Source of the DNA: a virus | DNA: 64,000 bases | IMG/VR virus record: IMGVR_UViG_3300027985_000918 | Coordinates: 248,001 to 312,000 of that record | Strand: one strand, 5' to 3' | In this document: positions 1-64,000 of the stretch, in pieces | Position numbering within the stretch: position 1 is the first letter of the stretch | How the letters are laid out: every line of letters starts with the position of its first letter | Translations under genes and position numbers: made by a program | The notes under the pieces: model-generated | Database searches by the model: none | Seen by the model: only the letters and a program-made list of their open reading frames with translations | Told to the model about the DNA's origin: nothing

Positions 1-1744
1 TAACGGTTTCGACTCGTCCGGTGTACGGGTTGACCTGGGAGACCTCAACGGCTGTGCCATTTACCTCAACGGTAACATCGGCTTTCGTCGCAGGAGTCCC
101 ATCCCCGTGTCCCTTGACCAGGGGGCCTCTCTTAGTCTCCAGCCAGCTCTTCGTCAGGGCTTCCGAGCCGGTAAAAAGGCTGGACTCTTCGTGCAGGAAG
201 TTCCAAGCCCCGGAGAAGATCGTGGAGCTAGCCGTGAGATGCAGCCGGCTCAAATCCAGGATGATGGGATCCACCAGAGAAGTGGTATTGGATGCTACCA
301 GGGCGACCACTGAAGTAGTCGGGGTGGCCGGGGGCCTCAGATTCGCCAAGGGGGTGGCGTACACGGGCTGCTCGTCGAACAGCCAAACAGCCTGCCCCAG
401 CTTCTGGTTGTACACGATGGACAGGGTGTGGGACCCCGAAGTCCAGTCGTACCCATAGAGAACCTGGCTGAAACCTCCAGGCCCAGTGTGGATCAGAAGA
501 TACGGCGCTCCCATGACGCCGTCGTAACCACACCACAGGTCCGCTTCGGTTTGGTTCGTGTCCAGAAACCCGAGCCCGAACACATCCACCGCCAGAGCGG
601 CCGGGGTGAACGACACCCTCTCAAAGTTCAGGTCCACCCGGAGGCTAGAGCCTGTTGCAGGCCTTCCCGTCAGGTCCACAAACCCGAGCCCCGAATAGCC
701 TGGAGCTGGAGACAGAGTCAGGCGGTAATTGCCTCCCGACATCTCCCCTGAAGCCCCACTGCCGATCAGGATCGGCAGATAGTCCGGGCTGGAAATGGTC
801 GTAGGGTCCCCGTCCTCAGCATCCCAATCCACCGAGAACGCAGGGGACAAACGGCTCCGGTACAGGATGGATGTCTGCCCGAGCGTCCGGATCTCCACCT
901 TCTTGCTGTCCCCCTCGAAGGGGAACGTGACCTCTTGGGCTGTCAGTTCCACGGGATAAGGTGGAGTGACCCCTCGGGCATCCTCGAATCCCCACTCGTC
1001 AGTACTCAGGATCGTCTTGTGGGGATTGTCCGAAGGAGATGTGGGATACTCCGCCACCGGCAGCATCTCCTGATCGAACGTGACCAAGAGCTTGTTCCCC
1101 GCCGTGGGGACGATGGTATGGGCAGGGGCCTCCCCTCGGGTTAGGATGGAGATCTCACTGGCCTGAGCGGGGTTCCCACCCAGGTCTACCGGGCCATCTA
1201 CCCTCAGCGTGTAGGTTCCGCCGAGAGTGGTTCCCGTGTGCGTGAGAATGACTGAAGTCACCTCCGACACATAATCCCCAGCCGCCACATCGGTGGTCCC
1301 CACGTTACCCACCCGGACATTGGAGACAACAGAGGGCGCCCCCGTCACAGGGATGAGGATGTAGCTGGAAGGGTCCAAAAGGGCGGGGGCCCCGGGCTGC
1401 ATTCCCTCGGAGAAGAACACCTCAATCTCGAACCCGTTGAGGCTCAAAGCAGAACTGACCTGCGGAGCAACCACATCCGTGGAGCCGTAGCTCCCGAGGC
1501 CGTAAGGGTCACCACCATAGCCCCCGGTCACCGCTAGCGGGCTTGTCGGCCAGTTGGAAGCCCCCCCGTAGGCCCCCAAACCGTAGCCAGTCTCGCCCCA
1601 GATGTCGGAGTACAGGCCATAATCCACGCCGCCGTACCCGGCGCCAGGTGGATGCGGGACGCACGCCAGCGTCCCCCCTTCGATGGGGAAGGGGCCGAAC
1701 CCGAAGGGGCTCTGGGAGAAGCAGACGCTGGGATCGGTGCTCAA
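1..1744 (-). CDS. Tail fibre/adhesin with Ig-like and lectin-like domains (partial, 3' end outside window)
   Basis: This frame is open from a TTG start at 1744 (GGAGG seven bases upstream) to the window edge, about 581 codons with no stop seen. The N-terminus is rich in Gly, Tyr and Pro. It is followed by two Ig-like domains of the SbsA/Big_5 type: the first ends with a Y-T-L-R-V strand and a D-x-G-G-N-P turn, and the second begins with G-N-K-L-L-V-T-F-D. Next comes a domain of about 190 residues whose strands (SLRVDLNFERV, SHTLSIVYNQ) suggest a concanavalin A/LamG fold. The visible end starts a T-V-E-V-N-G-T-x-V module that also occurs in the sheath. A TTG start is unusual, but no ATG lies in a better position. 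It is the last visible gene of the fibre block, so a receptor- or glycan-binding role is inferred from fold and position. Confidence 0.7.
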   Translation of the reverse strand, partial: MSTDPSVCFSQSPFGFGPFPIEGGTLACVPHPPGAGYGGVDYGLYSDIWGETGYGLGAYGGASNWPTSPLAVTGGYGGDPYGLGSYGSTDVVAPQVSSALSLNGFEIEVFFSEGMQPGAPALLDPSSYILIPVTGAPSVVSNVRVGNVGTTDVAAGDYVSEVTSVILTHTGTTLGGTYTLRVDGPVDLGGNPAQASEISILTRGEAPAHTIVPTAGNKLLVTFDQEMLPVAEYPTSPSDNPHKTILSTDEWGFEDARGVTPPYPVELTAQEVTFPFEGDSKKVEIRTLGQTSILYRSRLSPAFSVDWDAEDGDPTTISSPDYLPILIGSGASGEMSGGNYRLTLSPAPGYSGLGFVDLTGRPATGSSLRVDLNFERVSFTPAALAVDVFGLGFLDTNQTEADLWCGYDGVMGAPYLLIHTGPGGFSQVLYGYDWTSGSHTLSIVYNQKLGQAVWLFDEQPVYATPLANLRPPATPTTSVVALVASNTTSLVDPIILDLSRLHLTASSTIFSGAWNFLHEESSLFTGSEALTKSWLETKRGPLVKGHGDGTPATKADVTVEVNGTAVEVSQVNPYTGRVETV

Positions 1745-1798
1745 GGGGCTACCTCCATGCCTACCGTACCGGACTCATACGGGAGACCGGCGGCGGCA

Positions 1799-4700
1799 TT
1801 AGATGATGAACCAGTTGGTTCCGTCGGAGTACACCGTCAGTGCTGCGTAGTCCGTGACCATGGTGAAGGATGGGTTCCCGTCGATGGTCTCCAGCCCAGA
1901 AGGAAGGACGTTGATGTTGTCCGTAAAGGCGTTCCCTACCTCATCCTTGATAGTCACCCTCCGCCCTGGCATCGGGGTAGGCAGGGTGATGTTCAGGGCA
2001 ACACCCCCTGTAGCAGTATCCACCCCGACAATGGCCTCCGAAGTGACAATCAAGTCTGTCGTGGTGTGGGCGTACTCCTGAAGAATGGCCCCACTAACAT
2101 TCAGAATGCTGTTGGCAGGGCAGTCCAACTCCACAGCACGAACAAATGTTCCTGCGCCCCAGGTGGCGCCGCTACCAACCCTCAGCTCGCCGAGAGCCAC
2201 CAACAGATCCCCTGGGGCACCTGCCGGGACCATATCCCCCACAACACCCACATCCGCAGGGGGGCCAAGGGATGCGGTGGTCAGACGGAGGAACCCACCA
2301 AAGTCCGAAGCGATGACTTTCCCGTCGCAAGACGTGTTGATGGTGTTCACCACCGTGGCGAGATCATCACCATCCGAGAAAGTTGGGGCGAAAACAGTTC
2401 CGTCATCGGTTTGGAGGACTAGAGTACCGCCACCTCCTCCGAGAGAAAGCGGTCCCGGGAATGCCAGCGCCGCCGTCAGTGTGCAGGCTGTGGCGGTGTT
2501 GACCTCTGCCAAAACAACCGACCCGTGCCCTCCGCTGGATTCCGCCCCGGGAGCCAGAACGATGTCGCCGGGCACCTGGCCTGCCACCAATTGGTTCCCC
2601 GCCTGGATGTATACGTTGCCGGCCCCAACAACATCCACGTTCCCGCTATCCACACGGGACCCTGCCTGGATGTACACATTGCCAAGGCCCCCCTGGTTCG
2701 AGGCGTCCTTGTCTTTGGACCGCATCCGCAGATGGTATGTGTCGTCCTCCGTGGCAGCGCCGTCCTGCGCCCCGGCCACGATGAGACTGGAGGGGAAAGG
2801 GCGAAGTCCGACGTAGCCCGAAGGGTACACGGCTCGACCCATGCGGAGGATCGGCCCAAAACCGAACGTATTCGGGCTGATCGAGATCTCGGATCCCAGG
2901 CCGTCCACAGCCAGGGGTCCGAGATCTAGGCGCCCCTCAACCTGGAGGCCACCGTTCAGGTCAGGATCAATGCCTGCAACGAGGGGGCTAACAGCCCCCG
3001 TGATCTGGACGGCACCGTCATCCGCCAGGATGGCCCGCCCAAGCCCTGCCCCCAGAACAATCGGGTTTGGGCTCACCAAGCCATCGTAAGCCGTGCTCAG
3101 GCTGTAGAAGGGAGAGATGCCCAGAGGCATCACCAAGTTCAGCAGCGTGTCGATAGCCAACTGGACTGTGGAGTTGGGATCGAGCTGTGCGGGAGCAGGA
3201 ACCGCCGGAGACAGGTCGTTGCCATCGTACCCTTGCCAATCTCCGTAGTAGGCCGTCGAGTAGGCAGGCTGCCAAGCCACAACGTCTGGCGTCCCCGTGG
3301 TGAAGAGGAATGGGGTGGGCGGGGATGTCCATTTGGCCTGGATTAGCCCACTCGTCCTCACCTGCACCGTCCCAGCCGCCTGAGAGTCGTCCACCCGGAT
3401 CTGGCCATCCACCGTGCAGTGGTGGATCTCCGGGGTCACATCCCCGGCCTTCGATCCGGGGGCTCCGCCGAACCCCGAGAAGTCGAAGGTCACTCCACCC
3501 GACCCAGCCGGCGGGAAGAAAGTGGAGTCCTGGAAAATCATCTGGTCGCCGTAAGCCCGAACCGGGATGCCGTTCTCCGACGACATTTCCGACCGCAAAA
3601 CTGTGACGCCCCCCGTCGCCATCTCGAACAAGCGGGGGTTTACCAGAAGGCAAGTCCTCCGGGCTGAGACGTGGCACTCGTTCAGGACGAAAGCCGTCTG
3701 GGGGGTATCCACCCGAATGGCGGTGTCGTCGTCAGAATTGTCGGCATAATGGATGAACGTACTGTGGTCTGCCGAGAAATACACTGGATTGACCGCATGG
3801 GCGACATCCACGCAAGGGCCGACAGTCCCACCAGTCCCTTCCTGGACGACCGCACACCCGAACATGGTGATGAGCCCGCCGTTGATGTCAAGGACCGGCG
3901 TAGTGGTGGCGTTGTCCGTGTTCTCCAGGCGGAGGTTCGCCAATTGGCAGCCCGCCATCCCCGTTCCATTGTAGGCGTGGGTCCCTCCAGCGGCATTGGC
4001 TGTGCGAAGAACCACATCATGGGCGCCGCCGTAAAACGAATCCCACTGAAGGGAGCTGTCCCCATAGACATGGATATACGGGTAGAACGTGACGTCCTCC
4101 ACGTACAGTCCGGGGCGGACCCGAATGATCCAAGGCTCGTCCTCGCTCGGAGCGGATTCCCCCCGAGCAGCATAGTTGAGGACATAGGAGATGGCGTCAC
4201 CGATGGTCGAAAAATCGCCATGCTTCTCAGCGGTCAGCTCAATTTCGGAATCCGGCAAGGTGAACGTGTTGGTCGGATCATCCGAGTTTGCGGCGTAGTC
4301 TCGTCCCCGGTTGGCATCCACGTACAAGATCCGTCCCGAAGTGGAAGCCCTCCGCAGAAGAGACACCATCCTGTTGACGTTCTCGTTCTGGTCCAGGGAC
4401 CAGCCCTTGGCGGAGGCATCGACTGGAACCGTCCCCGTCTCGTCCCGGCGCTCCCCAGCAGCCACCAGCTTCATTCCACCGAACCGAGTCAGGTACCGGA
4501 GGCGAACAAACTGGGTGCTCTCTGTCGGAAGACCCTGGTCCACTACGAGACGGAGTAGGTACGACCCCTCGTTATCCACCACGAATCTAGCGACCGGGCC
4601 GGTGCTGCCTTCGGGAGCCAACAAGGTGGCCACCGAGGGAGCCCCTGTCTCGTCAGCAGGGGAATCCGCAATGGTCCAGGCATAGGTTGTGGCGGTGTCC

Positions 4701-4822
4701 AAGGACTCCAGAACGACCTCATTGCCTCTTCGCAGGTCATCCCGGCTTGCTTCGGACAGAGGTGCCCCCACCTGCGGGCCACCGGGGATCTCGTTTACGG
4801 TGCTTCTGATTCGAGCGGACAT
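1799..4822 (-). CDS. Tail fibre/spike with PKD-like and pectin-lyase-like beta-helix domains
   Basis: 1007 aa. Residues about 35-110 look like a PKD/Ig-type domain (T-T-Y-A-W-T-I core, ending in S-Y-L-L-R-L-V-V-D). Around residues 160-250 a VDANRGRD motif leads into the FSTIGDAISYVLNYA region and IIRVRPGLYVEDVTF, the typical entry into a right-handed pectin-lyase-like beta-helix. The helix continues to about residue 520. Further on are Gly/Val-rich repeats (GNVYIQAG twice) and a flagellin-IN-like module near 2170-2455. The C-terminus (LPTPMPGRRVTIKDEVGNA to S-D-G-T-N-W) resembles the trimeric ends of phage fibres. The ATG has GGAGAG upstream. It probably binds or degrades a surface glycan; no catalytic residues could be assigned. 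Confidence 0.8.
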   Translation of the reverse strand: MSARIRSTVNEIPGGPQVGAPLSEASRDDLRRGNEVVLESLDTATTYAWTIADSPADETGAPSVATLLAPEGSTGPVARFVVDNEGSYLLRLVVDQGLPTESTQFVRLRYLTRFGGMKLVAAGERRDETGTVPVDASAKGWSLDQNENVNRMVSLLRRASTSGRILYVDANRGRDYAANSDDPTNTFTLPDSEIELTAEKHGDFSTIGDAISYVLNYAARGESAPSEDEPWIIRVRPGLYVEDVTFYPYIHVYGDSSLQWDSFYGGAHDVVLRTANAAGGTHAYNGTGMAGCQLANLRLENTDNATTTPVLDINGGLITMFGCAVVQEGTGGTVGPCVDVAHAVNPVYFSADHSTFIHYADNSDDDTAIRVDTPQTAFVLNECHVSARRTCLLVNPRLFEMATGGVTVLRSEMSSENGIPVRAYGDQMIFQDSTFFPPAGSGGVTFDFSGFGGAPGSKAGDVTPEIHHCTVDGQIRVDDSQAAGTVQVRTSGLIQAKWTSPPTPFLFTTGTPDVVAWQPAYSTAYYGDWQGYDGNDLSPAVPAPAQLDPNSTVQLAIDTLLNLVMPLGISPFYSLSTAYDGLVSPNPIVLGAGLGRAILADDGAVQITGAVSPLVAGIDPDLNGGLQVEGRLDLGPLAVDGLGSEISISPNTFGFGPILRMGRAVYPSGYVGLRPFPSSLIVAGAQDGAATEDDTYHLRMRSKDKDASNQGGLGNVYIQAGSRVDSGNVDVVGAGNVYIQAGNQLVAGQVPGDIVLAPGAESSGGHGSVVLAEVNTATACTLTAALAFPGPLSLGGGGGTLVLQTDDGTVFAPTFSDGDDLATVVNTINTSCDGKVIASDFGGFLRLTTASLGPPADVGVVGDMVPAGAPGDLLVALGELRVGSGATWGAGTFVRAVELDCPANSILNVSGAILQEYAHTTTDLIVTSEAIVGVDTATGGVALNITLPTPMPGRRVTIKDEVGNAFTDNINVLPSGLETIDGNPSFTMVTDYAALTVYSDGTNWFII

Positions 4823-4865
4823 GGTCTCTCCGTCGGGGTTAGTCGACCCTCATTCCTCTGAGCCC

Positions 4866-4872
4866 TATAGGC
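4866..4872 (-). promoter_or_regulatory. TATAGGC element, candidate promoter (copy a)
   Basis: The plus strand reads TATAGGC (GCCTATA on the minus strand). It lies just after the stop codon at 4876 and about 44 bases upstream of the fibre gene starting at 4822. The same heptamer recurs in other gaps (11133, 46347, 53697). Its recurrence in gaps is the only evidence for a promoter role. Confidence 0.35.
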
Positions 4873-4875
4873 CAT

Positions 4876-6306
4876 CTACAAGAAGAAGAGGTTGGAGGCG
4901 TCTTCCCCTTCGATCTCCCTGGGTTCCTGCACACCGAGGCGATCCACCTCGACGTAATAGCTCTGCCCCGAAACCGACTGCGGCATCCGGGTGTCCAAGC
5001 GCAAGATGCTGGGGGCCGCCCTAACCTTGGTTGCTGGTCCCGGAGCAAACCCTACCCGGCCACCATAGGAACCCAGCACCGTCTTGAGCGGGTAAGAACC
5101 CGCATTGGGACCCGAGGAGAAAGTCAACACCTCCCCCTCTACTGCTAGTGCCCAGTTCTGGTCAGTGTCGGTGATGTCCGAACCGGATACAGTCGCTGTC
5201 CCACTCAATCCCGTGGGGCTGGTGGTGTAAGCCCTTGCCGTGCTGTCGTCTCCGCTGGGGAACACCGCCAGAGCCTCCACCCGATAACGGCCCCGCTCTC
5301 TCCGATCCGTGGAGGCCGAGGTACCCTCCTGTCCCCCAGCATGGATGCCGTTGGGCCCAGATGTGACCACCAAAGGGGCTCCGACAGAGATGCTGGAGAA
5401 ATCTCGGGTCACGTCCTGGAATAGGTTGCGGGTGGTCAGAGTCCGCCCCGCTGTCCCCGTGATCTGCTTGGCCCCAGCGCAGTATCGGCGAAAATCCTCG
5501 TAGTAATAGGTGTCCATGTGCCAGCTCATGGAAGCGTCAAAGAGCTGGCTGAACGTCTCCGAAAACAGATGCCGGTATTCGTACAGAGTGTGGGCGGGCT
5601 TAAGCGCCCGAAGGACAATGCGGACGTTCTCCGCCAGAGTGAAGGGGTCCTCGGGAAACCGCTCCAGCCCCGTAACAGCATCGAGGTAGCTCACGCTAAC
5701 CTCGAACGTGAATTGATCGTCCAATCCCCAAGCGCTGCCAGACCCCAGTCTGCGGGCTTCCACGGCCTTCTCGATGACAGTGAACGTGATGTCCTGGACA
5801 AGGTCCGGGTTTGTGTAGCGGGCAAGGCCCTGGGTGGCCTTGCCCGTCTCATTCAGGGCCTCTCCGATGGTGCCTTTGGTCGCCCCCTGGAGCAAAAATC
5901 GGACCATGCTCTGGAGGAACTGGCGGTAGGTCAGGTCGCCCTGGAAATCTGGGTATCCGTCCGACTTGGCGTCCGGGAACACAAGCTGGCCGAGGACCTG
6001 GAACAGGAACTCGGACCGGGTGAAGTCGTACATGCCGTCCGCCCACACTTCCTGGGCGGTGACCTGGAACTCCGCAATCTGCTCTGCCGCAGCTTGGAAC
6101 TGGAGGGTGTAGAAAGGCCCGCTAACCTGCGAGATGTAGTTGCTCGGCAGGAGCTGGAGGAACACCTTCATAATGGCGTCCGCCTGGTCCCGGACCTTCT
6201 GTTTGTGCTCCTGGGACCCCTGGAGCTTCTGCTCGGGGTATACCGGCTCCGGATTCTGGGACACAAACCCAGGCAGGAGGTTTTTGCTGGCAGGCTTGTC
6301 AGCCAC
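4876..6306 (-). CDS. Baseplate protein in the P2 gpI position
   Basis: 476 aa, starting at GTG (MADKPAS) after AGGGGGTGA. The first 300 residues are mostly helical (an N-terminal L-P-x-N-Y-I-S-Q stretch, then TRSEFLFQVLGQLVFPD and FLQSMVRFLLQGATKG). The last 170 residues are beta-rich. It lies directly downstream of the Baseplate_J protein with only a mini-gene between, the place where gpI-type proteins that join baseplate and fibre sit in P2-like phages. The helical N-terminus fits that role, but family membership is inferred from order, not from a clear motif. It was not matched to a named family. Confidence 0.6.
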   Translation of the reverse strand: MADKPASKNLLPGFVSQNPEPVYPEQKLQGSQEHKQKVRDQADAIMKVFLQLLPSNYISQVSGPFYTLQFQAAAEQIAEFQVTAQEVWADGMYDFTRSEFLFQVLGQLVFPDAKSDGYPDFQGDLTYRQFLQSMVRFLLQGATKGTIGEALNETGKATQGLARYTNPDLVQDITFTVIEKAVEARRLGSGSAWGLDDQFTFEVSVSYLDAVTGLERFPEDPFTLAENVRIVLRALKPAHTLYEYRHLFSETFSQLFDASMSWHMDTYYYEDFRRYCAGAKQITGTAGRTLTTRNLFQDVTRDFSSISVGAPLVVTSGPNGIHAGGQEGTSASTDRRERGRYRVEALAVFPSGDDSTARAYTTSPTGLSGTATVSGSDITDTDQNWALAVEGEVLTFSSGPNAGSYPLKTVLGSYGGRVGFAPGPATKVRAAPSILRLDTRMPQSVSGQSYYVEVDRLGVQEPREIEGEDASNLFFL

Positions 6307-6318
6307 GGGTCACCCCCT

Positions 6319-6402
6319 TCACATCATCTCCAGGGCCAAGTTCTCAGAATCCTTGCGGGCCAGATACCCCCGTGCTACCCGGATGGCTGCATCCTTACCC
6401 AT
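6319..6402 (-). CDS. Candidate 27-aa mini-protein coupled to Baseplate_J
   Basis: A short frame, MGKDAAIRVARGYLARKD then 9 more residues, starts with an ATG that overlaps the TGA of the Baseplate_J gene (TGATG). It ends 12 bases before the GTG of the next gene. It fills the 95-base gap almost exactly and keeps the translational coupling seen elsewhere in the cluster. The peptide would form one basic amphipathic helix. No family is known. Coding is plausible but unproven at this length. Confidence 0.4.
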   Translation of the reverse strand: MGKDAAIRVARGYLARKDSENLALEMM

Positions 6403-9400
6403 CACCCGTTGCTCCCGTACACTCGTTCCAGGTAATCGGAATCCTCGTCGAAGGTAAGGTCAATCTCCCCAAGCTCCAGGTATTCCGTAGGCCCTGGCTC
6501 GATGTTCTTGACCCCGGTGTCTCCCTGCACCTGGTATGTCACTGTATAACTGTGTCCGACGGGGGTATCCGCCTTCGGCATCGAAACCAGGATGCGATCC
6601 TGGGTGATCTCTTTCCTCTTCTGGATGATCTCCGCTGCCGGGGCGAACGGGTACGCCGCCCGAAGAGTGGCGTCATCCGAATACCCTGGAATCTCCAAGC
6701 CCTGATTGCCGATGATGAACGTGGCCCTGGCACTATTGATGATGGGTACCCCGTTGATGTTTGGGGCCAATACCAGATTGTCCAACAGCTCTTCGTCCTC
6801 GAACACCCCCCGGAACTTCGTGCTCTCCCCACCCGTGTCCGAAGTGGACGATTCCAATCGGTTCTTCAACAGCCAAACATTCGTGGTGCCAGAAAGGGCA
6901 TTCCACTGACTCACCGAGTACACATCCGCCGCCTGGCTGGTCGTGAGGGCTTCTCGGACAACCTGAGCACCATCCCCCTTTGACATCTTGGTCAGCGGTA
7001 CGACCGGGTAAGCCACCCCCGAGACAGAGTCGATGATCCCGAGCACATCGGCCTGTCGGATCGGCTCTCCCAGAGTCAATGCCCCAAAGTACCTTGCCAA
7101 GGCCGTGCGGATGTTGCCATCCACCGTGTCCACAGACAAATTCCGCCGGCTGGAGTTCACCAGGACCACCGTCGCCGTGATGTCCACCGGGACGTTGACG
7201 GCCTCCTTCGTGAGAACGTCCGCCGTGATGTGCCGGTCCGGATCGATCTCGTTCTCAGTTAGACTCACCAGAGCGTTGGACGTGTACTTGACGGTGAAGT
7301 TCTCATCGTACTTGTAGCTGATCAGTAGGGTCTGACCCTCGGAGATGGAAGATCCCGAAGTCACCCGAATACCCATAGGAGTCGTCGGGTCCCCTGCGAT
7401 GATGGTGTAGTCGGGACTGGCCGAAGCAAAAGGCCCGGTGTAAGTTGTCGTCCCCGTCCCATCTTTGACCACCACCGAGTACGGGTTGGCCCCAAGCCGA
7501 TTGACGTACTCGATCCCGTCCAGGATGACATGTTGCTCGTTAGTCACCTCGATAGGTGTCCCGCTGGGGATAGATTCCCCCGTGTCCGTAAGCGGCTCGG
7601 TTACCTTGACGTAGTCCCCTGCTTCGGTGGACCTTCCCAACAAAAGAGGATCGCTGGCCTGGAAGAGGTCGTAGATGGACTCATCCAGCTCTCCGGAAAC
7701 CTCACCTGTCAAACTCACCACCTCACGCACAGGCTGGCGAGTGAAAACGTGCTTGTTGCTCGTCCGGTAACGGTAAGAACCCTGGACGGCATCGGTCAAA
7801 GACAGAGAGGTCGGGTCGTTTAGACTGGTATCGAGTTGGATGATGTTGTACGCCACCACCTCGACATTGGTCAGATCGAACGAGGATCCCTGCGTCTCGT
7901 TGACCAGCTCGATGCCGTAGTCGGGATAATCCAACATCTCAATGATTGGATTGTCCTCGGAAAGATTGGAGTCCACCGCCCGCAGCCGCAGATCTTTCGG
8001 GTCCCCCACAGGCTCGAACTGGATTCCATGCTTGGTCTCGAAGGAGAAGGCGAAGCTGTCCGTCACAGTGGACATGTTCTCGCCCCTCAGCCAGATGTCT
8101 ACCTTCCCCCCGACGTGGACCCCGTTCTCGTTACGGTCCCTCATCATGAGGGGGTGACCGGCGTCCACCACGTTGACCTGCTCAACCCCCGGAACGTCCA
8201 CGGCCTTCTGGACGTAGCCCTGGAGAGTCCCGGAATCCACTGAGGACAGAGCATTCATAGCCCGGGAAGCCAGGTCACGGTTCGATTCTTCCTCCAGGCC
8301 ACCGAAGACGGCGGAGTCGTTGTACACCTGCACTCCGATGGGGGCACCCTCGACCGTCCCCTTCTGCCCAGGTGCCAGGTTCCCCGACACCCCCACGCTC
8401 TCGGCCTGCACGAACGCCGTAGCGCTGTACCTACCCGTGATGGGGTTGAAAAAGCTGCCTGCCCCCGAACTGGTGATGGCAATGGAACTGGTCAGGCGGT
8501 ACGCCTGGCCACCGATGACCACCCGAGTCCCGATACCGAACGTGATGCTCGTGGTAGGCCGGTTGTTTGTGTAGATAGTCACCGAGCCCCGGGCTCGGCG
8601 GCCGGGACGACGGGTCTTCCCGAAATTCGAGGCTAGCTTATCGAACGTATTGTCGATGAGCTGCTGGACGGAGGCGTTGGTATCCAGGAAAAATGCCTGC
8701 TTAAGGGCAATCTTGTAGTCCGACTGCTCGACCGGAACCGAAACCCCCGACAAAGTCGGATCGTCGATGGGGAGCAGGGTGGCGAAGCTCCCCGCCCGAT
8801 GCAAGAAGTCGATGATGAACCGCTGCCTCTCTGCTTCCGTGGAGAAGGGATCGATGAAGGTGTCCCGGAGGACCGATCCAGGCTTGACATCGAGCTGAGG
8901 CTGAGACCTGAAGATGCTCAGGATCGTGTCCCTCACGATGTTCTGCCGGCTAACCGCCGGGAGTGCTCCCACGTTGGGAGCAAGATCGAGAGGGTATCCA
9001 GCCACCTCGGGGCTGAGGGCCGACTCATACTCCACACCGTCAAGAAAGTAAACCGCCGTGACCACGTAGTACAGAGGGTCGGTCTTCGGAATGGCGTTGA
9101 ATCCGGCATGGGGAATTGCCGGGTAGGTTGCTGAGTTAAAGTTCGACAGGCGGTTGTGGATAAAACTGAACCGGGTCACTGTCCGAACCGACTCCACCGT
9201 GATGGTGGACCGAATCCTCGTGGCGTTCTCCGGGACCTCCAAGGCCTGGTCAAAATCCGTCTGAAGGACATTGTCGTCCCGGTCTTCCTGGGTGGCCTTG
9301 AACACCACGTACAGGGGATCAGCAGCAGTCTCTCCTTCCACCCCTGTGGCGACGTTGGCGTCTACCGTCAACTCTCCCAGTTCTGTCAGGTCCTCTACGG

Positions 9401-9917
9401 ACTCCCCCGAGATGACCAAAGCCGGGTTGATCCGAGAGTATCCCTCAGATCCCCCGCCAGGCTGGGTGGAGGCGTAGAAGTGGTACCCGATGACATCGGA
9501 ACTATCGAGCCCATCCACTGTAACCCTGACCACGTTGTTGAACCGCTCGACGTAGATGCCTGTAGGCTCATCAAGGGTGGAGCCGATGTCACTCTCCTGC
9601 ACCAGACGGGCCGTAACGGTGCTTGGCTTGGAGACGGTGCCGTTAGCGAACACCGCCTTGACACGGATGTCGTTGTCCCCTGCCAGAAGTTGGACCCCAT
9701 CCGGGAATGCCGACGGGTTCGGCACCACGAACGTGCTCCCCTCGAAGGCGATGAGGTCGGGGTCACTCGTGTATGCAGCCCCCCGGATGGAGACCTGCAT
9801 GTCCACGGTGTTGGGATCCATCTCTCCTGCGAAGTGGCGGGAGTCGAGGGTCGTCGAGAAGACGTAATCCTCTCGAAGAACTCCGTCAGGACCCTCAAAC
9901 TTGGGGTTGATTGGCAT
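6402..9917 (-). CDS. Baseplate_J-like wedge protein (gpJ/gp47 family)
   Basis: 1171 aa, starting at ATG with GGAGG four bases upstream. Residues about 330-600 carry the Baseplate_J signature: a PGSVLRDTFIDPF segment, a domain with ARGSVTIYTNN and FGIGTRVVIGGQ, the pseudo-conserved VFGGLEEESNRDLASRA, and V-P-G-V-E-Q-V-N-V-V. The C-terminus repeats the typical wedge motif (I-D-S-V-S-G-V). The first 300 residues are Ig/fibronectin-like beta domains not present in P2 gpJ, which makes this protein three to four times longer than the family norm. It should form the arms of the baseplate wedge with the gp25-like protein encoded just upstream and the gpI-position protein downstream. Confidence 0.85.
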   Translation of the reverse strand: MPINPKFEGPDGVLREDYVFSTTLDSRHFAGEMDPNTVDMQVSIRGAAYTSDPDLIAFEGSTFVVPNPSAFPDGVQLLAGDNDIRVKAVFANGTVSKPSTVTARLVQESDIGSTLDEPTGIYVERFNNVVRVTVDGLDSSDVIGYHFYASTQPGGGSEGYSRINPALVISGESVEDLTELGELTVDANVATGVEGETAADPLYVVFKATQEDRDDNVLQTDFDQALEVPENATRIRSTITVESVRTVTRFSFIHNRLSNFNSATYPAIPHAGFNAIPKTDPLYYVVTAVYFLDGVEYESALSPEVAGYPLDLAPNVGALPAVSRQNIVRDTILSIFRSQPQLDVKPGSVLRDTFIDPFSTEAERQRFIIDFLHRAGSFATLLPIDDPTLSGVSVPVEQSDYKIALKQAFFLDTNASVQQLIDNTFDKLASNFGKTRRPGRRARGSVTIYTNNRPTTSITFGIGTRVVIGGQAYRLTSSIAITSSGAGSFFNPITGRYSATAFVQAESVGVSGNLAPGQKGTVEGAPIGVQVYNDSAVFGGLEEESNRDLASRAMNALSSVDSGTLQGYVQKAVDVPGVEQVNVVDAGHPLMMRDRNENGVHVGGKVDIWLRGENMSTVTDSFAFSFETKHGIQFEPVGDPKDLRLRAVDSNLSEDNPIIEMLDYPDYGIELVNETQGSSFDLTNVEVVAYNIIQLDTSLNDPTSLSLTDAVQGSYRYRTSNKHVFTRQPVREVVSLTGEVSGELDESIYDLFQASDPLLLGRSTEAGDYVKVTEPLTDTGESIPSGTPIEVTNEQHVILDGIEYVNRLGANPYSVVVKDGTGTTTYTGPFASASPDYTIIAGDPTTPMGIRVTSGSSISEGQTLLISYKYDENFTVKYTSNALVSLTENEIDPDRHITADVLTKEAVNVPVDITATVVLVNSSRRNLSVDTVDGNIRTALARYFGALTLGEPIRQADVLGIIDSVSGVAYPVVPLTKMSKGDGAQVVREALTTSQAADVYSVSQWNALSGTTNVWLLKNRLESSTSDTGGESTKFRGVFEDEELLDNLVLAPNINGVPIINSARATFIIGNQGLEIPGYSDDATLRAAYPFAPAAEIIQKRKEITQDRILVSMPKADTPVGHSYTVTYQVQGDTGVKNIEPGPTEYLELGEIDLTFDEDSDYLERVYGSNG

Positions 9918-9927
9918 CCGTCCTCCG

Positions 9928-11085
9928 TCACTTAAGCATCCGACTGGCCTCTGCTGGACTCAGGCCGGTCGATTCAAGTCCAAGGAAGAGGCCGTTCGAG
10001 CCCATCAAGGCAACGACCTCGGGCACTGTGAAGATGGTGGTCAGGTTGATCGGCTCCGAGGATGCGTTCTGTACCCACACATCGATCAGAAACGTCGTAG
10101 GGTCCTGTTCATGCGGGAGGACCTGGATACTCAGAACCGAATACAGGCGCTCCTTAGGGGTCACTACCTGTACCTCGGACTGAGACTTCTGGAGGGCCTG
10201 GAACCTGGAGAGGGCTCGCCGGATGTCGTCCTGAAGGGCTGCGGCTACGTTGCCGAGGGCCTTGCTCCCAATTCGAGATCGGAGAGTAGTCCCGTACCAG
10301 TTATGGTACGGATTGGACCCCCGGTCCGTCAACAGAATCTTGAGCGCTGCCTGCTGGAGAAGATCCTCGTTGTCCAGAAAAATGGGGCTCCCATCAACGG
10401 AAAACCTGTAGTCGTTCTCTACATAGGTAGCCCGACAACGGAGGCACCGGCGGGCGGGAACCGAGTAGGTAACCTTGAGGATGGGATTAGACTTGAGAGC
10501 AGTGACGAACTTGGGCACCCGATTCGTGATGGTGTCCGGGCGGACCTCCAAGGTCCACCCTGGGAACAAATTTCTTCCCCTGGCAGACCTCTGCCGGCCA
10601 TTGATTCCGGAAGCACCAAACCCCAAAGAAACTGCTGCCGTCCCCGTCACCCTCACGTAGCTGTCGGGACCTACCCGAGTCGTATCCGAGATGAGCAAAT
10701 GACCCCCAATGTCCTCCACCAAGGCAGTCGTGCTGAGCAAACCGAGCTGAGCCAGGCGCTTGATTACCTGGCTAGCCTTCCAGCGGACCTTTCCCTTGAC
10801 CCCCAGTGTCCCAGTAAAGGTCCCACCCGGAGTCGTAATGGTGAGGGTATCCTCGTTCTCAGTCAGTGTGAAGGGACCGGACTCAGTAGAAAAGAGCTGG
10901 GCCACCGAAGACAAACCCGTCGAGGGAATGACCAAGCCGGGATCGTCGTTCACCATGATCCGAACCGTCCCCGCAGATGCGATAGGTTGACGGGTCTGCA
11001 AAGTCCGGCGGTCACCCCCCAGACGTACCACTTCCTCCACCGTCAGATGGGGGCACGGCCACGAAAGAGCATAGTCCTGGCTCAT
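9928..11085 (-). CDS. gp25/GpW-like baseplate wedge protein with N-terminal IN-like module
   Basis: 385 aa. The C-terminal half (about residues 225-350) matches the gp25-like fold: a helix with N-E-D-L-L-Q-Q-A, then RGSNPYHNWYGTTL, a helix with DDIRRALSRFQ, and strands with LYSVLSIQV and TFLIDVWV. The N-terminal half is an addition: residues about 69-160 look like the flagellin/hook IN module (T-L-T-I-T-T-P-G-G to AAVSLGFGASG). A C-x2-C pair (CLRC, near residue 210) could be half of a metal site. In contractile tails gp25 starts sheath polymerisation at the baseplate, and the order next to Baseplate_J is the usual one. Start ATG at 11085; the leader contains TATAGGC copy b. Confidence 0.75.
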   Translation of the reverse strand: MSQDYALSWPCPHLTVEEVVRLGGDRRTLQTRQPIASAGTVRIMVNDDPGLVIPSTGLSSVAQLFSTESGPFTLTENEDTLTITTPGGTFTGTLGVKGKVRWKASQVIKRLAQLGLLSTTALVEDIGGHLLISDTTRVGPDSYVRVTGTAAVSLGFGASGINGRQRSARGRNLFPGWTLEVRPDTITNRVPKFVTALKSNPILKVTYSVPARRCLRCRATYVENDYRFSVDGSPIFLDNEDLLQQAALKILLTDRGSNPYHNWYGTTLRSRIGSKALGNVAAALQDDIRRALSRFQALQKSQSEVQVVTPKERLYSVLSIQVLPHEQDPTTFLIDVWVQNASSEPINLTTIFTVPEVVALMGSNGLFLGLESTGLSPAEASRMLK

Positions 11086-11132
11086 TACGGGGTCCTCGGG
11101 GCTCCTAGTCTCCGCTTCACTTTACCGGGGCT

Positions 11133-11139
11133 TATAGGC
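11133..11139. promoter_or_regulatory. TATAGGC element, candidate promoter (copy b)
   Basis: The plus strand reads GGGGCTTATAGGCTGC in the divergent gap between the gp25-like gene (starts 11085, minus) and the DUF4419 gene (starts 11241, plus). It shares TATAGGC with copies at 4866, 46347 and 53697. Direction of action cannot be told from the sequence. Confidence 0.35.
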
Positions 11140-11162
11140 TGCGAACCGGGCCCCAAGCCTAA

Positions 11163-11195
11163 GGGTAGGTAACACCGAACCCTTAACGGGTAGGT
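11163..11195. repeat. GGGTAGGT direct repeat pair, possible operator
   Basis: Two copies of GGGTAGGT (11163-11170 and 11188-11195) are spaced 25 bases start to start in the same divergent gap. A 7-bp inverted repeat, TAAGGGT / ACCCTTA (11160-11166 and 11179-11185, 12-base loop), overlaps the first copy. They lie upstream of the plus-strand DUF4419 gene. An operator role is a guess. Confidence 0.25.
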
Positions 11196-11240
11196 GAGCA
11201 GGGCTAAGCGAAGAAACCTGCGAGCCTATCAGGAGGACCT

Positions 11241-12305
11241 GTGAGCTATACTTTTCAGGTGGGGGACTTCCCCATCGGTGAACACTTCAAGAGGAGCCGA
11301 CCCCCCATGCGCCATTGGCTAGCGGGTCGAGGGGATCACCGGGAACGTGACAGGAACTCGGTCCAGAGCAAGGTACAGGGGGTCACCCTCTACAGCTCCC
11401 CCACCGAAACCGTGGGCGGGACCAGCCCCTTGTTCCACACGCTGGGGTACGCCTTCAACAGCCACTGCCCGATGGTGCTCACCCCAGACTCGGTCTGGCT
11501 CACCATCCTCACCGGCCTCACCCACCACATCGACACAGACCCCGAAGGCCTGCGGACTCATTTCGTGAACTTCGAGGGGCGGCAAACGCTGACGTACCTC
11601 GCTGGGGGGGACCGCTTCTCCAAGGACTACCCAAACATCGTCATCCCCTACTTCGCAGAACAGCTCCAAGACTTCATCGGCAAGAAGGCCGACCTCATCG
11701 TCAACAACTTCAGCACCACGACGCCAGAGGACCGGGTCTCGTCCCAGGTGGCCCTCATGGGGGCCATGAAGCACTGGTTCGATTACAAGATGATGTTCTG
11801 CTGCAACCTCACCCGGATCACCGTCGAGGGGACCCCAGAGGACTGGGGCAACATCATCGACCGGGCCGGGGCCCTGACCGAGTTCGGCCTGGGGTGGTGG
11901 ACAGACCACCTGATCCCGATCCTCGACGAGATTCGCAAATCGGCGGAGGGCACCCCGAGCATCGAGTTCTGGAAGAACGCCTACCTCAAACACCGCAAGG
12001 GTTCGGGGAGCCAGTACGATGTGTCCGGCTGGATCAACGCCCTCTACCCCTACGTGGCGGGCACAAAGGGGAAGATGCGGCAGAACCCCTACGTGGACTG
12101 GCAGAAGGACCACGGGGGGCGCTACCCGGGCCTCGATTCCGACGATTTCCCGCTGGGGATCGTGAAAGCTCCGGTCGAAATCAACGACAACGGCCACGTC
12201 GTCCGGGCCGAGTTCGTCGGAGGCCTCGTGGGAGTCTCCATGGCGGACGACTTCACCGTGAAACCCGTCTCCGGAATCGCTCTCCAGGAATTGGAGGAAG
12301 CATGA
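11241..12305 (+). CDS. DUF4419 protein
   Basis: 354 aa, starting at GTG after a strong AGGAGG. The protein has the DUF4419 pattern: F-H-T-L-G-Y-A-F-N-S-H-C-P near the start, PDSVWLTILTGLTHHI, then F-V-N-F-E-G-R-Q-T-L, helical blocks with Trp-rich motifs (HWFDYKMMF, GLGWWTDHLIPIL), and the SGWINALYPYV motif near residue 265. The family is known from fungi and many bacteria and has no established biochemical function. It sits on the plus strand inside the minus-strand baseplate cluster and overlaps the next gene by ATGA, so the two form their own transcription unit. It may be a cargo gene acting in the host rather than a virion part. Confidence 0.75.
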   Translation: MSYTFQVGDFPIGEHFKRSRPPMRHWLAGRGDHRERDRNSVQSKVQGVTLYSSPTETVGGTSPLFHTLGYAFNSHCPMVLTPDSVWLTILTGLTHHIDTDPEGLRTHFVNFEGRQTLTYLAGGDRFSKDYPNIVIPYFAEQLQDFIGKKADLIVNNFSTTTPEDRVSSQVALMGAMKHWFDYKMMFCCNLTRITVEGTPEDWGNIIDRAGALTEFGLGWWTDHLIPILDEIRKSAEGTPSIEFWKNAYLKHRKGSGSQYDVSGWINALYPYVAGTKGKMRQNPYVDWQKDHGGRYPGLDSDDFPLGIVKAPVEINDNGHVVRAEFVGGLVGVSMADDFTVKPVSGIALQELEEA

Positions 12306-13024
12306 AACCTTCTGAACTGTATGCCCGTACCCCGTCCGCCGTGAGCTACAACCTATACTTGCTCAGCCGAGTCCTGGAGGAAGAGGGGCTGTACAACATC
12401 GACCCCGGGAGCAGAAACCAAAAACTCAGGAAGGTCGAGATCCGCATCTACAAGGACTTCGTCTTCGATGATCGTCGCACATGGACACTGCTCTCGGCCT
12501 TCTTCGAGGGGAAGCCCGTATTCATCCTCCAACAAGCAGGGAGAGAGGGGGGTGACCACACCGAGACATTCATCACCGACCGTGAGCAGTGGCTGGGGCT
12601 GATCTACTATGCCCGGTCCCTATGCCCCGAGGACGACAACCCGGTGTACGATCCAGAGGAGGACATCGAGAACTTGGACCAGTTCTATGGATGCTCCCTG
12701 AGCACTACCGACTGGGACGGGATCTCCCGCAGGGATATACTGTACTGGGCGGGGAATGGATTCTTCTCCGAAGGGACGCCCAAGTGGCTCAAGACTCTGA
12801 CGGGCCTTACCGGAGAGGCAGCCCTCCAGGGAAAACTGGGGAGCTACAGCCACCCCGAAGAACTCGTCTACCTGATCGGGGAGCACCTTGTCACCCTGTG
12901 CCCCACGAACACCACCTTCGTGGTGAAGGTGGACGGTGAGACCATCATCGAAAGGGCCTACCCCCTCTGGGAGGAGCTGCGGGAATACATCCGCTGCTCG
13001 GTCATCGAGTTCGCCTCGAAGTAA
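12302..13024 (+). CDS. Unknown protein coupled to the DUF4419 gene
   Basis: 240 aa, starting at ATG within the ATGA that ends the DUF4419 gene, with GGAGG six bases upstream. The sequence is acidic, soluble and mixed alpha/beta (KVEIRIYKDFVFDDRRTWTL, ILQQAGREGGDHTETF, EELVYLIGEHLVTLCP). No signal peptide, membrane segment or catalytic motif is seen. Its stop codon directly abuts the stop codon of the convergent gene at 13025, leaving no room for a terminator. The tight coupling suggests it works with the DUF4419 protein, for example as a partner or an antidote; this is inference only. Family not recognised. Confidence 0.7.
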   Translation: MKPSELYARTPSAVSYNLYLLSRVLEEEGLYNIDPGSRNQKLRKVEIRIYKDFVFDDRRTWTLLSAFFEGKPVFILQQAGREGGDHTETFITDREQWLGLIYYARSLCPEDDNPVYDPEEDIENLDQFYGCSLSTTDWDGISRRDILYWAGNGFFSEGTPKWLKTLTGLTGEAALQGKLGSYSHPEELVYLIGEHLVTLCPTNTTFVVKVDGETIIERAYPLWEELREYIRCSVIEFASK

Positions 13025-13903
13025 TCACCCTCCCAGGGGATCCCGGATCTCGTCGGTCACGTCTGCGAACGTGAAATCGAGAAACCCCACCTTCATACTG
13101 GACCGGAAGGCCCTAACCTGCTCGGGGCCCTCCAGATCGAACAGCAACTCGTAGAAGTCATTCACCAGGCTGGGCACCGTTAGCCCAGTCGAAAAGCGCT
13201 CCCCATCAAGGACTGGGAGGGCATCAAGACTCCCTCCGAAGGCCTGCATGAGAACCTGGTCCCGCTCCAAAGTGAGCTGCTCACGTAGGTCCATCTGCTT
13301 GATGATCCTCCATTCGAGGTCTTGCAACTTCTCCTTGATGGCCTGGTTTGCCCACTCCCTCATCTTGTTCATGGCCTTGGCAGTGGTGAGATCCGACTGG
13401 CTGACCCGCCCACCGAGACGTGCAGGGTAGTACCTATTCGTGTTCAGGTATCCCCCCTGGTGTCCCGTATACCCCGAGCCCCCCGTCTCGTGGGCAGGAT
13501 TGTTGGCCTCCACACTCCGAGGAGCCACCACACCACCGTGAGGGTAGGTGGTTCCAAGTCTAGGGGTCCCGTCGTCGGTCTGCCCCATCAACCGAGTCAT
13601 GTCCGGCATCCAGAACGGAGAGATATCCAGAGGGTTTCCTCCGTTGGCGATGTACGCCTGTACCAACTTTTCCAAAGTCGAATTGGGAGTCACGCTGACC
13701 CCCATCCGCTCTTCTGTGACAGCGTAGGACCCGTCTGGGTTCACTATCTGACGGTACTCCACCTGCACAAAGCCGATCCTCTCGATCTCTGCGTTCAGGG
13801 TGTTGATACGAGAAGCTACGTCCCGCCGCTCCCTCAGCAGCCATGAGCTGAACGCCCGGAAATATCCCGGGGGGAAGAACGACATTTTGGAGAAAGAGGC
13901 CAT
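13025..13903 (-). CDS. Virion structural protein, unknown (292 aa)
   Basis: The N-terminal 80 residues are helical (SSWLLRERRDVASRINTLNA), followed by a Pro/Gly/His-rich middle (YPHGGVVAPR, GYTGHQGGYLN) and a helical C-terminal part with KAMNKMREWANQAIKEKL and QMDLREQLTLERDQV that could form a coiled coil. It follows the 1013-aa gene by eight bases and belongs to the baseplate block. No family is recognised. A structural or assembly role is inferred from position. Confidence 0.6.
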   Translation of the reverse strand: MASFSKMSFFPPGYFRAFSSWLLRERRDVASRINTLNAEIERIGFVQVEYRQIVNPDGSYAVTEERMGVSVTPNSTLEKLVQAYIANGGNPLDISPFWMPDMTRLMGQTDDGTPRLGTTYPHGGVVAPRSVEANNPAHETGGSGYTGHQGGYLNTNRYYPARLGGRVSQSDLTTAKAMNKMREWANQAIKEKLQDLEWRIIKQMDLREQLTLERDQVLMQAFGGSLDALPVLDGERFSTGLTVPSLVNDFYELLFDLEGPEQVRAFRSSMKVGFLDFTFADVTDEIRDPLGG

Positions 13904-13911
13904 ATTTCACC

Positions 13912-16900
13912 TCACAAAACGTCCGGCTCATCGTCGGGGGGAGTGGGATCCAGTTCGGGCAGATTCTCCAAACCGAACACTGGGATCGGCTGATTGAACG
14001 ACGTAGACTGGTAGGGGTTGCTCGACCCATCGTCCAATTGCAAAAGCTCAACCAAGAAGGAAGGGACCAGAGGGGCCACGATGGCGACCCCGCCCCCGTA
14101 GGACAAAGAACTGTCCGAAGGCTTGTTGTCTGCCGTGATGAACTTCTGGAGGATGCCGTCAGTCCCAGAGGCGGACAGCAACAGGGCGGAGCACTGGGGG
14201 AGGCCAATCGAGAACCCAAGGATGCTTTGGATGAGAGAGTTGACCCGCCGGATCAAGTTCTGAAGCTCGATGATGCGGTCCTCGACGAACTCGATGTACC
14301 TGAGGATGGACTCGATGATGCCCTTGCTGGCCTCCGACAGAGCGTCAAGCCACTGCTGGAGGGTGTCGAAAAAGTTGTCTAGCCCCGGGAGGGTGTCCAA
14401 AAACCGAAGGGCAATCCACTCCCCATCCTGCGGAGGGCGGAGAGCTACTGCTGAGGCTACCCCGAGCACCAAAGCAGACTGGCTATACAGAATGCCGTCG
14501 TCATACTGCCTAAACAAGGTTCGACAGAAGTGAGCGCCCGCCAGGGCGGGGTCTACATCCGAAACCTGCTTGTCTTGAGCGGCCACCCGCATGGTGGAGG
14601 CATTGAAATAGAACACCGGAGACATGTCCGCAGAGCCCTGCTTCCTTGTCTGCCCCCGAAGGGCCTGCATGTAAGACACGACCTCCGATGGGATCCGAAT
14701 ACCCCCATCCTCTTGGATGTACCTCTCATAGAACATGCGAATGCTCGGAGAGGACTCTGCCAGCACTCCCAGTACCTGCTCGGCCGGGATCTCAACCTCG
14801 TAGTCCCACCCCTGAATGGAAGAGGGGTCCACCTCAATGAAATCCCCACGGCGCCCCCGGATGAGGGGATTCTGCGGGGTTAGCTTCAATACCGCCTCGA
14901 CCAACTCTTCTGGGACTTCCATGCTGTAGAGGTTCGGGGCGAACCCCAGCTCCCTCCAGACCCCCGGGGAAGGGGCAGGAATATCACTTAGGTCGGGGTG
15001 CAGGGGCTCTTTCCCCAGCTCTTCCTCCAAGCTGTTAATTTCGTCAATCAGGTCTCGGGTATCCGAGTCGTCGGCAGCCTCGAACATCTCCACCAAACGG
15101 TAGTCCGTGCTCAAGGCATCGAGCCGCTCGTTCTCCGAGGTGATAGCGTCTGCTCCGGGTTCCTCCCCGGCAGCTCTGAGAACGTCGAGAATGGTCGCAG
15201 ACCTCAGCTCGATGGTGTTCTGGGCGATGAACTCGTGGAGGTCAGGCCGAGCCCCGATCTGGTCCATCAAGTCCTTGGCATACCTTCGGCATCGCTCCAA
15301 AAGGTCCTGGCGGAATGCCTGAGGGCTCTGCCCCTTCTTCTCGATGTACGCCTTGAACCCTTCTCCCGGAAACATACGGTCGAGGATTCCTTTGTAGGGT
15401 TCCAGCGACGTAGGGATCAGAGCGACCCCGGGAACCATGAACTGGTGTTGCTTCGCCAGCTCCTTTTGGTCTTCCGGAAGCCCCTCCACCTCGTCGATGA
15501 GGGGAAGGTCTGACCGGCTCAGACAGAGAACCAAGAGAGCCGTGGTGACAGCGTCCAGGAACTCCTTTGTGTTGACGTTGGGGAGGGTAGCCTTGAAAGC
15601 AGGGCTCCATGCCGACTTCTCGGCGTTCTTCTCTTGGGGAACTCGGAACAGCCCTCCGGGGTCATTGCCTAGATCCTGCACCTTGTCGAAGTCGAGGGCA
15701 TACCCAGGGAAGGTACGAGACCCTTCCACGGTGTTCGCCAGAGCTTCCTCATCGAGAACCGAAGCGATACGAATGTAGTAGGTGTTGGCCTTGCCGAGAT
15801 CTTTGACCGTCACCTGCCCATCCGAACCCACCCTGAACTCTGCCTGGTGGGGCAGGTCCTCGTACTCGATGACGAGGCTGTATTCCTCGTTCGCCCAGGA
15901 GGCGAGCATGGACCCAGGGACAGCAAACGTCCGCTGGAGATAGTATGTGTCACCCTCCCGCAGTTGAGCGAGATCGATGACCTCCCCAGAGGCTCGGCTC
16001 TTGAGGCCATACACCGCAGTCAGGCCATCCTTGAACTGGTTGAGTCCTGCCACAACCCTGTTCCAGGAATGCCTCTCCACAGCCCCCGCCAGGAGGTCTT
16101 TGCCCCCATACAGAATGTAGGGCTGGCCGTTGCGGTCGAGTACCGTTCCCGCTTCTCGACGGGAACGCCGCTCAGACTCCCCGCTCTCCGGCTCCTTTTT
16201 CTTGGCGTCGTTCTCAGGACGATTGAATGCCAGAGGGATACCCTCTTCCCGAGTCCCGATGGTCACCAGGAAACCCGCAGGACCCACCGGAGAGAAAGGG
16301 TTAAAAGAAGACTTGCTCGAAGTAGGCTGGACCTTCCAGGTGACCTTCATCTTCTCGGGAGGGCCGGCCTCAATCCGCACCAGGTTCTCCAGGGCGTCGA
16401 AGACGTTCCCATTAGCCTGGTTGCCATGCTGGATGCCCGTTACCACCGGGACCGGGGGGGACCCGGAGGGGTTGAAGCTCTGGTTGAACATATCCAGGAG
16501 CTGGCGAACGAACTGAACCAGTCGGGAGATCCCCGAGAAATCCACCGACAAGTAGAAGAAAGCGGCGAACACCTCCACCGCTGAGGACACATCTGGGCGG
16601 GTGGGGTCCGTGAAATCGGTCATCCGGGCGACCATCCGCCGCTCGTACTCGGTGAACCCTCCCCGCAGGTCATCGTAGGGATGCTCCAGCAGAGCCCAGT
16701 CCCCCGTGATGTAGATCCCCAAATCCTTCAAGTTGTCAAGCAGGGCGTTGATCTGGTCGATGACGGCCTGCACCAAGGCGGCGAGGGGATCCAGGAAACC
16801 GACGGCAAACGCTTTGATGAGCTGAAGAGCTTCCAAAGCGATGTCCAGGAACGCCAGCAGAAACTCTGCGATGCTGTTGATCGCCTCCCGCACGTCTGTC

Positions 16901-16953
16901 AGGAAGTCCGGCAGCTCGAAGCTGATCGTCCCCCATTCCCCGAACCCCGCCAT
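13912..16953 (-). CDS. Large baseplate/tail protein with helical ends (1013 aa)
   Basis: The ATG overlaps the TAA of the upstream gene (TAATG), and GGAGG stands eight bases ahead. Residues 1-90 form long hydrophobic amphipathic helices (FLLAFLDIALEALQLIKAF, AVIDQINALLDNL). A similar pair returns near residues 880-940 (FFDTLQQWLDALSEASKGII, IIELQNLIRRVNSLIQSIL). Between them are fibronectin-like strands (M-K-V-T-W-K-V near residue 220; Y-Y-I-R-I-A-S near 385) and a mainly helical region. The Phe/Leu-rich helices are not clean transmembrane spans; they may insert or pack during tail contraction. It sits between the 3900-aa protein and the gp25/J genes. No family is recognised. Confidence 0.6.
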   Translation of the reverse strand: MAGFGEWGTISFELPDFLTDVREAINSIAEFLLAFLDIALEALQLIKAFAVGFLDPLAALVQAVIDQINALLDNLKDLGIYITGDWALLEHPYDDLRGGFTEYERRMVARMTDFTDPTRPDVSSAVEVFAAFFYLSVDFSGISRLVQFVRQLLDMFNQSFNPSGSPPVPVVTGIQHGNQANGNVFDALENLVRIEAGPPEKMKVTWKVQPTSSKSSFNPFSPVGPAGFLVTIGTREEGIPLAFNRPENDAKKKEPESGESERRSRREAGTVLDRNGQPYILYGGKDLLAGAVERHSWNRVVAGLNQFKDGLTAVYGLKSRASGEVIDLAQLREGDTYYLQRTFAVPGSMLASWANEEYSLVIEYEDLPHQAEFRVGSDGQVTVKDLGKANTYYIRIASVLDEEALANTVEGSRTFPGYALDFDKVQDLGNDPGGLFRVPQEKNAEKSAWSPAFKATLPNVNTKEFLDAVTTALLVLCLSRSDLPLIDEVEGLPEDQKELAKQHQFMVPGVALIPTSLEPYKGILDRMFPGEGFKAYIEKKGQSPQAFRQDLLERCRRYAKDLMDQIGARPDLHEFIAQNTIELRSATILDVLRAAGEEPGADAITSENERLDALSTDYRLVEMFEAADDSDTRDLIDEINSLEEELGKEPLHPDLSDIPAPSPGVWRELGFAPNLYSMEVPEELVEAVLKLTPQNPLIRGRRGDFIEVDPSSIQGWDYEVEIPAEQVLGVLAESSPSIRMFYERYIQEDGGIRIPSEVVSYMQALRGQTRKQGSADMSPVFYFNASTMRVAAQDKQVSDVDPALAGAHFCRTLFRQYDDGILYSQSALVLGVASAVALRPPQDGEWIALRFLDTLPGLDNFFDTLQQWLDALSEASKGIIESILRYIEFVEDRIIELQNLIRRVNSLIQSILGFSIGLPQCSALLLSASGTDGILQKFITADNKPSDSSLSYGGGVAIVAPLVPSFLVELLQLDDGSSNPYQSTSFNQPIPVFGLENLPELDPTPPDDEPDVL

Positions 16954-17189
16954 TAGCTACCTCCCCCGTGCTTAATCAGGGCGAGCTTCTGCAAGGCCTC
17001 AGCCTTCTTGCCTTCCCACTCTGCGAGCTGCTGCTCCAGGATGCTGCGAAGGCTAAGGAGTGCCCGAGCCTGCTCGGTGGCAAATGCTGGACGAAACGTA
17101 GTCCCCCCACCGGCATCCCCCCAGGCCCCAGCCTTCCGGCCAATCTTCTCCAACTCCTGCCGAGCCTCTTCGGGTGTCAACGGTTTCAT
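16953..17189 (-). CDS. Small coiled-coil protein (78 aa)
   Basis: It starts with MKPLTPEEARQEL, overlaps the end of the 3900-aa gene by ATGA, and its TAA overlaps the start of the 1013-aa gene (TAATG). The C-terminal half (SLRSILEQQLAEWEGKKAEA) predicts one long helix, probably a coiled coil. Tight coupling on both sides suggests a chaperone or small baseplate subunit for one of the two large neighbours. Confidence 0.65.
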   Translation of the reverse strand: MKPLTPEEARQELEKIGRKAGAWGDAGGGTTFRPAFATEQARALLSLRSILEQQLAEWEGKKAEALQKLALIKHGGGS

Positions 17190-20100
17190 GAAGCGTTCTC
17201 CACAGATTCTTCGAGCCGGGCTACCCGCTCCGCCTCGGCCAGTCTCTTCGGAAGCTCTTCGTCGAAAAGGTCGATCCGCTGAAGAGTACCCCGTACCGTA
17301 TCAGTCCGATAGGCCAGCCAAGCGTAACGGGTAGGCCGGAACCTGTCCTCAATGTCCAGGACAATGTCCACCCTTTCTGGCAACACGGGCCTCACCGAGC
17401 TACCCCCATTGGCATCGGCCGAGAACGAGGTGTAGGCCCCCACCGGCTGGGCCAGGTCCACGTCTCCCGCCGTCGGGAAAGGGTTGACACCGTCGTAAGT
17501 CCTGCATCCGATGTTGGTGTCCGGCATCAACGAATCCAGGCGGCGATCTAGGACCCAGAATCGACGGTCCAAAATCGACAGGCAGTCCTCGGAGTTCAGA
17601 TACGGGGAGATGTTGACCTGCCCGATCAGACTCGTCACCGATACATTACCGAGCACCCCCAACCCGTCGAGAGGATCATTCGGGAGACCCACATCATGGG
17701 CGTGTAGCTCGTTCTGGAAGTCCCAGTAAGTACCATCCTTGCGCCCGCCCATGATAGACCGAAGCTCCTGAATCCAGGACAGAACCCGCTCCCGGTTCAT
17801 CAACACTAGGTCCACGGCCTCATCTGAGAAGAGCTGGCTCGGGCGGATGATGCGGTAAGAGAACGGGCGGATGGAGTGTGTATCCCCTGTGTAGGTCTCG
17901 TACCCCCCGATGGTTTCCCGCACCTTCGTCGGACGGAGATCCATCTGCCCCTCTCGGCCGTCGCCCGTCAGAGCCGAACCCGAGATGGTCGGAAGGATGG
18001 AGTACCCGAGGATCGGCTGGTAAGTGGCGTTCTCCGGAAACACCACATCCGTCGTAGTCCCCCCCACACGGGCTCCGGCCAATGTGCATGTCCCGTCCAC
18101 AACAAGGGTGGCCCCGTCGATGTCGGTGACCCGATAGAATCCCCGGTTGTCGTCCAGAATGTTGGGCTCACCCGGGTCGTATCCCGTCCTCTGAGGCCCC
18201 CCCGAGATGTAGGCCCCCACATCCCCGATGGGCCGTGCTCCCCGTTCGCCGGACTGGGGGATCTTGGGAGTCGGGTCGAGGATAACAATGTCCCCTCGGA
18301 GTACCCCCTTACTGGCCCAGCTTCCGGTGTTCTTGTCATCCCGCATTCGGTTGACCACCGAATCGTAGTCTGCCGTGACCGCCTCCACGTACCCACCTCT
18401 CTCAGTGGCATAGTCGGCATCGGTCCGGGTGACCTCCTTGAACGTGATCAGTTCCAGAAGCTGCTCGGCGCTCTGCTCGTGGGGAACCGGGGCCTGTCGG
18501 AGCCAGATCTCGAACCGCATACCCCCGTTAGCCTCCAAAGTGGCCTTCGGGGTCTGGAGGCCAGGGGCCTCCAGCTTCAGCTCAACCTCAGACAGCACCC
18601 CCACAATGGGAACCTGCTCGATGAGTGCCCCATCCTCATCCAAAAGGCGGAACATGTCCCCAGCATGGATGTTCACGTCGACACTGTTGAACGGCCCGAG
18701 GTTGGTACCCAAGAGTCCCGTCTCACCTCCGTTCCACACGTCCGGGGCCAGGGGGGCCGTGACGACATCGGCATTGTACGTCATGCCGAAGCCGTCCGCT
18801 TCTACCAAGCCGAACTGCTTGGCCGTCGTGCTGTAGGTTGTGATCCTACCTCGCCGAATCTCATAGGCGTACCGGAGGGGACCGAACTGATCCCCCAGGT
18901 CGTTGAACAGCCGATGGAACCGCCGGATACGGCGAACCTCGAACTGCACCGATTCAGGATTGGCATAGGGTACCCCGCTAGAGTTGTAGTCCGAGAAGTC
19001 CCTCACCCCCACCAAGGGGTAAGGGGCTGCCGTCCTCTCCACCAGGCGGGCCTGAGTGAAGCTGTAGGAATTGACGGGGGTCGGGAAACTCGGCTCCAAG
19101 AAGATGCCGCTCTGCGCCCAGAACCCCGGAGTTGGGCCTGTGGGATCTCCCAGGTACACCACCGTGTTGGGAAGCAAAGCTGCCACCCACTGCCCCGCCG
19201 AATGCCCCAGCGGGTCGTAGATGCTCCCCCAATCCAGATCCGGGACCGCCGACAAGTCGATGCTGCCCGCCACATGGGCGTACACCACAGGATCAGCATC
19301 GGCGTGGAACTGGTTGGCGGACACTCGGGCAGCCTCAGCTACCTCGATGGCTCCACCGCCACCCACATCCGTGATCTGCCCAGCAGTAGCGTCGTAGGTG
19401 ACGACAGCTCCGCCTGGTCCCTCGAAAGTCACCAGGCGGAACCCGTGGATGACCTCCTGAAGAGCGGTGAGGCTATGATGCCCAACCACGCTGGAGCTAT
19501 CTGGGAGGCCATTCCCCCGCACATCCACCGTCAGGGAATCGTGGCCGGCAACCATAAGCCCAGTGGTGTTGACCAGGTCCGTAGCGGCCACGGGAGTCCC
19601 TGTGGCATCCCGCAGATCATTGAGGGTGAACGTGGTAGGGGTCTTGAACGTGATGTTGCCAGACCACAGTGCCTGGGCGTACTCCGCCGCAGTAGCTGCC
19701 GACAGCTTCGTCAAGTCCCGGCAGATGAACACCCGGTTCCCTACCCCAGGGAACCTGGACGTGGAAGTGACGGTCAGCACCCCCGTGCCGGAATCCCAGC
19801 CCACCACCCGGGGGTACACCTCGGTGATCCACCCGCTGCCGCCCCCCGCCGTACAGGACAGCGTAACCTGGAGGACGTGGTTGATGGCGTCGTTCTCACC
19901 CACGGCGTGCTTGACCAGGTACGTCCCCGCTTTCGTACAGGCCCGGTGAGTGCCATCGTTGGACCGCTTGACGACCAAAACATCACCGGGCTCCACTCGG
20001 GCGAGGGCACCACTGTTGATGGTCGGGTCCATGACCCGCCCTTCAACCAGGGTGAACTGGACAGCAGAGAGGTCGGCGTTGTTCTCCGACTCCATGAACC

Positions 20101-23100
20101 CGCTGCCCGTGCAAATGGTCCCGAGAGGTCCCACATCCGACGACGGAATAGCGGAAAACTTGATGTCCGTGGCCCCTACGTTAGCATCCAGGATGCCCTC
20201 GAAGGCCACCGCCTTGATGGATCCCCCGACAGGAGAGGACCACGTCCCCCCCGCCAACTCGTTTGCGATGTCGGCGGCCGTCTTTCCAATGAATGTCAGT
20301 GGTGCCCCCCCGTTGACATTCCGGTTGATAGTGGACGACACCCCCGCCACGCAAGTGACCTCCTGCACCAGCAGGTCAGTCTCCAAACTGGTCGAGGAAC
20401 CCGGATGGGGATGCACACTTCCCCGAAGGCGAGCCTTGCGGAAGTCGATGACTTCATGGAAGGTTAGGCGGTCCTCGTCAATGTAAGCCGTGTCGCTTTC
20501 ACCCCGGGGGGCCGCCCAACCGTTGTACGTGTCGATGTCGATCGCTACGTCGTACTCGTACTTCAGGGCTCGGCGGTATCCCGCTGCCAGAGGGTTGAGC
20601 TGGGTGTACGGGACGAACCATGTCGAAGTGCTGTCCCCCGCCATCGGGGTGACCACCAAACGGAGGCCTCCCGTGTTCTCCGTCACCACCAGCTCACCCA
20701 CGTCACCGGGATGGTTCGCTTGAAGCCCCACCAAGTCCCCCACCGCACTGGCAACCGCCGAGATATTCAAGGGGGCCGCTGCCTGGATGAGAGCCTGGGA
20801 AGCAGGGTCATTGATCGCTGCCGCCAGGCTGGTGGCGGTAGCGATGGCTGACCCCGAACCGGCCACGTCGTCAAATTGCTGGAGGGCTGCCACGGCGCCG
20901 CCGTTGACCGCAGTGAACACAACTCCGCTGATCACAACCTGGTCACCGGCAGCACATCCGGGCAACACCTGCACAGAGCCCTGGGCCACAGGAAGACCCA
21001 GAAGAAGGTGGTCCATGAGGGAGCCCACGGATGCCCCAGTGATGACGATGTGGCGGTTTTGCTCGAAGGGCGCCCCCAAAGGAGCAGGGTCCGTCGTGCC
21101 AAAAACCGCCGAGAGCCCCAGGGCAGTAAGCCCTGGGAGCCCAGAGACCGTCTCCGTGACGGTCACATCCGTCCCCTGAATCACAATGCGGAACAACTCG
21201 TCCCCACCGTTCGGCATCGGGTTTCCGCTGGGGGTGTTCGTGATGAGGACATCATCACGGGCCAGGAACCTGACCGTGATTTTGTTGTTGGCCTTGGCCC
21301 CCGCTGCCGACCAGATGCTGTTCAGGTTGCCGGTCCCCGCCGCCGTCCCGTCGTTCAGGGCGAGCTGGGTGATGGAGCTGAAGTCCAGGACGAGAGTGTC
21401 GGTGACAGCATCCCCATTCGAGTCGTACTCGTACAGGAGGCATCCGCTGACGGGATCGTTCTGGGGGTCATCCCCTACGTACCCATCCACATGGACGATG
21501 GCGTTATTGAGGATGTACCTCACAGGAGAGCCCGTAGGGCCTCCTGGGGCCACCGGAGGCGTGGTCTGAGTGACGAACCGGGGTGGCTCAAGGAACGCAA
21601 CACCGGCGGCAGGAGAGGCCACTGCGGCCACGTTCAGCAGACCCTCGGCCCCCACGGGGACAGTCCCCTGGCCCACCTCCATCAACAGGAGGTCATAGGG
21701 ACGCAGGGCCTCTTCCCCCACCCCGGCCGGGAAGGGGTCCACACCAGCCATGAGCACGCCCGCCTCTTTCGTGGCGGGTCCTCCCTGGAAGGGGGTCCCC
21801 ACGTCTGCGAAGTTGTTGCCCGAGGTGTCCAAGATCTCGCCGTCGTTGCCGACGATCTCGTCAGGGTAGATGTACGTCCCGCCGCTCTGAGCGAACACCC
21901 CGAACAGGTTGGACATCACCGAGGCGTCGCCCAGACGGTCCAACTCCGTGTTCCCAGACCTCAGGTACGGGATGGCGTAGTCCCCATCGTCGTCCGTGGA
22001 CCCCCCCAGCAGTGCGGGGAACTCCAGAGGGAGGGTACGGTCGTACACGAACTCGACAGGGCCCTCCAGGGGGCTCAGCGGCCTCGGAGCCTTCTGGCCG
22101 AAGATCTCTTTAAGGCCAAAGAAGTAAGGATCATCGAAGCTGGGCAGGGTCGTGTCCACGATCCTCCCATCGGGCTTCACTGAGAAATCGAACCCATTAC
22201 GGAAGATGTCGATGGCCGACCCCATCTCACGCAGCTCGGCAATAGTCGGGGGGTCCGAGATTTCTACCCCTTTCCCAAGTGTCGGAGAAACGTAAATGGT
22301 GTCCCCCTGCTCCAGGGGGAACTCGTGGAGAGGAGTACCGAGAATTCCCTCGGTGCCCACCAGGATGTTGTTCGGATTGTCCAGGAGGGTACCGGAGCTG
22401 TCTGCAAATCGGATGAGGCACCCGAATTGCACATCATAGACATGCAGAGTGTCGAGTACGGGGGTTCCGAACACCGACAACAGACTGACGTTCTGTCCGA
22501 TGTGCGTGCTGCCGTCAGGCTGTCCCCAGAAGATCTGGTCCCCGGTCACGAAACCTGGGAGGGCCAGTTCGGGATCCCCAGCCTCAGCATCCGCCAGATC
22601 TCCACCTTGGGAGATGAGCCGACTCACGTCGAGAAGCCCCGACTCTGGGCTCACCGGAACCTCAGACAGGGGGAGCTGGGTGACGATCATGCAGGGTTCG
22701 ACGATGTCCGCTGCGGGAACCCCCACATCAAAAGCGTCCTGGAGGATGCCGTCCGGGAAGTACCCCCAAACCCTCGCCCTTGCCCGGCGAGGACGGAGTG
22801 CCGAGTCCGAAATGTTCGTGATGCCCCCCAGGACGGGGTTGCTCACCAAACCGATCTCCGATCCCGTCGTTCGCTTGATGCCGCCGTCGATGCTGCGACC
22901 ATAGGTATAGATGCCGGGATCTCCCGTGGCTTCATCTGCCCCAATACCCGGATAGGTTAGGAAAAACGCCTTGGCTTGAGTGGGGAACAGGCGGCTCAGG
23001 AAGTGGCTGGAGGACATCCTCTTGAAGTCCACCCCTCCCTGAAGGGAGAAGTACGGGTACACGGGGAGTAGCTTGATGCGGGGCCTTCGCTTGGATGCTG

Positions 23101-26100
23101 CCACCCGATCATCCACGTCGTTGGTCACCAGCATCCGCTGGTGGTCCATCAACCACTGAAGACGGTCGGCATCGGGGTACGGCCCACCCAGCACACCGTC
23201 CACCAGAGTTGCCGCCGTGGGCTCTACCAGGTTGTCAGTCTCCAAGAAGATAAGATCGTTCGAGGGGTCCGCCTCATTGACCACCATGCTCCACAGGTTC
23301 TTAGGCTGCAACACCCCGGTGATCTCATCCTCGTAGCCCGGGGTGGGCCACTCCAACCCCCGACCCACAAAGAACCGGAATTTGCCGTCCTTGTCCCCGA
23401 CGAAGCGTCCGTCGATAGTCTCGGTGATCTGCTCGAAAGCCATGATGGCCTGGTTGTAGTAGTCCAAAAGCACCCGGGCGGCCCGATCTTTGTCCACCAG
23501 GTGGCGGCGCTCCCAGATGAGGCTAGTGTTGCCCTTGTCCCAGTTTTCCTCCCCCTGAGTAGTCGTGGTGAGGGATCCCTTCCCCGCCTGATTGGCCTGA
23601 GCTTCCTTGACCGCCTCCCGAATTGCCTCTGCAAGGAAACTCGTTAGAGTGGGAATGCGGAAGTAGTACGTATCCGGGCTGCGGAAGCTGTATGTGGCCT
23701 GAAGCAGGCCTCCCAGGAGCCCATTGTCCCGATCCGGCAGCGTGTTGTACAGGTAGGTGGCGAACCCCCGGGGCTCTACCACCACTCCATCTTGCACGGT
23801 AGGGCTGAGGGTACGAAGACGGGTGTGGCTCAGGATGAGCTTCTGCCCAGGACCCAAGGGGGCCTGAACCGGCTCCAGCAGCTCAACCACTCCCGTAGTG
23901 GGATCCAGGCTGTACTCGATGTTGGGGATGAGGGTCCGACCCGGCAACTCGTTGCCGTTGACGTCCGTCTCCCCGAAAAGCACCAACTCATACCCCTCGG
24001 TGTCCACCAGCGGGCCGAGGGGGAGGAACGTCCGCACCCCCGGCGGATAGAGCGGCCGGTAGCTCAGTTTGACCGTGGAGACGTTGTCCATCGAAAGGCC
24101 CGTCTCCACTGGGGCGGTGAGCGTGATCTTGGTGTACGTGCCCTCGGGGTTCAGTTCCGCACTGGCGATGGTGAACGGGTAGCCCCCGATCTCCAGGATG
24201 TGCCCGGCGATGGCAAACTGAGTGAGGTTGCCACGGAAGTTGATGGTCTTCTGTCCCTTATTGACGGGCTCGAACGGAAACTCCGATAGAGGGACCGCTT
24301 GCATAAATCCTGCAGGGGCACTGGTCGTGACGGGATTAGTCCCGTCGGGGTCCACCGCAGTAGTAACGGGCCCTGCCGAAATGACCGTCAGGACATCGTG
24401 ACCAGGGGAACGGGTTCCGACCTCTCGGGAGGTCGGGGGGAAAATGTGAACCTTCGTGACATTCCCCGCCTTGACGATGGGCTTGACGGGGTTCAACGGG
24501 TTCCGTTCTTCCAGAGGGGTCGTCCGAGGCGGGAAGTATTCGACCGCCTTCACATAGAAGCAGTTTGCCCCCAAACGGATGAGCTGCCCCGGAAAGAAGT
24601 CTGCCAGTCGGTTTCCCTGGAGCCCAAAGCTATCCACCCCTGCCTTGAGGAAGAAGGGTGGGCGGTACACCGGAGCCGAAGACACGGTATAGGACCGCTC
24701 CCCCCCGTTGGCCTCCAGAACGGCGTAGCTCACCTGGACCGGGACGTGATCCGGAATGGTCTTGGAGAGGAACGTGATCTTGAACGGGTCTCCCGGATCA
24801 TCGGGGGACTCCAGGATGTAATCGTCCCCCTGGAAGTTCTGGATCATGGCCCCGATGAACACCGTGGGATCGATACGGGTGTCCACAGTCCGGCTGTCGG
24901 TGTTGAACGTGAACGTGAAATGGTTGACCCGAGTCGCTTCGGTCTTGGTAACGAAGACCGGCAGGAACTCTTCGACCAGTTCACCCTCCTTGCGCCCTTC
25001 CATGTCAGCCTGGTAGTACCGCACCTCCACCGACTGGAGTGCCTGAAGGGGCTGCTGGAACCCCACGGTGCCTGCAATGGGATTCAAAGACACGTCGAGG
25101 CCATTCTCCGTGATCATCTGCTCGACGAAGTACACCCTCTTTCCGGCATGGGAGATCTGATCAGCACTCCCAATGTTCAGCAGCCCCGAATCCGGGTTGT
25201 ACTCGGCCATCCCGGAAACCATGTCAGCAGAAGCCCGGAACTCTTCCTGGTAGGTAACCCGAGCTTTGGCGTACCTGCTCAGCAGATCATCTGCGAACTT
25301 GATTCTCCCTGCGGGGTCCACCCCCACAGACTGAGTCAGTACCTCGACAGCCCCAGCCGGAACAGGGTCCGAAAAAACCCCGACATGAACAGGGGTGAAC
25401 TTATCCGCCCCAACCCGCAGGGAATACCGGATGCCCGTGAACCTGGTGGATCCCACCCCGGGGACATCCAGAAGGTTGTTTGCGATAGCCCCCAGAACCT
25501 CCCGGCTAAGAGGCGTCAGGATGGCCGAGTTCGTTCCGTCATCATGGGCCAAACCAAACCGGATGGAAATCACCCTCCCTCGGGAGACTGCCCCCTCTAC
25601 ATTGGCGGTGAGGGCCCCTCCCACAAATCCCAGAGGAGAAAGTACGTTGACCTTAAACGGCTCATCGGGAAGGTGGCTGAAGTTCTGGTACACCTGGTCG
25701 GCTACCACCGCCGGGTCGTACACGTCCTCCGAATACCCCCGGTACAGCTCCCACGGAATGGCCTGAAGGGCTTGCGCCAGGAAGGGGGGCTTTACTCCCA
25801 ACTCCGTCCCGCTGCTCACGGATTCCACAAGGTAGGAGCCCGCCTCATCCCCGGACAGGAGCTTAAGGCGATAACCCTCTCGGACAACAGGAAGGTAGAC
25901 TGCGGCACCCCCGGAGAATAGGGGATTTCCTTCCGTGTCCGTGGCCTGCTCTTCCGACGGCTCCAGGAAGTTGGCCGCCGGGTCCGTGAACAGGCTCCCC
26001 CCCGCAGAGTAGGCCCCCCTTCCCCCGAACAAAGCCAGGTCCCCGTACCTCGTAATGAGCACGGCGTTTCCTGGGATCCCGTCGTTGGGGAGCAGGTAAT

Positions 26101-28888
26101 CCTCACCCAACACCTGAAACGAGAACGCCCCCCCCTCGGACACCAGGAGCCCCCCTCCGATCCCTGGAGCATTCAGCAACGAGTTGCCGATGACGGAAGC
26201 AGATCCCAGGTCGATAGTTGTTGTAGGTTGCTGGAAAGTCGTGCTCAGAGAGCCTTCGGCCAGCCACAGGAAACGGCGCTCTGCGAAGTCGTGGAGGATG
26301 TCTTCGTAGTGAATGAGGGGCTTGTTGACTACCACCACCCCGTCCGGGTCTTCAATGGCGGTGACCAGGTTGAAGAACACCCCGTCCGAGTAACCCGCCA
26401 CATCTTGGAGGGGCGGATTCTGAAAGAACACGAAGGGGCCGGGCTGGACGGACTCCTGGACGATGGCGTCTTCGATACGGTCGAACGCCTTGAAATCGGG
26501 AATCCCTTTGGCCCTCCCCCGGTTCCTGGGACTGCGGTACAGCCCCAGGGCAACCCCGGAATCAGGTAGCCAGTTGTCCACTCCGCCCTGCGCCCGCCAA
26601 CCCGGAAGGAACCCGAGCTTGGCTGCCCCGGACAGATCCTTCACTGGCCCGCCCCATCCAACCTCCACCGTCCCCGTCGCCGGATCCCCCGCCTCCAGAA
26701 CGACCGACCCGTTGGAGGCATAGGCCCTACCCGTCCCAGAGATTGCGGCATTGATCGAATCAGCCACTTCCTCCGGGGTGAAGTAGTCCTTGTCTGGGTA
26801 GGCAGTCAACAGGGTGTTCGAGTTCCAAGAGTATCCCGACCCGTCGGTGCTGAAGTACAGCACCTCACCCCCCTCGAACCGGAACACAAACCGGGTCTTG
26901 GAGTACAAGCGGGCGGCCGTCGTGTGGGCAGAAGGCGTCAGGCTGGCCTGGAGGAAATAGGCAGCGTCGGCTCCTTTCTCCTTGAGGTCTGCACGGCTCA
27001 TCTTGAGCACCGACCCCAGACCATCGGAGAACTCACGGGAGATGTAGCAGACCCCCTTGGGGATGCTATGGGAGGTCGAGGGGAGGTCATCCTCCCGGTC
27101 CACCACCACCACCGACATGGCACCCTTGCGGGTGAACACGATGGTGTCCCCTACCGTGTCCTCCACCTGACGGATTCGTCCTTTGGCGTTAGCAGCAAAC
27201 GTATCGCCTCCAGGACGAACATCGGCCGGCGCCCCAGAACCCGCGGGGGCGACCCCTGTGCCGTCGGGGAAATCCATGACCCCCGAAACACCCAACCCCC
27301 GCTGCGGGCTGTTGAGAACGAACTCGTCGGGAAGGACGACAGCATCCGGGATGTACAGCTTCCCGCTGTTCTCCACAACCTGGGCGGGGGCCGTAGTGGG
27401 CTGAGGAAGGCCCGACAGACTGAGGCCGTCGTACACCACTTTGGCACCCAGATAATGCTTGTCGAACCGATCGGAGTCCGGATCCGTACTCCCCACCAGC
27501 CCCGGGGAGAACAGCAGCTTCCCTGTGGACAAAGATACCCCCACCTGGCCATCCGGCATCAACAAACCGGACAGCTCGGCGTCGTCCTCGACCAGGATGG
27601 GGGTCAAATACTTGCGTGACCCCACTCGGAGGAGGGGCCTATCCGTGGGAGACGGGATGGGGGTGATGAACAGAGTGTCGTGCGGGCTCAATTCCCCAAT
27701 GACGCCCGTACTTTCCGGAGCAAAATCACGATTGACGTACCAGACAGTCTTCCCGGCGTGCAGCTCGACGTAGGACGGGTTAAACACCAGCATCCCGTTG
27801 GTTAGGCCAACGACTCCGATGAGCTGGGGCTCCAGGGAGAAGTCAAAGCCTTCCTCCACCTGCTTGTCCAGGCGTACCCCGATCCCCAGAAAACTCCCGT
27901 CGGGGCCTGCTGCGGTACTGAGCCCATCCGGAGAGGACCCCAGACGGATCATGGCGTAGCTGTCAGAGACTGCCCCATTCCCGGGCAGGAAAAAACCGTT
28001 CTTGAGCCCCCTCGGTTTGGGGGATAGCTGGTAGACCTGATCGAACTCCAGACGGCCGAGGTCCCTCGGGGCATTGCCCTTGTACGGCTCCCAACGCTGG
28101 TTCTGCCCGTTCCACCCAAACCTAACTTGGTAACGATCGTTCCTGGTCCAGTAGAACCGGGGAGCAGCAATGGTGTACCGCACCTCGATGACTGTATCAC
28201 CTCGGGCTACACTGAGACCCCCCCCGAGGGCCGTAGAGATGTCACTCGCTACCAGACCGGATCCGGTAGGCCTGAAGATGTTGTCGTCCGTGAGGGTGAC
28301 CAAACCTGAGGAGGGGTCCGAATCCCCTCCCTGAGGCTGAACTACCAGGTATGGGATGTTTCCCTTGCGTCCGGAAGTAGGGTTCTCAGCATCCACCCAG
28401 CCGGCGTCGTCGTACTCCACATCCCCCCGGGCCACTACCAGGAACAGGATGCTCCCGATGCTGCGGAACCCATCGTCCTTGACGACGGCCTTTAGGGTCC
28501 CGTCTACCTGAGTCCCATACCCCGAAGGGATAGGCTGACCCTCGGGCCACGGATCCGGGTCATTGTCCGTGACCGTCAGGGAACCTTGGGGGATGATCCC
28601 CTCTCCCGTATCTACCCACCAGGCGGGGTCGTCGATAAGGGAGAGATTGGATGTGTTCTCCGCCCAGAACATGTACTCGACAGGGGTACTACCGGGGGAA
28701 TTGAGCACGGCCGTGCGGTACTGGTCCGCACGCACGTCCGCAAAGTCGGGGGCACCCAGAGTGTAGTCTGGCGGAAGGTCATCGGAAAGGGCACGGACGA
28801 CTCCACTGTCTGCGTCAGCCGTCTCGGGAGAGTTCGTCGGCGCAGACCGGGGGGGCCGGAGGACGTATCCTGAGAAGTCAAAACCCAT
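17186..28888 (-). CDS. Giant multidomain tail protein (3900 aa)
   Basis: One uninterrupted frame of 11.7 kb, ATG at 28888. It is almost wholly beta-rich and built from many short domains. Repeated strand-turn-strand units with N/D-P-x-x-G-x-(V/I)-x-(F/L) occur near 25005-25100, 25115-25200, 25230-25330 and 23830-23930. Flagellin-IN-like modules lie near 26600-26900 and 20650-20985. A helical segment near residues 1780-1860 (AIREAVKEAQANQAG, RAARVLLDYYNQAIMAFEQI) interrupts the beta domains. The last 40 residues form a charged helix (KRLAEAERVARLEESVEN). There is no signal peptide or transmembrane span. Its place between spike and wedge genes makes a baseplate-attached, fibre-like or cage-forming protein likely. 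Its length exceeds any usual myovirus tail protein. Confidence 0.75.
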   Translation of the reverse strand: MGFDFSGYVLRPPRSAPTNSPETADADSGVVRALSDDLPPDYTLGAPDFADVRADQYRTAVLNSPGSTPVEYMFWAENTSNLSLIDDPAWWVDTGEGIIPQGSLTVTDNDPDPWPEGQPIPSGYGTQVDGTLKAVVKDDGFRSIGSILFLVVARGDVEYDDAGWVDAENPTSGRKGNIPYLVVQPQGGDSDPSSGLVTLTDDNIFRPTGSGLVASDISTALGGGLSVARGDTVIEVRYTIAAPRFYWTRNDRYQVRFGWNGQNQRWEPYKGNAPRDLGRLEFDQVYQLSPKPRGLKNGFFLPGNGAVSDSYAMIRLGSSPDGLSTAAGPDGSFLGIGVRLDKQVEEGFDFSLEPQLIGVVGLTNGMLVFNPSYVELHAGKTVWYVNRDFAPESTGVIGELSPHDTLFITPIPSPTDRPLLRVGSRKYLTPILVEDDAELSGLLMPDGQVGVSLSTGKLLFSPGLVGSTDPDSDRFDKHYLGAKVVYDGLSLSGLPQPTTAPAQVVENSGKLYIPDAVVLPDEFVLNSPQRGLGVSGVMDFPDGTGVAPAGSGAPADVRPGGDTFAANAKGRIRQVEDTVGDTIVFTRKGAMSVVVVDREDDLPSTSHSIPKGVCYISREFSDGLGSVLKMSRADLKEKGADAAYFLQASLTPSAHTTAARLYSKTRFVFRFEGGEVLYFSTDGSGYSWNSNTLLTAYPDKDYFTPEEVADSINAAISGTGRAYASNGSVVLEAGDPATGTVEVGWGGPVKDLSGAAKLGFLPGWRAQGGVDNWLPDSGVALGLYRSPRNRGRAKGIPDFKAFDRIEDAIVQESVQPGPFVFFQNPPLQDVAGYSDGVFFNLVTAIEDPDGVVVVNKPLIHYEDILHDFAERRFLWLAEGSLSTTFQQPTTTIDLGSASVIGNSLLNAPGIGGGLLVSEGGAFSFQVLGEDYLLPNDGIPGNAVLITRYGDLALFGGRGAYSAGGSLFTDPAANFLEPSEEQATDTEGNPLFSGGAAVYLPVVREGYRLKLLSGDEAGSYLVESVSSGTELGVKPPFLAQALQAIPWELYRGYSEDVYDPAVVADQVYQNFSHLPDEPFKVNVLSPLGFVGGALTANVEGAVSRGRVISIRFGLAHDDGTNSAILTPLSREVLGAIANNLLDVPGVGSTRFTGIRYSLRVGADKFTPVHVGVFSDPVPAGAVEVLTQSVGVDPAGRIKFADDLLSRYAKARVTYQEEFRASADMVSGMAEYNPDSGLLNIGSADQISHAGKRVYFVEQMITENGLDVSLNPIAGTVGFQQPLQALQSVEVRYYQADMEGRKEGELVEEFLPVFVTKTEATRVNHFTFTFNTDSRTVDTRIDPTVFIGAMIQNFQGDDYILESPDDPGDPFKITFLSKTIPDHVPVQVSYAVLEANGGERSYTVSSAPVYRPPFFLKAGVDSFGLQGNRLADFFPGQLIRLGANCFYVKAVEYFPPRTTPLEERNPLNPVKPIVKAGNVTKVHIFPPTSREVGTRSPGHDVLTVISAGPVTTAVDPDGTNPVTTSAPAGFMQAVPLSEFPFEPVNKGQKTINFRGNLTQFAIAGHILEIGGYPFTIASAELNPEGTYTKITLTAPVETGLSMDNVSTVKLSYRPLYPPGVRTFLPLGPLVDTEGYELVLFGETDVNGNELPGRTLIPNIEYSLDPTTGVVELLEPVQAPLGPGQKLILSHTRLRTLSPTVQDGVVVEPRGFATYLYNTLPDRDNGLLGGLLQATYSFRSPDTYYFRIPTLTSFLAEAIREAVKEAQANQAGKGSLTTTTQGEENWDKGNTSLIWERRHLVDKDRAARVLLDYYNQAIMAFEQITETIDGRFVGDKDGKFRFFVGRGLEWPTPGYEDEITGVLQPKNLWSMVVNEADPSNDLIFLETDNLVEPTAATLVDGVLGGPYPDADRLQWLMDHQRMLVTNDVDDRVAASKRRPRIKLLPVYPYFSLQGGVDFKRMSSSHFLSRLFPTQAKAFFLTYPGIGADEATGDPGIYTYGRSIDGGIKRTTGSEIGLVSNPVLGGITNISDSALRPRRARARVWGYFPDGILQDAFDVGVPAADIVEPCMIVTQLPLSEVPVSPESGLLDVSRLISQGGDLADAEAGDPELALPGFVTGDQIFWGQPDGSTHIGQNVSLLSVFGTPVLDTLHVYDVQFGCLIRFADSSGTLLDNPNNILVGTEGILGTPLHEFPLEQGDTIYVSPTLGKGVEISDPPTIAELREMGSAIDIFRNGFDFSVKPDGRIVDTTLPSFDDPYFFGLKEIFGQKAPRPLSPLEGPVEFVYDRTLPLEFPALLGGSTDDDGDYAIPYLRSGNTELDRLGDASVMSNLFGVFAQSGGTYIYPDEIVGNDGEILDTSGNNFADVGTPFQGGPATKEAGVLMAGVDPFPAGVGEEALRPYDLLLMEVGQGTVPVGAEGLLNVAAVASPAAGVAFLEPPRFVTQTTPPVAPGGPTGSPVRYILNNAIVHVDGYVGDDPQNDPVSGCLLYEYDSNGDAVTDTLVLDFSSITQLALNDGTAAGTGNLNSIWSAAGAKANNKITVRFLARDDVLITNTPSGNPMPNGGDELFRIVIQGTDVTVTETVSGLPGLTALGLSAVFGTTDPAPLGAPFEQNRHIVITGASVGSLMDHLLLGLPVAQGSVQVLPGCAAGDQVVISGVVFTAVNGGAVAALQQFDDVAGSGSAIATATSLAAAINDPASQALIQAAAPLNISAVASAVGDLVGLQANHPGDVGELVVTENTGGLRLVVTPMAGDSTSTWFVPYTQLNPLAAGYRRALKYEYDVAIDIDTYNGWAAPRGESDTAYIDEDRLTFHEVIDFRKARLRGSVHPHPGSSTSLETDLLVQEVTCVAGVSSTINRNVNGGAPLTFIGKTAADIANELAGGTWSSPVGGSIKAVAFEGILDANVGATDIKFSAIPSSDVGPLGTICTGSGFMESENNADLSAVQFTLVEGRVMDPTINSGALARVEPGDVLVVKRSNDGTHRACTKAGTYLVKHAVGENDAINHVLQVTLSCTAGGGSGWITEVYPRVVGWDSGTGVLTVTSTSRFPGVGNRVFICRDLTKLSAATAAEYAQALWSGNITFKTPTTFTLNDLRDATGTPVAATDLVNTTGLMVAGHDSLTVDVRGNGLPDSSSVVGHHSLTALQEVIHGFRLVTFEGPGGAVVTYDATAGQITDVGGGGAIEVAEAARVSANQFHADADPVVYAHVAGSIDLSAVPDLDWGSIYDPLGHSAGQWVAALLPNTVVYLGDPTGPTPGFWAQSGIFLEPSFPTPVNSYSFTQARLVERTAAPYPLVGVRDFSDYNSSGVPYANPESVQFEVRRIRRFHRLFNDLGDQFGPLRYAYEIRRGRITTYSTTAKQFGLVEADGFGMTYNADVVTAPLAPDVWNGGETGLLGTNLGPFNSVDVNIHAGDMFRLLDEDGALIEQVPIVGVLSEVELKLEAPGLQTPKATLEANGGMRFEIWLRQAPVPHEQSAEQLLELITFKEVTRTDADYATERGGYVEAVTADYDSVVNRMRDDKNTGSWASKGVLRGDIVILDPTPKIPQSGERGARPIGDVGAYISGGPQRTGYDPGEPNILDDNRGFYRVTDIDGATLVVDGTCTLAGARVGGTTTDVVFPENATYQPILGYSILPTISGSALTGDGREGQMDLRPTKVRETIGGYETYTGDTHSIRPFSYRIIRPSQLFSDEAVDLVLMNRERVLSWIQELRSIMGGRKDGTYWDFQNELHAHDVGLPNDPLDGLGVLGNVSVTSLIGQVNISPYLNSEDCLSILDRRFWVLDRRLDSLMPDTNIGCRTYDGVNPFPTAGDVDLAQPVGAYTSFSADANGGSSVRPVLPERVDIVLDIEDRFRPTRYAWLAYRTDTVRGTLQRIDLFDEELPKRLAEAERVARLEESVENAS

Positions 28889-28893
28889 GCGTT

Positions 28894-29490
28894 CTACACC
28901 ACCACCGAAGTCGTCAAGGTAACCCCGGCCGAAGGTCCGGGAACTCCTACCACACTACCAGTCCCAAACCCCAGAGCAACGCATCCTGCAATGCCATTGC
29001 CGAGCCCGACCGCCATCAAGGGCATGGCAATCCCCGGACCGCTCAAGGCTGCGAGGTTGGACTGGAGCAAAGCGATGAGGGTGGCGGGATTGGACACGAC
29101 CACCTTCGACACGTCTGCTCCCACACCTACTCCGGGGGAGACCCCCAGGTAGCTCCCTGAGAGGGTGAATGCGCTTGGAACAGCCGTGCCCACGATAGTT
29201 CCCAGGGACACCCCCAGCGGGCCCCCCAGTCCAGCGGACGCCAGGGCGCCGATGACGAGAGAAGGATTGGGAGGAACCACCAGCTTACCGGACGGAATGG
29301 TGCCGCCCCCCACAGTTCCGCTGGCAGTCCCTTGCAGGGCCACGTTCTGGGGCTGGCTGATTGCCCATCCTGCTACGCTCATGGCAATTCCGGCGGCGAG
29401 GCGGTCGAACTGAAGCCCCACCATCGGAAAAGGGCAGGCAGCACGGGCCGACTGGAGATTAGCCAGGAAGATGGAGGGGTTCAGAGGCAT
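28894..29490 (-). CDS. Gly/Ala/Val-rich triple-repeat protein (198 aa)
   Basis: The protein consists of three repeats of about 60-70 residues, each opened by N-P-(S/A)-x-x-(I/V/L) (NPSIFLANLQSA, NPSLVIGALASAG, NPATLIALLQSNLA), followed by a G-(I/V)-x-M/S-rich strand and closed by a hydrophobic V-V-(V/P) strand. It contains almost no charged residues. The gene lies between the gp5/VgrG-like spike gene and the 3900-aa gene with five to six bases on each side. The composition suggests a tightly packed beta structure or assembly within the baseplate centre. No named family is recognised. Confidence 0.6.
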   Translation of the reverse strand: MPLNPSIFLANLQSARAACPFPMVGLQFDRLAAGIAMSVAGWAISQPQNVALQGTASGTVGGGTIPSGKLVVPPNPSLVIGALASAGLGGPLGVSLGTIVGTAVPSAFTLSGSYLGVSPGVGVGADVSKVVVSNPATLIALLQSNLAALSGPGIAMPLMAVGLGNGIAGCVALGFGTGSVVGVPGPSAGVTLTTSVVV

Positions 29491-29496
29491 GGTTCC

Positions 29497-31890
29497 TCAC
29501 GGGGTCACTAGATGACCCTTGGCGCCGATTCCCCAAGTAGCAAACGGCAAATTAGTGAACGGCTCAAGAGATCCGGCGGCAAGAATGGGACCTACGTCCG
29601 GCCCGTAGATTGGGCCACTCAGGGCTACCCCCAGGGCCCCCCGGAGTGTGGCGACCCCCGAGTTCGCAGAAATGAAGATCCCCGCCAGGGCGGTCATCGA
29701 AGCCGTTCCGGCATGGGCGTTCAGGGACAGGTTGCCCGCCAGTGCAGTCCCCGTGATCCCGGCAGGGCCAAGATCCATCGACGAAGTAGTCCCTCGAAGG
29801 GTGACGGTGCCCAATGTCGACTGGTAGGTCTGATTCCCGATCTGAATCGTAGTCGAGTGGTTGCCGAGAAGGAACGTCTCTTCCCGGTCCCCGTACACGA
29901 AGTCCACCTTCTTGGCTACGATCCCAGGATAGCTCGGGATGTACGTCTGCTGGTGCAAGGGGGCGTTGGTCGGCAGAAAGGACTTCGGCCCGCTGTACAT
30001 CTCACTGGCTTTGCCGGACACCACCTGCTCATAGGTCTCCGTATTGACCTTGATGTTCTTGCCGCTTGCCAGTTCAATAAGGTCGTGACCCTTGACCCGA
30101 GTCTTCGTGGCCTCCACGTCAATGGCAGCCCCTTTGAGGAACACCTTCTTCGTAGCCTTAAGCCGAAGGTTCGTCCGAGCCTGGATGTCCACGGCAGGGA
30201 GGTCGGAGTTGTTCTCACCCCGAGACTCCGGCCCTGCGGTAGACCCCCCGCCGTAAATGGTGACCGGGCCTTTTTCCGACACCAGATGGACAGAGTTCCG
30301 GCTCTTTGTTCCCAGGGCCAGCTCTCCGTCCAACATGAGTTGGAGGGCCCCACTGACCTTGAACTTGAACCCCCCAGCCAATGCCAGTTCGACAGAGTTC
30401 TCCTTGGCTGGCCCTCCGATGAACCCTTTAAGCTGTCCCTTCTTATTGACGGACCAGAACGTGGGGCGGCCCTTGTCCAGGGGGTAGAGCTGGAACAACG
30501 TGGCGGAGTGGTTCTCAATGGGCTCTGGATTCGCCCCCGCATCCGCCTCCACTGCCAAGTCTACCGGGTCCAGTCTGGGATTCGGGATGTCCCCATCGAA
30601 GATGCGAGCTACCAGAGGCCGGCCGTATGCCTGCCGCCCAATGGGGCTGAAGGGGTTGTTCCCAACCACCGAACCCAACACCCACTCGATGAACGGAGTA
30701 TTCGGAGATCCTCCGGGGGCCTCGAAATCCGTGGGGGGGAGGCGATCCGCATCGAACATGTCCGTCTGTTCAGTGACTGGCAGACGTCCATCCGAAGTGT
30801 GACTCACCTCGATGCGGTGCTCGGTGAGAGTAGGGATCTTCGGGTCGAGGACGGCGTTCTTCGAGTTCTGGGCGGCCACCCGGAACACGGGCTTGCCCCC
30901 GTAGACCGAATCCGACTGGTGGGTCCGGTCTTCCCCCATCCCCGTCTTGTCCGTGTACCCACCCCGGGTTAGAAACAGGAACGGATCGATATTGTCGCTG
31001 AACGACAGCCCCGTATCCCCAAGGTTGCCATCGGCGTCCGCTTTCCGGCCGAACACCCGAGCGGGGGTGAGATAGCCGGCGGGCTCCGAGGAGTCGGCAT
31101 CCAGCTCCCCTTCCGAGAGGGGACGGCCATTCAGGAGGACCCTCTTCCCATCCCAGACTTTCCCGTCGGAAAACATCTGGGTAGCGAGGAGTGTGGCGTC
31201 ACGTTGAACCATCCCACTGTAGGTTCGGGTGCCTGCAAGAGCGTCGAACCGCTGAAGGGCTCGGAGTATCGCCGCTTGGTCCTGGTCTCGAAGGCGGAAC
31301 TCATTCCCCCGACGGTTGGCGAGCTGGACACCCTCATCCAGCACCAGATCCGCCCCCTGAGCAGAACTAGCGACCACGTTCCCCGGCTGCATATGCCGGA
31401 GCTTGTGCCGGATGCGGGGGAGCACCCCCCCAACCACATCGTGCTCGTACTGGCTCCCGAAATCCATCTCGTCCACGGTGAAGTTGGACGTGGTCATCCA
31501 CTCTCGACCGGGCCAGACTCCGGGGACAACCCAGTTCAGGATGACAGGGGTACGGTTGCGGTCGTGGGACGACTCCTGGGGCATCCAGCCCACGACGCAG
31601 TAGTCCCCCACCTGGGGGAGGGTGCCAAAGAAATGGCGATGCCCTGCCCCCGGAAACGTCAGGGGGATGGGGACTCGTTCGGCATCCCCGCTGGCCCCAA
31701 CGAGAATCTGAAGAGTGCAGAACAGCTCTTCGTAATCGATCTCGACTACCCGCCCAATCCCAAGCCCCCATTGAGTCTCAGAATCAGCCTTATCGATCAT
31801 CGCCTGAGCGAACATCGACGAGTTTCGGACCATAGCCGAGGTGATCACCGAAAGGGCATTGACCGGCCTACGCTGTCCTCCGTTAGACAT
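29497..31890 (-). CDS. Baseplate central spike (gp5/VgrG/gpV-like)
   Basis: 797 aa. After a 40-residue helix, residues about 45-130 form an OB-fold typical of gp5N/VgrG spikes (GIGRVVEIDYEELFCTLQI, then FFGTLPQVGDYCVVGWMPQE). A middle region with many turns follows. From about residue 520 the chain shows regular short strands (LRLKATKKVFLKGAAIDVEA, then TTIQIGNQTYQSTLGTVTL) ending in Gly/Ala-rich repeats, as expected of a trimeric beta-helix needle. No lysozyme domain is inserted; the cell-wall enzyme is in the adjacent hub gene. The needle should puncture the host envelope at the baseplate tip. Confidence 0.8.
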   Translation of the reverse strand: MSNGGQRRPVNALSVITSAMVRNSSMFAQAMIDKADSETQWGLGIGRVVEIDYEELFCTLQILVGASGDAERVPIPLTFPGAGHRHFFGTLPQVGDYCVVGWMPQESSHDRNRTPVILNWVVPGVWPGREWMTTSNFTVDEMDFGSQYEHDVVGGVLPRIRHKLRHMQPGNVVASSAQGADLVLDEGVQLANRRGNEFRLRDQDQAAILRALQRFDALAGTRTYSGMVQRDATLLATQMFSDGKVWDGKRVLLNGRPLSEGELDADSSEPAGYLTPARVFGRKADADGNLGDTGLSFSDNIDPFLFLTRGGYTDKTGMGEDRTHQSDSVYGGKPVFRVAAQNSKNAVLDPKIPTLTEHRIEVSHTSDGRLPVTEQTDMFDADRLPPTDFEAPGGSPNTPFIEWVLGSVVGNNPFSPIGRQAYGRPLVARIFDGDIPNPRLDPVDLAVEADAGANPEPIENHSATLFQLYPLDKGRPTFWSVNKKGQLKGFIGGPAKENSVELALAGGFKFKVSGALQLMLDGELALGTKSRNSVHLVSEKGPVTIYGGGSTAGPESRGENNSDLPAVDIQARTNLRLKATKKVFLKGAAIDVEATKTRVKGHDLIELASGKNIKVNTETYEQVVSGKASEMYSGPKSFLPTNAPLHQQTYIPSYPGIVAKKVDFVYGDREETFLLGNHSTTIQIGNQTYQSTLGTVTLRGTTSSMDLGPAGITGTALAGNLSLNAHAGTASMTALAGIFISANSGVATLRGALGVALSGPIYGPDVGPILAAGSLEPFTNLPFATWGIGAKGHLVTP

Positions 31891-31893
31891 CGA

Positions 31894-34800
31894 TCAATCC
31901 TCCCCGAACAGATTGTCGAACGCCTGGGTAACCCCCTGCTCTGCCAGCTTGGCTTGGGCCTTGGCCTGCTCGTACTGAGTCAAAGCAGCTCTCTGCCTAG
32001 CGGATTCCCCGGTGGCCCCCTGGACCACGGCGTTACCGAGGTTCTGGAAGGTCGAGATGAGGCTACCCGCAGGGCGCTCCATCGCAGCCCCCCGCAAGGC
32101 ATCCTGGCGCTGCTGCCAGGCCACCGACTTGAACATGGCCTGGTTGGTCAGGAACTGAGTGGCTCTGTCCTCTTCACCAGTCCCATACCCCTTCGGAATC
32201 TGCACCCCGGGCTGGGCGAACTGCAAGAAGTTGGAATCCACGAAGGCTTCGAGCAACAGGTCAGCTTCAGCGGCCTTGCAAGAGCAGACTCGCCCGTCTT
32301 GCTGGTAGCTCAAGTCCGCCAGGGTGAAGGCAGCGTTGTTGACCGGCAGCTTGTGGATGCCCTCCTTGTTCCCGTCCGCAAACCAGTTGCTCAGATTAAG
32401 CTGGAGCAAAGAGGGGTCCTGAGAATTGGGGACGGCAAGGCCCAGGTCAAGGATCTGCTTGTCCGTCAAATTCCGGCGGAGCTGCGCCAAGGCCCTCCTC
32501 TCCACGTCCGTCGTGGCAGCCTTGCCGCTAAGGGGGATCTGCACCCGGACCTTCTTGCCTCCGTTGATCTCCTTCTCCTGCTCCACCGTGATAGTCTTAC
32601 CGGAGATAATCCCGTCCACGATGTCCTCAACCGTCTTCCGGTCCAAGAACTGAAGTGGATCCTGAGCGTGTAGGGAATCCCAAACGCCTCCCGGCTCGAT
32701 GTCCACCCCACGCCCATAGCGGTAGGACCCGACGACCTCGTACCCCTGAGCATCGGACACCGGGAACACGGGGCTGTGGATTTTCCTCCGAATGGTCGAC
32801 TGCTTCTTCTCCCGGGTTGAGCTGTGGGCCAGCACATCCACCTTCCACCGGGCAGCCAACACAGCGTTGAACTCGGCAAAGATCCTCTCAGAGTGGGCGT
32901 CTTCGTACCCGGCTTCCTTGATGGCCTGTACCCAGGCTCCCCGAATACGGGTCAGGTCCTGGAACAGAGACTCGGCCAGCTTCTCACCGACAAACGTCAG
33001 GAGATCCCGGATTGTCTTCTTCCCCCACTTCCCCCCCAGGCTCTTCTGGTCGGATGACCAGAAGAGCTGCGGCGGGCCTCCCGTGACAGGGATTACCCCG
33101 GCAATGCGAGTGTCGTCCAGACGGTAGTTGCTCAGAACTTCCCCGATCTCCAGGAACGACCCCTTGCTGACAACCACGGAGTCCGGAAGTGCGGGGAGCG
33201 TCTGGGGCAAAGGAAGGGTCTTTCCCGAGTCCAGCTCCCGGGCCATCCTATCCGCAGCCACCGAGGCCACGGTGAAGTCCGCTAGGATCGAAGACCACGC
33301 CAACCGATAGAACTCCTGGGTGGTCTGGTCCCCCGAAGGCTCCTTCTTGACGGACTTGGGGTTCAGTCGCTGCTTAAGGCGGAGGAGCACCCCTGGACCC
33401 AAGGTCACCGGCTTGCTGGCTGCCCCAGTATCCGTGGTGCCCTTGGTCTGGGTCATGTCCTGGACCGAGAACATCAACTCTCGGATCTGAGACGTGGGGA
33501 CGATCTCCCCATTCGGCCTAGCGGGGTTTGCCGTCAGCACCCGGATTCCCCGAGTGGGCTGCACCTCTCCCAGAGTGGCCTCCGGCTTCACTGTCCCCGG
33601 AACTACTGCCGAAGGAGTCCGCACGAATCCGGTAACCGTTGTCCCCTGCCATTCCGGGTCGAGGAAGCTGTTCTTCCTCTTGAGCGTAGGGGTGGTTCCG
33701 TCCGGAGGATTGCTGTACTCGACGATTTCCTGCCCCTGGTGCTGCGGGTCGGGATGAGAGGCGGAGTAGTAGCGGTACTGCCCAGGCTGAGTCCCATTGC
33801 TGAGGCTCGCCTTCTTTTCGGACAGCATGTCCAGCAGGGCATGAGTCTCTGGGATACGGCGGAGGTCCTGCCCACCCGAAAGGAAGTACCTCTCCCCGAT
33901 GGCCTTGATGAGAAACTGGAGCTGGTAGACCCCGTCTCCAGTGTCCTGCCCAAACGAGGCCTCGGTCTCGGCCCTAACGGCCTCCACCTCTCGGAGGACA
34001 CCCCGAATCTCTGCCAGCTTGGCCCTCTTCTTCTCCAGCAGGGCAGCCTTCTTCGACCCATCCCCCGCCCTGGCGATTGAACTGGTCAGCGAGTTCACCT
34101 CGCCCTGGAGAGCGACTAGGCTCTTCTGCTTGGCTTCAATCTTCTGACCGGCTGCCCGCTGCCTCTTGGCGTAAGCCTCTCCAGCAGCGATGATGTCGAT
34201 GGTCGTCTTGGGCACAACTCCAGGCGTCCCTGAGCGTTTCGTAGCCCCCTTGGCGGCCACCTCTTCGGGCAGACGGGTGTCGTCCGACAGGTAGAACTCA
34301 ACCGTGGTGGCTTTCGTCTCACCTCCCGATTCCTTGGTGGGCAAGGTCAGTGTGTACCGGCCATCCCCCTGGTCCGCTACCAGACCGATTCCTTTCTGGC
34401 TGCCCATCTGGAGGATATTCCGCAGGACAACAGGGTCATCCAGCCGCTCGATGTCTGCGCCCACCACCCAAAACAGAGGGTTGATGGCGTAAGGGTCGAG
34501 GGCCATAACTACGTTCGGGAATCCCGCCAGACGGGGATGGCCCGTCATATCAGCCACATGCAAAGGGCGGGGTGGGAGGACGGTGTTTGCCAGATCGATA
34601 GCGTCGATACCCGTCCCTTCGGGACGCCCGGGGGCGTAAAACTTCGCCCGCTTGCCCACGAGCTGAAGGTTGGTGGTACACTGCCCCCCCACGCTGTGGC
34701 TGTGGCTGAACCCGTTGCAGTAGTAAAAAGCATCTAGGTACTTGATGTACACAGGGTATCCGGGCCGCAACTCGGGGCGGACCGGGATAGTTACCTGAGC

Positions 34801-37140
34801 TGCCTTGCTCGGGGCATTCAAAATGTCCAGGCGGTTAATTGCCGAGAAAAACATCGACTTGGGGTCGTTGAAGTAGGCCGTCTCAAATGGGGCTGGGCGC
34901 CACCCGAACTGAGCCACCAAACGGTAGTCGATGTACTGACCTCGAACACCCCACTCGTTCTCGACCCCCGTCCCCTGAAGGTTCTTGAACTGGCTGCCTT
35001 TGACAGTGGCGTAGGTGGCCTGAGGCTCCTTCTCGTCTGTAGAGATCGAGATGATGTCGACGTCCTCGATGCGGTAGATCCTGGAACTGGAGGTATCCAG
35101 GTTGTACATCGGGGGCTTGAAGACGAAATCCCCATCCACATCCTGGTAAAACTCAAACCCCGTGATTTCCATAACCGCCTGGGCGATGTCGAGCTTGGAC
35201 CCGTACACCGACTCGAACATGGCAGGGGTTCCCCAATTGCCAATATCACTGACAAACGCCTGCATTTCTGCCAGGTTAAGCTCGAACTTGGTACCGCCCT
35301 TGGAATTGGAGTTACCGCTCGTGTTCCGAGCGAACAGGAGAGCTTCCAGTTTCCTCTGGTTGAACAGCCCCACACTGACAGCGTCCTCCATGATCTCCTT
35401 AGCCCGACCCTTCCGGGAGCTGGGATCGGAAAACCGGAACCTGACAAGCTGCTTGAGGGAGTCTGTGCTGTTACGGCCGAGAAACGTGCTCTGGGCAGCC
35501 GAAAACAGCTCCCCGCTGGCGCCGTGCATCCTCAGCTTGACCATCCGCTGGGCGAACCGCTTCTCCCAGTACCGAATGTTCAGGCTAAACAAGGACTCTC
35601 CGGCCACCTCAGAAACTGCCGACTGGTTGGACTTCGACGACATGGCCCAGCCAACGCCGCCCGCAGCTCCAACCATGTCGTGATGTAGGGTGTACATAAT
35701 CTGATAGGGGTGCATCCCCGTAAAATTGTGACCCACCATCGAAGTTTTGAGCTTCGAGTTGGAGGGCCTAGCTCCGAAGATGGAGGCATTGGTCGAGATA
35801 GTGTGGTACTGCCAGAAGTGCAACATCGAGACGGCGTTGACCGTCACCGTGTTGACGCCCCCCGACCAAGAATGAGCGACCTGAGTAACCACCCCGTGGA
35901 AAACGTGGTAGTAGGGGTAGCTCAGCAGATTTTCGATGCCCTTTCCTCCCAGCCCGTACTGATCCAGGAGAGAACCATTTGCGCCAACCCCAAAGGGACG
36001 AACAGGCACCAGATCCCCCCCAGAAGGCTCACCAGAGTCCTCCAACTCGGTGTTGGAGGCTGGGGGCTGAGGGCTGAAATCCCCCAAGTGCTCATTCCAG
36101 GGTTGCACCGATCCATTCGGCGGAGGCAGCTCTGCCACCCGCCCCTCCAAAGCAGAGAACCACGCCTGCCGCTGAGCGCCGGACTGGTTCTCACCCCCGA
36201 CCCAGACCCACTTGCGCTGGCTTCGGTGGTCCATGTGGGGGACATCGCTCCACTGGGGATTAGCGTTTGGCTCTTGGCCCCCCTTGAGATACATGCCAGA
36301 CCCACCGGGCGGAAGGTGCCCCGTCCGCTGAAGCCTTTGCATCGACGCCCACACCACAGTGCGATCCACGGCCTTGCCATTGGACGTAACGTACATATCA
36401 ACGGCTTGCCCAGTGTTATGGGCCGAATTCTCCACATGACCCCGGGCGGACACCCCCCCGTTTCCGGTAGCCCTAATGTTGACGTTCGTATAGCCCTGCT
36501 GCTCCAGGTACTGGTGCAAAGTGCTCATGGAGGCGGCGGTCTTATCGAGGTTGCTCGCAAACTGCTGGCGGCTGACCCCAGTCTCCGTCGTCCACTTTTC
36601 TGTCATATAGGGGGGGCTCTTCCCCGGCTCCAAGTACCCATACTCCCGCAGCTCTGCAATTCCCCTAGACCCAAACAGGGCCTCCCTCCCATAGCGCCCG
36701 CTACCCCCCTTGGCAGACTTCTGTCCAGAAAACTGGGCAGGTGGCGAAAGGGTCATTGCCTCCCCTGCTACCCCAAGACCCGCTTTCACCTGTGGCTCCG
36801 CCAGATTGTGAAACAACCCCTTCACGGGGAAATAACCCCGCATGTAGATGTGAACTTCGAGACCAGGGGTCAGGATGAACTTGGCATCCCGGGCAAAACT
36901 GTCCGAGTGGTGCAAAGGGATGGACAAAGTGAAGTTGGCCGATGCCGACCCCGGGTCAGTACCCGCATCCACCGACACCTCGGTGATGAACCTCTGGATG
37001 TCGATCCTACCGTTGCACTTTGGGCACCCCGGCAACGTGGTATCCCCGTTGATGTACACCAGAGCATCGGGGGTATGCTGCACCAGCTCCCGGCTGTCCA
37101 GTCGCCAAGTGCCAACGTATGGGCGATTCTCGATGCTCAT
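31894..37140 (-). CDS. Baseplate hub protein with M15-type peptidase domain (1748 aa)
   Basis: The start overlaps the end of the upstream gene by ATGA. Residues 1-115 resemble a hub (gp27/gpD-like) beta domain interrupted by a C-x2-C pair (CPKC, 39-42). Residues about 175-350 form an inserted D-Ala-D-Ala carboxypeptidase/endopeptidase (M15) domain: the motif SAHNTGQAVD at 239-248 matches SxHxxGxAxD exactly, and H302-x-D304 supplies the second zinc/catalytic site. Hub-like strands resume near residue 400 (YYHVFHGVVTQVAHSW). Residues about 980-1070 are a long coiled coil (AAGQKIEAKQKSLVALQGEV). The C-terminal 600 residues are helical and of unknown fold. It probably joins tube to spike and cuts peptidoglycan during infection. 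Confidence 0.8.
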   Translation of the reverse strand: MSIENRPYVGTWRLDSRELVQHTPDALVYINGDTTLPGCPKCNGRIDIQRFITEVSVDAGTDPGSASANFTLSIPLHHSDSFARDAKFILTPGLEVHIYMRGYFPVKGLFHNLAEPQVKAGLGVAGEAMTLSPPAQFSGQKSAKGGSGRYGREALFGSRGIAELREYGYLEPGKSPPYMTEKWTTETGVSRQQFASNLDKTAASMSTLHQYLEQQGYTNVNIRATGNGGVSARGHVENSAHNTGQAVDMYVTSNGKAVDRTVVWASMQRLQRTGHLPPGGSGMYLKGGQEPNANPQWSDVPHMDHRSQRKWVWVGGENQSGAQRQAWFSALEGRVAELPPPNGSVQPWNEHLGDFSPQPPASNTELEDSGEPSGGDLVPVRPFGVGANGSLLDQYGLGGKGIENLLSYPYYHVFHGVVTQVAHSWSGGVNTVTVNAVSMLHFWQYHTISTNASIFGARPSNSKLKTSMVGHNFTGMHPYQIMYTLHHDMVGAAGGVGWAMSSKSNQSAVSEVAGESLFSLNIRYWEKRFAQRMVKLRMHGASGELFSAAQSTFLGRNSTDSLKQLVRFRFSDPSSRKGRAKEIMEDAVSVGLFNQRKLEALLFARNTSGNSNSKGGTKFELNLAEMQAFVSDIGNWGTPAMFESVYGSKLDIAQAVMEITGFEFYQDVDGDFVFKPPMYNLDTSSSRIYRIEDVDIISISTDEKEPQATYATVKGSQFKNLQGTGVENEWGVRGQYIDYRLVAQFGWRPAPFETAYFNDPKSMFFSAINRLDILNAPSKAAQVTIPVRPELRPGYPVYIKYLDAFYYCNGFSHSHSVGGQCTTNLQLVGKRAKFYAPGRPEGTGIDAIDLANTVLPPRPLHVADMTGHPRLAGFPNVVMALDPYAINPLFWVVGADIERLDDPVVLRNILQMGSQKGIGLVADQGDGRYTLTLPTKESGGETKATTVEFYLSDDTRLPEEVAAKGATKRSGTPGVVPKTTIDIIAAGEAYAKRQRAAGQKIEAKQKSLVALQGEVNSLTSSIARAGDGSKKAALLEKKRAKLAEIRGVLREVEAVRAETEASFGQDTGDGVYQLQFLIKAIGERYFLSGGQDLRRIPETHALLDMLSEKKASLSNGTQPGQYRYYSASHPDPQHQGQEIVEYSNPPDGTTPTLKRKNSFLDPEWQGTTVTGFVRTPSAVVPGTVKPEATLGEVQPTRGIRVLTANPARPNGEIVPTSQIRELMFSVQDMTQTKGTTDTGAASKPVTLGPGVLLRLKQRLNPKSVKKEPSGDQTTQEFYRLAWSSILADFTVASVAADRMARELDSGKTLPLPQTLPALPDSVVVSKGSFLEIGEVLSNYRLDDTRIAGVIPVTGGPPQLFWSSDQKSLGGKWGKKTIRDLLTFVGEKLAESLFQDLTRIRGAWVQAIKEAGYEDAHSERIFAEFNAVLAARWKVDVLAHSSTREKKQSTIRRKIHSPVFPVSDAQGYEVVGSYRYGRGVDIEPGGVWDSLHAQDPLQFLDRKTVEDIVDGIISGKTITVEQEKEINGGKKVRVQIPLSGKAATTDVERRALAQLRRNLTDKQILDLGLAVPNSQDPSLLQLNLSNWFADGNKEGIHKLPVNNAAFTLADLSYQQDGRVCSCKAAEADLLLEAFVDSNFLQFAQPGVQIPKGYGTGEEDRATQFLTNQAMFKSVAWQQRQDALRGAAMERPAGSLISTFQNLGNAVVQGATGESARQRAALTQYEQAKAQAKLAEQGVTQAFDNLFGED

Positions 37141-38468
37141 CGGCCGAACGGCTCCGGTCTACTCGCCAGGGTGGGGGGCGCCGCTACCTCCGTGGCAGGG
37201 ACGGCCGTAAAACCGGACCTCCCCCTGGCGGGAGGAAGTGGCGTCCCCTGAGAGACACCGGATCCCTTGCCACCAGTGGTCTGATCCGTCGACCAAGCCT
37301 GAGGCTTGGTCGACCCGAACAAGCGGTCGTCCACAGTACCCCCAAGCCCGACGCTAAGAGCCCCCTCCCGGTTCAGGTCCTGGCGCTGGGCCAACCGAAA
37401 ATCCGACAGGCTCCTTGTAGGGGCCCGCATGGGGGTCACCACCAAGTTGGACTGGGAGGCATCTACCATCGTGGAGACCTTGAACTCCATCTCGAATACC
37501 ACCCCTCCGAGCTGGTTGGCCTCTTCGTATGTGTAGCTGAAGCTCTCCATGTTACCGTAGTAGATCCACCCGTCGTAATGGATGCTGATCACCCCAACGA
37601 AGTGGTTAGCGTTGCTCTTGCCCACCGTGTCGTAGATGTAGCCGTTGTTCCGGTAAAACGTCAAAGCATTCATCAAGTTCTGCCAAGACGCAGAGTCCCG
37701 CCGGCTGGCAAGCTGGACCCCCCGCCCCCCCGAATAAAACGCCCCGCAACGGGCGCTGATACTCAGTGTGGGCTGTTCTTCTCCCCAAGCCTGGAACACG
37801 TACCCAAACCGGGTCCGATCTTGGAACTGCTGGAGCTTCGTGAACGACATGCTCAGAGACTGCGGATTGATTAGCAGTACCAGTGGAGGGGTGTTCAATG
37901 CAGCCTGAAGCTGCATGGCAATATCCACAGCGGTGAACATATCGGTGATGGCGGGCTTTCCCAAAGAGTCAGGAGGCGTCCCATCTACCAGGAACAGACC
38001 ATCGGGGTCATCCCCCCCCTTCGCCTGAGCGTCCCCCGACTTCGAGACGAACTGTTCCACCGAGGTGGCGGGGGCCCCCAAACTTCCGAAGGCGAACTGA
38101 CGGCCGATGGCCCCCCGAGCCGACCCAAAACCCTGGCTACTCCGCAGAGCATTGGAAAACGTCCCGATCCCTTTGTCGTTCGTCTGATCCGTGAACGCCG
38201 GATCGTTGGCGAACACGAACGGAGGTTCGATGCGGAAGATGAAAGGAGACAGGCTCCGCAGGAGCTGGTTAGCCCCATCCACCGGGATGGTGACGTTGGG
38301 CTCGTACTCAACGGTCAACCCAGGCCCGACTTGCAAACCTTCGTAAGCTAGGGGAGGAGGCGGATTTCGGATAGCCTTGTCGTCCACCACCTTGGCCTTA
38401 CCCGAATTCCCAATAGAGGGGTTCGACTGGCCCCGAAACCGACTGGCATTGCCGCTAACGATGGTCAT
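37137..38468 (-). CDS. Tail-tip/baseplate protein, paralogue A
   Basis: 443 aa. The C-terminal 260 residues align by eye with the whole next protein: I-N-P-Q-S-L-S-M-S-F-T-K here matches V-N-P-S-S-M-T-V-S-Y-S-K there, then AWGEEQPTLSISARCGAF matches HWGDGVRTISFNMATGGF, and HYDGWIYYGNMESFSYTYEE matches FDGGIYYGWFSTFGVEE. Residues 1-180 are an extra Pro/Gly-rich arm. The position directly between tape measure and hub genes suggests a tail-tube initiator or hub adaptor comparable in place to T4 gp48/gp54. That assignment rests on order only. Coupled by ATGA to the hub gene. Confidence 0.65.
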   Translation of the reverse strand: MTIVSGNASRFRGQSNPSIGNSGKAKVVDDKAIRNPPPPLAYEGLQVGPGLTVEYEPNVTIPVDGANQLLRSLSPFIFRIEPPFVFANDPAFTDQTNDKGIGTFSNALRSSQGFGSARGAIGRQFAFGSLGAPATSVEQFVSKSGDAQAKGGDDPDGLFLVDGTPPDSLGKPAITDMFTAVDIAMQLQAALNTPPLVLLINPQSLSMSFTKLQQFQDRTRFGYVFQAWGEEQPTLSISARCGAFYSGGRGVQLASRRDSASWQNLMNALTFYRNNGYIYDTVGKSNANHFVGVISIHYDGWIYYGNMESFSYTYEEANQLGGVVFEMEFKVSTMVDASQSNLVVTPMRAPTRSLSDFRLAQRQDLNREGALSVGLGGTVDDRLFGSTKPQAWSTDQTTGGKGSGVSQGTPLPPARGRSGFTAVPATEVAAPPTLASRPEPFGR

Positions 38469-38471
38469 GGT

Positions 38472-39272
38472 TTACTCCACCGGCCTCCCCTGCTCATCCA
38501 ACGGCACCAGCTCCTGGGCCACATCTCGAATGGCGTCTCGACGCACCACTCGGCCGCTTCCCGGCCCCTCGCCCGGAATCACAGACAAAATCTCGCCGGA
38601 CAGGCTGCGGAGGCCTTGCACCGTGCCCTCCCCCGTCACCCCGATAGACTGACGGGCTGGCGGATTCCATGGCATTGATCGAAGCCTCAACACCTCGTGG
38701 CTGATCGTAAACTCTGCCGTGAGGTTGAACATGTAAGGTTTATCCGCCACCTCTTCCACACCGAACGTAGAAAACCATCCGTAGTAGATGCCCCCATCGA
38801 AAGTTACTTTGATGATGCCCTGGAATGCGATCTGGCCGGACTGGTCATACACGGCGCCGTTTTGGTGGAACAGCGCTCGGATGTCCAGGTACTTATCGTA
38901 AGCAATGGTCTCCCTCCGGGTTCCTCCGATGTCGAGGCCCCCTCCCCCCGTCACGTTGCTCAGCCCCGAATACAGGCGTTTGAATCCCCCAGTTGCCATG
39001 TTGAAGCTGATAGTCCGGACTCCGTCCCCCCAGTGCTGCTCGACCCACCCTCCCTTGGTCTGAATCCTCTCAATAACCTTGGAGTAGCTCACCGTCATCG
39101 AGCTAGGGTTGACATGCAGCACCAGTTTGACCCCATCCGGGAGAATGGATGTCTCCTGGTCCGGGGCCAGAATGTCGAACACCACAGGACGGATCCCCTG
39201 ATTGGGGTCAAACTCGTCCTCCGGGCTACGGAAGGCCGAGCTGAAGACTGGGGTGCGGGCTCGGTTCGACAT
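38472..39272 (-). CDS. Tail-tip/baseplate protein, paralogue B
   Basis: 266 aa, a shorter version of its neighbour at 37137-38468. Shared landmarks are the N-P-x-S-(L/M) strand near residue 50, an aromatic W-G-(E/D) motif near residue 80, a helix followed by N-G-(Y/A)-(I/V)-Y-D, and a (Y/F)-D-G-x-I-Y-Y-G hairpin. The gene lies between the tape measure and paralogue A with gaps of three to five bases. Two diverged copies side by side suggest consecutive rings at the tube base. The family is not named here with confidence. Confidence 0.65.
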   Translation of the reverse strand: MSNRARTPVFSSAFRSPEDEFDPNQGIRPVVFDILAPDQETSILPDGVKLVLHVNPSSMTVSYSKVIERIQTKGGWVEQHWGDGVRTISFNMATGGFKRLYSGLSNVTGGGGLDIGGTRRETIAYDKYLDIRALFHQNGAVYDQSGQIAFQGIIKVTFDGGIYYGWFSTFGVEEVADKPYMFNLTAEFTISHEVLRLRSMPWNPPARQSIGVTGEGTVQGLRSLSGEILSVIPGEGPGSGRVVRRDAIRDVAQELVPLDEQGRPVE

Positions 39273-39277
39273 CTACA

Positions 39278-42200
39278 TCACCCCACTCTTCCGGCCATGA
39301 CCCGCTTGAGCTTAGATTGGTTCTGGGTCCACCCGTGGGGGCTGGCGTACTCGTGGTAGTTGATGTACACGTCACCGCCCCCTCCCCCGCCTCGACTTAG
39401 CGGACCACCAGCCTTGCTAGCGACCACCTGCACATCATCCTGAGTGCTAATCCTCTGTCCGTACACACCACCTTTACCAATGTGCATTAGGTAATCTTGT
39501 GCCACACCAGCAGCTTCAAACACGGGGAGGCCCATCTCCGTGAACTTCTCACGGACGGACTTACCGCCGACAACCGTGTCCAGATGCTTAGCAATCTCTG
39601 CAGGCATCTCCCCCGACTCCCGATATTGGGTTGCCAAACCCAAAAAATCGTCCCGGAGGAGTCCTGTCTCAACTCCGGAGAGTCCTGCCGCCATCTGGGT
39701 AGCCATATTCTCCGCAGTCAGCATTGTGGCCTGCTTTCGCCACTCCTCCCCAATAGCCTTGGGTGCTTCCCCGCCCTTCCCATGAAGCCTTTGGGTTCGA
39801 CGCCAGTCCTCCCTCCCATAAGCCATCAAAGCATCTTCCTGGGCCTTCTTGATCATGTCCTCACCGGACATTGGCGCAGTGCCAACACTGGCCCCCCTAC
39901 CCCCCTGAGCCCCCAAACCCACGGTTGCCAGCAGCCCAAAGTGCCTTTCCCGTGCCTGGGACTGACGAGCAACCAGCTCTTCTTCGGACCCCACCCCCTC
40001 CCGAAGAAGCATTCTCTGCACGCCTTTTTTCTTGATAGCGGAGATCTGCTCCTTGGACATACCAGCTTTCCCACGGAGAGCCTTTTCGATACTCTTGGGA
40101 CCCACACCAGCCTCAATATCCCTCCTCAGCTCACTAGCCCCCTTGTCCGTAAACCACCCGCTCTTGTTATAGCTCTGAGCTTCCCGCAGATGCTCCTCCT
40201 TGACCGCCTTACGGCCACGGAGAACCCTAAGCTCCTCAGCTTTAACCTTCAAGGCTGCCTGCGCCCTTTCTCTGTCGGGTCCCGAGGAAGCGTTCATTTC
40301 CTTACGAAGTTCACTCATCTCCTGGGAAATACCCCGCTCCTTCGCCCTCATGTCTCTAATCTCACGGGTATATCCGGAAACAATCCTCTCCCTCTCAGCT
40401 TTCTCACCGCCGCTAAGTCCACCCATCCAAGATGAGATCCGCTCTACCGAGGTATAGATCTGCTCCAGCCAATACTCCACGCCTCTCTCCAGAAGAGACG
40501 CAATATCCGTAGTGTTGGCGGCGATCTCTGCCGCCAACTTGATGTCGGCAGGTACCGCCTGCTGTGCGGCCTCCTTAAACACCTGACCCTGGGTCTGAAT
40601 ATAGTCCTCCAGGCTCTTGAGGCTGCTAGTACCCCACTCGATCTCTCCGGTGCTTTCATTGAACGAAGCGGCCAAGACACGCCCCTGATCGTCAATAGCA
40701 GCCCCGAACGCCTTAGCCTGCTCTCTCTGCTGCTCCGGAGTAACCTGCTTACCCTCCATCTTCCTAAGAGTGTTCCAGTTGCCATACATGGCCTCTGAAA
40801 TCCGCAAAAGTTGCTCCCTCTCCTCACCCGTAACCCCAGCCACACCCTCAAACCCCATCATCTCCCGGGGGTTCATCATGTGGAGTGGCTTTCCGATAAT
40901 AGTTTGTCCGTGAGCCATCTTGGCTGCCAACTTTCCACCCATGTCCAGAGACCCCATCCGGACAGCCCTAGCACCCCGACCACCTACAGCACCCTCGGCA
41001 ACGTCCATCAAATTCGTAAGGGAGCGAGTTAGGTCGTGCTGTCCCGTAAGACGCATACTAGCCAGCAAGCCTTCTCTCTGCTTACGGCCCATACTCCCAA
41101 GTCTCTTGGATAGACCGGCTCCCGTTGCAGTATCCAAGTCCGAAAAACCGAGGAGACCCATAATTCGGGCCTGTGCCCCCTTATCCTGCATGGTTCTGAG
41201 TTTCGAGATGAAATCCGTTCCGGTAGCCTCAGCAGACCTAGTGAAAATGCCTTTGCTCCCCCTAGTGAGCATGTCCCTCTTCCAACGGTCCTGCATGGAC
41301 TCCCCAGCAAACCCCTTGGTAAGCTGCTGAAGAAAATCACCGCCCGTCTTAGCACCGAGAACCTGACCAAGACGGATGAGCAAACCACCGGCCTCTTCAA
41401 GACGGACGTTGTACATGCCCATTCCGGATGTGGCCTGAAGAATCATGCCGTAGAATCGCTTTACTCCGAACCCAGACTCCTTGGCAGCCATCGTAACTCC
41501 GGACAATCCTTCGTTGATGTACTGAAGGTCAGCCCCCAGGTCCTCCATCCACGACCCCATATTCCCGGCCATGTCTTGTGCAGAGACCCCCAGGAGCTTT
41601 GAATAAGCCAGAGCGGATTGGGTATACTCCCGCAACCTCTCCATCTCATCATTGAATCCCGCAGCCTCCGCCCTCATCTCCCTCAGAGTCTTCCCCGCAT
41701 CAGCATAGGCACCAAGGATCACCAAATGGTCCTTAGCGGTTGTCCCCCAGATGTTGTTGAAGGCAAAGGCCCCTTCCCCTGCGGTAAATGTCCTTCGCAC
41801 ATCGGCGATTTTTTTGCCTACGTCGTCGAACACACTCCCTAGTTCAGCCCCAGCTATCCCGCTTTCCAGAATAGTCCGGTTCAACTGCTTCATCTGGGAT
41901 TCTGCCGAGATGAAAATGGCCACCAAAGCTGCTACGGAGCCCACCAAGGCCCCCACTGCCAAGATGTAGGGACCGAGCTTAGACAAAAGGCCACCCACCT
42001 CACCCAACGCCTTGGCAAACCCTCCGCTTCCCTTGGACCCTGCCTTGATTGCTGCTCCCCCAGCCGCCTGGACCCCTTGCCCCACCCCCTTGATGGCACC
42101 AGAGAAATCTCCCCCCCTGAGCTGCTCGAACAGCCCCTTGGCGCCGTGAGCACCCGCCCCGAGGAGACCGCTAACCCCTCGGTACCCCTGAGCTGCTTGC

Positions 42201-42571
42201 AAAGCGTCCTTCCGCCGCTGATTGATACGAGCTAGCTGCCGCTGCTCAGCCTTGAACCGTTTCTCCATGGCCTGAGCCTGAATTTTGGCAGCCTTGGTAG
42301 CCCCATCCTTCTGAGCTTCCTCGATCAGCCTGGAGAGCTTAGTGTATGTGTCCGTCAACCCCCGAAGATTCTTGCCCGAAAACCCCGTGCGGAGGGCATC
42401 CCCGATGGTTTGACCGAATGTAGATTCAGCCTTCTTCTGGACCCGGGACCACTTGGAGAGGAAGTCCCGGTCGTCAAACGCCATGACCTTCTTGATCTGC
42501 TTGGCGACGGCATCGGCCCCGGCAAGCTCAAGATCTGCAATCAGCCGAATGACGGTTTCCTGGTTACTCAT
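39278..42571 (-). CDS. Tape measure protein
   Basis: 1097 aa; the ATG overlaps the TAA of the preceding gene (TAATG). Residues 1-140 are charged helices with heptads (KAAKIQAQAMEKRFKAEQRQ). Residues about 195-230 are a hydrophobic stretch rich in Gly/Ala/Val (GPYILAVGALVGSVAALVAI) as found in many tape measures. Residues about 740-850 form another long coiled coil (EISxEMSELRKEMN-type heptads). If fully helical, 1097 residues at 1.5 angstrom each would span about 165 nm, a rough upper guide to tail length. Its position after the tube and two chaperone candidates is the standard order. Third codon positions look less GC-rich than in neighbours. Confidence 0.85.
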   Translation of the reverse strand: MSNQETVIRLIADLELAGADAVAKQIKKVMAFDDRDFLSKWSRVQKKAESTFGQTIGDALRTGFSGKNLRGLTDTYTKLSRLIEEAQKDGATKAAKIQAQAMEKRFKAEQRQLARINQRRKDALQAAQGYRGVSGLLGAGAHGAKGLFEQLRGGDFSGAIKGVGQGVQAAGGAAIKAGSKGSGGFAKALGEVGGLLSKLGPYILAVGALVGSVAALVAIFISAESQMKQLNRTILESGIAGAELGSVFDDVGKKIADVRRTFTAGEGAFAFNNIWGTTAKDHLVILGAYADAGKTLREMRAEAAGFNDEMERLREYTQSALAYSKLLGVSAQDMAGNMGSWMEDLGADLQYINEGLSGVTMAAKESGFGVKRFYGMILQATSGMGMYNVRLEEAGGLLIRLGQVLGAKTGGDFLQQLTKGFAGESMQDRWKRDMLTRGSKGIFTRSAEATGTDFISKLRTMQDKGAQARIMGLLGFSDLDTATGAGLSKRLGSMGRKQREGLLASMRLTGQHDLTRSLTNLMDVAEGAVGGRGARAVRMGSLDMGGKLAAKMAHGQTIIGKPLHMMNPREMMGFEGVAGVTGEEREQLLRISEAMYGNWNTLRKMEGKQVTPEQQREQAKAFGAAIDDQGRVLAASFNESTGEIEWGTSSLKSLEDYIQTQGQVFKEAAQQAVPADIKLAAEIAANTTDIASLLERGVEYWLEQIYTSVERISSWMGGLSGGEKAERERIVSGYTREIRDMRAKERGISQEMSELRKEMNASSGPDRERAQAALKVKAEELRVLRGRKAVKEEHLREAQSYNKSGWFTDKGASELRRDIEAGVGPKSIEKALRGKAGMSKEQISAIKKKGVQRMLLREGVGSEEELVARQSQARERHFGLLATVGLGAQGGRGASVGTAPMSGEDMIKKAQEDALMAYGREDWRRTQRLHGKGGEAPKAIGEEWRKQATMLTAENMATQMAAGLSGVETGLLRDDFLGLATQYRESGEMPAEIAKHLDTVVGGKSVREKFTEMGLPVFEAAGVAQDYLMHIGKGGVYGQRISTQDDVQVVASKAGGPLSRGGGGGGDVYINYHEYASPHGWTQNQSKLKRVMAGRVG

Positions 42572-43947
42572 TAGCGGCTACCTCCACGCTGGACCCCGAA
42601 GATCTCCGGGTTCACCAGGTTCTCGACACCCGCTTCCTCGGCCATCCTCCTCTGCTGCTGGAGGTAGGCCCGAACCTGCGGATTAGGGTGATTCAGCTCG
42701 GGCTGTGGAGGTGGTACAGGGACACCCTGTGGCTGAGGGGGTGCCCCGAACTGAACCTTCCGATTCTCCAACGAGTTCTGGATCTGGTCGTGCCTTTCGA
42801 CAGCATGGGGGTCTGCGTCGGCATACCGGCCATCGGCAGTCTTCTGGACCGCCCCCCGCCTCTGCTCCTTGACCAGGAAGTTGTTGATGTACCTCTCGTT
42901 CTTGGCCTGCTGATCATCGTAGATCCGGCGACCCCGGGGCTGGCCCACGTTACGCTCAGCCAGGATCTGCTGGAGCTGGGCAGGACTGTAGGCCACCAGA
43001 GACAAGGGCTCCATGTCCGCTGCCTCTCGCCGCTCGATCTCCCGATGTAGGGCCGCACGACGGGCCTCCCGCTGACGATCTTCCTCCGCCCGGCGAGCCA
43101 TGATCTGGTTCTTGTACGACTCGACAATCATGTCGTGCTGATCCATGTCGCCATCAACCCAGCGGCGGTACTCGTCCGAGAGCTGGTCAGGACTCTTGGG
43201 CTGGTGGATGACGGCGCCAATGAGATCACGGTTCTTGTCCTTGAGGTAACCCTCTCTATCTACCTTCCCCACACGATAGTAGTAGAACCGATCCATGACA
43301 GACTGGCGGCGAGCCTGTTCCTCTCGGTGCCGCTGCTTGTCCTTGGTATCGATCTTCTGGATTCCCTTGGGAGCCTGGGTGGAGGCGACCAGCTTGAACC
43401 CCTCCCACTGCTGGTCTGCCGTCTGCTTGTCGTCCTCCACCATGTTGAACGCCATCCAGATCTGCTGGATGAAGTTGACCCCCAAACCTACAGCTCCTGG
43501 CACACCCAGATGGTGAGGGAACTCAGTCCTCCCCATCATTCTCCACTTGGAACGGGCGGCGTCCTCGTAGATGTAGGATTCGACACCCTCGGCAGCTTTC
43601 TCCGCTCGGGAGAACAACCCGAGGATTGTGTTGTACAAGATGCGATGGGCTCGGGAGGGCAAGCGGCGGACCATCCGATACAGACGAGGGACGTGGTTCC
43701 CCTCCCCTAGGAGGTTGTACCCGTCTACCATCCAGATGCAGGAGGCGATAGCCCACCGTTGCCACTCTTTGTCGGAGAGGCCGTTGGCCCTGTTTCTGAG
43801 CAGAAACAAATCACCGGGGCTCAACGTCCGCAAGCAAAACCGAGTCCCCCTCACGGTGATGGCGTGGGAGAGGAACCCAGGATTCAGAAGAGCCTCTACG
43901 TCTGAGTAGTGGATCTTCCGCTGCTCTGCGGTCGTCGGAGGAAGCAT
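42571..43947 (-). CDS. Candidate tail assembly chaperone 2 (458 aa)
   Basis: It lies between the tube/first chaperone candidate and the tape measure, where tail assembly chaperones are encoded. Residues 20-70 (VRGTRFCLRTLSPGDLFLLR) look like the small beta domain of such chaperones; the next 150 residues are helical. Residues about 230-360 are strongly charged helix, and the last 60 are Pro/Gln-rich (PPQPQGVPVPPPQPELN) and probably disordered. No frameshift signal links it to the upstream gene; 13 bases separate them. The assignment is from position and general features only. Confidence 0.5.
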   Translation of the reverse strand: MLPPTTAEQRKIHYSDVEALLNPGFLSHAITVRGTRFCLRTLSPGDLFLLRNRANGLSDKEWQRWAIASCIWMVDGYNLLGEGNHVPRLYRMVRRLPSRAHRILYNTILGLFSRAEKAAEGVESYIYEDAARSKWRMMGRTEFPHHLGVPGAVGLGVNFIQQIWMAFNMVEDDKQTADQQWEGFKLVASTQAPKGIQKIDTKDKQRHREEQARRQSVMDRFYYYRVGKVDREGYLKDKNRDLIGAVIHQPKSPDQLSDEYRRWVDGDMDQHDMIVESYKNQIMARRAEEDRQREARRAALHREIERREAADMEPLSLVAYSPAQLQQILAERNVGQPRGRRIYDDQQAKNERYINNFLVKEQRRGAVQKTADGRYADADPHAVERHDQIQNSLENRKVQFGAPPQPQGVPVPPPQPELNHPNPQVRAYLQQQRRMAEEAGVENLVNPEIFGVQRGGSR

Positions 43948-43960
43948 GTCACGTTACCCC

Positions 43961-45202
43961 TCAGCGTCGGGGGGTTCCCCGGCGGAACCGGGGATTCAGG
44001 CTACCGCTCGTGGACGGGTTGACCGCCACCCTCCCGGGACCCTGACCATCTGTGGAGACACTCTCCAACACCACGGGGTCTTCAGGCTTGAACACGGGGG
44101 CATCCCCGATGGTCCCAACCTTGCGATGCTGAGCCTCCCGAATGGCCTCCGTCAACTGCTCCTGGGGACGAACATCTCGGTCGGCGTACTGGGCCGCCAG
44201 ATGAGGGGGGGTTCTCCTCCCCAACCCCTGCTGGTGTGCGGCAGTCAGAGCCGAACCGTCGGGGTTCAAAGCGTTGTGCAGGGAGAGTCCCGCCTGAGCC
44301 CTCCGCTTCAACTGACGGGCATTCTCTGCGGCCACTGCAGCAGCCAAACCGTCAGTATCCCCGGTATCCACAAAGGACTCCTGGAACTCAGGGAGCAGAT
44401 CAACGGGGCTCCCCGATGTCTCCTTCTTCGGATGGGGAGCTGGGGCTTCCTGCGGAGGAGGCGCCTGCGTGGGAACGATCCGCTGGCGAGCCTTCGAGGG
44501 ATGAGCTTCCGGAACGAAAGGGATGAACCCATCCTCATCGGAATCGTCCAGAGGCTCTTCCTCATCGGGATCTGCGGTTTCAGCGGTGGTCTGGGAGGGG
44601 TCCGGGCGCTCCACCCCGTTCATCTCTGCCATCCGATGGACACGGTTGGTGAACGGGTCCTGAATCCCGGAGGCCTCCGCCTCCTTGGATTCCCGCAACT
44701 CTGCCAAGCGTTCCTCAAGCCTCTGGATCTCGGTGTCGATATCCACGGGCTCAAACTCGATGGAGTCCTCCGCAACCTTCTCGACCTTCGCCAGCAGCTC
44801 TGCATACTTGCGAAACACCCCAATCAGAAGATGCCGGGTCCACCCCCGGATGATCTTCTGGAGGGCTTCGGCCTTGGGGATTTTGACGATCTTACCGTTG
44901 GGTAGCTTCTCTCCGGTTTCGATGAACTCCGCATCCCGCAGGTCTAGATCATCGATCTCGACCAGAGCGTAAGAGATGATCGCCGTCTTGAAGCGGTCCA
45001 GAAAAGCCATCGCCGTGTGCTGCTCCCCCTCCTCACCGGAGTTGAGAGCCACAGCGGCATACTTCTGCACCTCCACCTCTTCCTCGGGCATGAGAACCCG
45101 AAGTGTCATGGTGGTGTTGTTGATCTCAAAGGAGAGTTCGCCCTTACCGACTTCCTCGACTGCGGCGAGAGCCTGCTCCAGGGCTTGCAAATTGATCGAC
45201 AT
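43961..45202 (-). CDS. Candidate tail assembly chaperone 1 (413 aa)
   Basis: The first gene downstream of the candidate tail tube gene. Residues 1-120 contain a compact alpha/beta domain (ELSFEINNTTMTLRVLMPEE, then SYALVEIDDLDLRD), like the N-terminal part of chaperones that bind the tape measure. Then follow a helix with RLEERLAELRESKEAEA, an acidic linker (DPDEEEPLDDSDEDG) and a Pro/Arg-rich tail. In many phages the two chaperone products arise by a programmed frameshift. Here the genes look separate and both are full length. Confidence 0.5.
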   Translation of the reverse strand: MSINLQALEQALAAVEEVGKGELSFEINNTTMTLRVLMPEEEVEVQKYAAVALNSGEEGEQHTAMAFLDRFKTAIISYALVEIDDLDLRDAEFIETGEKLPNGKIVKIPKAEALQKIIRGWTRHLLIGVFRKYAELLAKVEKVAEDSIEFEPVDIDTEIQRLEERLAELRESKEAEASGIQDPFTNRVHRMAEMNGVERPDPSQTTAETADPDEEEPLDDSDEDGFIPFVPEAHPSKARQRIVPTQAPPPQEAPAPHPKKETSGSPVDLLPEFQESFVDTGDTDGLAAAVAAENARQLKRRAQAGLSLHNALNPDGSALTAAHQQGLGRRTPPHLAAQYADRDVRPQEQLTEAIREAQHRKVGTIGDAPVFKPEDPVVLESVSTDGQGPGRVAVNPSTSGSLNPRFRRGTPRR

Positions 45203-45450
45203 GTGCAGCTTCCCTCTTCACGATGAATCGTATACAGAGAAGCAGCATGGCCTGGCCTGGACAGCTCATTCGGCGTCGGACGATCTGGCGTGACGCATCT
45301 TCCCCACCCCCAAAAAAGGAGAGGAAATCAGCACAAAAAGTCGGTTCTCATCTATCCGTAGCGTCTTAGGCCAACCCGGCTGCTTCCAGGTTCAGGCCCC
45401 TTACCGGGGCCTTAGCCTACTCTACCGGGTGAGAGTGAGGAAGTGCTGAT
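45203..45450 (-). other. Leader region of chaperone genes, 248 bases without a gene
   Basis: This is the longest gene-free stretch of the window. It contains a GC-rich hairpin (45394-45412), an A-rich patch near 45312, and, on the minus strand, GTAGGCTAAGGCCCCGGTAA, which resembles the surroundings of TATAGGC copy b (AGCCTATAAGCCCCGGTAA) but lacks the intact core. No tRNA fold and no coding frame with a ribosome binding site are seen. Confidence 0.5.
45394..45412 (-). terminator. Hairpin between tail tube and chaperone genes
   Basis: AGGCCCC (45394-45400) pairs with GGGGCCT (45406-45412) around a 5-base loop, just downstream of the tube stop codon. No clear U tract follows on the minus strand, so it may attenuate transcription or protect the 3' end of the tube mRNA rather than fully terminate. 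Confidence 0.4.
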
Positions 45451-46284
45451 TTACACGTTCAGGCTGATCGCCCCACCACCCCCGACACCGCCACCTACCT
45501 GAACAGAAGAGGCGAACGGGTTGCCAGCCTCGATGGCATTCTCCGAGAACCGGATAGACCCGAGCTGACCGATAGTGGGGTCATTGCCGGTTGCCAGGAA
45601 CTCTCCGTAAACGCTAGCAAAATCGTGGACGTCGGAAATCATCACATCCCCAGACTCCATGATCATGCCGCTATCCTTGGCGAAGGTCGTGCTCCACGTC
45701 GTGAACCAACACGCCTCGTAGATGGTGATAACGGCGCTGTGCCCACGGTTGTCGCCCGGGAAGTTGGAGTTGTCCGGAGTGACCTGGGGAAAACCGATGG
45801 CCGAGACACCGCCATCGAATTGACCAGGGGTACCGGAACGCCCAACGTTAGCAACCTGGAGATCCGCATCCACGAGGGTCGAAAACACGAGCTGCTGCTC
45901 GATATCGAACGGCCACTTGTGGTGCTTGAGCGACCGGACCGGGCCATCCACGCCAGAGGCGTAGCCCGTGGCCTGCCAGAGGTTGCTCAGGTACATGAGA
46001 GCCCTCTCGAAGCTGGCGCTCATGGGCTCGGTCACCGACGGGACCAGCTCGGCCACCTGATCACCGAAGCCGACCCCCCGAACCGGCTCTACGGTACGAC
46101 TCTCGTTCGGGTTGAAGCTGGAGACCACGCCCATCTGGTGGAGAGCGGTCGAATCCCCATAGGCAGGGGTCAGAAGGCGCACCTTCTGGGAAACGGCCGT
46201 CCTAGTGTTCGGGGAGGTCCCGAAATCATAGACGTAGCTAGTCCCCTGGAGCCCGTTCTGGGGGTTGTTGTCAAGGTTCGGCAT
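45451..46284 (-). CDS. Candidate tail tube protein
   Basis: 277 aa. The start chosen is the ATG at 46284 (MPNLDNNPQ), which has GGAGG six bases ahead; the in-frame extension upstream (to 46395) has no such site and runs through the TATAGGC element. The protein is beta-rich and free of charged patches, with strands such as AVITIYEACWFTTWSTTFA followed by DVMISDVHDFASVYGEFLA, and a Gly-rich C-terminus. Length and place, upstream of two chaperone candidates and the tape measure, fit a tube subunit. Unlike most myoviruses, it is separated from the sheath gene by a 1.8-kb plus-strand block. Confidence 0.65.
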   Translation of the reverse strand: MPNLDNNPQNGLQGTSYVYDFGTSPNTRTAVSQKVRLLTPAYGDSTALHQMGVVSSFNPNESRTVEPVRGVGFGDQVAELVPSVTEPMSASFERALMYLSNLWQATGYASGVDGPVRSLKHHKWPFDIEQQLVFSTLVDADLQVANVGRSGTPGQFDGGVSAIGFPQVTPDNSNFPGDNRGHSAVITIYEACWFTTWSTTFAKDSGMIMESGDVMISDVHDFASVYGEFLATGNDPTIGQLGSIRFSENAIEAGNPFASSVQVGGGVGGGGAISLNV

Positions 46285-46346
46285 CTCAGTCCTCCACGAG
46301 GGGTATGGTGAGGGCACAAAGGCTCTCCGCTCACACTTGTGTGGGC

Positions 46347-46353
46347 TATAGGC
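46347..46353. promoter_or_regulatory. TATAGGC element, candidate promoter (copy c)
   Basis: The plus strand reads GGGCTATAGGCCCGC in the divergent gap, 63 bases upstream of the tail tube start (minus) and 58 bases upstream of the helix-turn-helix gene (plus). GGGC-CTATAG-GCCC is nearly palindromic. Part of the recurrent TATAGGC set. Confidence 0.35.
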
Positions 46354-46410
46354 CCGCAATCGAGATCCGGCTACTTGACTTGAATGAGAGAGCACCCAGG
46401 ATGAAAGTTG

Positions 46411-46854
46411 ATGAGGCGGCTCCTAACAGGACAGCCTCCCGGTGAGGCTCACCCCAGCTCGAAACTCTCTGAGGCCGAAGTACAGGCTATCCGGGAACGG
46501 GTATGTGCGGGTGAACTCCAGATGTCCCTAGCTGCCGAGTTCAAAGTCAGTCCCTCCACCATCTGCAAAATCGCCAACGGGAGGTCGTGGTCCCACCTGG
46601 GAGCCCCTCCCCCGATCCCCAAGACCCGAGGGAGTGCCCGACCCACATCCCGGCTGACTGAGGCGGACATCGAACCCATCTGCAAAGCCATTATGAAAGG
46701 CATCAAGATCCGTGCTCTGGCTCGACGCTATGGGGTTTGTCCCTCCACCATCACCAAGATCTGGAAAGGTGAGACATGGACCCACGTCCCCCGGCCAGGC
46801 CTACCGAACCTCGACCCCCCGACCACATCCAGAAAAAAGGTCTGGGAGCGCTGA
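46411..46854 (+). CDS. Double helix-turn-helix DNA-binding protein
   Basis: 147 aa from the ATG at 46411 (AGGA nine bases upstream). The protein contains two copies of one helix-turn-helix unit. Copy 1 has SKLSEAEVQAIRERV, then SLAAEFKVSPSTICKIANG, and ends with W-S-H-L. Copy 2 has SRLTEADIEPICKAI, then ALARRYGVCPSTITKIWKG, and ends with W-T-H-V. The unit resembles the HTH of resolvases and the DNA-binding repeats of homing endonucleases, but no catalytic domain is present. It could repress or activate the adjacent TATAGGC-containing gap, or be a remnant of a homing endonuclease. Confidence 0.7.
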   Translation: MRRLLTGQPPGEAHPSSKLSEAEVQAIRERVCAGELQMSLAAEFKVSPSTICKIANGRSWSHLGAPPPIPKTRGSARPTSRLTEADIEPICKAIMKGIKIRALARRYGVCPSTITKIWKGETWTHVPRPGLPNLDPPTTSRKKVWER

Positions 46855-46883
46855 AGGGGGGTAACAAACTTCCCTGAGGCGGG

Positions 46884-46888
46884 TATAG
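46884..46888 (+). promoter_or_regulatory. TATAG-containing site upstream of the Hc1-like gene
   Basis: GGGTATAGCCCCC lies 60 bases upstream of the small gene at 46948 on the plus strand. It shares the GGGTATAG part of copy d (53697) but not the full TATAGGC heptamer. Confidence 0.2.
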
Positions 46889-46947
46889 CCCCCACGGGCC
46901 GACGCCCAAACAAGCTGGGGCAAAAACCACCAGCCACAGGAGAACCA

Positions 46948-47124
46948 ATGCGCACCCAAATCGAGAACCTGATCAATCTGCTGACCAACACCCTCCCCGA
47001 CGCCGACAAGGTGGACATGGGGCAGAAGGCGGCGGGGACCCGAGTCCGCAAGGCCCTCCAGGCCGTCCGCACCGAATGTGCCAACCTGCGGAAGGAGTCC
47101 CTGGGGACGGAGAAGGTGGGCTGA
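46948..47124 (+). CDS. Hc1 (histone H1)-like small basic protein
   Basis: 58 aa, ATG at 46948 with AGGAGA five bases upstream. The segment QKAAGTRVRKALQAVRTECA followed by NLRKES matches the conserved core of the bacterial histone H1-like Hc1 family (pattern NKAAxxRVR...RKES), known from Chlamydia and Bacteroidetes, where it binds and compacts DNA. Only this N-terminal helical core is present; the lysine-rich tail of chlamydial Hc1 is missing. The gene is followed by a strong hairpin terminator. It may bind phage or host DNA during infection or packaging. Identification is by eye on a short sequence. Confidence 0.6.
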   Translation: MRTQIENLINLLTNTLPDADKVDMGQKAAGTRVRKALQAVRTECANLRKESLGTEKVG

Positions 47125-47145
47125 CCCCCAACATCTGACCCAACG

Positions 47146-47185
47146 GAGAAAGCCCCTGCCAGAGTACCCTGGCAGGGGCTTTCTC
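47146..47185 (+). terminator. Perfect 17-bp hairpin terminator
   Basis: GAGAAAGCCCCTGCCAG (47146-47162) pairs perfectly with CTGGCAGGGGCTTTCTC (47169-47185), loop AGTACC. The stem ends in A-rich/T-rich flanks, so it can terminate in both directions. It lies 21 bases after the Hc1-like gene. Confidence 0.8.
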
Positions 47186-47250
47186 GTATCTGAAGGTAGG
47201 TAGCCAAGAATTCTCTTTGGGTGCATACGGTGGCGGGCACGGAGAACCAG

Positions 47251-48078
47251 ATGAAGATCATGACGCTGTCCGATCTCCACCATGGGAAGTGGGGAACCTG
47301 GGGGATGAAGGCTGTCCAGAGGGCAGGCAAAGAGGCCAGAGACCACCAAATCGATGTCCTCCTGTTGGGAGGGGACCTGGCGGAACCTTCCCCCGAAAAC
47401 CAGTACCGGGGTGAGGTACTCTCCAAGATCATGCAGCTTCCGATCCCCCACAAACTCTGGGTCATCGGGAACAACGACCTGGAGGACCTGCGGGGTCCGA
47501 TCAGCCAATATGCCCAGGAGGCCCACTCCCTAGTGAGTGCCGACGGCATTCAGGTCCTGGACTACGCCCCCGTCACCATCGACGGCGTGACCTTCGTGGG
47601 GAACCTGGGGTGGTTTGACGGGTCACTTTGGGGGATGGGATCTACCCCCCTCATCGACCCAGAAGGCTGGGCGCCTATCTCTTTCCAGGAGGCCCAGAGC
47701 AAAACGGACGCCTGGACCAGGCATGAGCTGGGTGAGAGGATGGACCTGACCTCGGATGAGCTGTTTGAGCTGTGCCAAAACACTTTGCACTCCCACCTGC
47801 GGGAAGCGGGACAAAACCGCATAGTGGTGATGACACACACATCCCCCACCCCGTCCATGTGCATGTACGGGCACAACCCAAAATTCGACTTCCTGAACTA
47901 CTGCATGGGCTGGGATGACCTGTCGAAGAAAGCCCTCCGCCCCCCATTGTCCTCCTGGAAGCCCACTCTCCAGCTCTGCGGTCACACTCACCGCTTCAAA
48001 ATGGTCTTTGCTGGGGAAAACCCCCCACTGGTGAACGTATCGGGAGAGGGCCAGCCCCGAATCTTCGAGATCAGGTAA
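47251..48078 (+). CDS. Calcineurin-like metallophosphoesterase
   Basis: 275 aa. The start chosen is ATG at 47251 (MKIMTLSDLHH), with GGAGA upstream; an in-frame GTG at 47221 is also possible. All metal-binding motifs of the family are present: D8-L-H10, G41-D42, G73-N-N-D76, a His in MTHTSPT near residue 195, and CGHTHRFK near the C-terminus. The GNHD motif reads GNND here, a change also seen in other family members. Phage enzymes of this kind include protein, nucleotide and nucleic-acid phosphoesterases; the substrate cannot be told. It is the last gene of the plus-strand cassette. Confidence 0.85.
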   Translation: MKIMTLSDLHHGKWGTWGMKAVQRAGKEARDHQIDVLLLGGDLAEPSPENQYRGEVLSKIMQLPIPHKLWVIGNNDLEDLRGPISQYAQEAHSLVSADGIQVLDYAPVTIDGVTFVGNLGWFDGSLWGMGSTPLIDPEGWAPISFQEAQSKTDAWTRHELGERMDLTSDELFELCQNTLHSHLREAGQNRIVVMTHTSPTPSMCMYGHNPKFDFLNYCMGWDDLSKKALRPPLSSWKPTLQLCGHTHRFKMVFAGENPPLVNVSGEGQPRIFEIR

Positions 48079-48130
48079 CCTTTCCTGGAACGGATCTACT
48101 GGAGGCTGCACCCCCAGAAGGGGGACTGAG

Positions 48131-48170
48131 AGGAGGACCGCCCTGGGGGGGTCCTCCTCCCAGGGCGGTC
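48131..48170. terminator. Convergent terminator with two overlapping hairpins
   Basis: GACCGCCCTGGG (48136-48147) pairs with CCCAGGGCGGTC (48159-48170), 11-base loop. An alternative stem, AGGAGGACC (48131-48139) with GGTCCTCCT (48150-48158), shares bases with the first, so only one can form at a time. The site separates the phosphoesterase gene from the convergent sheath gene. Confidence 0.7.
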
Positions 48171-48175
48171 GATTC

Positions 48176-51100
48176 TTACAAACTTGCCCGGAGGTGGAAC
48201 TCAAGGGTGATGTACAGCAACGGGAACACCGGGCTGTAGTAGGCCACCACCTCAGCCACCGTCGGATCGTCCGCAGCCACGTTGGCCTTGACACCCGTGT
48301 AGGCGGAGATGATCTGCTGCTTCACCAAGGACTTCAGCATCATGCTCAGCCGGCCTTCGATCTGGGTGAGGATGCCGGGAAGAAACTTGATGCCGATGTA
48401 CCGCTCCAGAACCCCACGGCTCTGCCGCTGAACCTCGTCAGCGATCATCTGAACCGTCGGGAGCTTCAGGAGGCGGTAGCTCTCCTGGGACGGCTGGATG
48501 GTCGAGAGACCGTGACGGACCCGCAGGTACGGGGGCCGCTCTTCCAACACGATGACGCCCTTGGTTGCTACCTGGTTCATCTCGACGGCGTCGAGGCGCC
48601 GACCAAGCTGGCTGAACCCGACAAGGTTCCGTCCCGTCCACGGGGTCGCCACATCCACGCTCGGAGACACAACGGAACCGGCCAGGGCGGCGGCAATCAT
48701 CGTGCCGTCCACCAGGTGCTCCTTCGTGGATCCGAAAGCATTCGTGAGCTGGATAACCGCCACGTCCGGGTAAACCAACCGCATACGGGAGCTGTTCAGC
48801 GTCTGAGCCAAACTCATGGCGTTCTCGGGGGTCTTACCCGCCGACATGCCAATGATGCTCGTCCGCTCGCTCTTGTAGCGGATGGAGGACTGGATGCTGT
48901 TGGACCGGCTCAAGAGCTGATACAGCTCCGTGGAATCACCCCTCAGCGGGACGATGATGTCCGGGTTCACCCGACCCGGCAGCACCCCTTCCAGAGCCTC
49001 GATAGCCGCCCGGTAGCTCGTCACCGAAGCATAGCTGCTGTCGGTGTCCCGAACCACCTGCTTGATCCCCAGGAGAACGGCCCCGTTCAGGGTCGCCAGG
49101 AACGCCGCCAAGGAGACCGGATTGTCCGGGTGAATCGTGCCGTAGGCCGCCTCCACCGACGACAACTTCGTGTAGAAGGCCGTGGAGAAGTCGTCCTTCT
49201 GGTACGTGTACGTGACGTAGTACACGTCCCCGTTCAGAGGCTCGTTCCCCCCTCGCTCATAGGTGCTCACAACGGCCGTGTCACCCACCGCCATGCCCAG
49301 GGTGTTTGCCACCTTCAGCTCCAACCCCTTGAGCGCCAGAACCGGGAGGTTGGCGTCCGTGGTGAAAGTGCTGCTGACAGCGAACTGGAACGTGGCATTG
49401 ACCCCGGTGGGGTAGTTCACCCAGGGGCCGGTCGGGTTGCTGCTGTAGCCACGGGGAAGCACAGTGAACGTGAGTCCCGTGACAGAATCCCGGTAGGTCT
49501 GGCCAACCACACCGTCAGATCCAGTGCCGTTGTTCAGGACGGAGTCATTGGCAGAGCCAGATCCGTTCGGCTGGTTCGACACGACGAAGAACCCGTCGAT
49601 GCCCGCCTCACCGACCGCACCGTCCAGGCTCTCAGCGTTGACCCCCGTTCCCGGAGCCAGCCAGGAGTCCGTGACCACCGAAGCCACCGTCGGGTCACGC
49701 AGCTCGACGATGGAGCTGGTACCCAGGGACTGGCTCAAGAGGAACAGGAAATCGTTCCCAGCAGAGTCCTCAATCACCGAGGCCATCCCGAGCGTGGCGA
49801 ACATCTCGTTTGGATTCGGATTGACTGCCGTGAAGTCGAGTGCCCAGGTGGCGAACGTGCTGTGGCGGTTCTCATTCAGGGCCGACACCAGGGTACGGGC
49901 ATCGGGCAGCTCCCGCTGGGAGAGATCTCCCACCGTGAGCCCGAGAACGCTGGCAGCGGAGCCACCCGTGACCTCAACCTTGGAGAATACGTCGTACCGG
50001 GCCGATGTGAGGCCAAGACCCGCACCAACCTGGTAGACGATGCCGTTGGCGAACACTGCGGCGGCCGAGGCGCCGAACACCGTCGTAGCGGCGGCGATAG
50101 CGTCAATGATCTGGTCAAGCACCGAACCGTTGCTCGTCCCCGAAGCAGGGCCGAGGTCCGTCGCCGTGCCAGCCGCCGAAGAGGTGAACTGGACAGTGAT
50201 CGGGATGCCGTCGATGTTGATGACCAGCTCGTCGTTCGCCGCCTGGGAACCCGTTCCGTCGTAGAACACGACCTCGGGCTCAGATGTGGCAATGTCCTGG
50301 CCGCCCGTGAAACCGACCTGGCTCTCCAGGTAGGCAGGAACCACGGTGGAAGGACCACCCGCACCAAAGTCTCCTGTGGAGAGAGAGAAGCGGTCGAGAG
50401 CCGTACCCGCTCCCACCCGAAGCTCCATCTGGGCGACTTCGGACTGGGAAAGATCCCCACCAACCACCGACGGGATCAGGCGGTTGCGGAGGATAACCCG
50501 GTCGTACAGAGCACCGGATGCCCCGGCCACCGAGATGGTCTTCATCACGTCGCCAGCACACACGACGTGGGCCTGGCCTCCGCCTACGGCTGCCGCCGTC
50601 GAGAACCCCAACAGCTTGGCGAGGCTGTCGGCATCGGCAATGCCGTTGTTGATGAAGGTGAAGAACGCTTGGGCATCATCACCCGCAGCCCGGCATTTGA
50701 CCACGATGCGGCCGGAAGAGTCAGCCTCGACCACGAAGCCGGCACCGTCGAAGGCTGCTGCCGCCCCAACCCATCCCCCTGCCCCGTTCAAAGCAGCCTG
50801 TAGAGCAGCGGCGAGCGCTGCCGGACTGGTGTAAGGGCCAGCGGCCAAAGAGATAACCGCCGATGTGTAGGTACCTGCGGAATCTCCCGTGTACACGAAA
50901 CGGATGTCCGAGAAGGCCGTCAGATCCACCGGGCCGTCGATGACGGTGGCTCCCTTGTACTGAGCCATCGTGTCCGGATTGTACAGGCGCATCCCGGACC
51001 CGCCACCCACGTCCGACGCTGCTCCGGTCCAGGCTGCCACAGTGGCGATTCGGGTGGTCGAGTTGTAGTCCGTGATCGTGCGGACATCGCCCGCACCCGC

Positions 51101-53494
51101 AGCCATCGCCGGGATGAGGCTCACGTCACCGACCACGACATTCCAGCCAACGAAATACCCGTTGATGCTGCTACCGGGAACCGAGGCTGGCACCCGGAAC
51201 GTGGTGGCCGAGCCACCAGCATCCGAGGTGAACTGCACACCGTTGGCAGCCTCATTCACCGAGTCGTCCAGATCGGACACGTCGGAAGCCGTCTGAGCCG
51301 GGATGATGACCGGAATCTCGACCCCGTCGATGTAAAGGATCAGGTCCTCGTCGGTCGCCAGGGTGTAGCTCTGACCAAGGGTAGCTCCGGTGCCACCGTC
51401 GTAGTTGATCTCACCGCTGACCAAGTTCGCTGGGACACCGCCACCGTGGGTGGTCGGGTCGAGCAGGCTGATACCGGCCAGGCCAGCGTCCAGCTCCGTA
51501 TTGTCCAGACGGATGCGAACCTGGTCCGACTCATTCGGGATGAACTCGTAGGGGCCGTACCCCGGAACCGAGTACATCGCCTGAGTGGCGTCCTTGGACT
51601 CGAACTGGACCGTCACCACCTCGTTGATGGGGCCAGTGAACTCGTCGCCGGACAACCCCTCGAACCGGGCATCGGGAGTCAGCTCGGAACCGCTGGGCCA
51701 CTCCAGGGTCACTCCCGTGAGGGAGCTTCCCTTAGTCGTCGTGGAGAACGCAGCGTTGTAGATGGAGTCCCCGGCCTCATCGGTGATGGTGTACTGGCCC
51801 GTGCCACTGGCACCGATGAGGCGGGCAGTGAGGGTGAATTCCCCATCGGTCAGGGTGTTGTAGTAGAACGAGGCGTAGACCGTGGCACCCGTCGGGACGG
51901 ACTCGGCTAGCTCGATGATGTTCCCCTCGACCTTGGTCACCGTAACGGCACCCCGGTCCAGAGCGTCTTGGACGCTGTAGCCCCAAAAGGCGTTGACCAC
52001 GTCAGGCCGGTTGGTCGGGAGGTCGATGCGGCCGTTGGAGACCGTCTGGAACAGGCTGGTACCCAGAGGGGTGTTCCGACCATTACCCAGGGTCGGGGAG
52101 AACGGCAAGGTGAATTGGGTCTTGCTCTCGAAAGCGGAACCTCCGGAGGACAGAACCACCGGGGAGCAAGGGCTCATGAAGGTCTTGTCATCGACCAGCG
52201 TACCGCTGACCTGGGTCTCGTTGAACAGCTCAGAGCCCGAACTAGTGGTGTCCGCCTCGACCGTCCAGGCCGTACCCCAGAGGATCTTGTCGTCCTTCAA
52301 GACGAAGTCGGAACCCTGGTTGAACCCAACACCGTCGGGGACCTCACCAAGAGAGGTGACATCGACCACATTGTTGTGGGCAAGGTAGTCGAACGTGTTC
52401 TGCCAGGAGTTGAACCAGTAGGACACAAGGACCGTGGCGCCCACCTTCGGGGCCGTGGGCAGGGTGACCGCCCGAGTCGTCCCATCCACGCTGGTCGGAA
52501 TGACCTGAGTGCCGTTCACAAGAACCGTTACCTTCGAGGTGTCGGTCGTGGTGACGCCGCCATTGGTGCCGTCCACGATGGGTCCTTGGAACGTATAGAA
52601 CGTCTTCCGCCGACTGGTGGTCTGACCGCTCAGGAGACCGAGAGCGGAGTTGGCCGAACCGGCCCCCACCGTCACGTCGTTGGTCGCTGTCAGGCTCAGG
52701 GCACTGTGGCCGAACTGGTTCAGGAACGTGCTGGCCGTCAGGGTGCCCAGAGCTGCCGAACTGATCAGGTTGGCTACCTGCTTCATGGTATACGTGCCGG
52801 GGCTCAGCACAGATGTGTACTCCGTGCCGTCCACCGTCACGACGAACTCATTGTTGCCCGGGGTTACCACAGCACCGTTGGCATCAAGAGCATCCGCCCG
52901 CAGAATCACCGTCTCGGTACCCGGGGTTTGGGCATTTACGTCCTGGATGCCGGAGATGGCCCGGATGAGAGCCGGGTCCACGGACACCTGATCGGACAGA
53001 TCGTCCGTGATGTAGGTGTCGGTTCGGTTGAAGTAGTAGGTGACCCGCACGTCGGCATCGGCTGCCGGGGCCTGGGCCAACTCGACAATGCCCGTCAGGC
53101 CGTTCACCGACAGCACCACGATGGGGGTGCCGTTGATGGTGACAGAGACATCGGAGCGGCTGTAGGACACCGTCCCAGTACCGTCTCCGGTCACGATGGG
53201 CAGCTCACGGACCTTCAGCTTGGTGCGGACCCCGTCCCAGTTACCGACAGTCACGGCTCCCGCAGAGGAGATGGAGACCACGGCTCGGCCAGTGGCGTCC
53301 TCCTTGACACGTCGCTGGTCGATGTCAGCCGAAGACCCACGGACCACTTCCAGATTCCGCTGAATCAGGAACTCATTGCCTTCACCAATGAAAACGGGGA
53401 TTTTGAGGGTGTCGAGATTGCCCGCAATGGGGTTCTCGTACAGAGTTCGGGTGTACACGCTCGGAGGGGCGTACTGCTCGCCGGGGAAAGCCAT
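48176..53494 (-). CDS. Giant contractile tail sheath protein (1772 aa)
   Basis: The start chosen is ATG at 53494 (MAFPGEQY), eight bases after GAGAGG; a TTG six codons earlier overlaps that site. The first 60 residues have the sheath N-terminus (P-P-S-V-Y-T-R-T, then T-L-K-I-P-V-F-I-G-E-G). The last 350 residues (48176 to about 49250) are the conserved C-terminal sheath fold, with GRVNPDIIVPLRG, SERTSIIGMSAGKTPENA, TPWTGRNLVGFS and GRLSMMLKSLVKQQII. About 1300 residues between are extra beta domains: DUF2460-like motifs near 53018-53152, 52397-52540 and 51854-51955, and flagellin-IN-like modules near 52619-52849, 50590-50915 and 49930-50250. Usual sheaths are 450-700 aa. The additions should decorate the outer tail surface. 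Confidence 0.85.
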   Translation of the reverse strand: MAFPGEQYAPPSVYTRTLYENPIAGNLDTLKIPVFIGEGNEFLIQRNLEVVRGSSADIDQRRVKEDATGRAVVSISSAGAVTVGNWDGVRTKLKVRELPIVTGDGTGTVSYSRSDVSVTINGTPIVVLSVNGLTGIVELAQAPAADADVRVTYYFNRTDTYITDDLSDQVSVDPALIRAISGIQDVNAQTPGTETVILRADALDANGAVVTPGNNEFVVTVDGTEYTSVLSPGTYTMKQVANLISSAALGTLTASTFLNQFGHSALSLTATNDVTVGAGSANSALGLLSGQTTSRRKTFYTFQGPIVDGTNGGVTTTDTSKVTVLVNGTQVIPTSVDGTTRAVTLPTAPKVGATVLVSYWFNSWQNTFDYLAHNNVVDVTSLGEVPDGVGFNQGSDFVLKDDKILWGTAWTVEADTTSSGSELFNETQVSGTLVDDKTFMSPCSPVVLSSGGSAFESKTQFTLPFSPTLGNGRNTPLGTSLFQTVSNGRIDLPTNRPDVVNAFWGYSVQDALDRGAVTVTKVEGNIIELAESVPTGATVYASFYYNTLTDGEFTLTARLIGASGTGQYTITDEAGDSIYNAAFSTTTKGSSLTGVTLEWPSGSELTPDARFEGLSGDEFTGPINEVVTVQFESKDATQAMYSVPGYGPYEFIPNESDQVRIRLDNTELDAGLAGISLLDPTTHGGGVPANLVSGEINYDGGTGATLGQSYTLATDEDLILYIDGVEIPVIIPAQTASDVSDLDDSVNEAANGVQFTSDAGGSATTFRVPASVPGSSINGYFVGWNVVVGDVSLIPAMAAGAGDVRTITDYNSTTRIATVAAWTGAASDVGGGSGMRLYNPDTMAQYKGATVIDGPVDLTAFSDIRFVYTGDSAGTYTSAVISLAAGPYTSPAALAAALQAALNGAGGWVGAAAAFDGAGFVVEADSSGRIVVKCRAAGDDAQAFFTFINNGIADADSLAKLLGFSTAAAVGGGQAHVVCAGDVMKTISVAGASGALYDRVILRNRLIPSVVGGDLSQSEVAQMELRVGAGTALDRFSLSTGDFGAGGPSTVVPAYLESQVGFTGGQDIATSEPEVVFYDGTGSQAANDELVINIDGIPITVQFTSSAAGTATDLGPASGTSNGSVLDQIIDAIAAATTVFGASAAAVFANGIVYQVGAGLGLTSARYDVFSKVEVTGGSAASVLGLTVGDLSQRELPDARTLVSALNENRHSTFATWALDFTAVNPNPNEMFATLGMASVIEDSAGNDFLFLLSQSLGTSSIVELRDPTVASVVTDSWLAPGTGVNAESLDGAVGEAGIDGFFVVSNQPNGSGSANDSVLNNGTGSDGVVGQTYRDSVTGLTFTVLPRGYSSNPTGPWVNYPTGVNATFQFAVSSTFTTDANLPVLALKGLELKVANTLGMAVGDTAVVSTYERGGNEPLNGDVYYVTYTYQKDDFSTAFYTKLSSVEAAYGTIHPDNPVSLAAFLATLNGAVLLGIKQVVRDTDSSYASVTSYRAAIEALEGVLPGRVNPDIIVPLRGDSTELYQLLSRSNSIQSSIRYKSERTSIIGMSAGKTPENAMSLAQTLNSSRMRLVYPDVAVIQLTNAFGSTKEHLVDGTMIAAALAGSVVSPSVDVATPWTGRNLVGFSQLGRRLDAVEMNQVATKGVIVLEERPPYLRVRHGLSTIQPSQESYRLLKLPTVQMIADEVQRQSRGVLERYIGIKFLPGILTQIEGRLSMMLKSLVKQQIISAYTGVKANVAADDPTVAEVVAYYSPVFPLLYITLEFHLRASL

Positions 53495-53530
53495 CTTCGT
53501 ACCTCTCTTCAAGGTGGTCAGTTTTCCAGC

Positions 53531-53560
53531 TCAAAAAAGCATCCGTTGTGCTTGCCGCAT
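53531..53560 (-). CDS. Candidate 9-codon leader peptide upstream of sheath
   Basis: ATG at 53560 encodes MRQAQRMLF and stops with TGA 36 bases before the sheath ATG. GGGAGG stands four bases upstream, but it is the right arm of a hairpin (53565-53582), so ribosome access may be controlled. Short length makes chance possible. Confidence 0.35.
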   Translation of the reverse strand: MRQAQRMLF

Positions 53561-53564
53561 TTCG

Positions 53565-53602
53565 CCTCCCTTTGGGGGGAGGTAACCGGAAAGTTCTTCC
53601 GG
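53565..53602 (-). promoter_or_regulatory. Two leader hairpins upstream of sheath gene
   Basis: On the minus strand CCGGAA/TTCCGG (53602-53597 with 53591-53586) forms a 6-bp stem, followed by CCTCCC/GGGAGG (53582-53577 with 53570-53565). The second hides the ribosome binding site of the 9-codon frame. They lie in the 220-base leader of the sheath gene. Confidence 0.4.
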
Positions 53603-53696
53603 AGCCCGAGTTGCGCTTATCTTTGCTGGCTATCTGACCACCGCAAAGCGGGGATGGCTTTCAGGGGCTATTTGCCCTCTGCTGATAAGCCGGGGG

Positions 53697-53703
53697 TATA
53701 GGC
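53697..53703 (-). promoter_or_regulatory. TATAGGC element, candidate promoter (copy d)
   Basis: The plus strand reads GGGGGTATAGGCGTCC, 203 bases upstream of the sheath start and directly after the stop of the zinc-ribbon gene. A start of transcription here would give the sheath mRNA a long leader holding the 9-codon frame and two hairpins. Confidence 0.35.
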
Positions 53704-53714
53704 GTCCTACCGAC

Positions 53715-54149
53715 TCACCCCTCTTTCACCTCACCCAGCCCTGCTTGCATGGCCCGGCTATTGATGCGGTTCGCCCTCACGGCGAATCCTTTCTCATCTG
53801 GGGTGATAGTTCTGTACTGCCCGTCAGGGTCTCTGGAGATCAAACGAGGGTCGACTCCTTCCCGAATGAGCTTCCTCTTGTCAGCCTGGCGCTTCTCAAT
53901 AACTGCCATGCTCTGTTCGGCGCTCTTGCCGATGACCCGGTCGATGTGGGTATCCAAGTCATGAATGCCCGTATTCTGTGGCCCCGGTCCGTTCACGGCC
54001 TTGTTGAACCTCCCGCTCACCGTCGCCGGCATCATGCGGGGCGCCAACTCACCGCAGTCGGGGCACTTCTGAGGCTCAGCCGCTTTGGATGCTTTGTTGG
54101 ATGCTGGGAACTGCACGCCGCAGTCACACTGATAGCGGTACGAAGGCAT
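53715..54149 (-). CDS. FmdB-like zinc-ribbon protein (144 aa)
   Basis: Residues 1-40 form a zinc ribbon of the FmdB/regulatory type: YRYQCDCG with C8 and C10, then CPDCGE with C29 and C32. The remainder is charged and helical (AEQSMAVIEKRQADKRKLI) with no known domain. It is the last gene of the neck block before the sheath leader. Similar small zinc-ribbon proteins occur in phage structural clusters, where their job is unknown. Confidence 0.65.
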   Translation of the reverse strand: MPSYRYQCDCGVQFPASNKASKAAEPQKCPDCGELAPRMMPATVSGRFNKAVNGPGPQNTGIHDLDTHIDRVIGKSAEQSMAVIEKRQADKRKLIREGVDPRLISRDPDGQYRTITPDEKGFAVRANRINSRAMQAGLGEVKEG

Positions 54150-54168
54150 CTGGTCTCCCTAAGCCATG

Positions 54169-55023
54169 TCACGTTTCACCGTACCCGAAATCGTGCTTGA
54201 TCTTCTCCACGTCAAGGTGCAGTCCCCCATCCCACACCAGATACCGCTTGCCCAGGAGAAACAGAAGTCGGGCAGCCAATGCGGCTGGCAAAAGGGTGAA
54301 CGTCCCAAACCCAAACGAGTTCATCAAGAACCCGATGGCACTACCTGGCAGGGAAGACAACAGATCAGACAGGGACAATGCGCCTGTGAGGGCATCCGTC
54401 AGCGAGTGGATATCCCACTCGAACTCCGTCACGTTCATCCAGATCCAAATGTAAACGGCAAGCATCAACACCCTGGACATGGCTGGAGCGTACTTCCGCA
54501 GCCAGTGATCGAACTGGTCTACCTTAGGCTTGACCGACGACTGCACCCACTTCTTGAATCCCGGCAGCTTGTCCATCCATTGGGAGATGAGGCTGTTGAC
54601 GCTCAGTAGCTTGGATTCTTCCAACGTGAACAGCTTAAGGGGGAAGGTGCTGAACATCTTCCCCACCGCCTTGCGAAGGGCCTGATACCCCTGCTTCGCC
54701 AGGTCCTTGATGGCCCCGGGCAGCTCCAAAAGGGACTTGATCCCCAGCCTGTCCTTGAAGGCCTCCCAGAGCTTCTTGCTCTTGGAGAACACCTTGCCAA
54801 GCTGCTGGAGCTTCTGACGAATATTCCCGAAGGCCACCTTGCCGTGAGGGAGGAGGAACTCCCCGAACGCTTCCAGAACCTCGGGGGTGATCTCCTGGAA
54901 GTGGGCCGTCTTGGCACCTACGGAGGAAATACTGTGATGAGCCTCCCGGGCGGCCATTCGGATCGTGAATCGAACCGCCAGGCGCTGGGCATCTCTCATG
55001 AGGGTATCGTTCATCTGACTCAC
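54169..55023 (-). CDS. Helical protein with C-terminal hydrophobic segments (284 aa)
   Basis: The GTG at 55023 overlaps the TGA of the preceding gene; an ATG three codons later is an alternative. Residues 1-180 are basic amphipathic helices (LWEAFKDRLGIKSLLELPGA, KQGYQALRKAVGKMFSTF). Residues about 195-215 (MSRVLMLAVYIWIWMNV) and 250-270 (FTLLPAALAARLLFLLG) are hydrophobic enough to span a membrane. Placed among neck genes. It could be a minor virion protein that enters the membrane, or a virion-carried effector; the family is not recognised. Confidence 0.55.
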   Translation of the reverse strand: MSQMNDTLMRDAQRLAVRFTIRMAAREAHHSISSVGAKTAHFQEITPEVLEAFGEFLLPHGKVAFGNIRQKLQQLGKVFSKSKKLWEAFKDRLGIKSLLELPGAIKDLAKQGYQALRKAVGKMFSTFPLKLFTLEESKLLSVNSLISQWMDKLPGFKKWVQSSVKPKVDQFDHWLRKYAPAMSRVLMLAVYIWIWMNVTEFEWDIHSLTDALTGALSLSDLLSSLPGSAIGFLMNSFGFGTFTLLPAALAARLLFLLGKRYLVWDGGLHLDVEKIKHDFGYGET

Positions 55024-56228
55024 CGAATCAGGGCGTAGCCCTTACCGACCTGGTAGTAAGGGTCCCGGACTGTGCTTAGACCCAGATGGGTCATGGCCTT
55101 GATGTTGCCTTCCTGCCCTACCAGTTCCTCATCCGAGAGCCCGGCGATGTAATTGGCCTGCTCCAGGGTAAGAGGGGTGACCTGGCGAAGGTTGACGTTC
55201 AGCGGGACGTAGGCAGCCCACTCCGTCTCCACTGTGAGTGAGAAGCTGGAGTTGAAGATGTAGTCTTCCCCCTGCTCATCATAAATCTCTTCGGACTCCC
55301 CCCCGATGGAGATGTTCATGATCTCCAGCCCCTCCGTGGAGAGCTGCCCCCTAGCGGCGCCGAACAAATACATGACGGAGTTGTCCGCAATCTCCCGCTG
55401 GTCAAACACGTCCCGGGCGAACACCTCGAAGTCCATCGTCATCTCCCACCGGCCCCCGTACTCCAGGGCGGAGGGCCGTCGGGTCGTCTCCACTACAACG
55501 GCGAGCTGGTCCCCATTGAACACCCTCCTCCCGAAAGCCAGGACTACCCCTGGAATGGCCGTGTTGTTGGCATGCCTCTCGATGATTCGGTGGGGCCCCG
55601 TGCTTTCAGTCACATAACGGTAGTCTGCCTGGAGCCACCTGCCCCCCGACAGAGGGGTAGTCAGGTTGATGACACCCGTGGGCGATCCCGAGTCGGGGTC
55701 CGTCTCCAAAGTATAGTTGGACCCCTCCACCATCATGTACCGGGCGGGCATCTCGAATAGCCGGAGAGTCCCAGCCACAGGGGAATTTGCAAGGACTCCC
55801 GTGGTGGTGTCCGATAGCATGACCTGTTCGTGGTACACGTTCAGGAGGGGGTCCACATAGAAGACCATGTTCCCGTCTTCCTCCATCACGTCCAGGTAGT
55901 AAACCCCAGGAGGACTGGGAAACACCCCGCCGTTTCTCTGGATCTCCCGGATGTCCTCCCGAACCCACTCCACCGAGTACCCCGGCTTGTTGTTCACCTT
56001 AGCCCAGTGGCAATGGCTGTACACAACCCCCCGATAGTTGTCGGCCGAGAGAGGGATATGGCTTCCACCACCCGACTTGACCACGATCCCCCGCTGGGGA
56101 CGATCCTTGAAGCTGTACTTTCCCTGGATGTTGTCGGGCAAGTCTGAAAACTTCGGGTGGGTCAGCCAGTACCTTCGCAGCTCCTGAATGAAGCGGCGGG
56201 TTAGGTAGTCGGTTAGCTGGAAAAACAT
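55020..56228 (-). CDS. Neck/tail-completion candidate (402 aa)
   Basis: The start chosen is ATG at 56228 (MFFQLTDYLTRRF), with GGAGG five bases upstream, rather than the GTG four codons earlier that includes that site. The N-terminus is helical (RRFIQELRRYWLTHP), then a beta-rich body with a DUF2460-like motif near 55605-55720 (DSGSPTGVINLTTP, then WLQADYRYV). The C-terminal part has FEVFARDVFDQREIADN, typical of phage proteins joining the neck to the tail tube. Role inferred from place between the co-chaperonin and the sheath. Confidence 0.55.
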   Translation of the reverse strand: MFFQLTDYLTRRFIQELRRYWLTHPKFSDLPDNIQGKYSFKDRPQRGIVVKSGGGSHIPLSADNYRGVVYSHCHWAKVNNKPGYSVEWVREDIREIQRNGGVFPSPPGVYYLDVMEEDGNMVFYVDPLLNVYHEQVMLSDTTTGVLANSPVAGTLRLFEMPARYMMVEGSNYTLETDPDSGSPTGVINLTTPLSGGRWLQADYRYVTESTGPHRIIERHANNTAIPGVVLAFGRRVFNGDQLAVVVETTRRPSALEYGGRWEMTMDFEVFARDVFDQREIADNSVMYLFGAARGQLSTEGLEIMNISIGGESEEIYDEQGEDYIFNSSFSLTVETEWAAYVPLNVNLRQVTPLTLEQANYIAGLSDEELVGQEGNIKAMTHLGLSTVRDPYYQVGKGYALIR

Positions 56229-56262
56229 GGTTGCCTCCACGGGTCCTACTACGGGACCTGCG

Positions 56263-56269
56263 ATAGGCT
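56263..56269 (-). promoter_or_regulatory. GATAGGC variant of the TATAGGC element (copy e)
   Basis: The plus strand reads GCGATAGGCTACC, 35 bases upstream of the ATG at 56228. It differs from the other copies at one base. A 5-bp stem (GGTCC/GGACC, 56243-56259) lies between it and the ribosome binding site. Confidence 0.25.
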
Positions 56270-56603
56270 ACCCACCGGGAAGGAGGCGCAGAAGCCCTCG
56301 GCCGTCGAACAGTTCGAGTCGGCCAGTAGGGGTTCGGATCAAGTCCCATGCCACTCTCTGAGGAACCCGGGCTTGGGCAATACGGTTTGCCTGGGGGGTG
56401 ACTAAGGGGTTCAGGAAGATCCCCCCCCAGTCAGGGGGCTTGATCTTGGATATGGGGATCAGATGCCAGACATAGTCCGCCACGAGGAACCCCAGATATC
56501 TCCGTTTGGGGTCATCGTAAGATCTCAGCCAAGCTCCCTTACGGAGGGCCACCTCGGCTCTCCTAAGCCACCCGCCCAGAGACCTGGAAACTACCTCCCT
56601 CAC
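56268..56603 (-). CDS. Small protein in neck cluster (111 aa)
   Basis: The GTG start directly follows the TAA of the GroES-like gene. The sequence is basic, with an N-terminal helix (RSLGGWLRRAEVALRKGAWL) and a hydrophobic strand pair (YLGFLVADYVWHLIPI). It has no recognised domain. Size and position are compatible with a head-tail joining protein. Confidence 0.5.
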   Translation of the reverse strand: MREVVSRSLGGWLRRAEVALRKGAWLRSYDDPKRRYLGFLVADYVWHLIPISKIKPPDWGGIFLNPLVTPQANRIAQARVPQRVAWDLIRTPTGRLELFDGRGLLRLLPGG

Positions 56604-56942
56604 TTACTGCCCCTTCACAATGTACGGAAACACTGCGACAGGGAGGGACTCAGACACTTTGTCGGCATACTTCCCCAACACCTGGTGACCCCCCACGAGA
56701 ATACACTTCTGGCCCAGCCCCACCAACTCGATCTGGCCTTCAGGGAGATAGGCCACCCGGTCACCGGGGACATAGGGCATGGGGATCACCTTGCCATTCT
56801 CGAACACCCGTCCCTCCCCCACCCCCAGTACGAGACCAACCTCATACTCCCGAGGAAGGTTGCTTCCAGGCATGAGGATACTCCGATCGTCCTTCATGTC
56901 GGGGACGACCACAAGGCGATTTCCGGTGGGAATGAACTGCAT
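56604..56942 (-). CDS. GroES (Cpn10)-like co-chaperonin
   Basis: 112 aa from ATG at 56942 (MQFIPTGNRLVVVPD), AAGGAG ten bases upstream; a TTG three codons earlier is too close to that site. The Cpn10 fold is clear: GNRLVVVPD strand, a mobile-loop region (DDRSILMPGSNLPREYE), GLVLGVGEGRV, then VPGDRVAYLPEGQIE and a final strand before HQVLGKYA. T4 gp31 and related phage co-chaperonins replace GroES when GroEL folds the capsid protein. Here the gene sits next to an actin-fold ATPase and neck genes, and no GroEL is in the window, so it would use the host chaperonin. Confidence 0.75.
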   Translation of the reverse strand: MQFIPTGNRLVVVPDMKDDRSILMPGSNLPREYEVGLVLGVGEGRVFENGKVIPMPYVPGDRVAYLPEGQIELVGLGQKCILVGGHQVLGKYADKVSESLPVAVFPYIVKGQ

Positions 56943-56969
56943 GGGGTTCAAGCTCCTTGGTGAGATGTG

Positions 56970-57998
56970 TCAGTCCTCTTCGTGCTCGATGATGGCCTGG
57001 GTCAGCATCCCGTTCGCAACCGCATTCATGGGATCGGAGGCGTGCCGGATCTCAGACACCTGGACGGGGAATCTCTTCCGTCGCTTATCGAACTCCCGCT
57101 CAAAGAGCTGGAGGAAATTACCCGCCATGCTCGTACCCCCGGAGACCACCAGAGGGATGGGAGTGGGCAACTCGAACTGCCCCTTGATATCCTTGAAACG
57201 CTTGGCGATCTCGTCGAGGGCGTAGCGGATCAGCTCCTTGTAATAGAAGGTAATCGCTTCCTGCTCCCTCCCCTGAGGATTCAGAAGGTCCACCCCCGCC
57301 TCCTTGATGGCACAGATACGGGCCTGGGTGGACCCCACCGACCCGGCGACCCCAGAATCGATCCAATCCCCACCACGAGCCACCGAGAAAGACAGCCCTT
57401 CGATGGTGTTGATGGCGAGAGCCACGTTGGTCATCCCTGAGCCGAAGCTCAGAGCGATTCCGCTGAACCCGTTCTTAGCGCACTCCGAGAACACAATCGC
57501 CATCGCCTCGTTGCTAGGCCAGGGGGTGTAGCCGCATTCCTCGACGATCCTCTCAAAGACCCCCTTGTGGTAGATCACGTCCTTCTGGGGACGGTCGACA
57601 GGGGCTGCGGGGACCGAGAAGTAGCAGTGCTCCCCGGTGATTCTGGGGGGCCCCAGGATCTGCCTGATCATCATCCCGAGAACTTCCAGAGCCTCGATCT
57701 CACCGGCAGCCACCAAACCTGCTTCGAGGGGCCGCCGGGCCTCTTTGCCGAAAACGTTGGCGGTCTCCATCGCAGCATCTCCCAGCAGGAGCACGTCATC
57801 TTCTCGCTCAACGAAGCTGGTCCCCGACAGCTTGAGCATCTTCTTGGCGGACGGGGGAAGATCCAGAAAGGCATCCCGCATCCGATTGTGCTCCACCCCG
57901 TTGGGGGTCCTGCGAGCCGCCACCAAGTTCATAGTGCCGATGTCGAGCCCTACCCCATGGGGAGCCTGAGTCGTTGCTTCTTTCTTTGTGGGTGCCAT
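56970..57998 (-). CDS. Actin-fold (MreB/ParM/Hsp70-like) ATPase
   Basis: 342 aa. Nucleotide-binding motifs are visible: phosphate-1 GVGLDIGTMN (D19, G21, T22), a connect-1-like EAMAI (164-168), phosphate-2 LSFGSGMTNV (183-192), ARGGDWID (207-214), and adenosine motif VVSGGTSMAG (284-293). The length is that of MreB/ParM rather than DnaK, and there is no substrate-binding domain. AGGAG stands eight bases before the ATG. Phage actin homologues usually move or position DNA, but this one is encoded inside the virion gene cluster beside a GroES-like gene, which could mean a role in assembly. No ParR-like partner or centromere repeats are seen nearby. Confidence 0.8.
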   Translation of the reverse strand: MAPTKKEATTQAPHGVGLDIGTMNLVAARRTPNGVEHNRMRDAFLDLPPSAKKMLKLSGTSFVEREDDVLLLGDAAMETANVFGKEARRPLEAGLVAAGEIEALEVLGMMIRQILGPPRITGEHCYFSVPAAPVDRPQKDVIYHKGVFERIVEECGYTPWPSNEAMAIVFSECAKNGFSGIALSFGSGMTNVALAINTIEGLSFSVARGGDWIDSGVAGSVGSTQARICAIKEAGVDLLNPQGREQEAITFYYKELIRYALDEIAKRFKDIKGQFELPTPIPLVVSGGTSMAGNFLQLFEREFDKRRKRFPVQVSEIRHASDPMNAVANGMLTQAIIEHEED

Positions 57999-58009
57999 CT
58001 GGGGGTCTC

Positions 58010-58651
58010 CTATTCCTTGCCCGTCTTACTCTTCCGGGCCGCTTTAAGTGCCGCCGCAGCGTCGGCCACCCCGGTGCCCTTCGCTTCGGACCTCTTGACC
58101 TTAATGTCCCCCTTCACATCCGCCGACACGAGCTTGTCGGGGATGAACACAGGGGTGGGCTCATCCTGGATCGTACCCGAGGATTCCACCGACGTTCGAG
58201 GTACTGGAGAGCCAGCCACCTGCATGTTCGCCAGGGCGGCCAAGAGCCGGGACTCCATCCCTGCAAGCTGCACATGGACCTCTGCGGCTACCTCTTCCCT
58301 GGTGAGGCCTGGGGGGATCTTCTCCTCCAGTACCTGAGCCACCACTTGTGGGATCACCTGGATGAGCGCCGGAGGGGGGCTCGTGTGTGAAGTAGAAGGT
58401 GAAGCTAGGGGTTGGGGCAAAGGATTCTGGACCACGGGAGACACCCGGGGTCTCCGGGGAAGAGTTCTCCGCTCCTCAAACCTCTTGACGGGCCTAACGG
58501 AGACTGCCCCATTCTGACGAGCCCGGTGAAGATCCATTGATGCCTGAGCTTCCGCATAGGGGATGTACTGCTTGTCTCCCCGGTCGAGGGTCAGGCCCAG
58601 ATCTGGCAGCTCGATGTGTCGGCAAACGCCGGTGATTTCGGCTTCGATCAT
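58010..58651 (-). CDS. Unknown protein with Pro-rich linker (213 aa)
   Basis: The start chosen is ATG at 58651 (MIEAEITGVCRHIEL), which overlaps the upstream stop as ATGA and has GGGGGA ahead of it. The first 45 residues form a small beta domain (L-P-D-L-G-L-T-L-D-R-G-D-K) like those of many small phage proteins. A Pro/Ser-rich linker and helices (REEVAAEVHVQLAGMESRLL) follow, with a Lys-rich tail. It lies directly upstream of the actin-fold ATPase gene, so it is the best candidate for an adaptor of that protein; inference only. Confidence 0.55.
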   Translation of the reverse strand: MIEAEITGVCRHIELPDLGLTLDRGDKQYIPYAEAQASMDLHRARQNGAVSVRPVKRFEERRTLPRRPRVSPVVQNPLPQPLASPSTSHTSPPPALIQVIPQVVAQVLEEKIPPGLTREEVAAEVHVQLAGMESRLLAALANMQVAGSPVPRTSVESSGTIQDEPTPVFIPDKLVSADVKGDIKVKRSEAKGTGVADAAAALKAARKSKTGKE

Positions 58652-59262
58652 TTGGTCGGATCCCCCTTGGCCAGATGCCGGACAATCTCCTCCACCAGTC
58701 TGCTCACGCACCTTTTCCTCCCCTTACGGATCGCCCTCTGCACGAAGGTAAACTTGGCGATACCCGGGTGAATCCAGGCGTCCTGTGTCTCGAAGGGGGC
58801 GAATCGGAGGATAACCCCTCCCCCCTTCTGCTTTAGGGGGACGATCAAAGGCAAACGCTCACCCTTGGATACCTTTCCCGACTTCTTCATACCCCTACGG
58901 CGTTCCCCGGGGGTCAGGTTGAACCGCTCAGGGTGCTCTTCTTTGTATTCCTGAGTCATCCAGGTCATTTTTCGGCTGGGGATGTCCCCAGAGGTCAGCT
59001 CTGGCATCCCATACCAGCTCGACTTGATGTCAATGGTGCTCTTACCCACGATGCGGAAACTCCAGGACTCCGCAAAATCGGGCCCCCCCTTCGGATCACG
59101 GACGGACCACCCCCTCTTGGCGAAGTCCTTGAGACCTTCCTCTATGATGGTCTCGATGAGGCACTTCGCCAGATCTTCCAGCACCTCCCGGGAGATTGGA
59201 ATCTTGGACATCTCCGACCAAGGTTTCCCATAGACACTCCGCACTCGACGGATATCACCCAT
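58648..59262 (-). CDS. Possible neck/tail-completion protein (204 aa)
   Basis: It starts at ATG 59262, although an internal ATG at 59211 (MSKIPISREV) has a better spaced GGAG. Helices with LEDLAKCLIETIIEEGLKDF near the start, a beta middle (SFRIVGKSTIDIKSSW), and a terminal helix (FVQRAIRKGRKRCVSRLVEE) give the outline of HK97 gp10-type tail-completion proteins. Similarity is general rather than diagnostic. Coupled by ATGA to the next gene. Confidence 0.5.
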   Translation of the reverse strand: MGDIRRVRSVYGKPWSEMSKIPISREVLEDLAKCLIETIIEEGLKDFAKRGWSVRDPKGGPDFAESWSFRIVGKSTIDIKSSWYGMPELTSGDIPSRKMTWMTQEYKEEHPERFNLTPGERRRGMKKSGKVSKGERLPLIVPLKQKGGGVILRFAPFETQDAWIHPGIAKFTFVQRAIRKGRKRCVSRLVEEIVRHLAKGDPTK

Positions 59263-59335
59263 GCGTCACCACACCGCTTCTTTCAGGTAACCCAAGCGGC
59301 CCCGCAAGTAGATGAAACGAAGCAAGGAGAACCCT

Positions 59336-59779
59336 ATGCAGAACCTGACTGTGAGCGCCGTAAAGAACTTTTACCGCAACCCGAAAACCTCCGCCTTGCG
59401 GGTTGCCGTTTTGGCGGCCCGGGAAATCGCCGCCGAGCGGAGGACCCATGTCGATGGGTACATCAAACCGCTCTTGGCGGTGATGGACCTGCGGGACACG
59501 AAGGGAGAGCAGATTCTCGACACCAAGTGGCTCTTCCTCTGCGAGGATGAGGACGCCTGCACCGCATTCTACGCCGCCTGCGACGTGGCCCATCGGGAAC
59601 ACGGGTTCCATCTGGAACCTGGCTACTGCCCCGCCCTCGTGGCGGAGAGCAACGCCATCAACGCCGAGAACGCCCTCATCGAAGCGGCCTCCGCCCACTT
59701 CGAGGTGGACTTCACTCGCCTCTTCAAGCTGGAACAACGACGTCAGCTCTTGGACCTCCTAGTCAACGGCGTCTACTGA
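59336..59779 (+). CDS. Unknown plus-strand protein (147 aa)
   Basis: The start chosen is ATG at 59336 (MQNLTVSAV) after AAGGAG. The same AGGAGAACC leader precedes the plus-strand genes at 46948 and (as GGAGAACC) 47251. The protein is alpha-helical and soluble (ALRVAVLAAREIAAERR, NALIEAASAHFEVDFTRLF), with four Cys residues not arranged as a zinc site. It interrupts the minus-strand neck cluster and ends in a hairpin shared with the convergent gene, so it is probably expressed separately, for example early in infection. Family not recognised. Confidence 0.65.
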   Translation: MQNLTVSAVKNFYRNPKTSALRVAVLAAREIAAERRTHVDGYIKPLLAVMDLRDTKGEQILDTKWLFLCEDEDACTAFYAACDVAHREHGFHLEPGYCPALVAESNAINAENALIEAASAHFEVDFTRLFKLEQRRQLLDLLVNGVY

Positions 59780-59792
59780 GCTGCCTCAGTAG
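59773..59792. terminator. Palindrome holding both convergent stop codons
   Basis: CTACTGAG (59773-59780) pairs with CTCAGTAG (59785-59792), loop CTGC. Each arm contains the TGA and the preceding Tyr codon of one of the two convergent genes. No U tract follows, so termination strength is doubtful. Confidence 0.45.
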
Positions 59793-61237
59793 GACGTGTT
59801 CTCCCAGACCTTGGTTCGACCCCTCTTCTCGGTATTCTCGGGAACGCTGCCTTTCTCGCTCTGAAGAGGGGTCTCGGCGGGATCATCTGCCCCCTCAGGA
59901 TAGCTCGGACCTGCCCAACCCTCATCCTGGTCATAGGACCTCTCCCCAGTGACGGGCATCCTCGGGTAGATAGGGGCCTCCTGGCTAGGAAGAGGCCGGG
60001 TCTCCGGCCAGGCCAGATCTTCGGTGCCGTCGATAGGCACCCGGTAACGAATGTCGCCTTCGCTGAAGTAGCCAATGTTGAAATGTTGCTGAAGCATATT
60101 GCCCCGATGCGTCGGCCTGCGGACAGCACCAACACTGTACCTCTCGTTGGTCTGCTTCACGATGAAGTCCCGCTGGGTGATCAGCGGGGTAGGCCCCATC
60201 CAAACCTCGTAGGTATGCTCCTTACGACGGCCGTACATGGTCTGTGTGATTCGGCGCTCAGCGTCATCCGGGGCGATGATAATGTCGAAAGGACCGTCGT
60301 AACCACCAACGAAGCCTGTGCCATAGCAAATAAGGCAGTTGTTTTGTGGCTGGCTGTGGTACTCCAAGCTCCTGGGGTCCAGGGTGCAATCACAGGGGAT
60401 CCCGCTGTGCTTGCGAATGAACAGCTTCACCCTCTCTCCACCCTGCTGGAGAATCCAGTGGTTCCGCCGGACCGCCTCTTCCCAAATCCAGTCGATGCTC
60501 TCCACCTCAGCCGTGGATAGAGGACGACTCTGACTTAGAGGGGTTTCGCTGTACCCCGAGGGGGTCTCGGAATCGAGAACCACTGTGGTCAACCTGTACC
60601 AGATGAACCTATCGAGCCCTGAGACGTTGTAGTTCCGGAACGTCCAGTATTCGACCTCGACCACGGAGTCTTCAGTGGGGATGAGAGCGTTTACCGCCGA
60701 CTCCGTCCCCACATCGAACTGGGCCTGGTTGATGAGGGTCACCTCACCAGAACGCCCGAAGACGTCACCCACAGGAACCTCAACCCCGTCGATGTACAGA
60801 GTCACATCGTCCGGGGCATTTCCGTACACGGGAGCAGCACTATAGATGCTGTCCGTCCCCCTCTTGGCGATCCTCTTCTGAGTGCGGAACTGGAACTTTC
60901 GGTCGTTAGGCTTGTCACCCCTGAACACCCAGTCTTGGTTCCAGCGGACGGTCTCCCGGACAGGAATGATGTCGGTCTTGTCCTGGTAGTAGCACGAGCC
61001 GATGGGGTACTCGTTGATCCGGTAGAAAGGGCCACGGTCGGAGCTGTCAGAGCGGTAGATGTTCACCCCCACCACATGGTAGGCGGTGTTGCCGGACAGG
61101 AGGGCAGGATTTTCCCACCGGATGTCGTGGATACCCGGTGTGAACATGGACACGGCGGCCCCGTTCGTGGGTGGGAGTGGGTACCCCCCCGAACCGAATC
61201 CTGATCCCACACCCAACGGGTCCCATCCGGCCGTCAT
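59786..61237 (-). CDS. Virion connector/neck protein with zinc-finger-like motif (483 aa)
   Basis: Residues 1-80 hold a fibronectin-like edge (DIRWENPALLSGN, HVVGVNIYRSD). Residues 142-200 carry a DUF2460-like module (DDVTLYIDGVEV, then GEVTLINQ, then VVEVEYWTF). Near the middle is a cysteine set, C282-x-C284 and C301-x2-C304 (in NNCLICYGTGFVGGYDG), which looks like a rubredoxin-type metal knuckle. The C-terminus is acidic and disordered. It is the first large gene of the minus-strand structural series, a usual place for a head-to-tail connector. Role is inferred. Confidence 0.6.
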   Translation of the reverse strand: MTAGWDPLGVGSGFGSGGYPLPPTNGAAVSMFTPGIHDIRWENPALLSGNTAYHVVGVNIYRSDSSDRGPFYRINEYPIGSCYYQDKTDIIPVRETVRWNQDWVFRGDKPNDRKFQFRTQKRIAKRGTDSIYSAAPVYGNAPDDVTLYIDGVEVPVGDVFGRSGEVTLINQAQFDVGTESAVNALIPTEDSVVEVEYWTFRNYNVSGLDRFIWYRLTTVVLDSETPSGYSETPLSQSRPLSTAEVESIDWIWEEAVRRNHWILQQGGERVKLFIRKHSGIPCDCTLDPRSLEYHSQPQNNCLICYGTGFVGGYDGPFDIIIAPDDAERRITQTMYGRRKEHTYEVWMGPTPLITQRDFIVKQTNERYSVGAVRRPTHRGNMLQQHFNIGYFSEGDIRYRVPIDGTEDLAWPETRPLPSQEAPIYPRMPVTGERSYDQDEGWAGPSYPEGADDPAETPLQSEKGSVPENTEKRGRTKVWENTSY

Positions 61238-61242
61238 CTACC

Positions 61243-61587
61243 TCACTCCCCGCCGAGGGACCCCGGGAAGGGAGCCACGTTGGGGACCACCTGGACCTTG
61301 TTGTCCGGGGTGATCCTCCACGGGGTGCCCCTCTCAATCCCACAACGCTGTGCAATCCCGTCCATAACTTCCTGCCCCTTGGCCTCGATGGCGCCGATAC
61401 GCCCGAGCAGAGAGGCCTTCTTCACTTCGAGCTGGCCGATATGGTTGTAGACGGCGTTGGCCTGAGCCTGAAGTTGCTGGAGCTGGACCATCTCAGCCGG
61501 GGCCAGTTCGCCCACAAAACCCTCGGCCACCTTGTTCTCGTCGGTGGTTTCGGGGGCCTGCTGTGCGGTCTTGTTCTCTTCAAGCAT
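61243..61587 (-). CDS. Small coiled-coil protein (114 aa)
   Basis: Residues 30-85 form a coiled coil (EMVQLQQLQAQANAVYNHIG), and the C-terminal 30 residues form a short strand-rich tail (PWRITPDNKVQVV). This helix-then-tail outline is common in small phage assembly or scaffold-like proteins. GGGGA lies nine bases before the ATG. Function unknown. Confidence 0.6.
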   Translation of the reverse strand: MLEENKTAQQAPETTDENKVAEGFVGELAPAEMVQLQQLQAQANAVYNHIGQLEVKKASLLGRIGAIEAKGQEVMDGIAQRCGIERGTPWRITPDNKVQVVPNVAPFPGSLGGE

Positions 61588-61610
61588 GATGTTTCCCCAT
61601 CTCAGTTACC

Positions 61611-61625
61611 CCCGCAACATGCGGG
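61611..61625 (-). other. Small hairpin in leader of the coiled-coil gene
   Basis: CCCGCA (61611-61616) pairs with TGCGGG (61620-61625), 3-base loop, in the 60-base gap between the gene starting at 61587 and the stop at 61648. It may mark transcript processing or weak termination. Confidence 0.3.
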
Positions 61626-61647
61626 ATGCCCCGACTGTACCCACCGG

Positions 61648-61866
61648 CTACACGTCCTGAACCTCATCCTCCACCTTCCTCTTGAGGGCGGTGAGAAAAT
61701 TCATCAAGTGAACCCCCAACCAAGACTGGAGGGTCAGCCGGCGGGCGGGGGTAATCCTGGTAGGGTGCCGGTAGAAAGAATAGTACACCACCCCATCCTG
61801 ATCCACGTACTTGTAGACCCGACGACCAACGACTGCCGCTTCCAGGATGCGCCGCTCCTCGCTCAT
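61648..61866 (-). CDS. Small protein coupled to the lipoprotein gene (72 aa)
   Basis: The start chosen is ATG at 61866, which overlaps the lipoprotein stop as ATGA; an in-frame ATG at 61899 is also possible. The protein is basic, with strands RRVYKYVDQDGVVYYSFYRH followed by a helix (LTLQSWLGVHLMNFLTAL). Part of the lysis-like trio by position only. Confidence 0.55.
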   Translation of the reverse strand: MSEERRILEAAVVGRRVYKYVDQDGVVYYSFYRHPTRITPARRLTLQSWLGVHLMNFLTALKRKVEDEVQDV

Positions 61867-62342
61867 TTCCTGGTCTTTGCTCTGCACCACATCCTCCATC
61901 TCCGAGCCTCCTTCTTATCCTGGGGTGTGGCCTCCTTGAAACAGCCCGACCACCCGTACCGGAGGGCAGCCTGGTCCAAGGACATTCGGTGCCTCTCCAG
62001 GAGTTGTCTCTTGATGCCCTCCAGGTCACCGTTCATCCTGGTGACCCGCTTGCTCGACCTCTTGATCACCTTCCGCTGAACCCTCAGCTCGTCCAAAGGA
62101 ACCCCTTGAAGCTGCAAGGAGGAAGCGGGCTCGGAAGACTCCACTTCCACCACAACGATGGGATCTGCGGGGGCTGGCACTGGGGCAGATGCCGCTTCTT
62201 CGTTGGGGTTCCCTGGGGGGGAAGAAGAGCTTGGGGTATCTGCCGCCACGCACCCCCCAAGGAACAGGAGAGCCAGGAGGCTACTGGCCACCTCTCTCCC
62301 GAAGAAGCTCTTTGATTTCCCGGATGTTGGCCTCGACGCCAT
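61863..62342 (-). CDS. Lipoprotein, o-spanin-like (159 aa)
   Basis: The start chosen is ATG at 62342, nine bases after GGAGG. It gives a classic lipoprotein signal: basic segment (RPTSGKSKSFFGR), hydrophobic core (VASSLLALLFL) and lipobox L-G-G-C. The mature part begins with a Ser/Pro/Ala-rich stretch and ends with basic helices (DLEGIKRQLLERHRMSLDQA). The first 62 bases overlap the upstream membrane protein gene in another frame, as in Rz/Rz1-type spanin pairs. A lipoprotein signal suggests a Gram-negative host with an outer membrane. The basic C-terminus is longer than usual for Rz1. Confidence 0.6.
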   Translation of the reverse strand: MASRPTSGKSKSFFGREVASSLLALLFLGGCVAADTPSSSSPPGNPNEEAASAPVPAPADPIVVVEVESSEPASSLQLQGVPLDELRVQRKVIKRSSKRVTRMNGDLEGIKRQLLERHRMSLDQAALRYGWSGCFKEATPQDKKEARRWRMWCRAKTRK

Positions 62343-62541
62343 TGAACTTTTCCTCCATGCGGAACAGCGTTTTTGAGTTCTGGCGAACCTCGGTGACCAC
62401 GTCAGCCGCCTCCGCCTGATCATCTTCCAGAACTGCCAACCTTACCTCCAGGCTCACTGCCCAGATCATAAGGGGGACGACAAGGGCCGAGAGGATCTTG
62501 AAGACCCACTCCCAGGTATTGCTGGTGGATTCGTCTGCCAT
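62281..62541 (-). CDS. Membrane protein with coiled coil, i-spanin- or XhlA-like (86 aa)
   Basis: AAGGAGG lies six bases before the ATG. Residues 12-32 form one transmembrane segment (WVFKILSALVVPLMIWAVSL), followed by a continuous coiled coil to the end (LAVLEDDQAEAADVVTEV, then FRMEEKFNGVEANIREI). Such an N-terminal anchor with a coiled-coil tail fits an inner-membrane spanin subunit or an XhlA-type accessory. The gene is partly overlapped by a lipoprotein gene, which favours the spanin reading. No endolysin gene is next to it. Confidence 0.55.
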   Translation of the reverse strand: MADESTSNTWEWVFKILSALVVPLMIWAVSLEVRLAVLEDDQAEAADVVTEVRQNSKTLFRMEEKFNGVEANIREIKELLRERGGQ

Positions 62542-62622
62542 TCCGTCCTCCTTTCACGGCGGGGGCTCTTTTATCTGAAGTCGGAGTATAGTCAGAAGAA
62601 CGCAACCGCTAGGATAAGACCA
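62542..62622. promoter_or_regulatory. Divergent gap between lysis-like genes and thyX
   Basis: The gap must hold start signals for both directions. GAGTATAGTCAG (TATAGT at 62588-62593) lies 30 bases upstream of thyX on the plus strand and could be a -10-like site. No convincing -35 box is seen. Confidence 0.25.
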
Positions 62623-63591
62623 ATGGCACTGCCACCCCACCTCCAAAAGTTCATGGACACCCCCATCCCCGTGCTCGATGACGGCCACGTTCAGCTTGTG
62701 GACGTGATGGGGGACGACATGACCATCGTGAATGCTGCCCGGGTCAGCTACGGCGCCGGGACCAAACGGGTCTCTCAGGACCGGCACCTCATCCGGTACC
62801 TCATGCGGCACCGGCATACCACCCCCTTAGAAATGTGCTCGATCACCTTCCGTGTTAGAGTCCCGATGGACACCTGGCGGCAGTGGATCCGGCATCGCAC
62901 GGCGTCCGTGAACGAGTACAGCACCCGCTACTCCGAGGCCATCGGCAGTGCCCAGCATGTCACCGAGTGGCGTGCTCAGGCTACCAACAACAAACAAGGG
63001 TCCTCGGGGGTCATCACCGAATGGCCTACCGACGACGTGGGCGTCGGAACCTCCTGGCACGAGCAGTTCCCAGGCACAGACAACTACGAGAACCCCGGCC
63101 AGTACCTCTCCGAACGGGAGGCCGCCCTGCACAAGCTGGCCCGTGAGGTATACGAAGAGCGCCTGGCTTTCGGCGTCTCCCGGGAGGTGGCCCGCAAAGA
63201 CCTGCCGCTGAGCACCTACACTGAAGCGTGGTGGAAGATGGACCTCCACAACCTCTTCCACTTCCTCCGCCTCCGTTTGGACCCCCATGCCCAGCAGGAG
63301 ATCCGGGAGTACGCCAGTGCCATCGCCCAGATTGTGCAGTCGTGGGTGCCTTGGGCTTGGGAGGCATTCGAGGACTACCAGCTCAACGGCCTGTACCTCA
63401 CCCGCTTCGAGGTGGCAGGTCTGAAGGCCCTGCTTTCCGAGCTGGGCAACCTGTCGGGCGGTGATACCGAGGCTGCCACCCTCATGGCGCTCAAAGGTTC
63501 GGGTCTGCCCAAGGGCCGGGAGAAGCAGGAGTTCCAGGATAAACTGGTCAAACTCCTGCCCTGTGTCAGACGTGTTTCAACGAGTACCTGA
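62623..63591 (+). CDS. thyX: Flavin-dependent thymidylate synthase
   Basis: 322 aa; it makes dTMP from dUMP with methylene-tetrahydrofolate and FAD/NADPH. The ThyX signature RHR-x7-S is exact (R90-H91-R92 to S100 in RHRTASVNEYS), followed by TRYSE. H65-T-T-P-L-E is the usual H-x-(S/T)-P-x-E motif. A second conserved block with R-E-V-A-R-x-x-L-P-x-S-T-Y-T lies near residue 190. The chain is about 80 residues longer than typical ThyX at the C-terminus, and the last 20 residues overlap another reading frame. AGGA precedes the ATG. It supplies thymidylate for phage DNA synthesis. Confidence 0.92.
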   Translation: MALPPHLQKFMDTPIPVLDDGHVQLVDVMGDDMTIVNAARVSYGAGTKRVSQDRHLIRYLMRHRHTTPLEMCSITFRVRVPMDTWRQWIRHRTASVNEYSTRYSEAIGSAQHVTEWRAQATNNKQGSSGVITEWPTDDVGVGTSWHEQFPGTDNYENPGQYLSEREAALHKLAREVYEERLAFGVSREVARKDLPLSTYTEAWWKMDLHNLFHFLRLRLDPHAQQEIREYASAIAQIVQSWVPWAWEAFEDYQLNGLYLTRFEVAGLKALLSELGNLSGGDTEAATLMALKGSGLPKGREKQEFQDKLVKLLPCVRRVSTST

Positions 63592-63917
63592 ACAACCGCC
63601 TCACTTCCTGCCCCCACCTCAAAATCACTTCCCTGCGGGACACCGCCCGAAGCAACGCCAAATCCCGTAAGGTCCCTTTCGACATCCCCCAAGGATCATC
63701 TGCACTGCTTGTGGGATTCCCAGGAAGGGCGGATACCTCCGTCAGCCTTGATCGCAAGATCCCCGAGCTTGGGTATGTTGAGGGGAATGTGGTGCTGGCC
63801 TGCTGGGCCTTCAACCGCATGAGGCAAGATTTCAAACTTGATGTTCTGGTGAACTGCCGCCGGTTCCTCGATCGGCATGAGGCGGAGCAGTGCAAGGCGG
63901 ACTACACCTTTACGTGA
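63543..63917 (+). pseudogene. HNH-type endonuclease frame without a visible start
   Basis: An open frame (125 codons, one base back from the thyX frame) ends at TGA 63917. Its C-terminal part SVSLDRKIPELGYVEGNVVL, followed by A-x-N-R-M-(R/K)-x-D, is characteristic of a His-Me finger/endonuclease VII-like HNH family, and R-S-N-A-K-S-R-K-V-P-F-D-I is its usual preceding helix. C-x2-C (CQTC) lies near the start. There is no ATG, GTG or TTG in frame before 63711. The middle seems shortened: the CPxxG metal knuckle expected before SLDR is absent. It may be a decayed gene, a -1 frameshift extension of ThyX, or carry a sequence error. Confidence 0.55.
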
Positions 63918-64000
63918 TCCAAAGCGCCACCACGGGTGCCATCAAAATAGGACGGTCCTCTGACCCGGAACGTCGCCTCCGAGACCTCCAAACCGGCTCC
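63890..64000 (+). CDS. GIY-YIG / T5orf172-like endonuclease (partial, 3' end outside window)
   Basis: The first 37 codons are visible from a GTG at 63890 with GAGG upstream; a second GTG at 63914 overlaps the HNH stop. The sequence LYVIQSATTGAIKIGRSSDP followed by E-R-R-L-R-D-L-Q-T-G-S matches the start of the T5orf172/Mug113 group of the GIY-YIG superfamily (Y-V-I...G-x-(I/V)-K-I-G-x-(S/T)-x-(D/N)-P-x-x-R-L-x-x-L-Q-T-G). These are mobile-element or DNA-processing nucleases. Together with the HNH frame it forms a selfish-looking pair next to thyX. Confidence 0.6.
   Translation, partial: MQGGLHLYVIQSATTGAIKIGRSSDPERRLRDLQTGS

Follow-up and report, generated by a model that had tools for sequence, protein, structure and literature searches.

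The window analysed here, a stretch of 64,000 nucleotides taken from a virus record of 402,383 bp, encodes a tail sheath protein of 1,772 aa (184.7 kDa) in which about 1,300 residues separate a conserved N-terminal arm from a conserved C-terminal core. We consider it probable, with some reserve, that this anatomy goes together with an adhesive and stabilising coat around the tail. The arm and the core, together about 430 residues, would fold, polymerise round the tube and contract like those of other sheaths, and the intervening residues would be strung together as beta-rich domains at the site of the outermost sheath domain. This insert grew as domains were added step by step and two modules were duplicated, with A now in three copies and B in two to three. 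The outer layer may bind the host surface or matrix weakly at many points, which would help the phage to dwell before irreversible binding, and may also stabilise the tail.

The sheath frame runs uninterrupted for 1,772 codons on the minus strand (window 53494..48176), exactly where a first-pass annotation of this DNA had placed it. An upstream TTG could extend the frame, but it stands before the ribosome-binding site, and the start M-A-F-P-G is also seen in the sheaths of relatives. The main features of the gene are:

48176..53494, minus strand: giant tail sheath gene, 1,772 aa (open frame, profile match, AlphaFold fold match)
53502..53507, minus strand: ribosome-binding site GAGAGG, 7 bases before the ATG (read from the sequence)
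53345..53494, minus strand: N-terminal arm and start of the sheath core, residues 1-50 (conserved in 34 of 34 aligned rows)
48179..49309, minus strand: C-terminal sheath core, residues 1396-1772 (phrog_2839; fold match to solved sheaths)

The protein is a tail sheath, an assignment already made in the first-pass annotation and of which the profile match, the fold match and the place in the operon leave us practically certain. A profile search with phrog_2839 (tail sheath) found the C-terminal core, matching residues 1421-1767 with an E-value of 1.2e-23. A Pfam search of the window protein gave no sheath family match, and PF17482 (Phage_sheath_1C) matches 11 of 30 family members (best E 1e-8). 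The N-terminal arm carries the motif YAPPSVYTRT, comparable to YLPPGVYTRI in Mycobacterium phage Phrappuccino, and both arm and core are conserved in all 34 aligned rows, with the inserts lying between them. An AlphaFold model of residues 580-1772, based on an alignment of 32 natural sequences, recovered the sheath fold with a mean pLDDT of 81.8; residues 1-579 are represented by their counterparts in a separate model, that of a 922-aa relative. Compared with solved structures (Foldseek against PDB), the model of residues 580-1772 matches tail sheaths best (E 4e-12), led by those of phage 812, Desulfitobacterium (3hxl) and phiCD508, with pyocin and T4 lower down. The complete short relative (L050, 922 aa, both termini present, with the N-terminal 28 residues modelled at low confidence) likewise matches solved sheaths, and for both models the best 50 PDB matches listed are sheath or tail-sheath entries. 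The phage G sheath gp178 heads the matches among predicted viral structures (E 1.5e-26). As neither phmmer nor profile searches of PDB sequences turned up a sheath, the link to solved sheaths rests on fold comparison.

The placement of the gene in the tail operon is canonical, with neighbours conserved in relatives:

55020..56240, minus strand: tail terminator-like protein, 406 aa (alignment to Tunturi_5 ORF324, annotated as tail terminator)
45451..46395, minus strand: probable tail tube, 314 aa (named from conservation and its position beside the sheath)
39278..42571, minus strand: probable tape measure, 1,097 aa (named from its helix-rich, proline-poor composition and position)
9928..11085, minus strand: sheath initiator-like protein, 385 aa (PF10934, E 5.1e-5, under the curated cut-off)
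6402..9917, minus strand: baseplate J-like protein, 1,171 aa (PF04865, E 2.7e-19)

The order common to the relatives is terminator-like gene, zinc ribbon, sheath, probable tube, two helix-rich genes that occupy the usual place of the tail chaperones, and probable tape measure; the sheath initiator-like and baseplate J genes lie further along. A frame of 3,900 aa (28888..17186, minus strand), which as a tape measure would imply a tail near 585 nm, was rejected for this role on account of its beta-rich composition, the helical frame of 1,097 aa being the better candidate.

Several other genes of this region deserve mention in their own right. The 3,900-aa beta-rich protein of the tail operon (17186-28888, minus strand) has no confident family match, and part of it resembles an extra block found in a 2,488-aa sheath. 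Close upstream of the terminator-like gene lies an actin homologue (56970-57998, minus strand; PF25216, E 2.2e-69) of the ‘volactin’ family named from Haloferax volcanii, which is kept in this place in many giant-sheath relatives at 50-85% identity. A calcineurin-like phosphoesterase gene (47221-48078) sits on the plus strand between the sheath and tube genes, and a probable baseplate hub of 1,748 aa (31894-37140, minus strand) may contain a peptidase-like stretch and has a weak endolysin match (phrog_2649, E 0.04).

The first-pass annotation had described the conserved termini as split by roughly 1,300 beta-rich residues, and this description stands: the core begins at about residue 1396, and the part of the intervening stretch that was modelled (within residues 580-1772) is mostly beta. 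By profile-to-profile comparison (hhalign) of slices of 110 residues, we found that the insert contains two kinds of repeated module:

53015..53248, minus strand: module A copy 1, residues 83-160 (hhalign against copy 2, best E 9e-24)
52397..52630, minus strand: module A copy 2, residues 289-366 (hhalign)
51839..52135, minus strand: module A copy 3, residues 454-552 (hhalign against copy 2, E about 1e-10)
52598..52888, minus strand: module B copy 1, residues 203-299 (hhalign, profile searches)
51242..51373, minus strand: partial second module B, residues 708-751 (hhalign probability 93%; weak profile match, E 0.006)
49901..50275, minus strand: module B copy 3, residues 1074-1198 (hhalign, profile searches)
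49559..51769, minus strand: most variable part of the insert, residues 576-1312 (mostly missing from shorter relatives)
L091:4294-9744, reaching window 1-1744, minus strand: fibre-like protein with module A, 1,816 aa (profile match)

For module B copy 3 the independent evidence is that of the hhalign slices, because the search profile itself included this copy. The slice comparison puts the copies of A at 83-157, 289-363 and 454-551, and those of B at 205-299, 708-751 and 1081-1198. Whole modules come and go: relatives L047 and L050 lack module B copy 1, and beyond the window’s clade the stretch 721-1070 is missing or shortened. The 2,488-aa relative has one extra block of 828 residues after the position of window residue 941; this block is internally repetitive and bears some resemblance to the window’s 3,900-aa protein. 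As module A was also matched in the fibre-like frame listed above (E 1.5e-8), from this phage’s own genome, it seems to serve as a common unit of the tail. DUF2460 and DUF4815 gave weak matches in the sheath family, below the Pfam cut-off. In the 2,488-aa sheath itself (L036:1674-9140, on a 619-kb viral contig), the 828-residue block carries GDTVTIDG-type repeats.

A length of about three times the usual, as first noted for this gene, is correct with respect to T4 gp18 (659 aa) or phage G (579 aa). The longest entry in a published list of 153 sheath proteins has 1,283 aa (PMC9230969), and the window’s sheath exceeds it 1.4-fold. The accompanying remark that no sheath had been described at this size thus holds against that list, but the enlargement of jumbo phage sheaths by extra domains is a known trend (PMC9230969). 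Multi-domain sheaths are already known; a sheath of this size, a clade that lengthens in steps and duplications within the protein are more than we found described, in a search mainly of literature open without subscription.

Related genomes, whose sheath lengths the first-pass annotation had proposed to compare, code for sheaths that are equally long or longer: 1,767 aa in a 223-kb contig, 1,768 in one of 436 kb, 1,779 in one of 497 kb and 2,488 in one of 619 kb. Complete frames of 1,765-1,779 aa are found in several contigs and one of 1,863 aa in a single contig, and sheaths of 2,484-2,488 aa in the 619-kb contig and two smaller ones. A wider scan yielded at least 547 relatives, the complete frames among the best 80 ranging from 916 to 1,644 aa. 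In a tree built from the sheath core alone, by a quick method that leaves some forks open, the outgroup sheaths measure 486-579 aa, those of early-branching groups 916-1,068 and those of the Tunturi clade 1,198-1,310; a large clade has mostly 1,409-1,550, with 1,571 and 1,863 beside it. The window’s clade (15 rows, support 100) has 1,633-1,779 aa, the frame-shifted L022 excepted, and a lineage inside it 2,484-2,488. Since lengths step with the clades, sheath length is a lineage trait that changed in steps, and the short outgroups point to growth as the direction. Genome size alone does not set sheath length, as phage G, with 498 kb, has a sheath of 579 aa.

Concerning the position of the insert, the cryo-EM reconstruction of phage G shows residues 120-218 of gp178 as the outermost domain, the remainder lying inside (PMC8570332). 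Residue 185 of gp178 aligns to window residue 1376, which places the insert where that outermost domain stands; by homology to the phage G reconstruction, it very probably faces outwards. From this position, each subunit would bear about 140 kDa outwards (138 kDa for residues 51-1395) and the whole tail would be thickly clad. As a tape measure accounts for 0.15 nm of tail length per residue, the candidate of 1,097 aa would give a tail of about 165 nm with some 240-260 subunits, and hence an outward insert mass of about 33-36 MDa per tail. The sheath subunits of phage G rise by 41.5 angstrom along the tail (PMC8570332), and the tail of Tunturi 5 measures 167 nm (PMC11924767). The many hundreds of copies supposed in the first-pass annotation are therefore probably too high, a figure nearer 250 being suggested by the candidate tape measure.

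What the insert does was approached from its families, its rate of change and its relatives. No carbohydrate-binding or adhesin family was found in it above the Pfam cut-off in the window protein and 30 relatives; the sole carbohydrate-related match, to CE2_N, was marginal (E 0.0034) and came from one of the 30 relatives. Between the window’s sheath and that of L017, identity is 32-36% in the middle of the insert and 68% in the core, the insert’s middle thus changing roughly twice as fast. There was no sign of positive selection on the insert, every computable dN/dS being below 1, as under purifying selection, in a test that is weak at these divergences, with synonymous sites near or past saturation in several pairs. 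Electron microscopy of the isolate Tunturi 5, whose sheath has 1,204 aa, recorded both extended and contracted tails (PMC11924767), and enlarged sheaths can thus still contract. Evseev et al. proposed the same two roles, binding and stabilisation, for added sheath domains (PMC9230969).

On balance, this evidence speaks for a coat that binds surfaces with low specificity and also stabilises the tail, among other reasons because a module is shared with a fibre-like protein, and a purely structural role is a close rival. Adhesion of the insert to the host, taken as a claim by itself, would fall just short of an even call. A bolder reading, which we consider possible but doubtful, is that the whole tail is an adhesive organ in which the sheath, rather than attached fibres, would bear a dense, modular and evolvable coat and still contract. 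That the coat domains would then be surface-binding, related to those of tail fibres and present at up to 2,488 residues per subunit is equally speculative.

The purely structural alternative supposes an armour: the inserts of adjacent subunits would lock together to stabilise or shield the tail, and would take no part in host binding. It agrees with the purifying selection on the insert, with the stabilising role being one of the two proposed for added domains (PMC9230969), and with the failure to find known binding families among the 30 relatives. However, the faster divergence of the insert’s middle and the coming and going of modules between clades would not be expected of tight interlocking, and module A also occurs in the fibre-like protein, so that we regard this alternative as tenable but rather unlikely. 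The insert may otherwise be the product of accretion at an outermost site that tolerates insertions and duplications, most of the extra mass having no strong function. Growth was indeed stepwise, with internal duplication, and phage G manages on 579 aa with a 498-kb genome, but long sheaths are kept clade-wide under purifying selection at a high cost of synthesis, and we judge accretion improbable.

Cleavage after synthesis, which would leave a mature sheath of ordinary size and the insert as a separate virion protein, has as its one point in favour that some jumbo phages process their head proteins (PMC13282480). The N-terminal arm and the C-terminal core form one fold, however, so that two cuts followed by re-association would be required, and module boundaries differ between relatives; this makes cleavage highly improbable. 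Still less credible is a sheath-derived adhesin or minor tail protein accompanied by an ordinary sheath elsewhere, for which we found no supporting point. The core profile detected a single sheath core per record in the window’s and in 16 others (309-619 kb), some of which may be incomplete; an additional sheath of normal size was rejected for the 402-kb record, as neither the core profile nor phrog_2839 nor PF04984 found one; and the operon position fits the main sheath. A frame error or gene fusion, which the first-pass annotation had named as what would undo its reading, is refuted, and so is a chimeric assembly, as the frame is open throughout and 33 distinct relatives from viral contigs of many independent samples, read and aligned, keep long uninterrupted frames in which the parts follow in the same order, the sheath gene being frame-shifted in two other contigs only (L022 and L029, one shift each), where these are most simply errors of those contigs’ sequence.

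As the sheath is a repeated and tightly packed motor part, a limit on its size would be expected. A clade in which sheaths lengthen stepwise between about 900 and about 2,500 residues, next to outgroups near 500, shows what cargo a contracting lattice may carry, and suggests that contractile tails have a site tolerant of very large insertions. The length series represents a natural set for asking what the extra domains do, and Tunturi 5, as a member of the clade cultured on Tunturiibacter psychrotolerans, makes their function testable.

Among known systems, the sheath gp178 of Bacillus (Lysinibacillus) phage G (579 aa) shares 27% identity over the C-terminal 390 residues, but has one outer domain of about 100 residues where the window has about 1,300, and phage G carries a separate outer coil round its tail (PMC8570332). 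The sheath of Tunturiibacter phage Tunturi_5 (PP885688; 1,204 aa) belongs to the same clade, with 33% identity over residues 1-575 and 1313-1772 and operon pieces in common with the window, but about 200 residues replace the window’s 576-1312. The uncultured phage LR745208.1 (485 kb) has the same gene order and a sheath of about 1,650 aa with 43% identity over 83% of the query, which is about 120 residues shorter and without part of 721-870. With the hairy jumbo myovirus CBB (PMC5259590), the likeness is functional at most: its tail is covered lengthwise by projections with a supposed adhesive role, but these whiskers are about 119 nm long and no whisker gene is named in that report. The closest general description is that of the type 3 multi-domain sheaths (Evseev et al. 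2022, PMC9230969), which likewise have a core conserved at the N- and C-terminus with beta-rich domains added, these being mostly Ig-like, and whose size correlates with genome size. The type is defined by three or more domains, and the window’s sheath has at least five recognisable modules besides the core. The added domains of type 3 sheaths lie away from the tube, and the window’s insert would, by homology to phage G, lie outward as well. Unlike those listed, however, the window’s sheath has internal module duplication, and it and its 2,488-aa relative reach 1.4 and 1.9 times the longest entry (1,283 aa).

Follow-up and report, generated by a model that had tools for sequence, protein, structure and literature searches.

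The cytoskeletons known from phages are for the most part tubulin spindles and actins that move DNA. An actin-fold gene that lies among the genes for the virus particle raises the question of what its product does there, and with which partner. We addressed this question in a window of 64,000 nucleotides, bases 248001-312000 of a 402,383-bp IMG/VR virus record. The initial annotation of this window described an actin-fold ATPase next to a GroES-like co-chaperonin inside the virion operon and read the two as one ATP-driven assembly or folding system. Both ORFs lie on the minus strand, the actin at 56970-57998 and the GroES-like gene at 56604-56951, and their annotated positions are exact.

In the direction of transcription the genes encode proteins of 483, 204 and 213 aa, the actin, the GroES-like protein, proteins of 111, 406 and 284 aa, an FmdB-type zinc-ribbon protein and the tail sheath, all from the minus strand. 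The tail sheath (48176-53512) was recognized by PHROG 2839 at 1.2e-23. The actin and 213-aa genes are upstream of it and baseplate genes lie further along, which confirms the location within a virion cluster. For the main phage clade, gene presence was counted in 40 long loci. The 204-aa protein (58648-59262), which has a WIHPGIxxxxF motif, is present in 40/40 of these loci, and the 483-aa protein (59786-61237), a putative neck protein with a CxC..CxxC metal-binding motif, in 35/40. The 406-aa protein (55020-56240), the zinc-ribbon protein (53715-54149; PF09723 at 4e-7, which is below the cut-off, and PHROG 1076) and the sheath were each found in 28/40. The 111-aa ORF (56268-56603) is rarely conserved, with phmmer matches in few relatives only. 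The 204-, 483- and 406-aa proteins had no informative match in PHROG or PDB. At 1,778 aa the sheath protein is unusually long, and its match to the sheath family is confined to the C-terminal part. The tail region also contains a 3,900-aa ORF (17186-28888, minus strand). In about 18 relatives a 333-aa zinc-finger-like gene lies between the 483-aa and 204-aa genes (L003:5255-6256); the window is without it.

Family, fold and distribution of the actin

The 342-aa protein matched the Pfam family Volactin (PF25216) with an E-value of 2.2e-69 and 235 bits against a cut-off of 35, the match spanning positions 3-321 of the 321-position model. The runner-up, FtsA, was marginal. The haloarchaeal volactin motifs GLDxGTxN, SFGxGMxN, RGGDWID and GGTS are all found in the phage actin, SFGxGMxN being the phosphate-2 motif of the family, and haloarchaeal plasmid volactins are ~34% identical to it over 95% of its length. 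Judged from its sequence, the protein is firmly assigned to the volactin family. Volactin of Haloferax volcanii (VolA, HVO_2015) belongs to the same Pfam family, with a full-length match. The phage actin differs from VolA in that it is phage-encoded, sits in a virion cluster, adjoins a candidate adaptor with a phage-specific head and is not known to act on cell shape.

An AF2 model built from 39 sequences (pLDDT 93, pTM 0.90) predicts a two-lobed actin fold with phosphate-1, phosphate-2 and adenosine motifs. In structural comparisons the model ranked closest to the MamK filament (Z 28.9 over 295 residues, 3.2 A), then to BeeR (27.4) and MreB (26), with FtsA (24.9) and eukaryotic actins (~25) below them. 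Because all actins score high, these Z scores show the fold of the phage actin and not its function. MamK was also the top sequence-profile match (6e-6), and FtsA scored well. Although MamK, MreB and BeeR are the best structural matches, the phage actin is only ~16% identical to them, lies outside their family cut-offs and has another genomic context. The actin fold takes up almost the entire 342 aa and reaches the C-terminus, so the DnaK-type C-terminal substrate-binding domain is absent, as the initial annotation had noted. An Hsp70 minus its binding domain was ruled out, since the protein matches Volactin and has no HSP70 match in Pfam.

Relatives of the actin are encoded on 512 IMG/VR stretches, of which the best 80 were studied in detail. 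In a tree, the phage actins that were included group together in one clade (99% support), and LR756511 falls outside it. A second huge-phage clade of 108 relatives, ~30% identical, surrounds LR756511 and is referred to here as clade B. In the main lineage, which is one lineage of huge phages, the actin is fixed in the neck/tail-sheath cluster. No isolated phage with a volactin-family actin was present in the phage collection searched, where the only carriers were two metagenomic records. Among cellular genomes, PF25216 was above cut-off in 76/199 sampled Planctomycetota and in 15/48 sampled in the Magnetococcales order; the family is also present in haloarchaea. One actin that falls in the phage clade comes from a contig in a Thermoplasmata archaeon bin (L087:126-1142); this contig is probably a phage one.

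Classical actins have an Asp in phosphate-2. All 81 viral and all 28 cellular sequences examined have a Ser in its place, as do almost all clade B actins and all 12 Magnetococcales actins. E164, the likely catalytic Glu, is conserved in the same 81 viral and 28 cellular sequences. Because the Asp to Ser change is family-wide, nucleotide hydrolysis by the phage actin may be unusual. One clade B actin gene is interrupted exactly at the phosphate-2 motif by an intein-like insertion (CLCPGT...HNC; L114:5369-7507).

The 213-aa protein and its C-terminal tail

The gene directly upstream of the actin (58010-58651, minus strand, start at 58651) encodes the 213-aa protein that had been put forward as a candidate adaptor, and it has kept that standing. 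A gene recognized by the conserved tail of this protein adjoins the actin upstream in 77/77 testable loci, which are relatives within one lineage rather than independent cases. The two genes are mostly within 100 bp of each other, with 450-2,535 bp between them in nine loci. The AF2 model of the protein shows order in the head (residues 1-60) and disorder in the linker; one helix lies at 118-145 and another, in the tail, at 195-210. The C-terminal tail (58010-58150, minus strand) has the consensus FIP..(V/L)DxAxxALKAxRKKK, in which I-P and L are invariant in the alignment. A tail-profile search of five large phage records found exactly one place in each, the gene upstream of the actin, which excludes additional tail-bearing proteins in those records. 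The head gave no confident fold match and no known DNA-binding fold. Only weak matches (E 0.003-0.02) came up, to small proteins of phages, among them a DUF2635 protein and Gp158 of Bacillus phage G.

Partners encoded beside cellular volactin-family actins were compared with the phage protein. In Planctomycetota the gene upstream of the actin encodes a coiled-coil protein that ends in ESNIxxVxVKExKAGGVxxxLxKLKxLxK. The phage and Planctomycetota tail profiles matched with a score of 22.9, compared with a mean of 7.5 and a maximum of 14.6 in 300 column shuffles. Because shuffling destroys helical periodicity, the column shuffles overstate the significance, and sliding windows along both proteins are the fairer control. 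In this test only the two C-termini matched each other (scores of 21.9 and 24.9, where other windows reached no more than 9.9 and 12.5, respectively), the matches being short. Hence the Planctomycetota partner, which is likewise encoded upstream of an actin, has a C-terminal tail like that of the phage protein.

Haloarcula and Natrinema encode a membrane protein with tail-like motifs upstream of the actin, shown to be DUF7139 for Natrinema. The haloarchaeal tail gave z 5.2 against phage tails and z 6.7 against Planctomycetota tails. Magnetococcales have two genes upstream of the actin, one for a small membrane protein and the other for a FimV/HubP-type protein, and both products have FIP-type tail ends. 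These two tails resemble each other (z 7.5) and the Planctomycetota tails (z 5.4 and 3.5), and are weaker against the phages (2.4 and 4.6). Most clade B loci encode a 67-87-aa partner upstream of the actin with a different tail, WAIPDF..KFGK, whose resemblance to the motif is not significant (z at most 3.2). Over the phage-Magnetococcales and clade B comparisons together z ranged from 0.4 to 4.6, which is weak. The head of the phage protein is unrelated to the heads of the cellular partners. In one Magnetococcales locus the gene for the FimV/HubP-type polar landmark adjoins the actin (L109:7099-9372), and its product is a possible polar anchor.

The GroES-like neighbor

The GroES-like ORF encodes 115 aa from a TTG or 112 aa from an ATG at 56942, the ATG being the likely start. 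It matched Pfam Cpn10 (PF00166) at 2.4e-7, with 31 bits against a cut-off of 21, and also PHROG 3188, 'co-chaperonin GroES', in agreement with its annotation. The pairing with the actin did not hold. A GroES gene is near the actin in only 2/42 actin-bearing records, the window phage and its 85%-identical closest relative, although absence from the other 40 is not absolute as some of these records are fragments. LR756511 has a weak GroES-like match far from its actin. The gene occupies a variable slot, bounded by the actin and the 406-aa gene. Across 51 loci this slot ranges in length from 3 to 9,440 bp, and it contains 105 ORFs in 61 sequence clusters. GroEL is encoded by the same phage, ~300 kb from GroES, at positions 5014-6528 of the record. 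GroEL is present in 9/22 related records, mostly without GroES. A phage GroEL of ~540 aa lies close to a record end (L147).

The GroES gene is a rare insertion and its adjacency to the actin is incidental; a conserved actin-GroES pair is ruled out by the 2/42 records and the variable slot content. As with T4 gp31-like GroES and phage GroEL, the neighbor belongs to the GroES family and GroEL is encoded in the same genome, but this is a separate system that is not conserved alongside the actin. Most likely GroES serves the phage's own GroEL, outside any module of actin and adaptor. A single ATP-driven system of actin and GroES for folding or assembly is thus hardly credible, even though the genes are adjacent here and close together in the closest relative. 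The initial annotation had held that a phylogeny among pilus or partition proteins, with no co-chaperonin link in relatives, would speak against it. The relatives indeed show no such link; the actin, however, groups with volactins and not with pilus or partition proteins.

A candidate cytoskeletal module for virion assembly

We lean, if only just, towards an actin filament and its adaptor forming a phage cytoskeletal module that ties virion assembly to the filament. The module would have two parts encoded within the virion gene cluster, the volactin-family actin and the 213-aa adaptor. The actin probably polymerizes, as volactin does in vivo; haloarchaeal volactin forms dynamic filaments and affects cell shape (PMC10869688). 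Within the family, dynamic filaments are known for H. volcanii VolA only. The C-terminal tail of the adaptor would bind the actin, and its phage-specific head would attach to a component of the virion or to an intermediate in neck or tail assembly, perhaps the 204-aa protein. Because the head has no confident fold match, this cargo is guessed from the order of the genes. Within the host cell, such filaments would set the place or the timing of tail and capsid assembly, or provide its transport. Prophage actin AlpC and its adaptor AlpA provide a working precedent (PMC5539076). Together these observations suggest that these huge phages use a cytoskeleton of their own during particle building.

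The actin could instead be an assembly ATPase or chaperone that does not polymerize, following the logic of Hsp70, FtsA or PilM, with the adaptor recruiting neck or tail subunits and the nucleotide state gating assembly. The position in the virion cluster, the dedicated single-copy adaptor, the unusual phosphate-2 Ser and the good scores of FtsA in both fold (Z 24.9) and sequence profile are consistent with this explanation. We nevertheless consider it rather unlikely, as the actin belongs to a family whose studied member forms dynamic filaments (PMC10869688), and as MamK, a filament former, tops both the fold and the sequence-profile matches.

DNA segregation or transport of the ParMRC or AlpAC type, in which phage DNA would be the ligand of the adaptor and genomes or replication sites the cargo of the filament, appears improbable. 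Huge phages need intracellular order, and an actin with an upstream adaptor gene recalls AlpC-AlpA (PMC5539076). The AlpC-AlpA-alpS system of Corynebacterium prophage CGP3 and ParMRC likewise combine a phage-encoded actin with an adaptor gene whose product couples the filament to cargo. However, no family match was seen between their actins and the one described here. AlpA binds DNA at alpS sites, whereas here 56200-59900 contains no direct-repeat array of the parC or alpS kind, the adaptor head gave no confident fold match, and none to a known DNA-binding fold, and the genes sit in a virion cluster. Very improbable, in our estimate, is an actin directed at the host, one that copies or interferes with a volactin-type host cytoskeleton and controls cell shape, polarity or division during infection, or that travels in the virion and is injected. 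Such systems do exist in potential hosts (the Planctomycetota and Magnetococcales counted above), and volactin affects cell shape (PMC10869688). On the other side are the strict linkage of the actin to particle genes and a head domain unrelated to those of cellular partners.

The cytoskeletal module would differ in kind from the PhuZ tubulin spindle of nucleus-forming jumbo phages, with which it shares only a functional analogy, that of a phage cytoskeleton in a large phage. PhuZ is a tubulin and the protein here an actin, and no tubulin (PhuZ) gene was found in 8 records of these phages. Tubulins in huge phages were described by Al-Shayeb (2020); the word actin is absent from the portion of that text searched. 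The volactin literature, searched mostly by title and abstract, did not appear to treat phages. No description of the actin-adaptor module was found in the literature searched, partly at the level of abstracts, which is no proof that it is undescribed. Retention of an actin among the clustered particle genes of a widespread lineage of huge phages would link cytoskeleton and virion assembly.

In Planctomycetota a related tail is joined to a coiled-coil head; the phage would have the same tail with a different head. Less certainly, related tails may be carried by the DUF7139 membrane protein of haloarchaea and the FimV/HubP-type polar landmark of Magnetococcales. It is possible, though we hold it with less than even confidence, that archaea, several bacterial phyla and two huge-phage clades share a modular cytoskeleton of volactin-type actin and partners with a common actin-binding tail at their end, and that phages have joined this tail to a virion-cluster head, which gives a filament system dedicated to virion assembly. 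The candidate tail motif supplies concrete partners for volactin, in the form of DUF7139, and candidate partners for the apparently unstudied actins of Planctomycetota and Magnetococcales. In Planctomycetota, the volactin-family actin and its coiled-coil partner occupy a conserved chromosomal neighborhood (L101:9019-11020) and are widespread.
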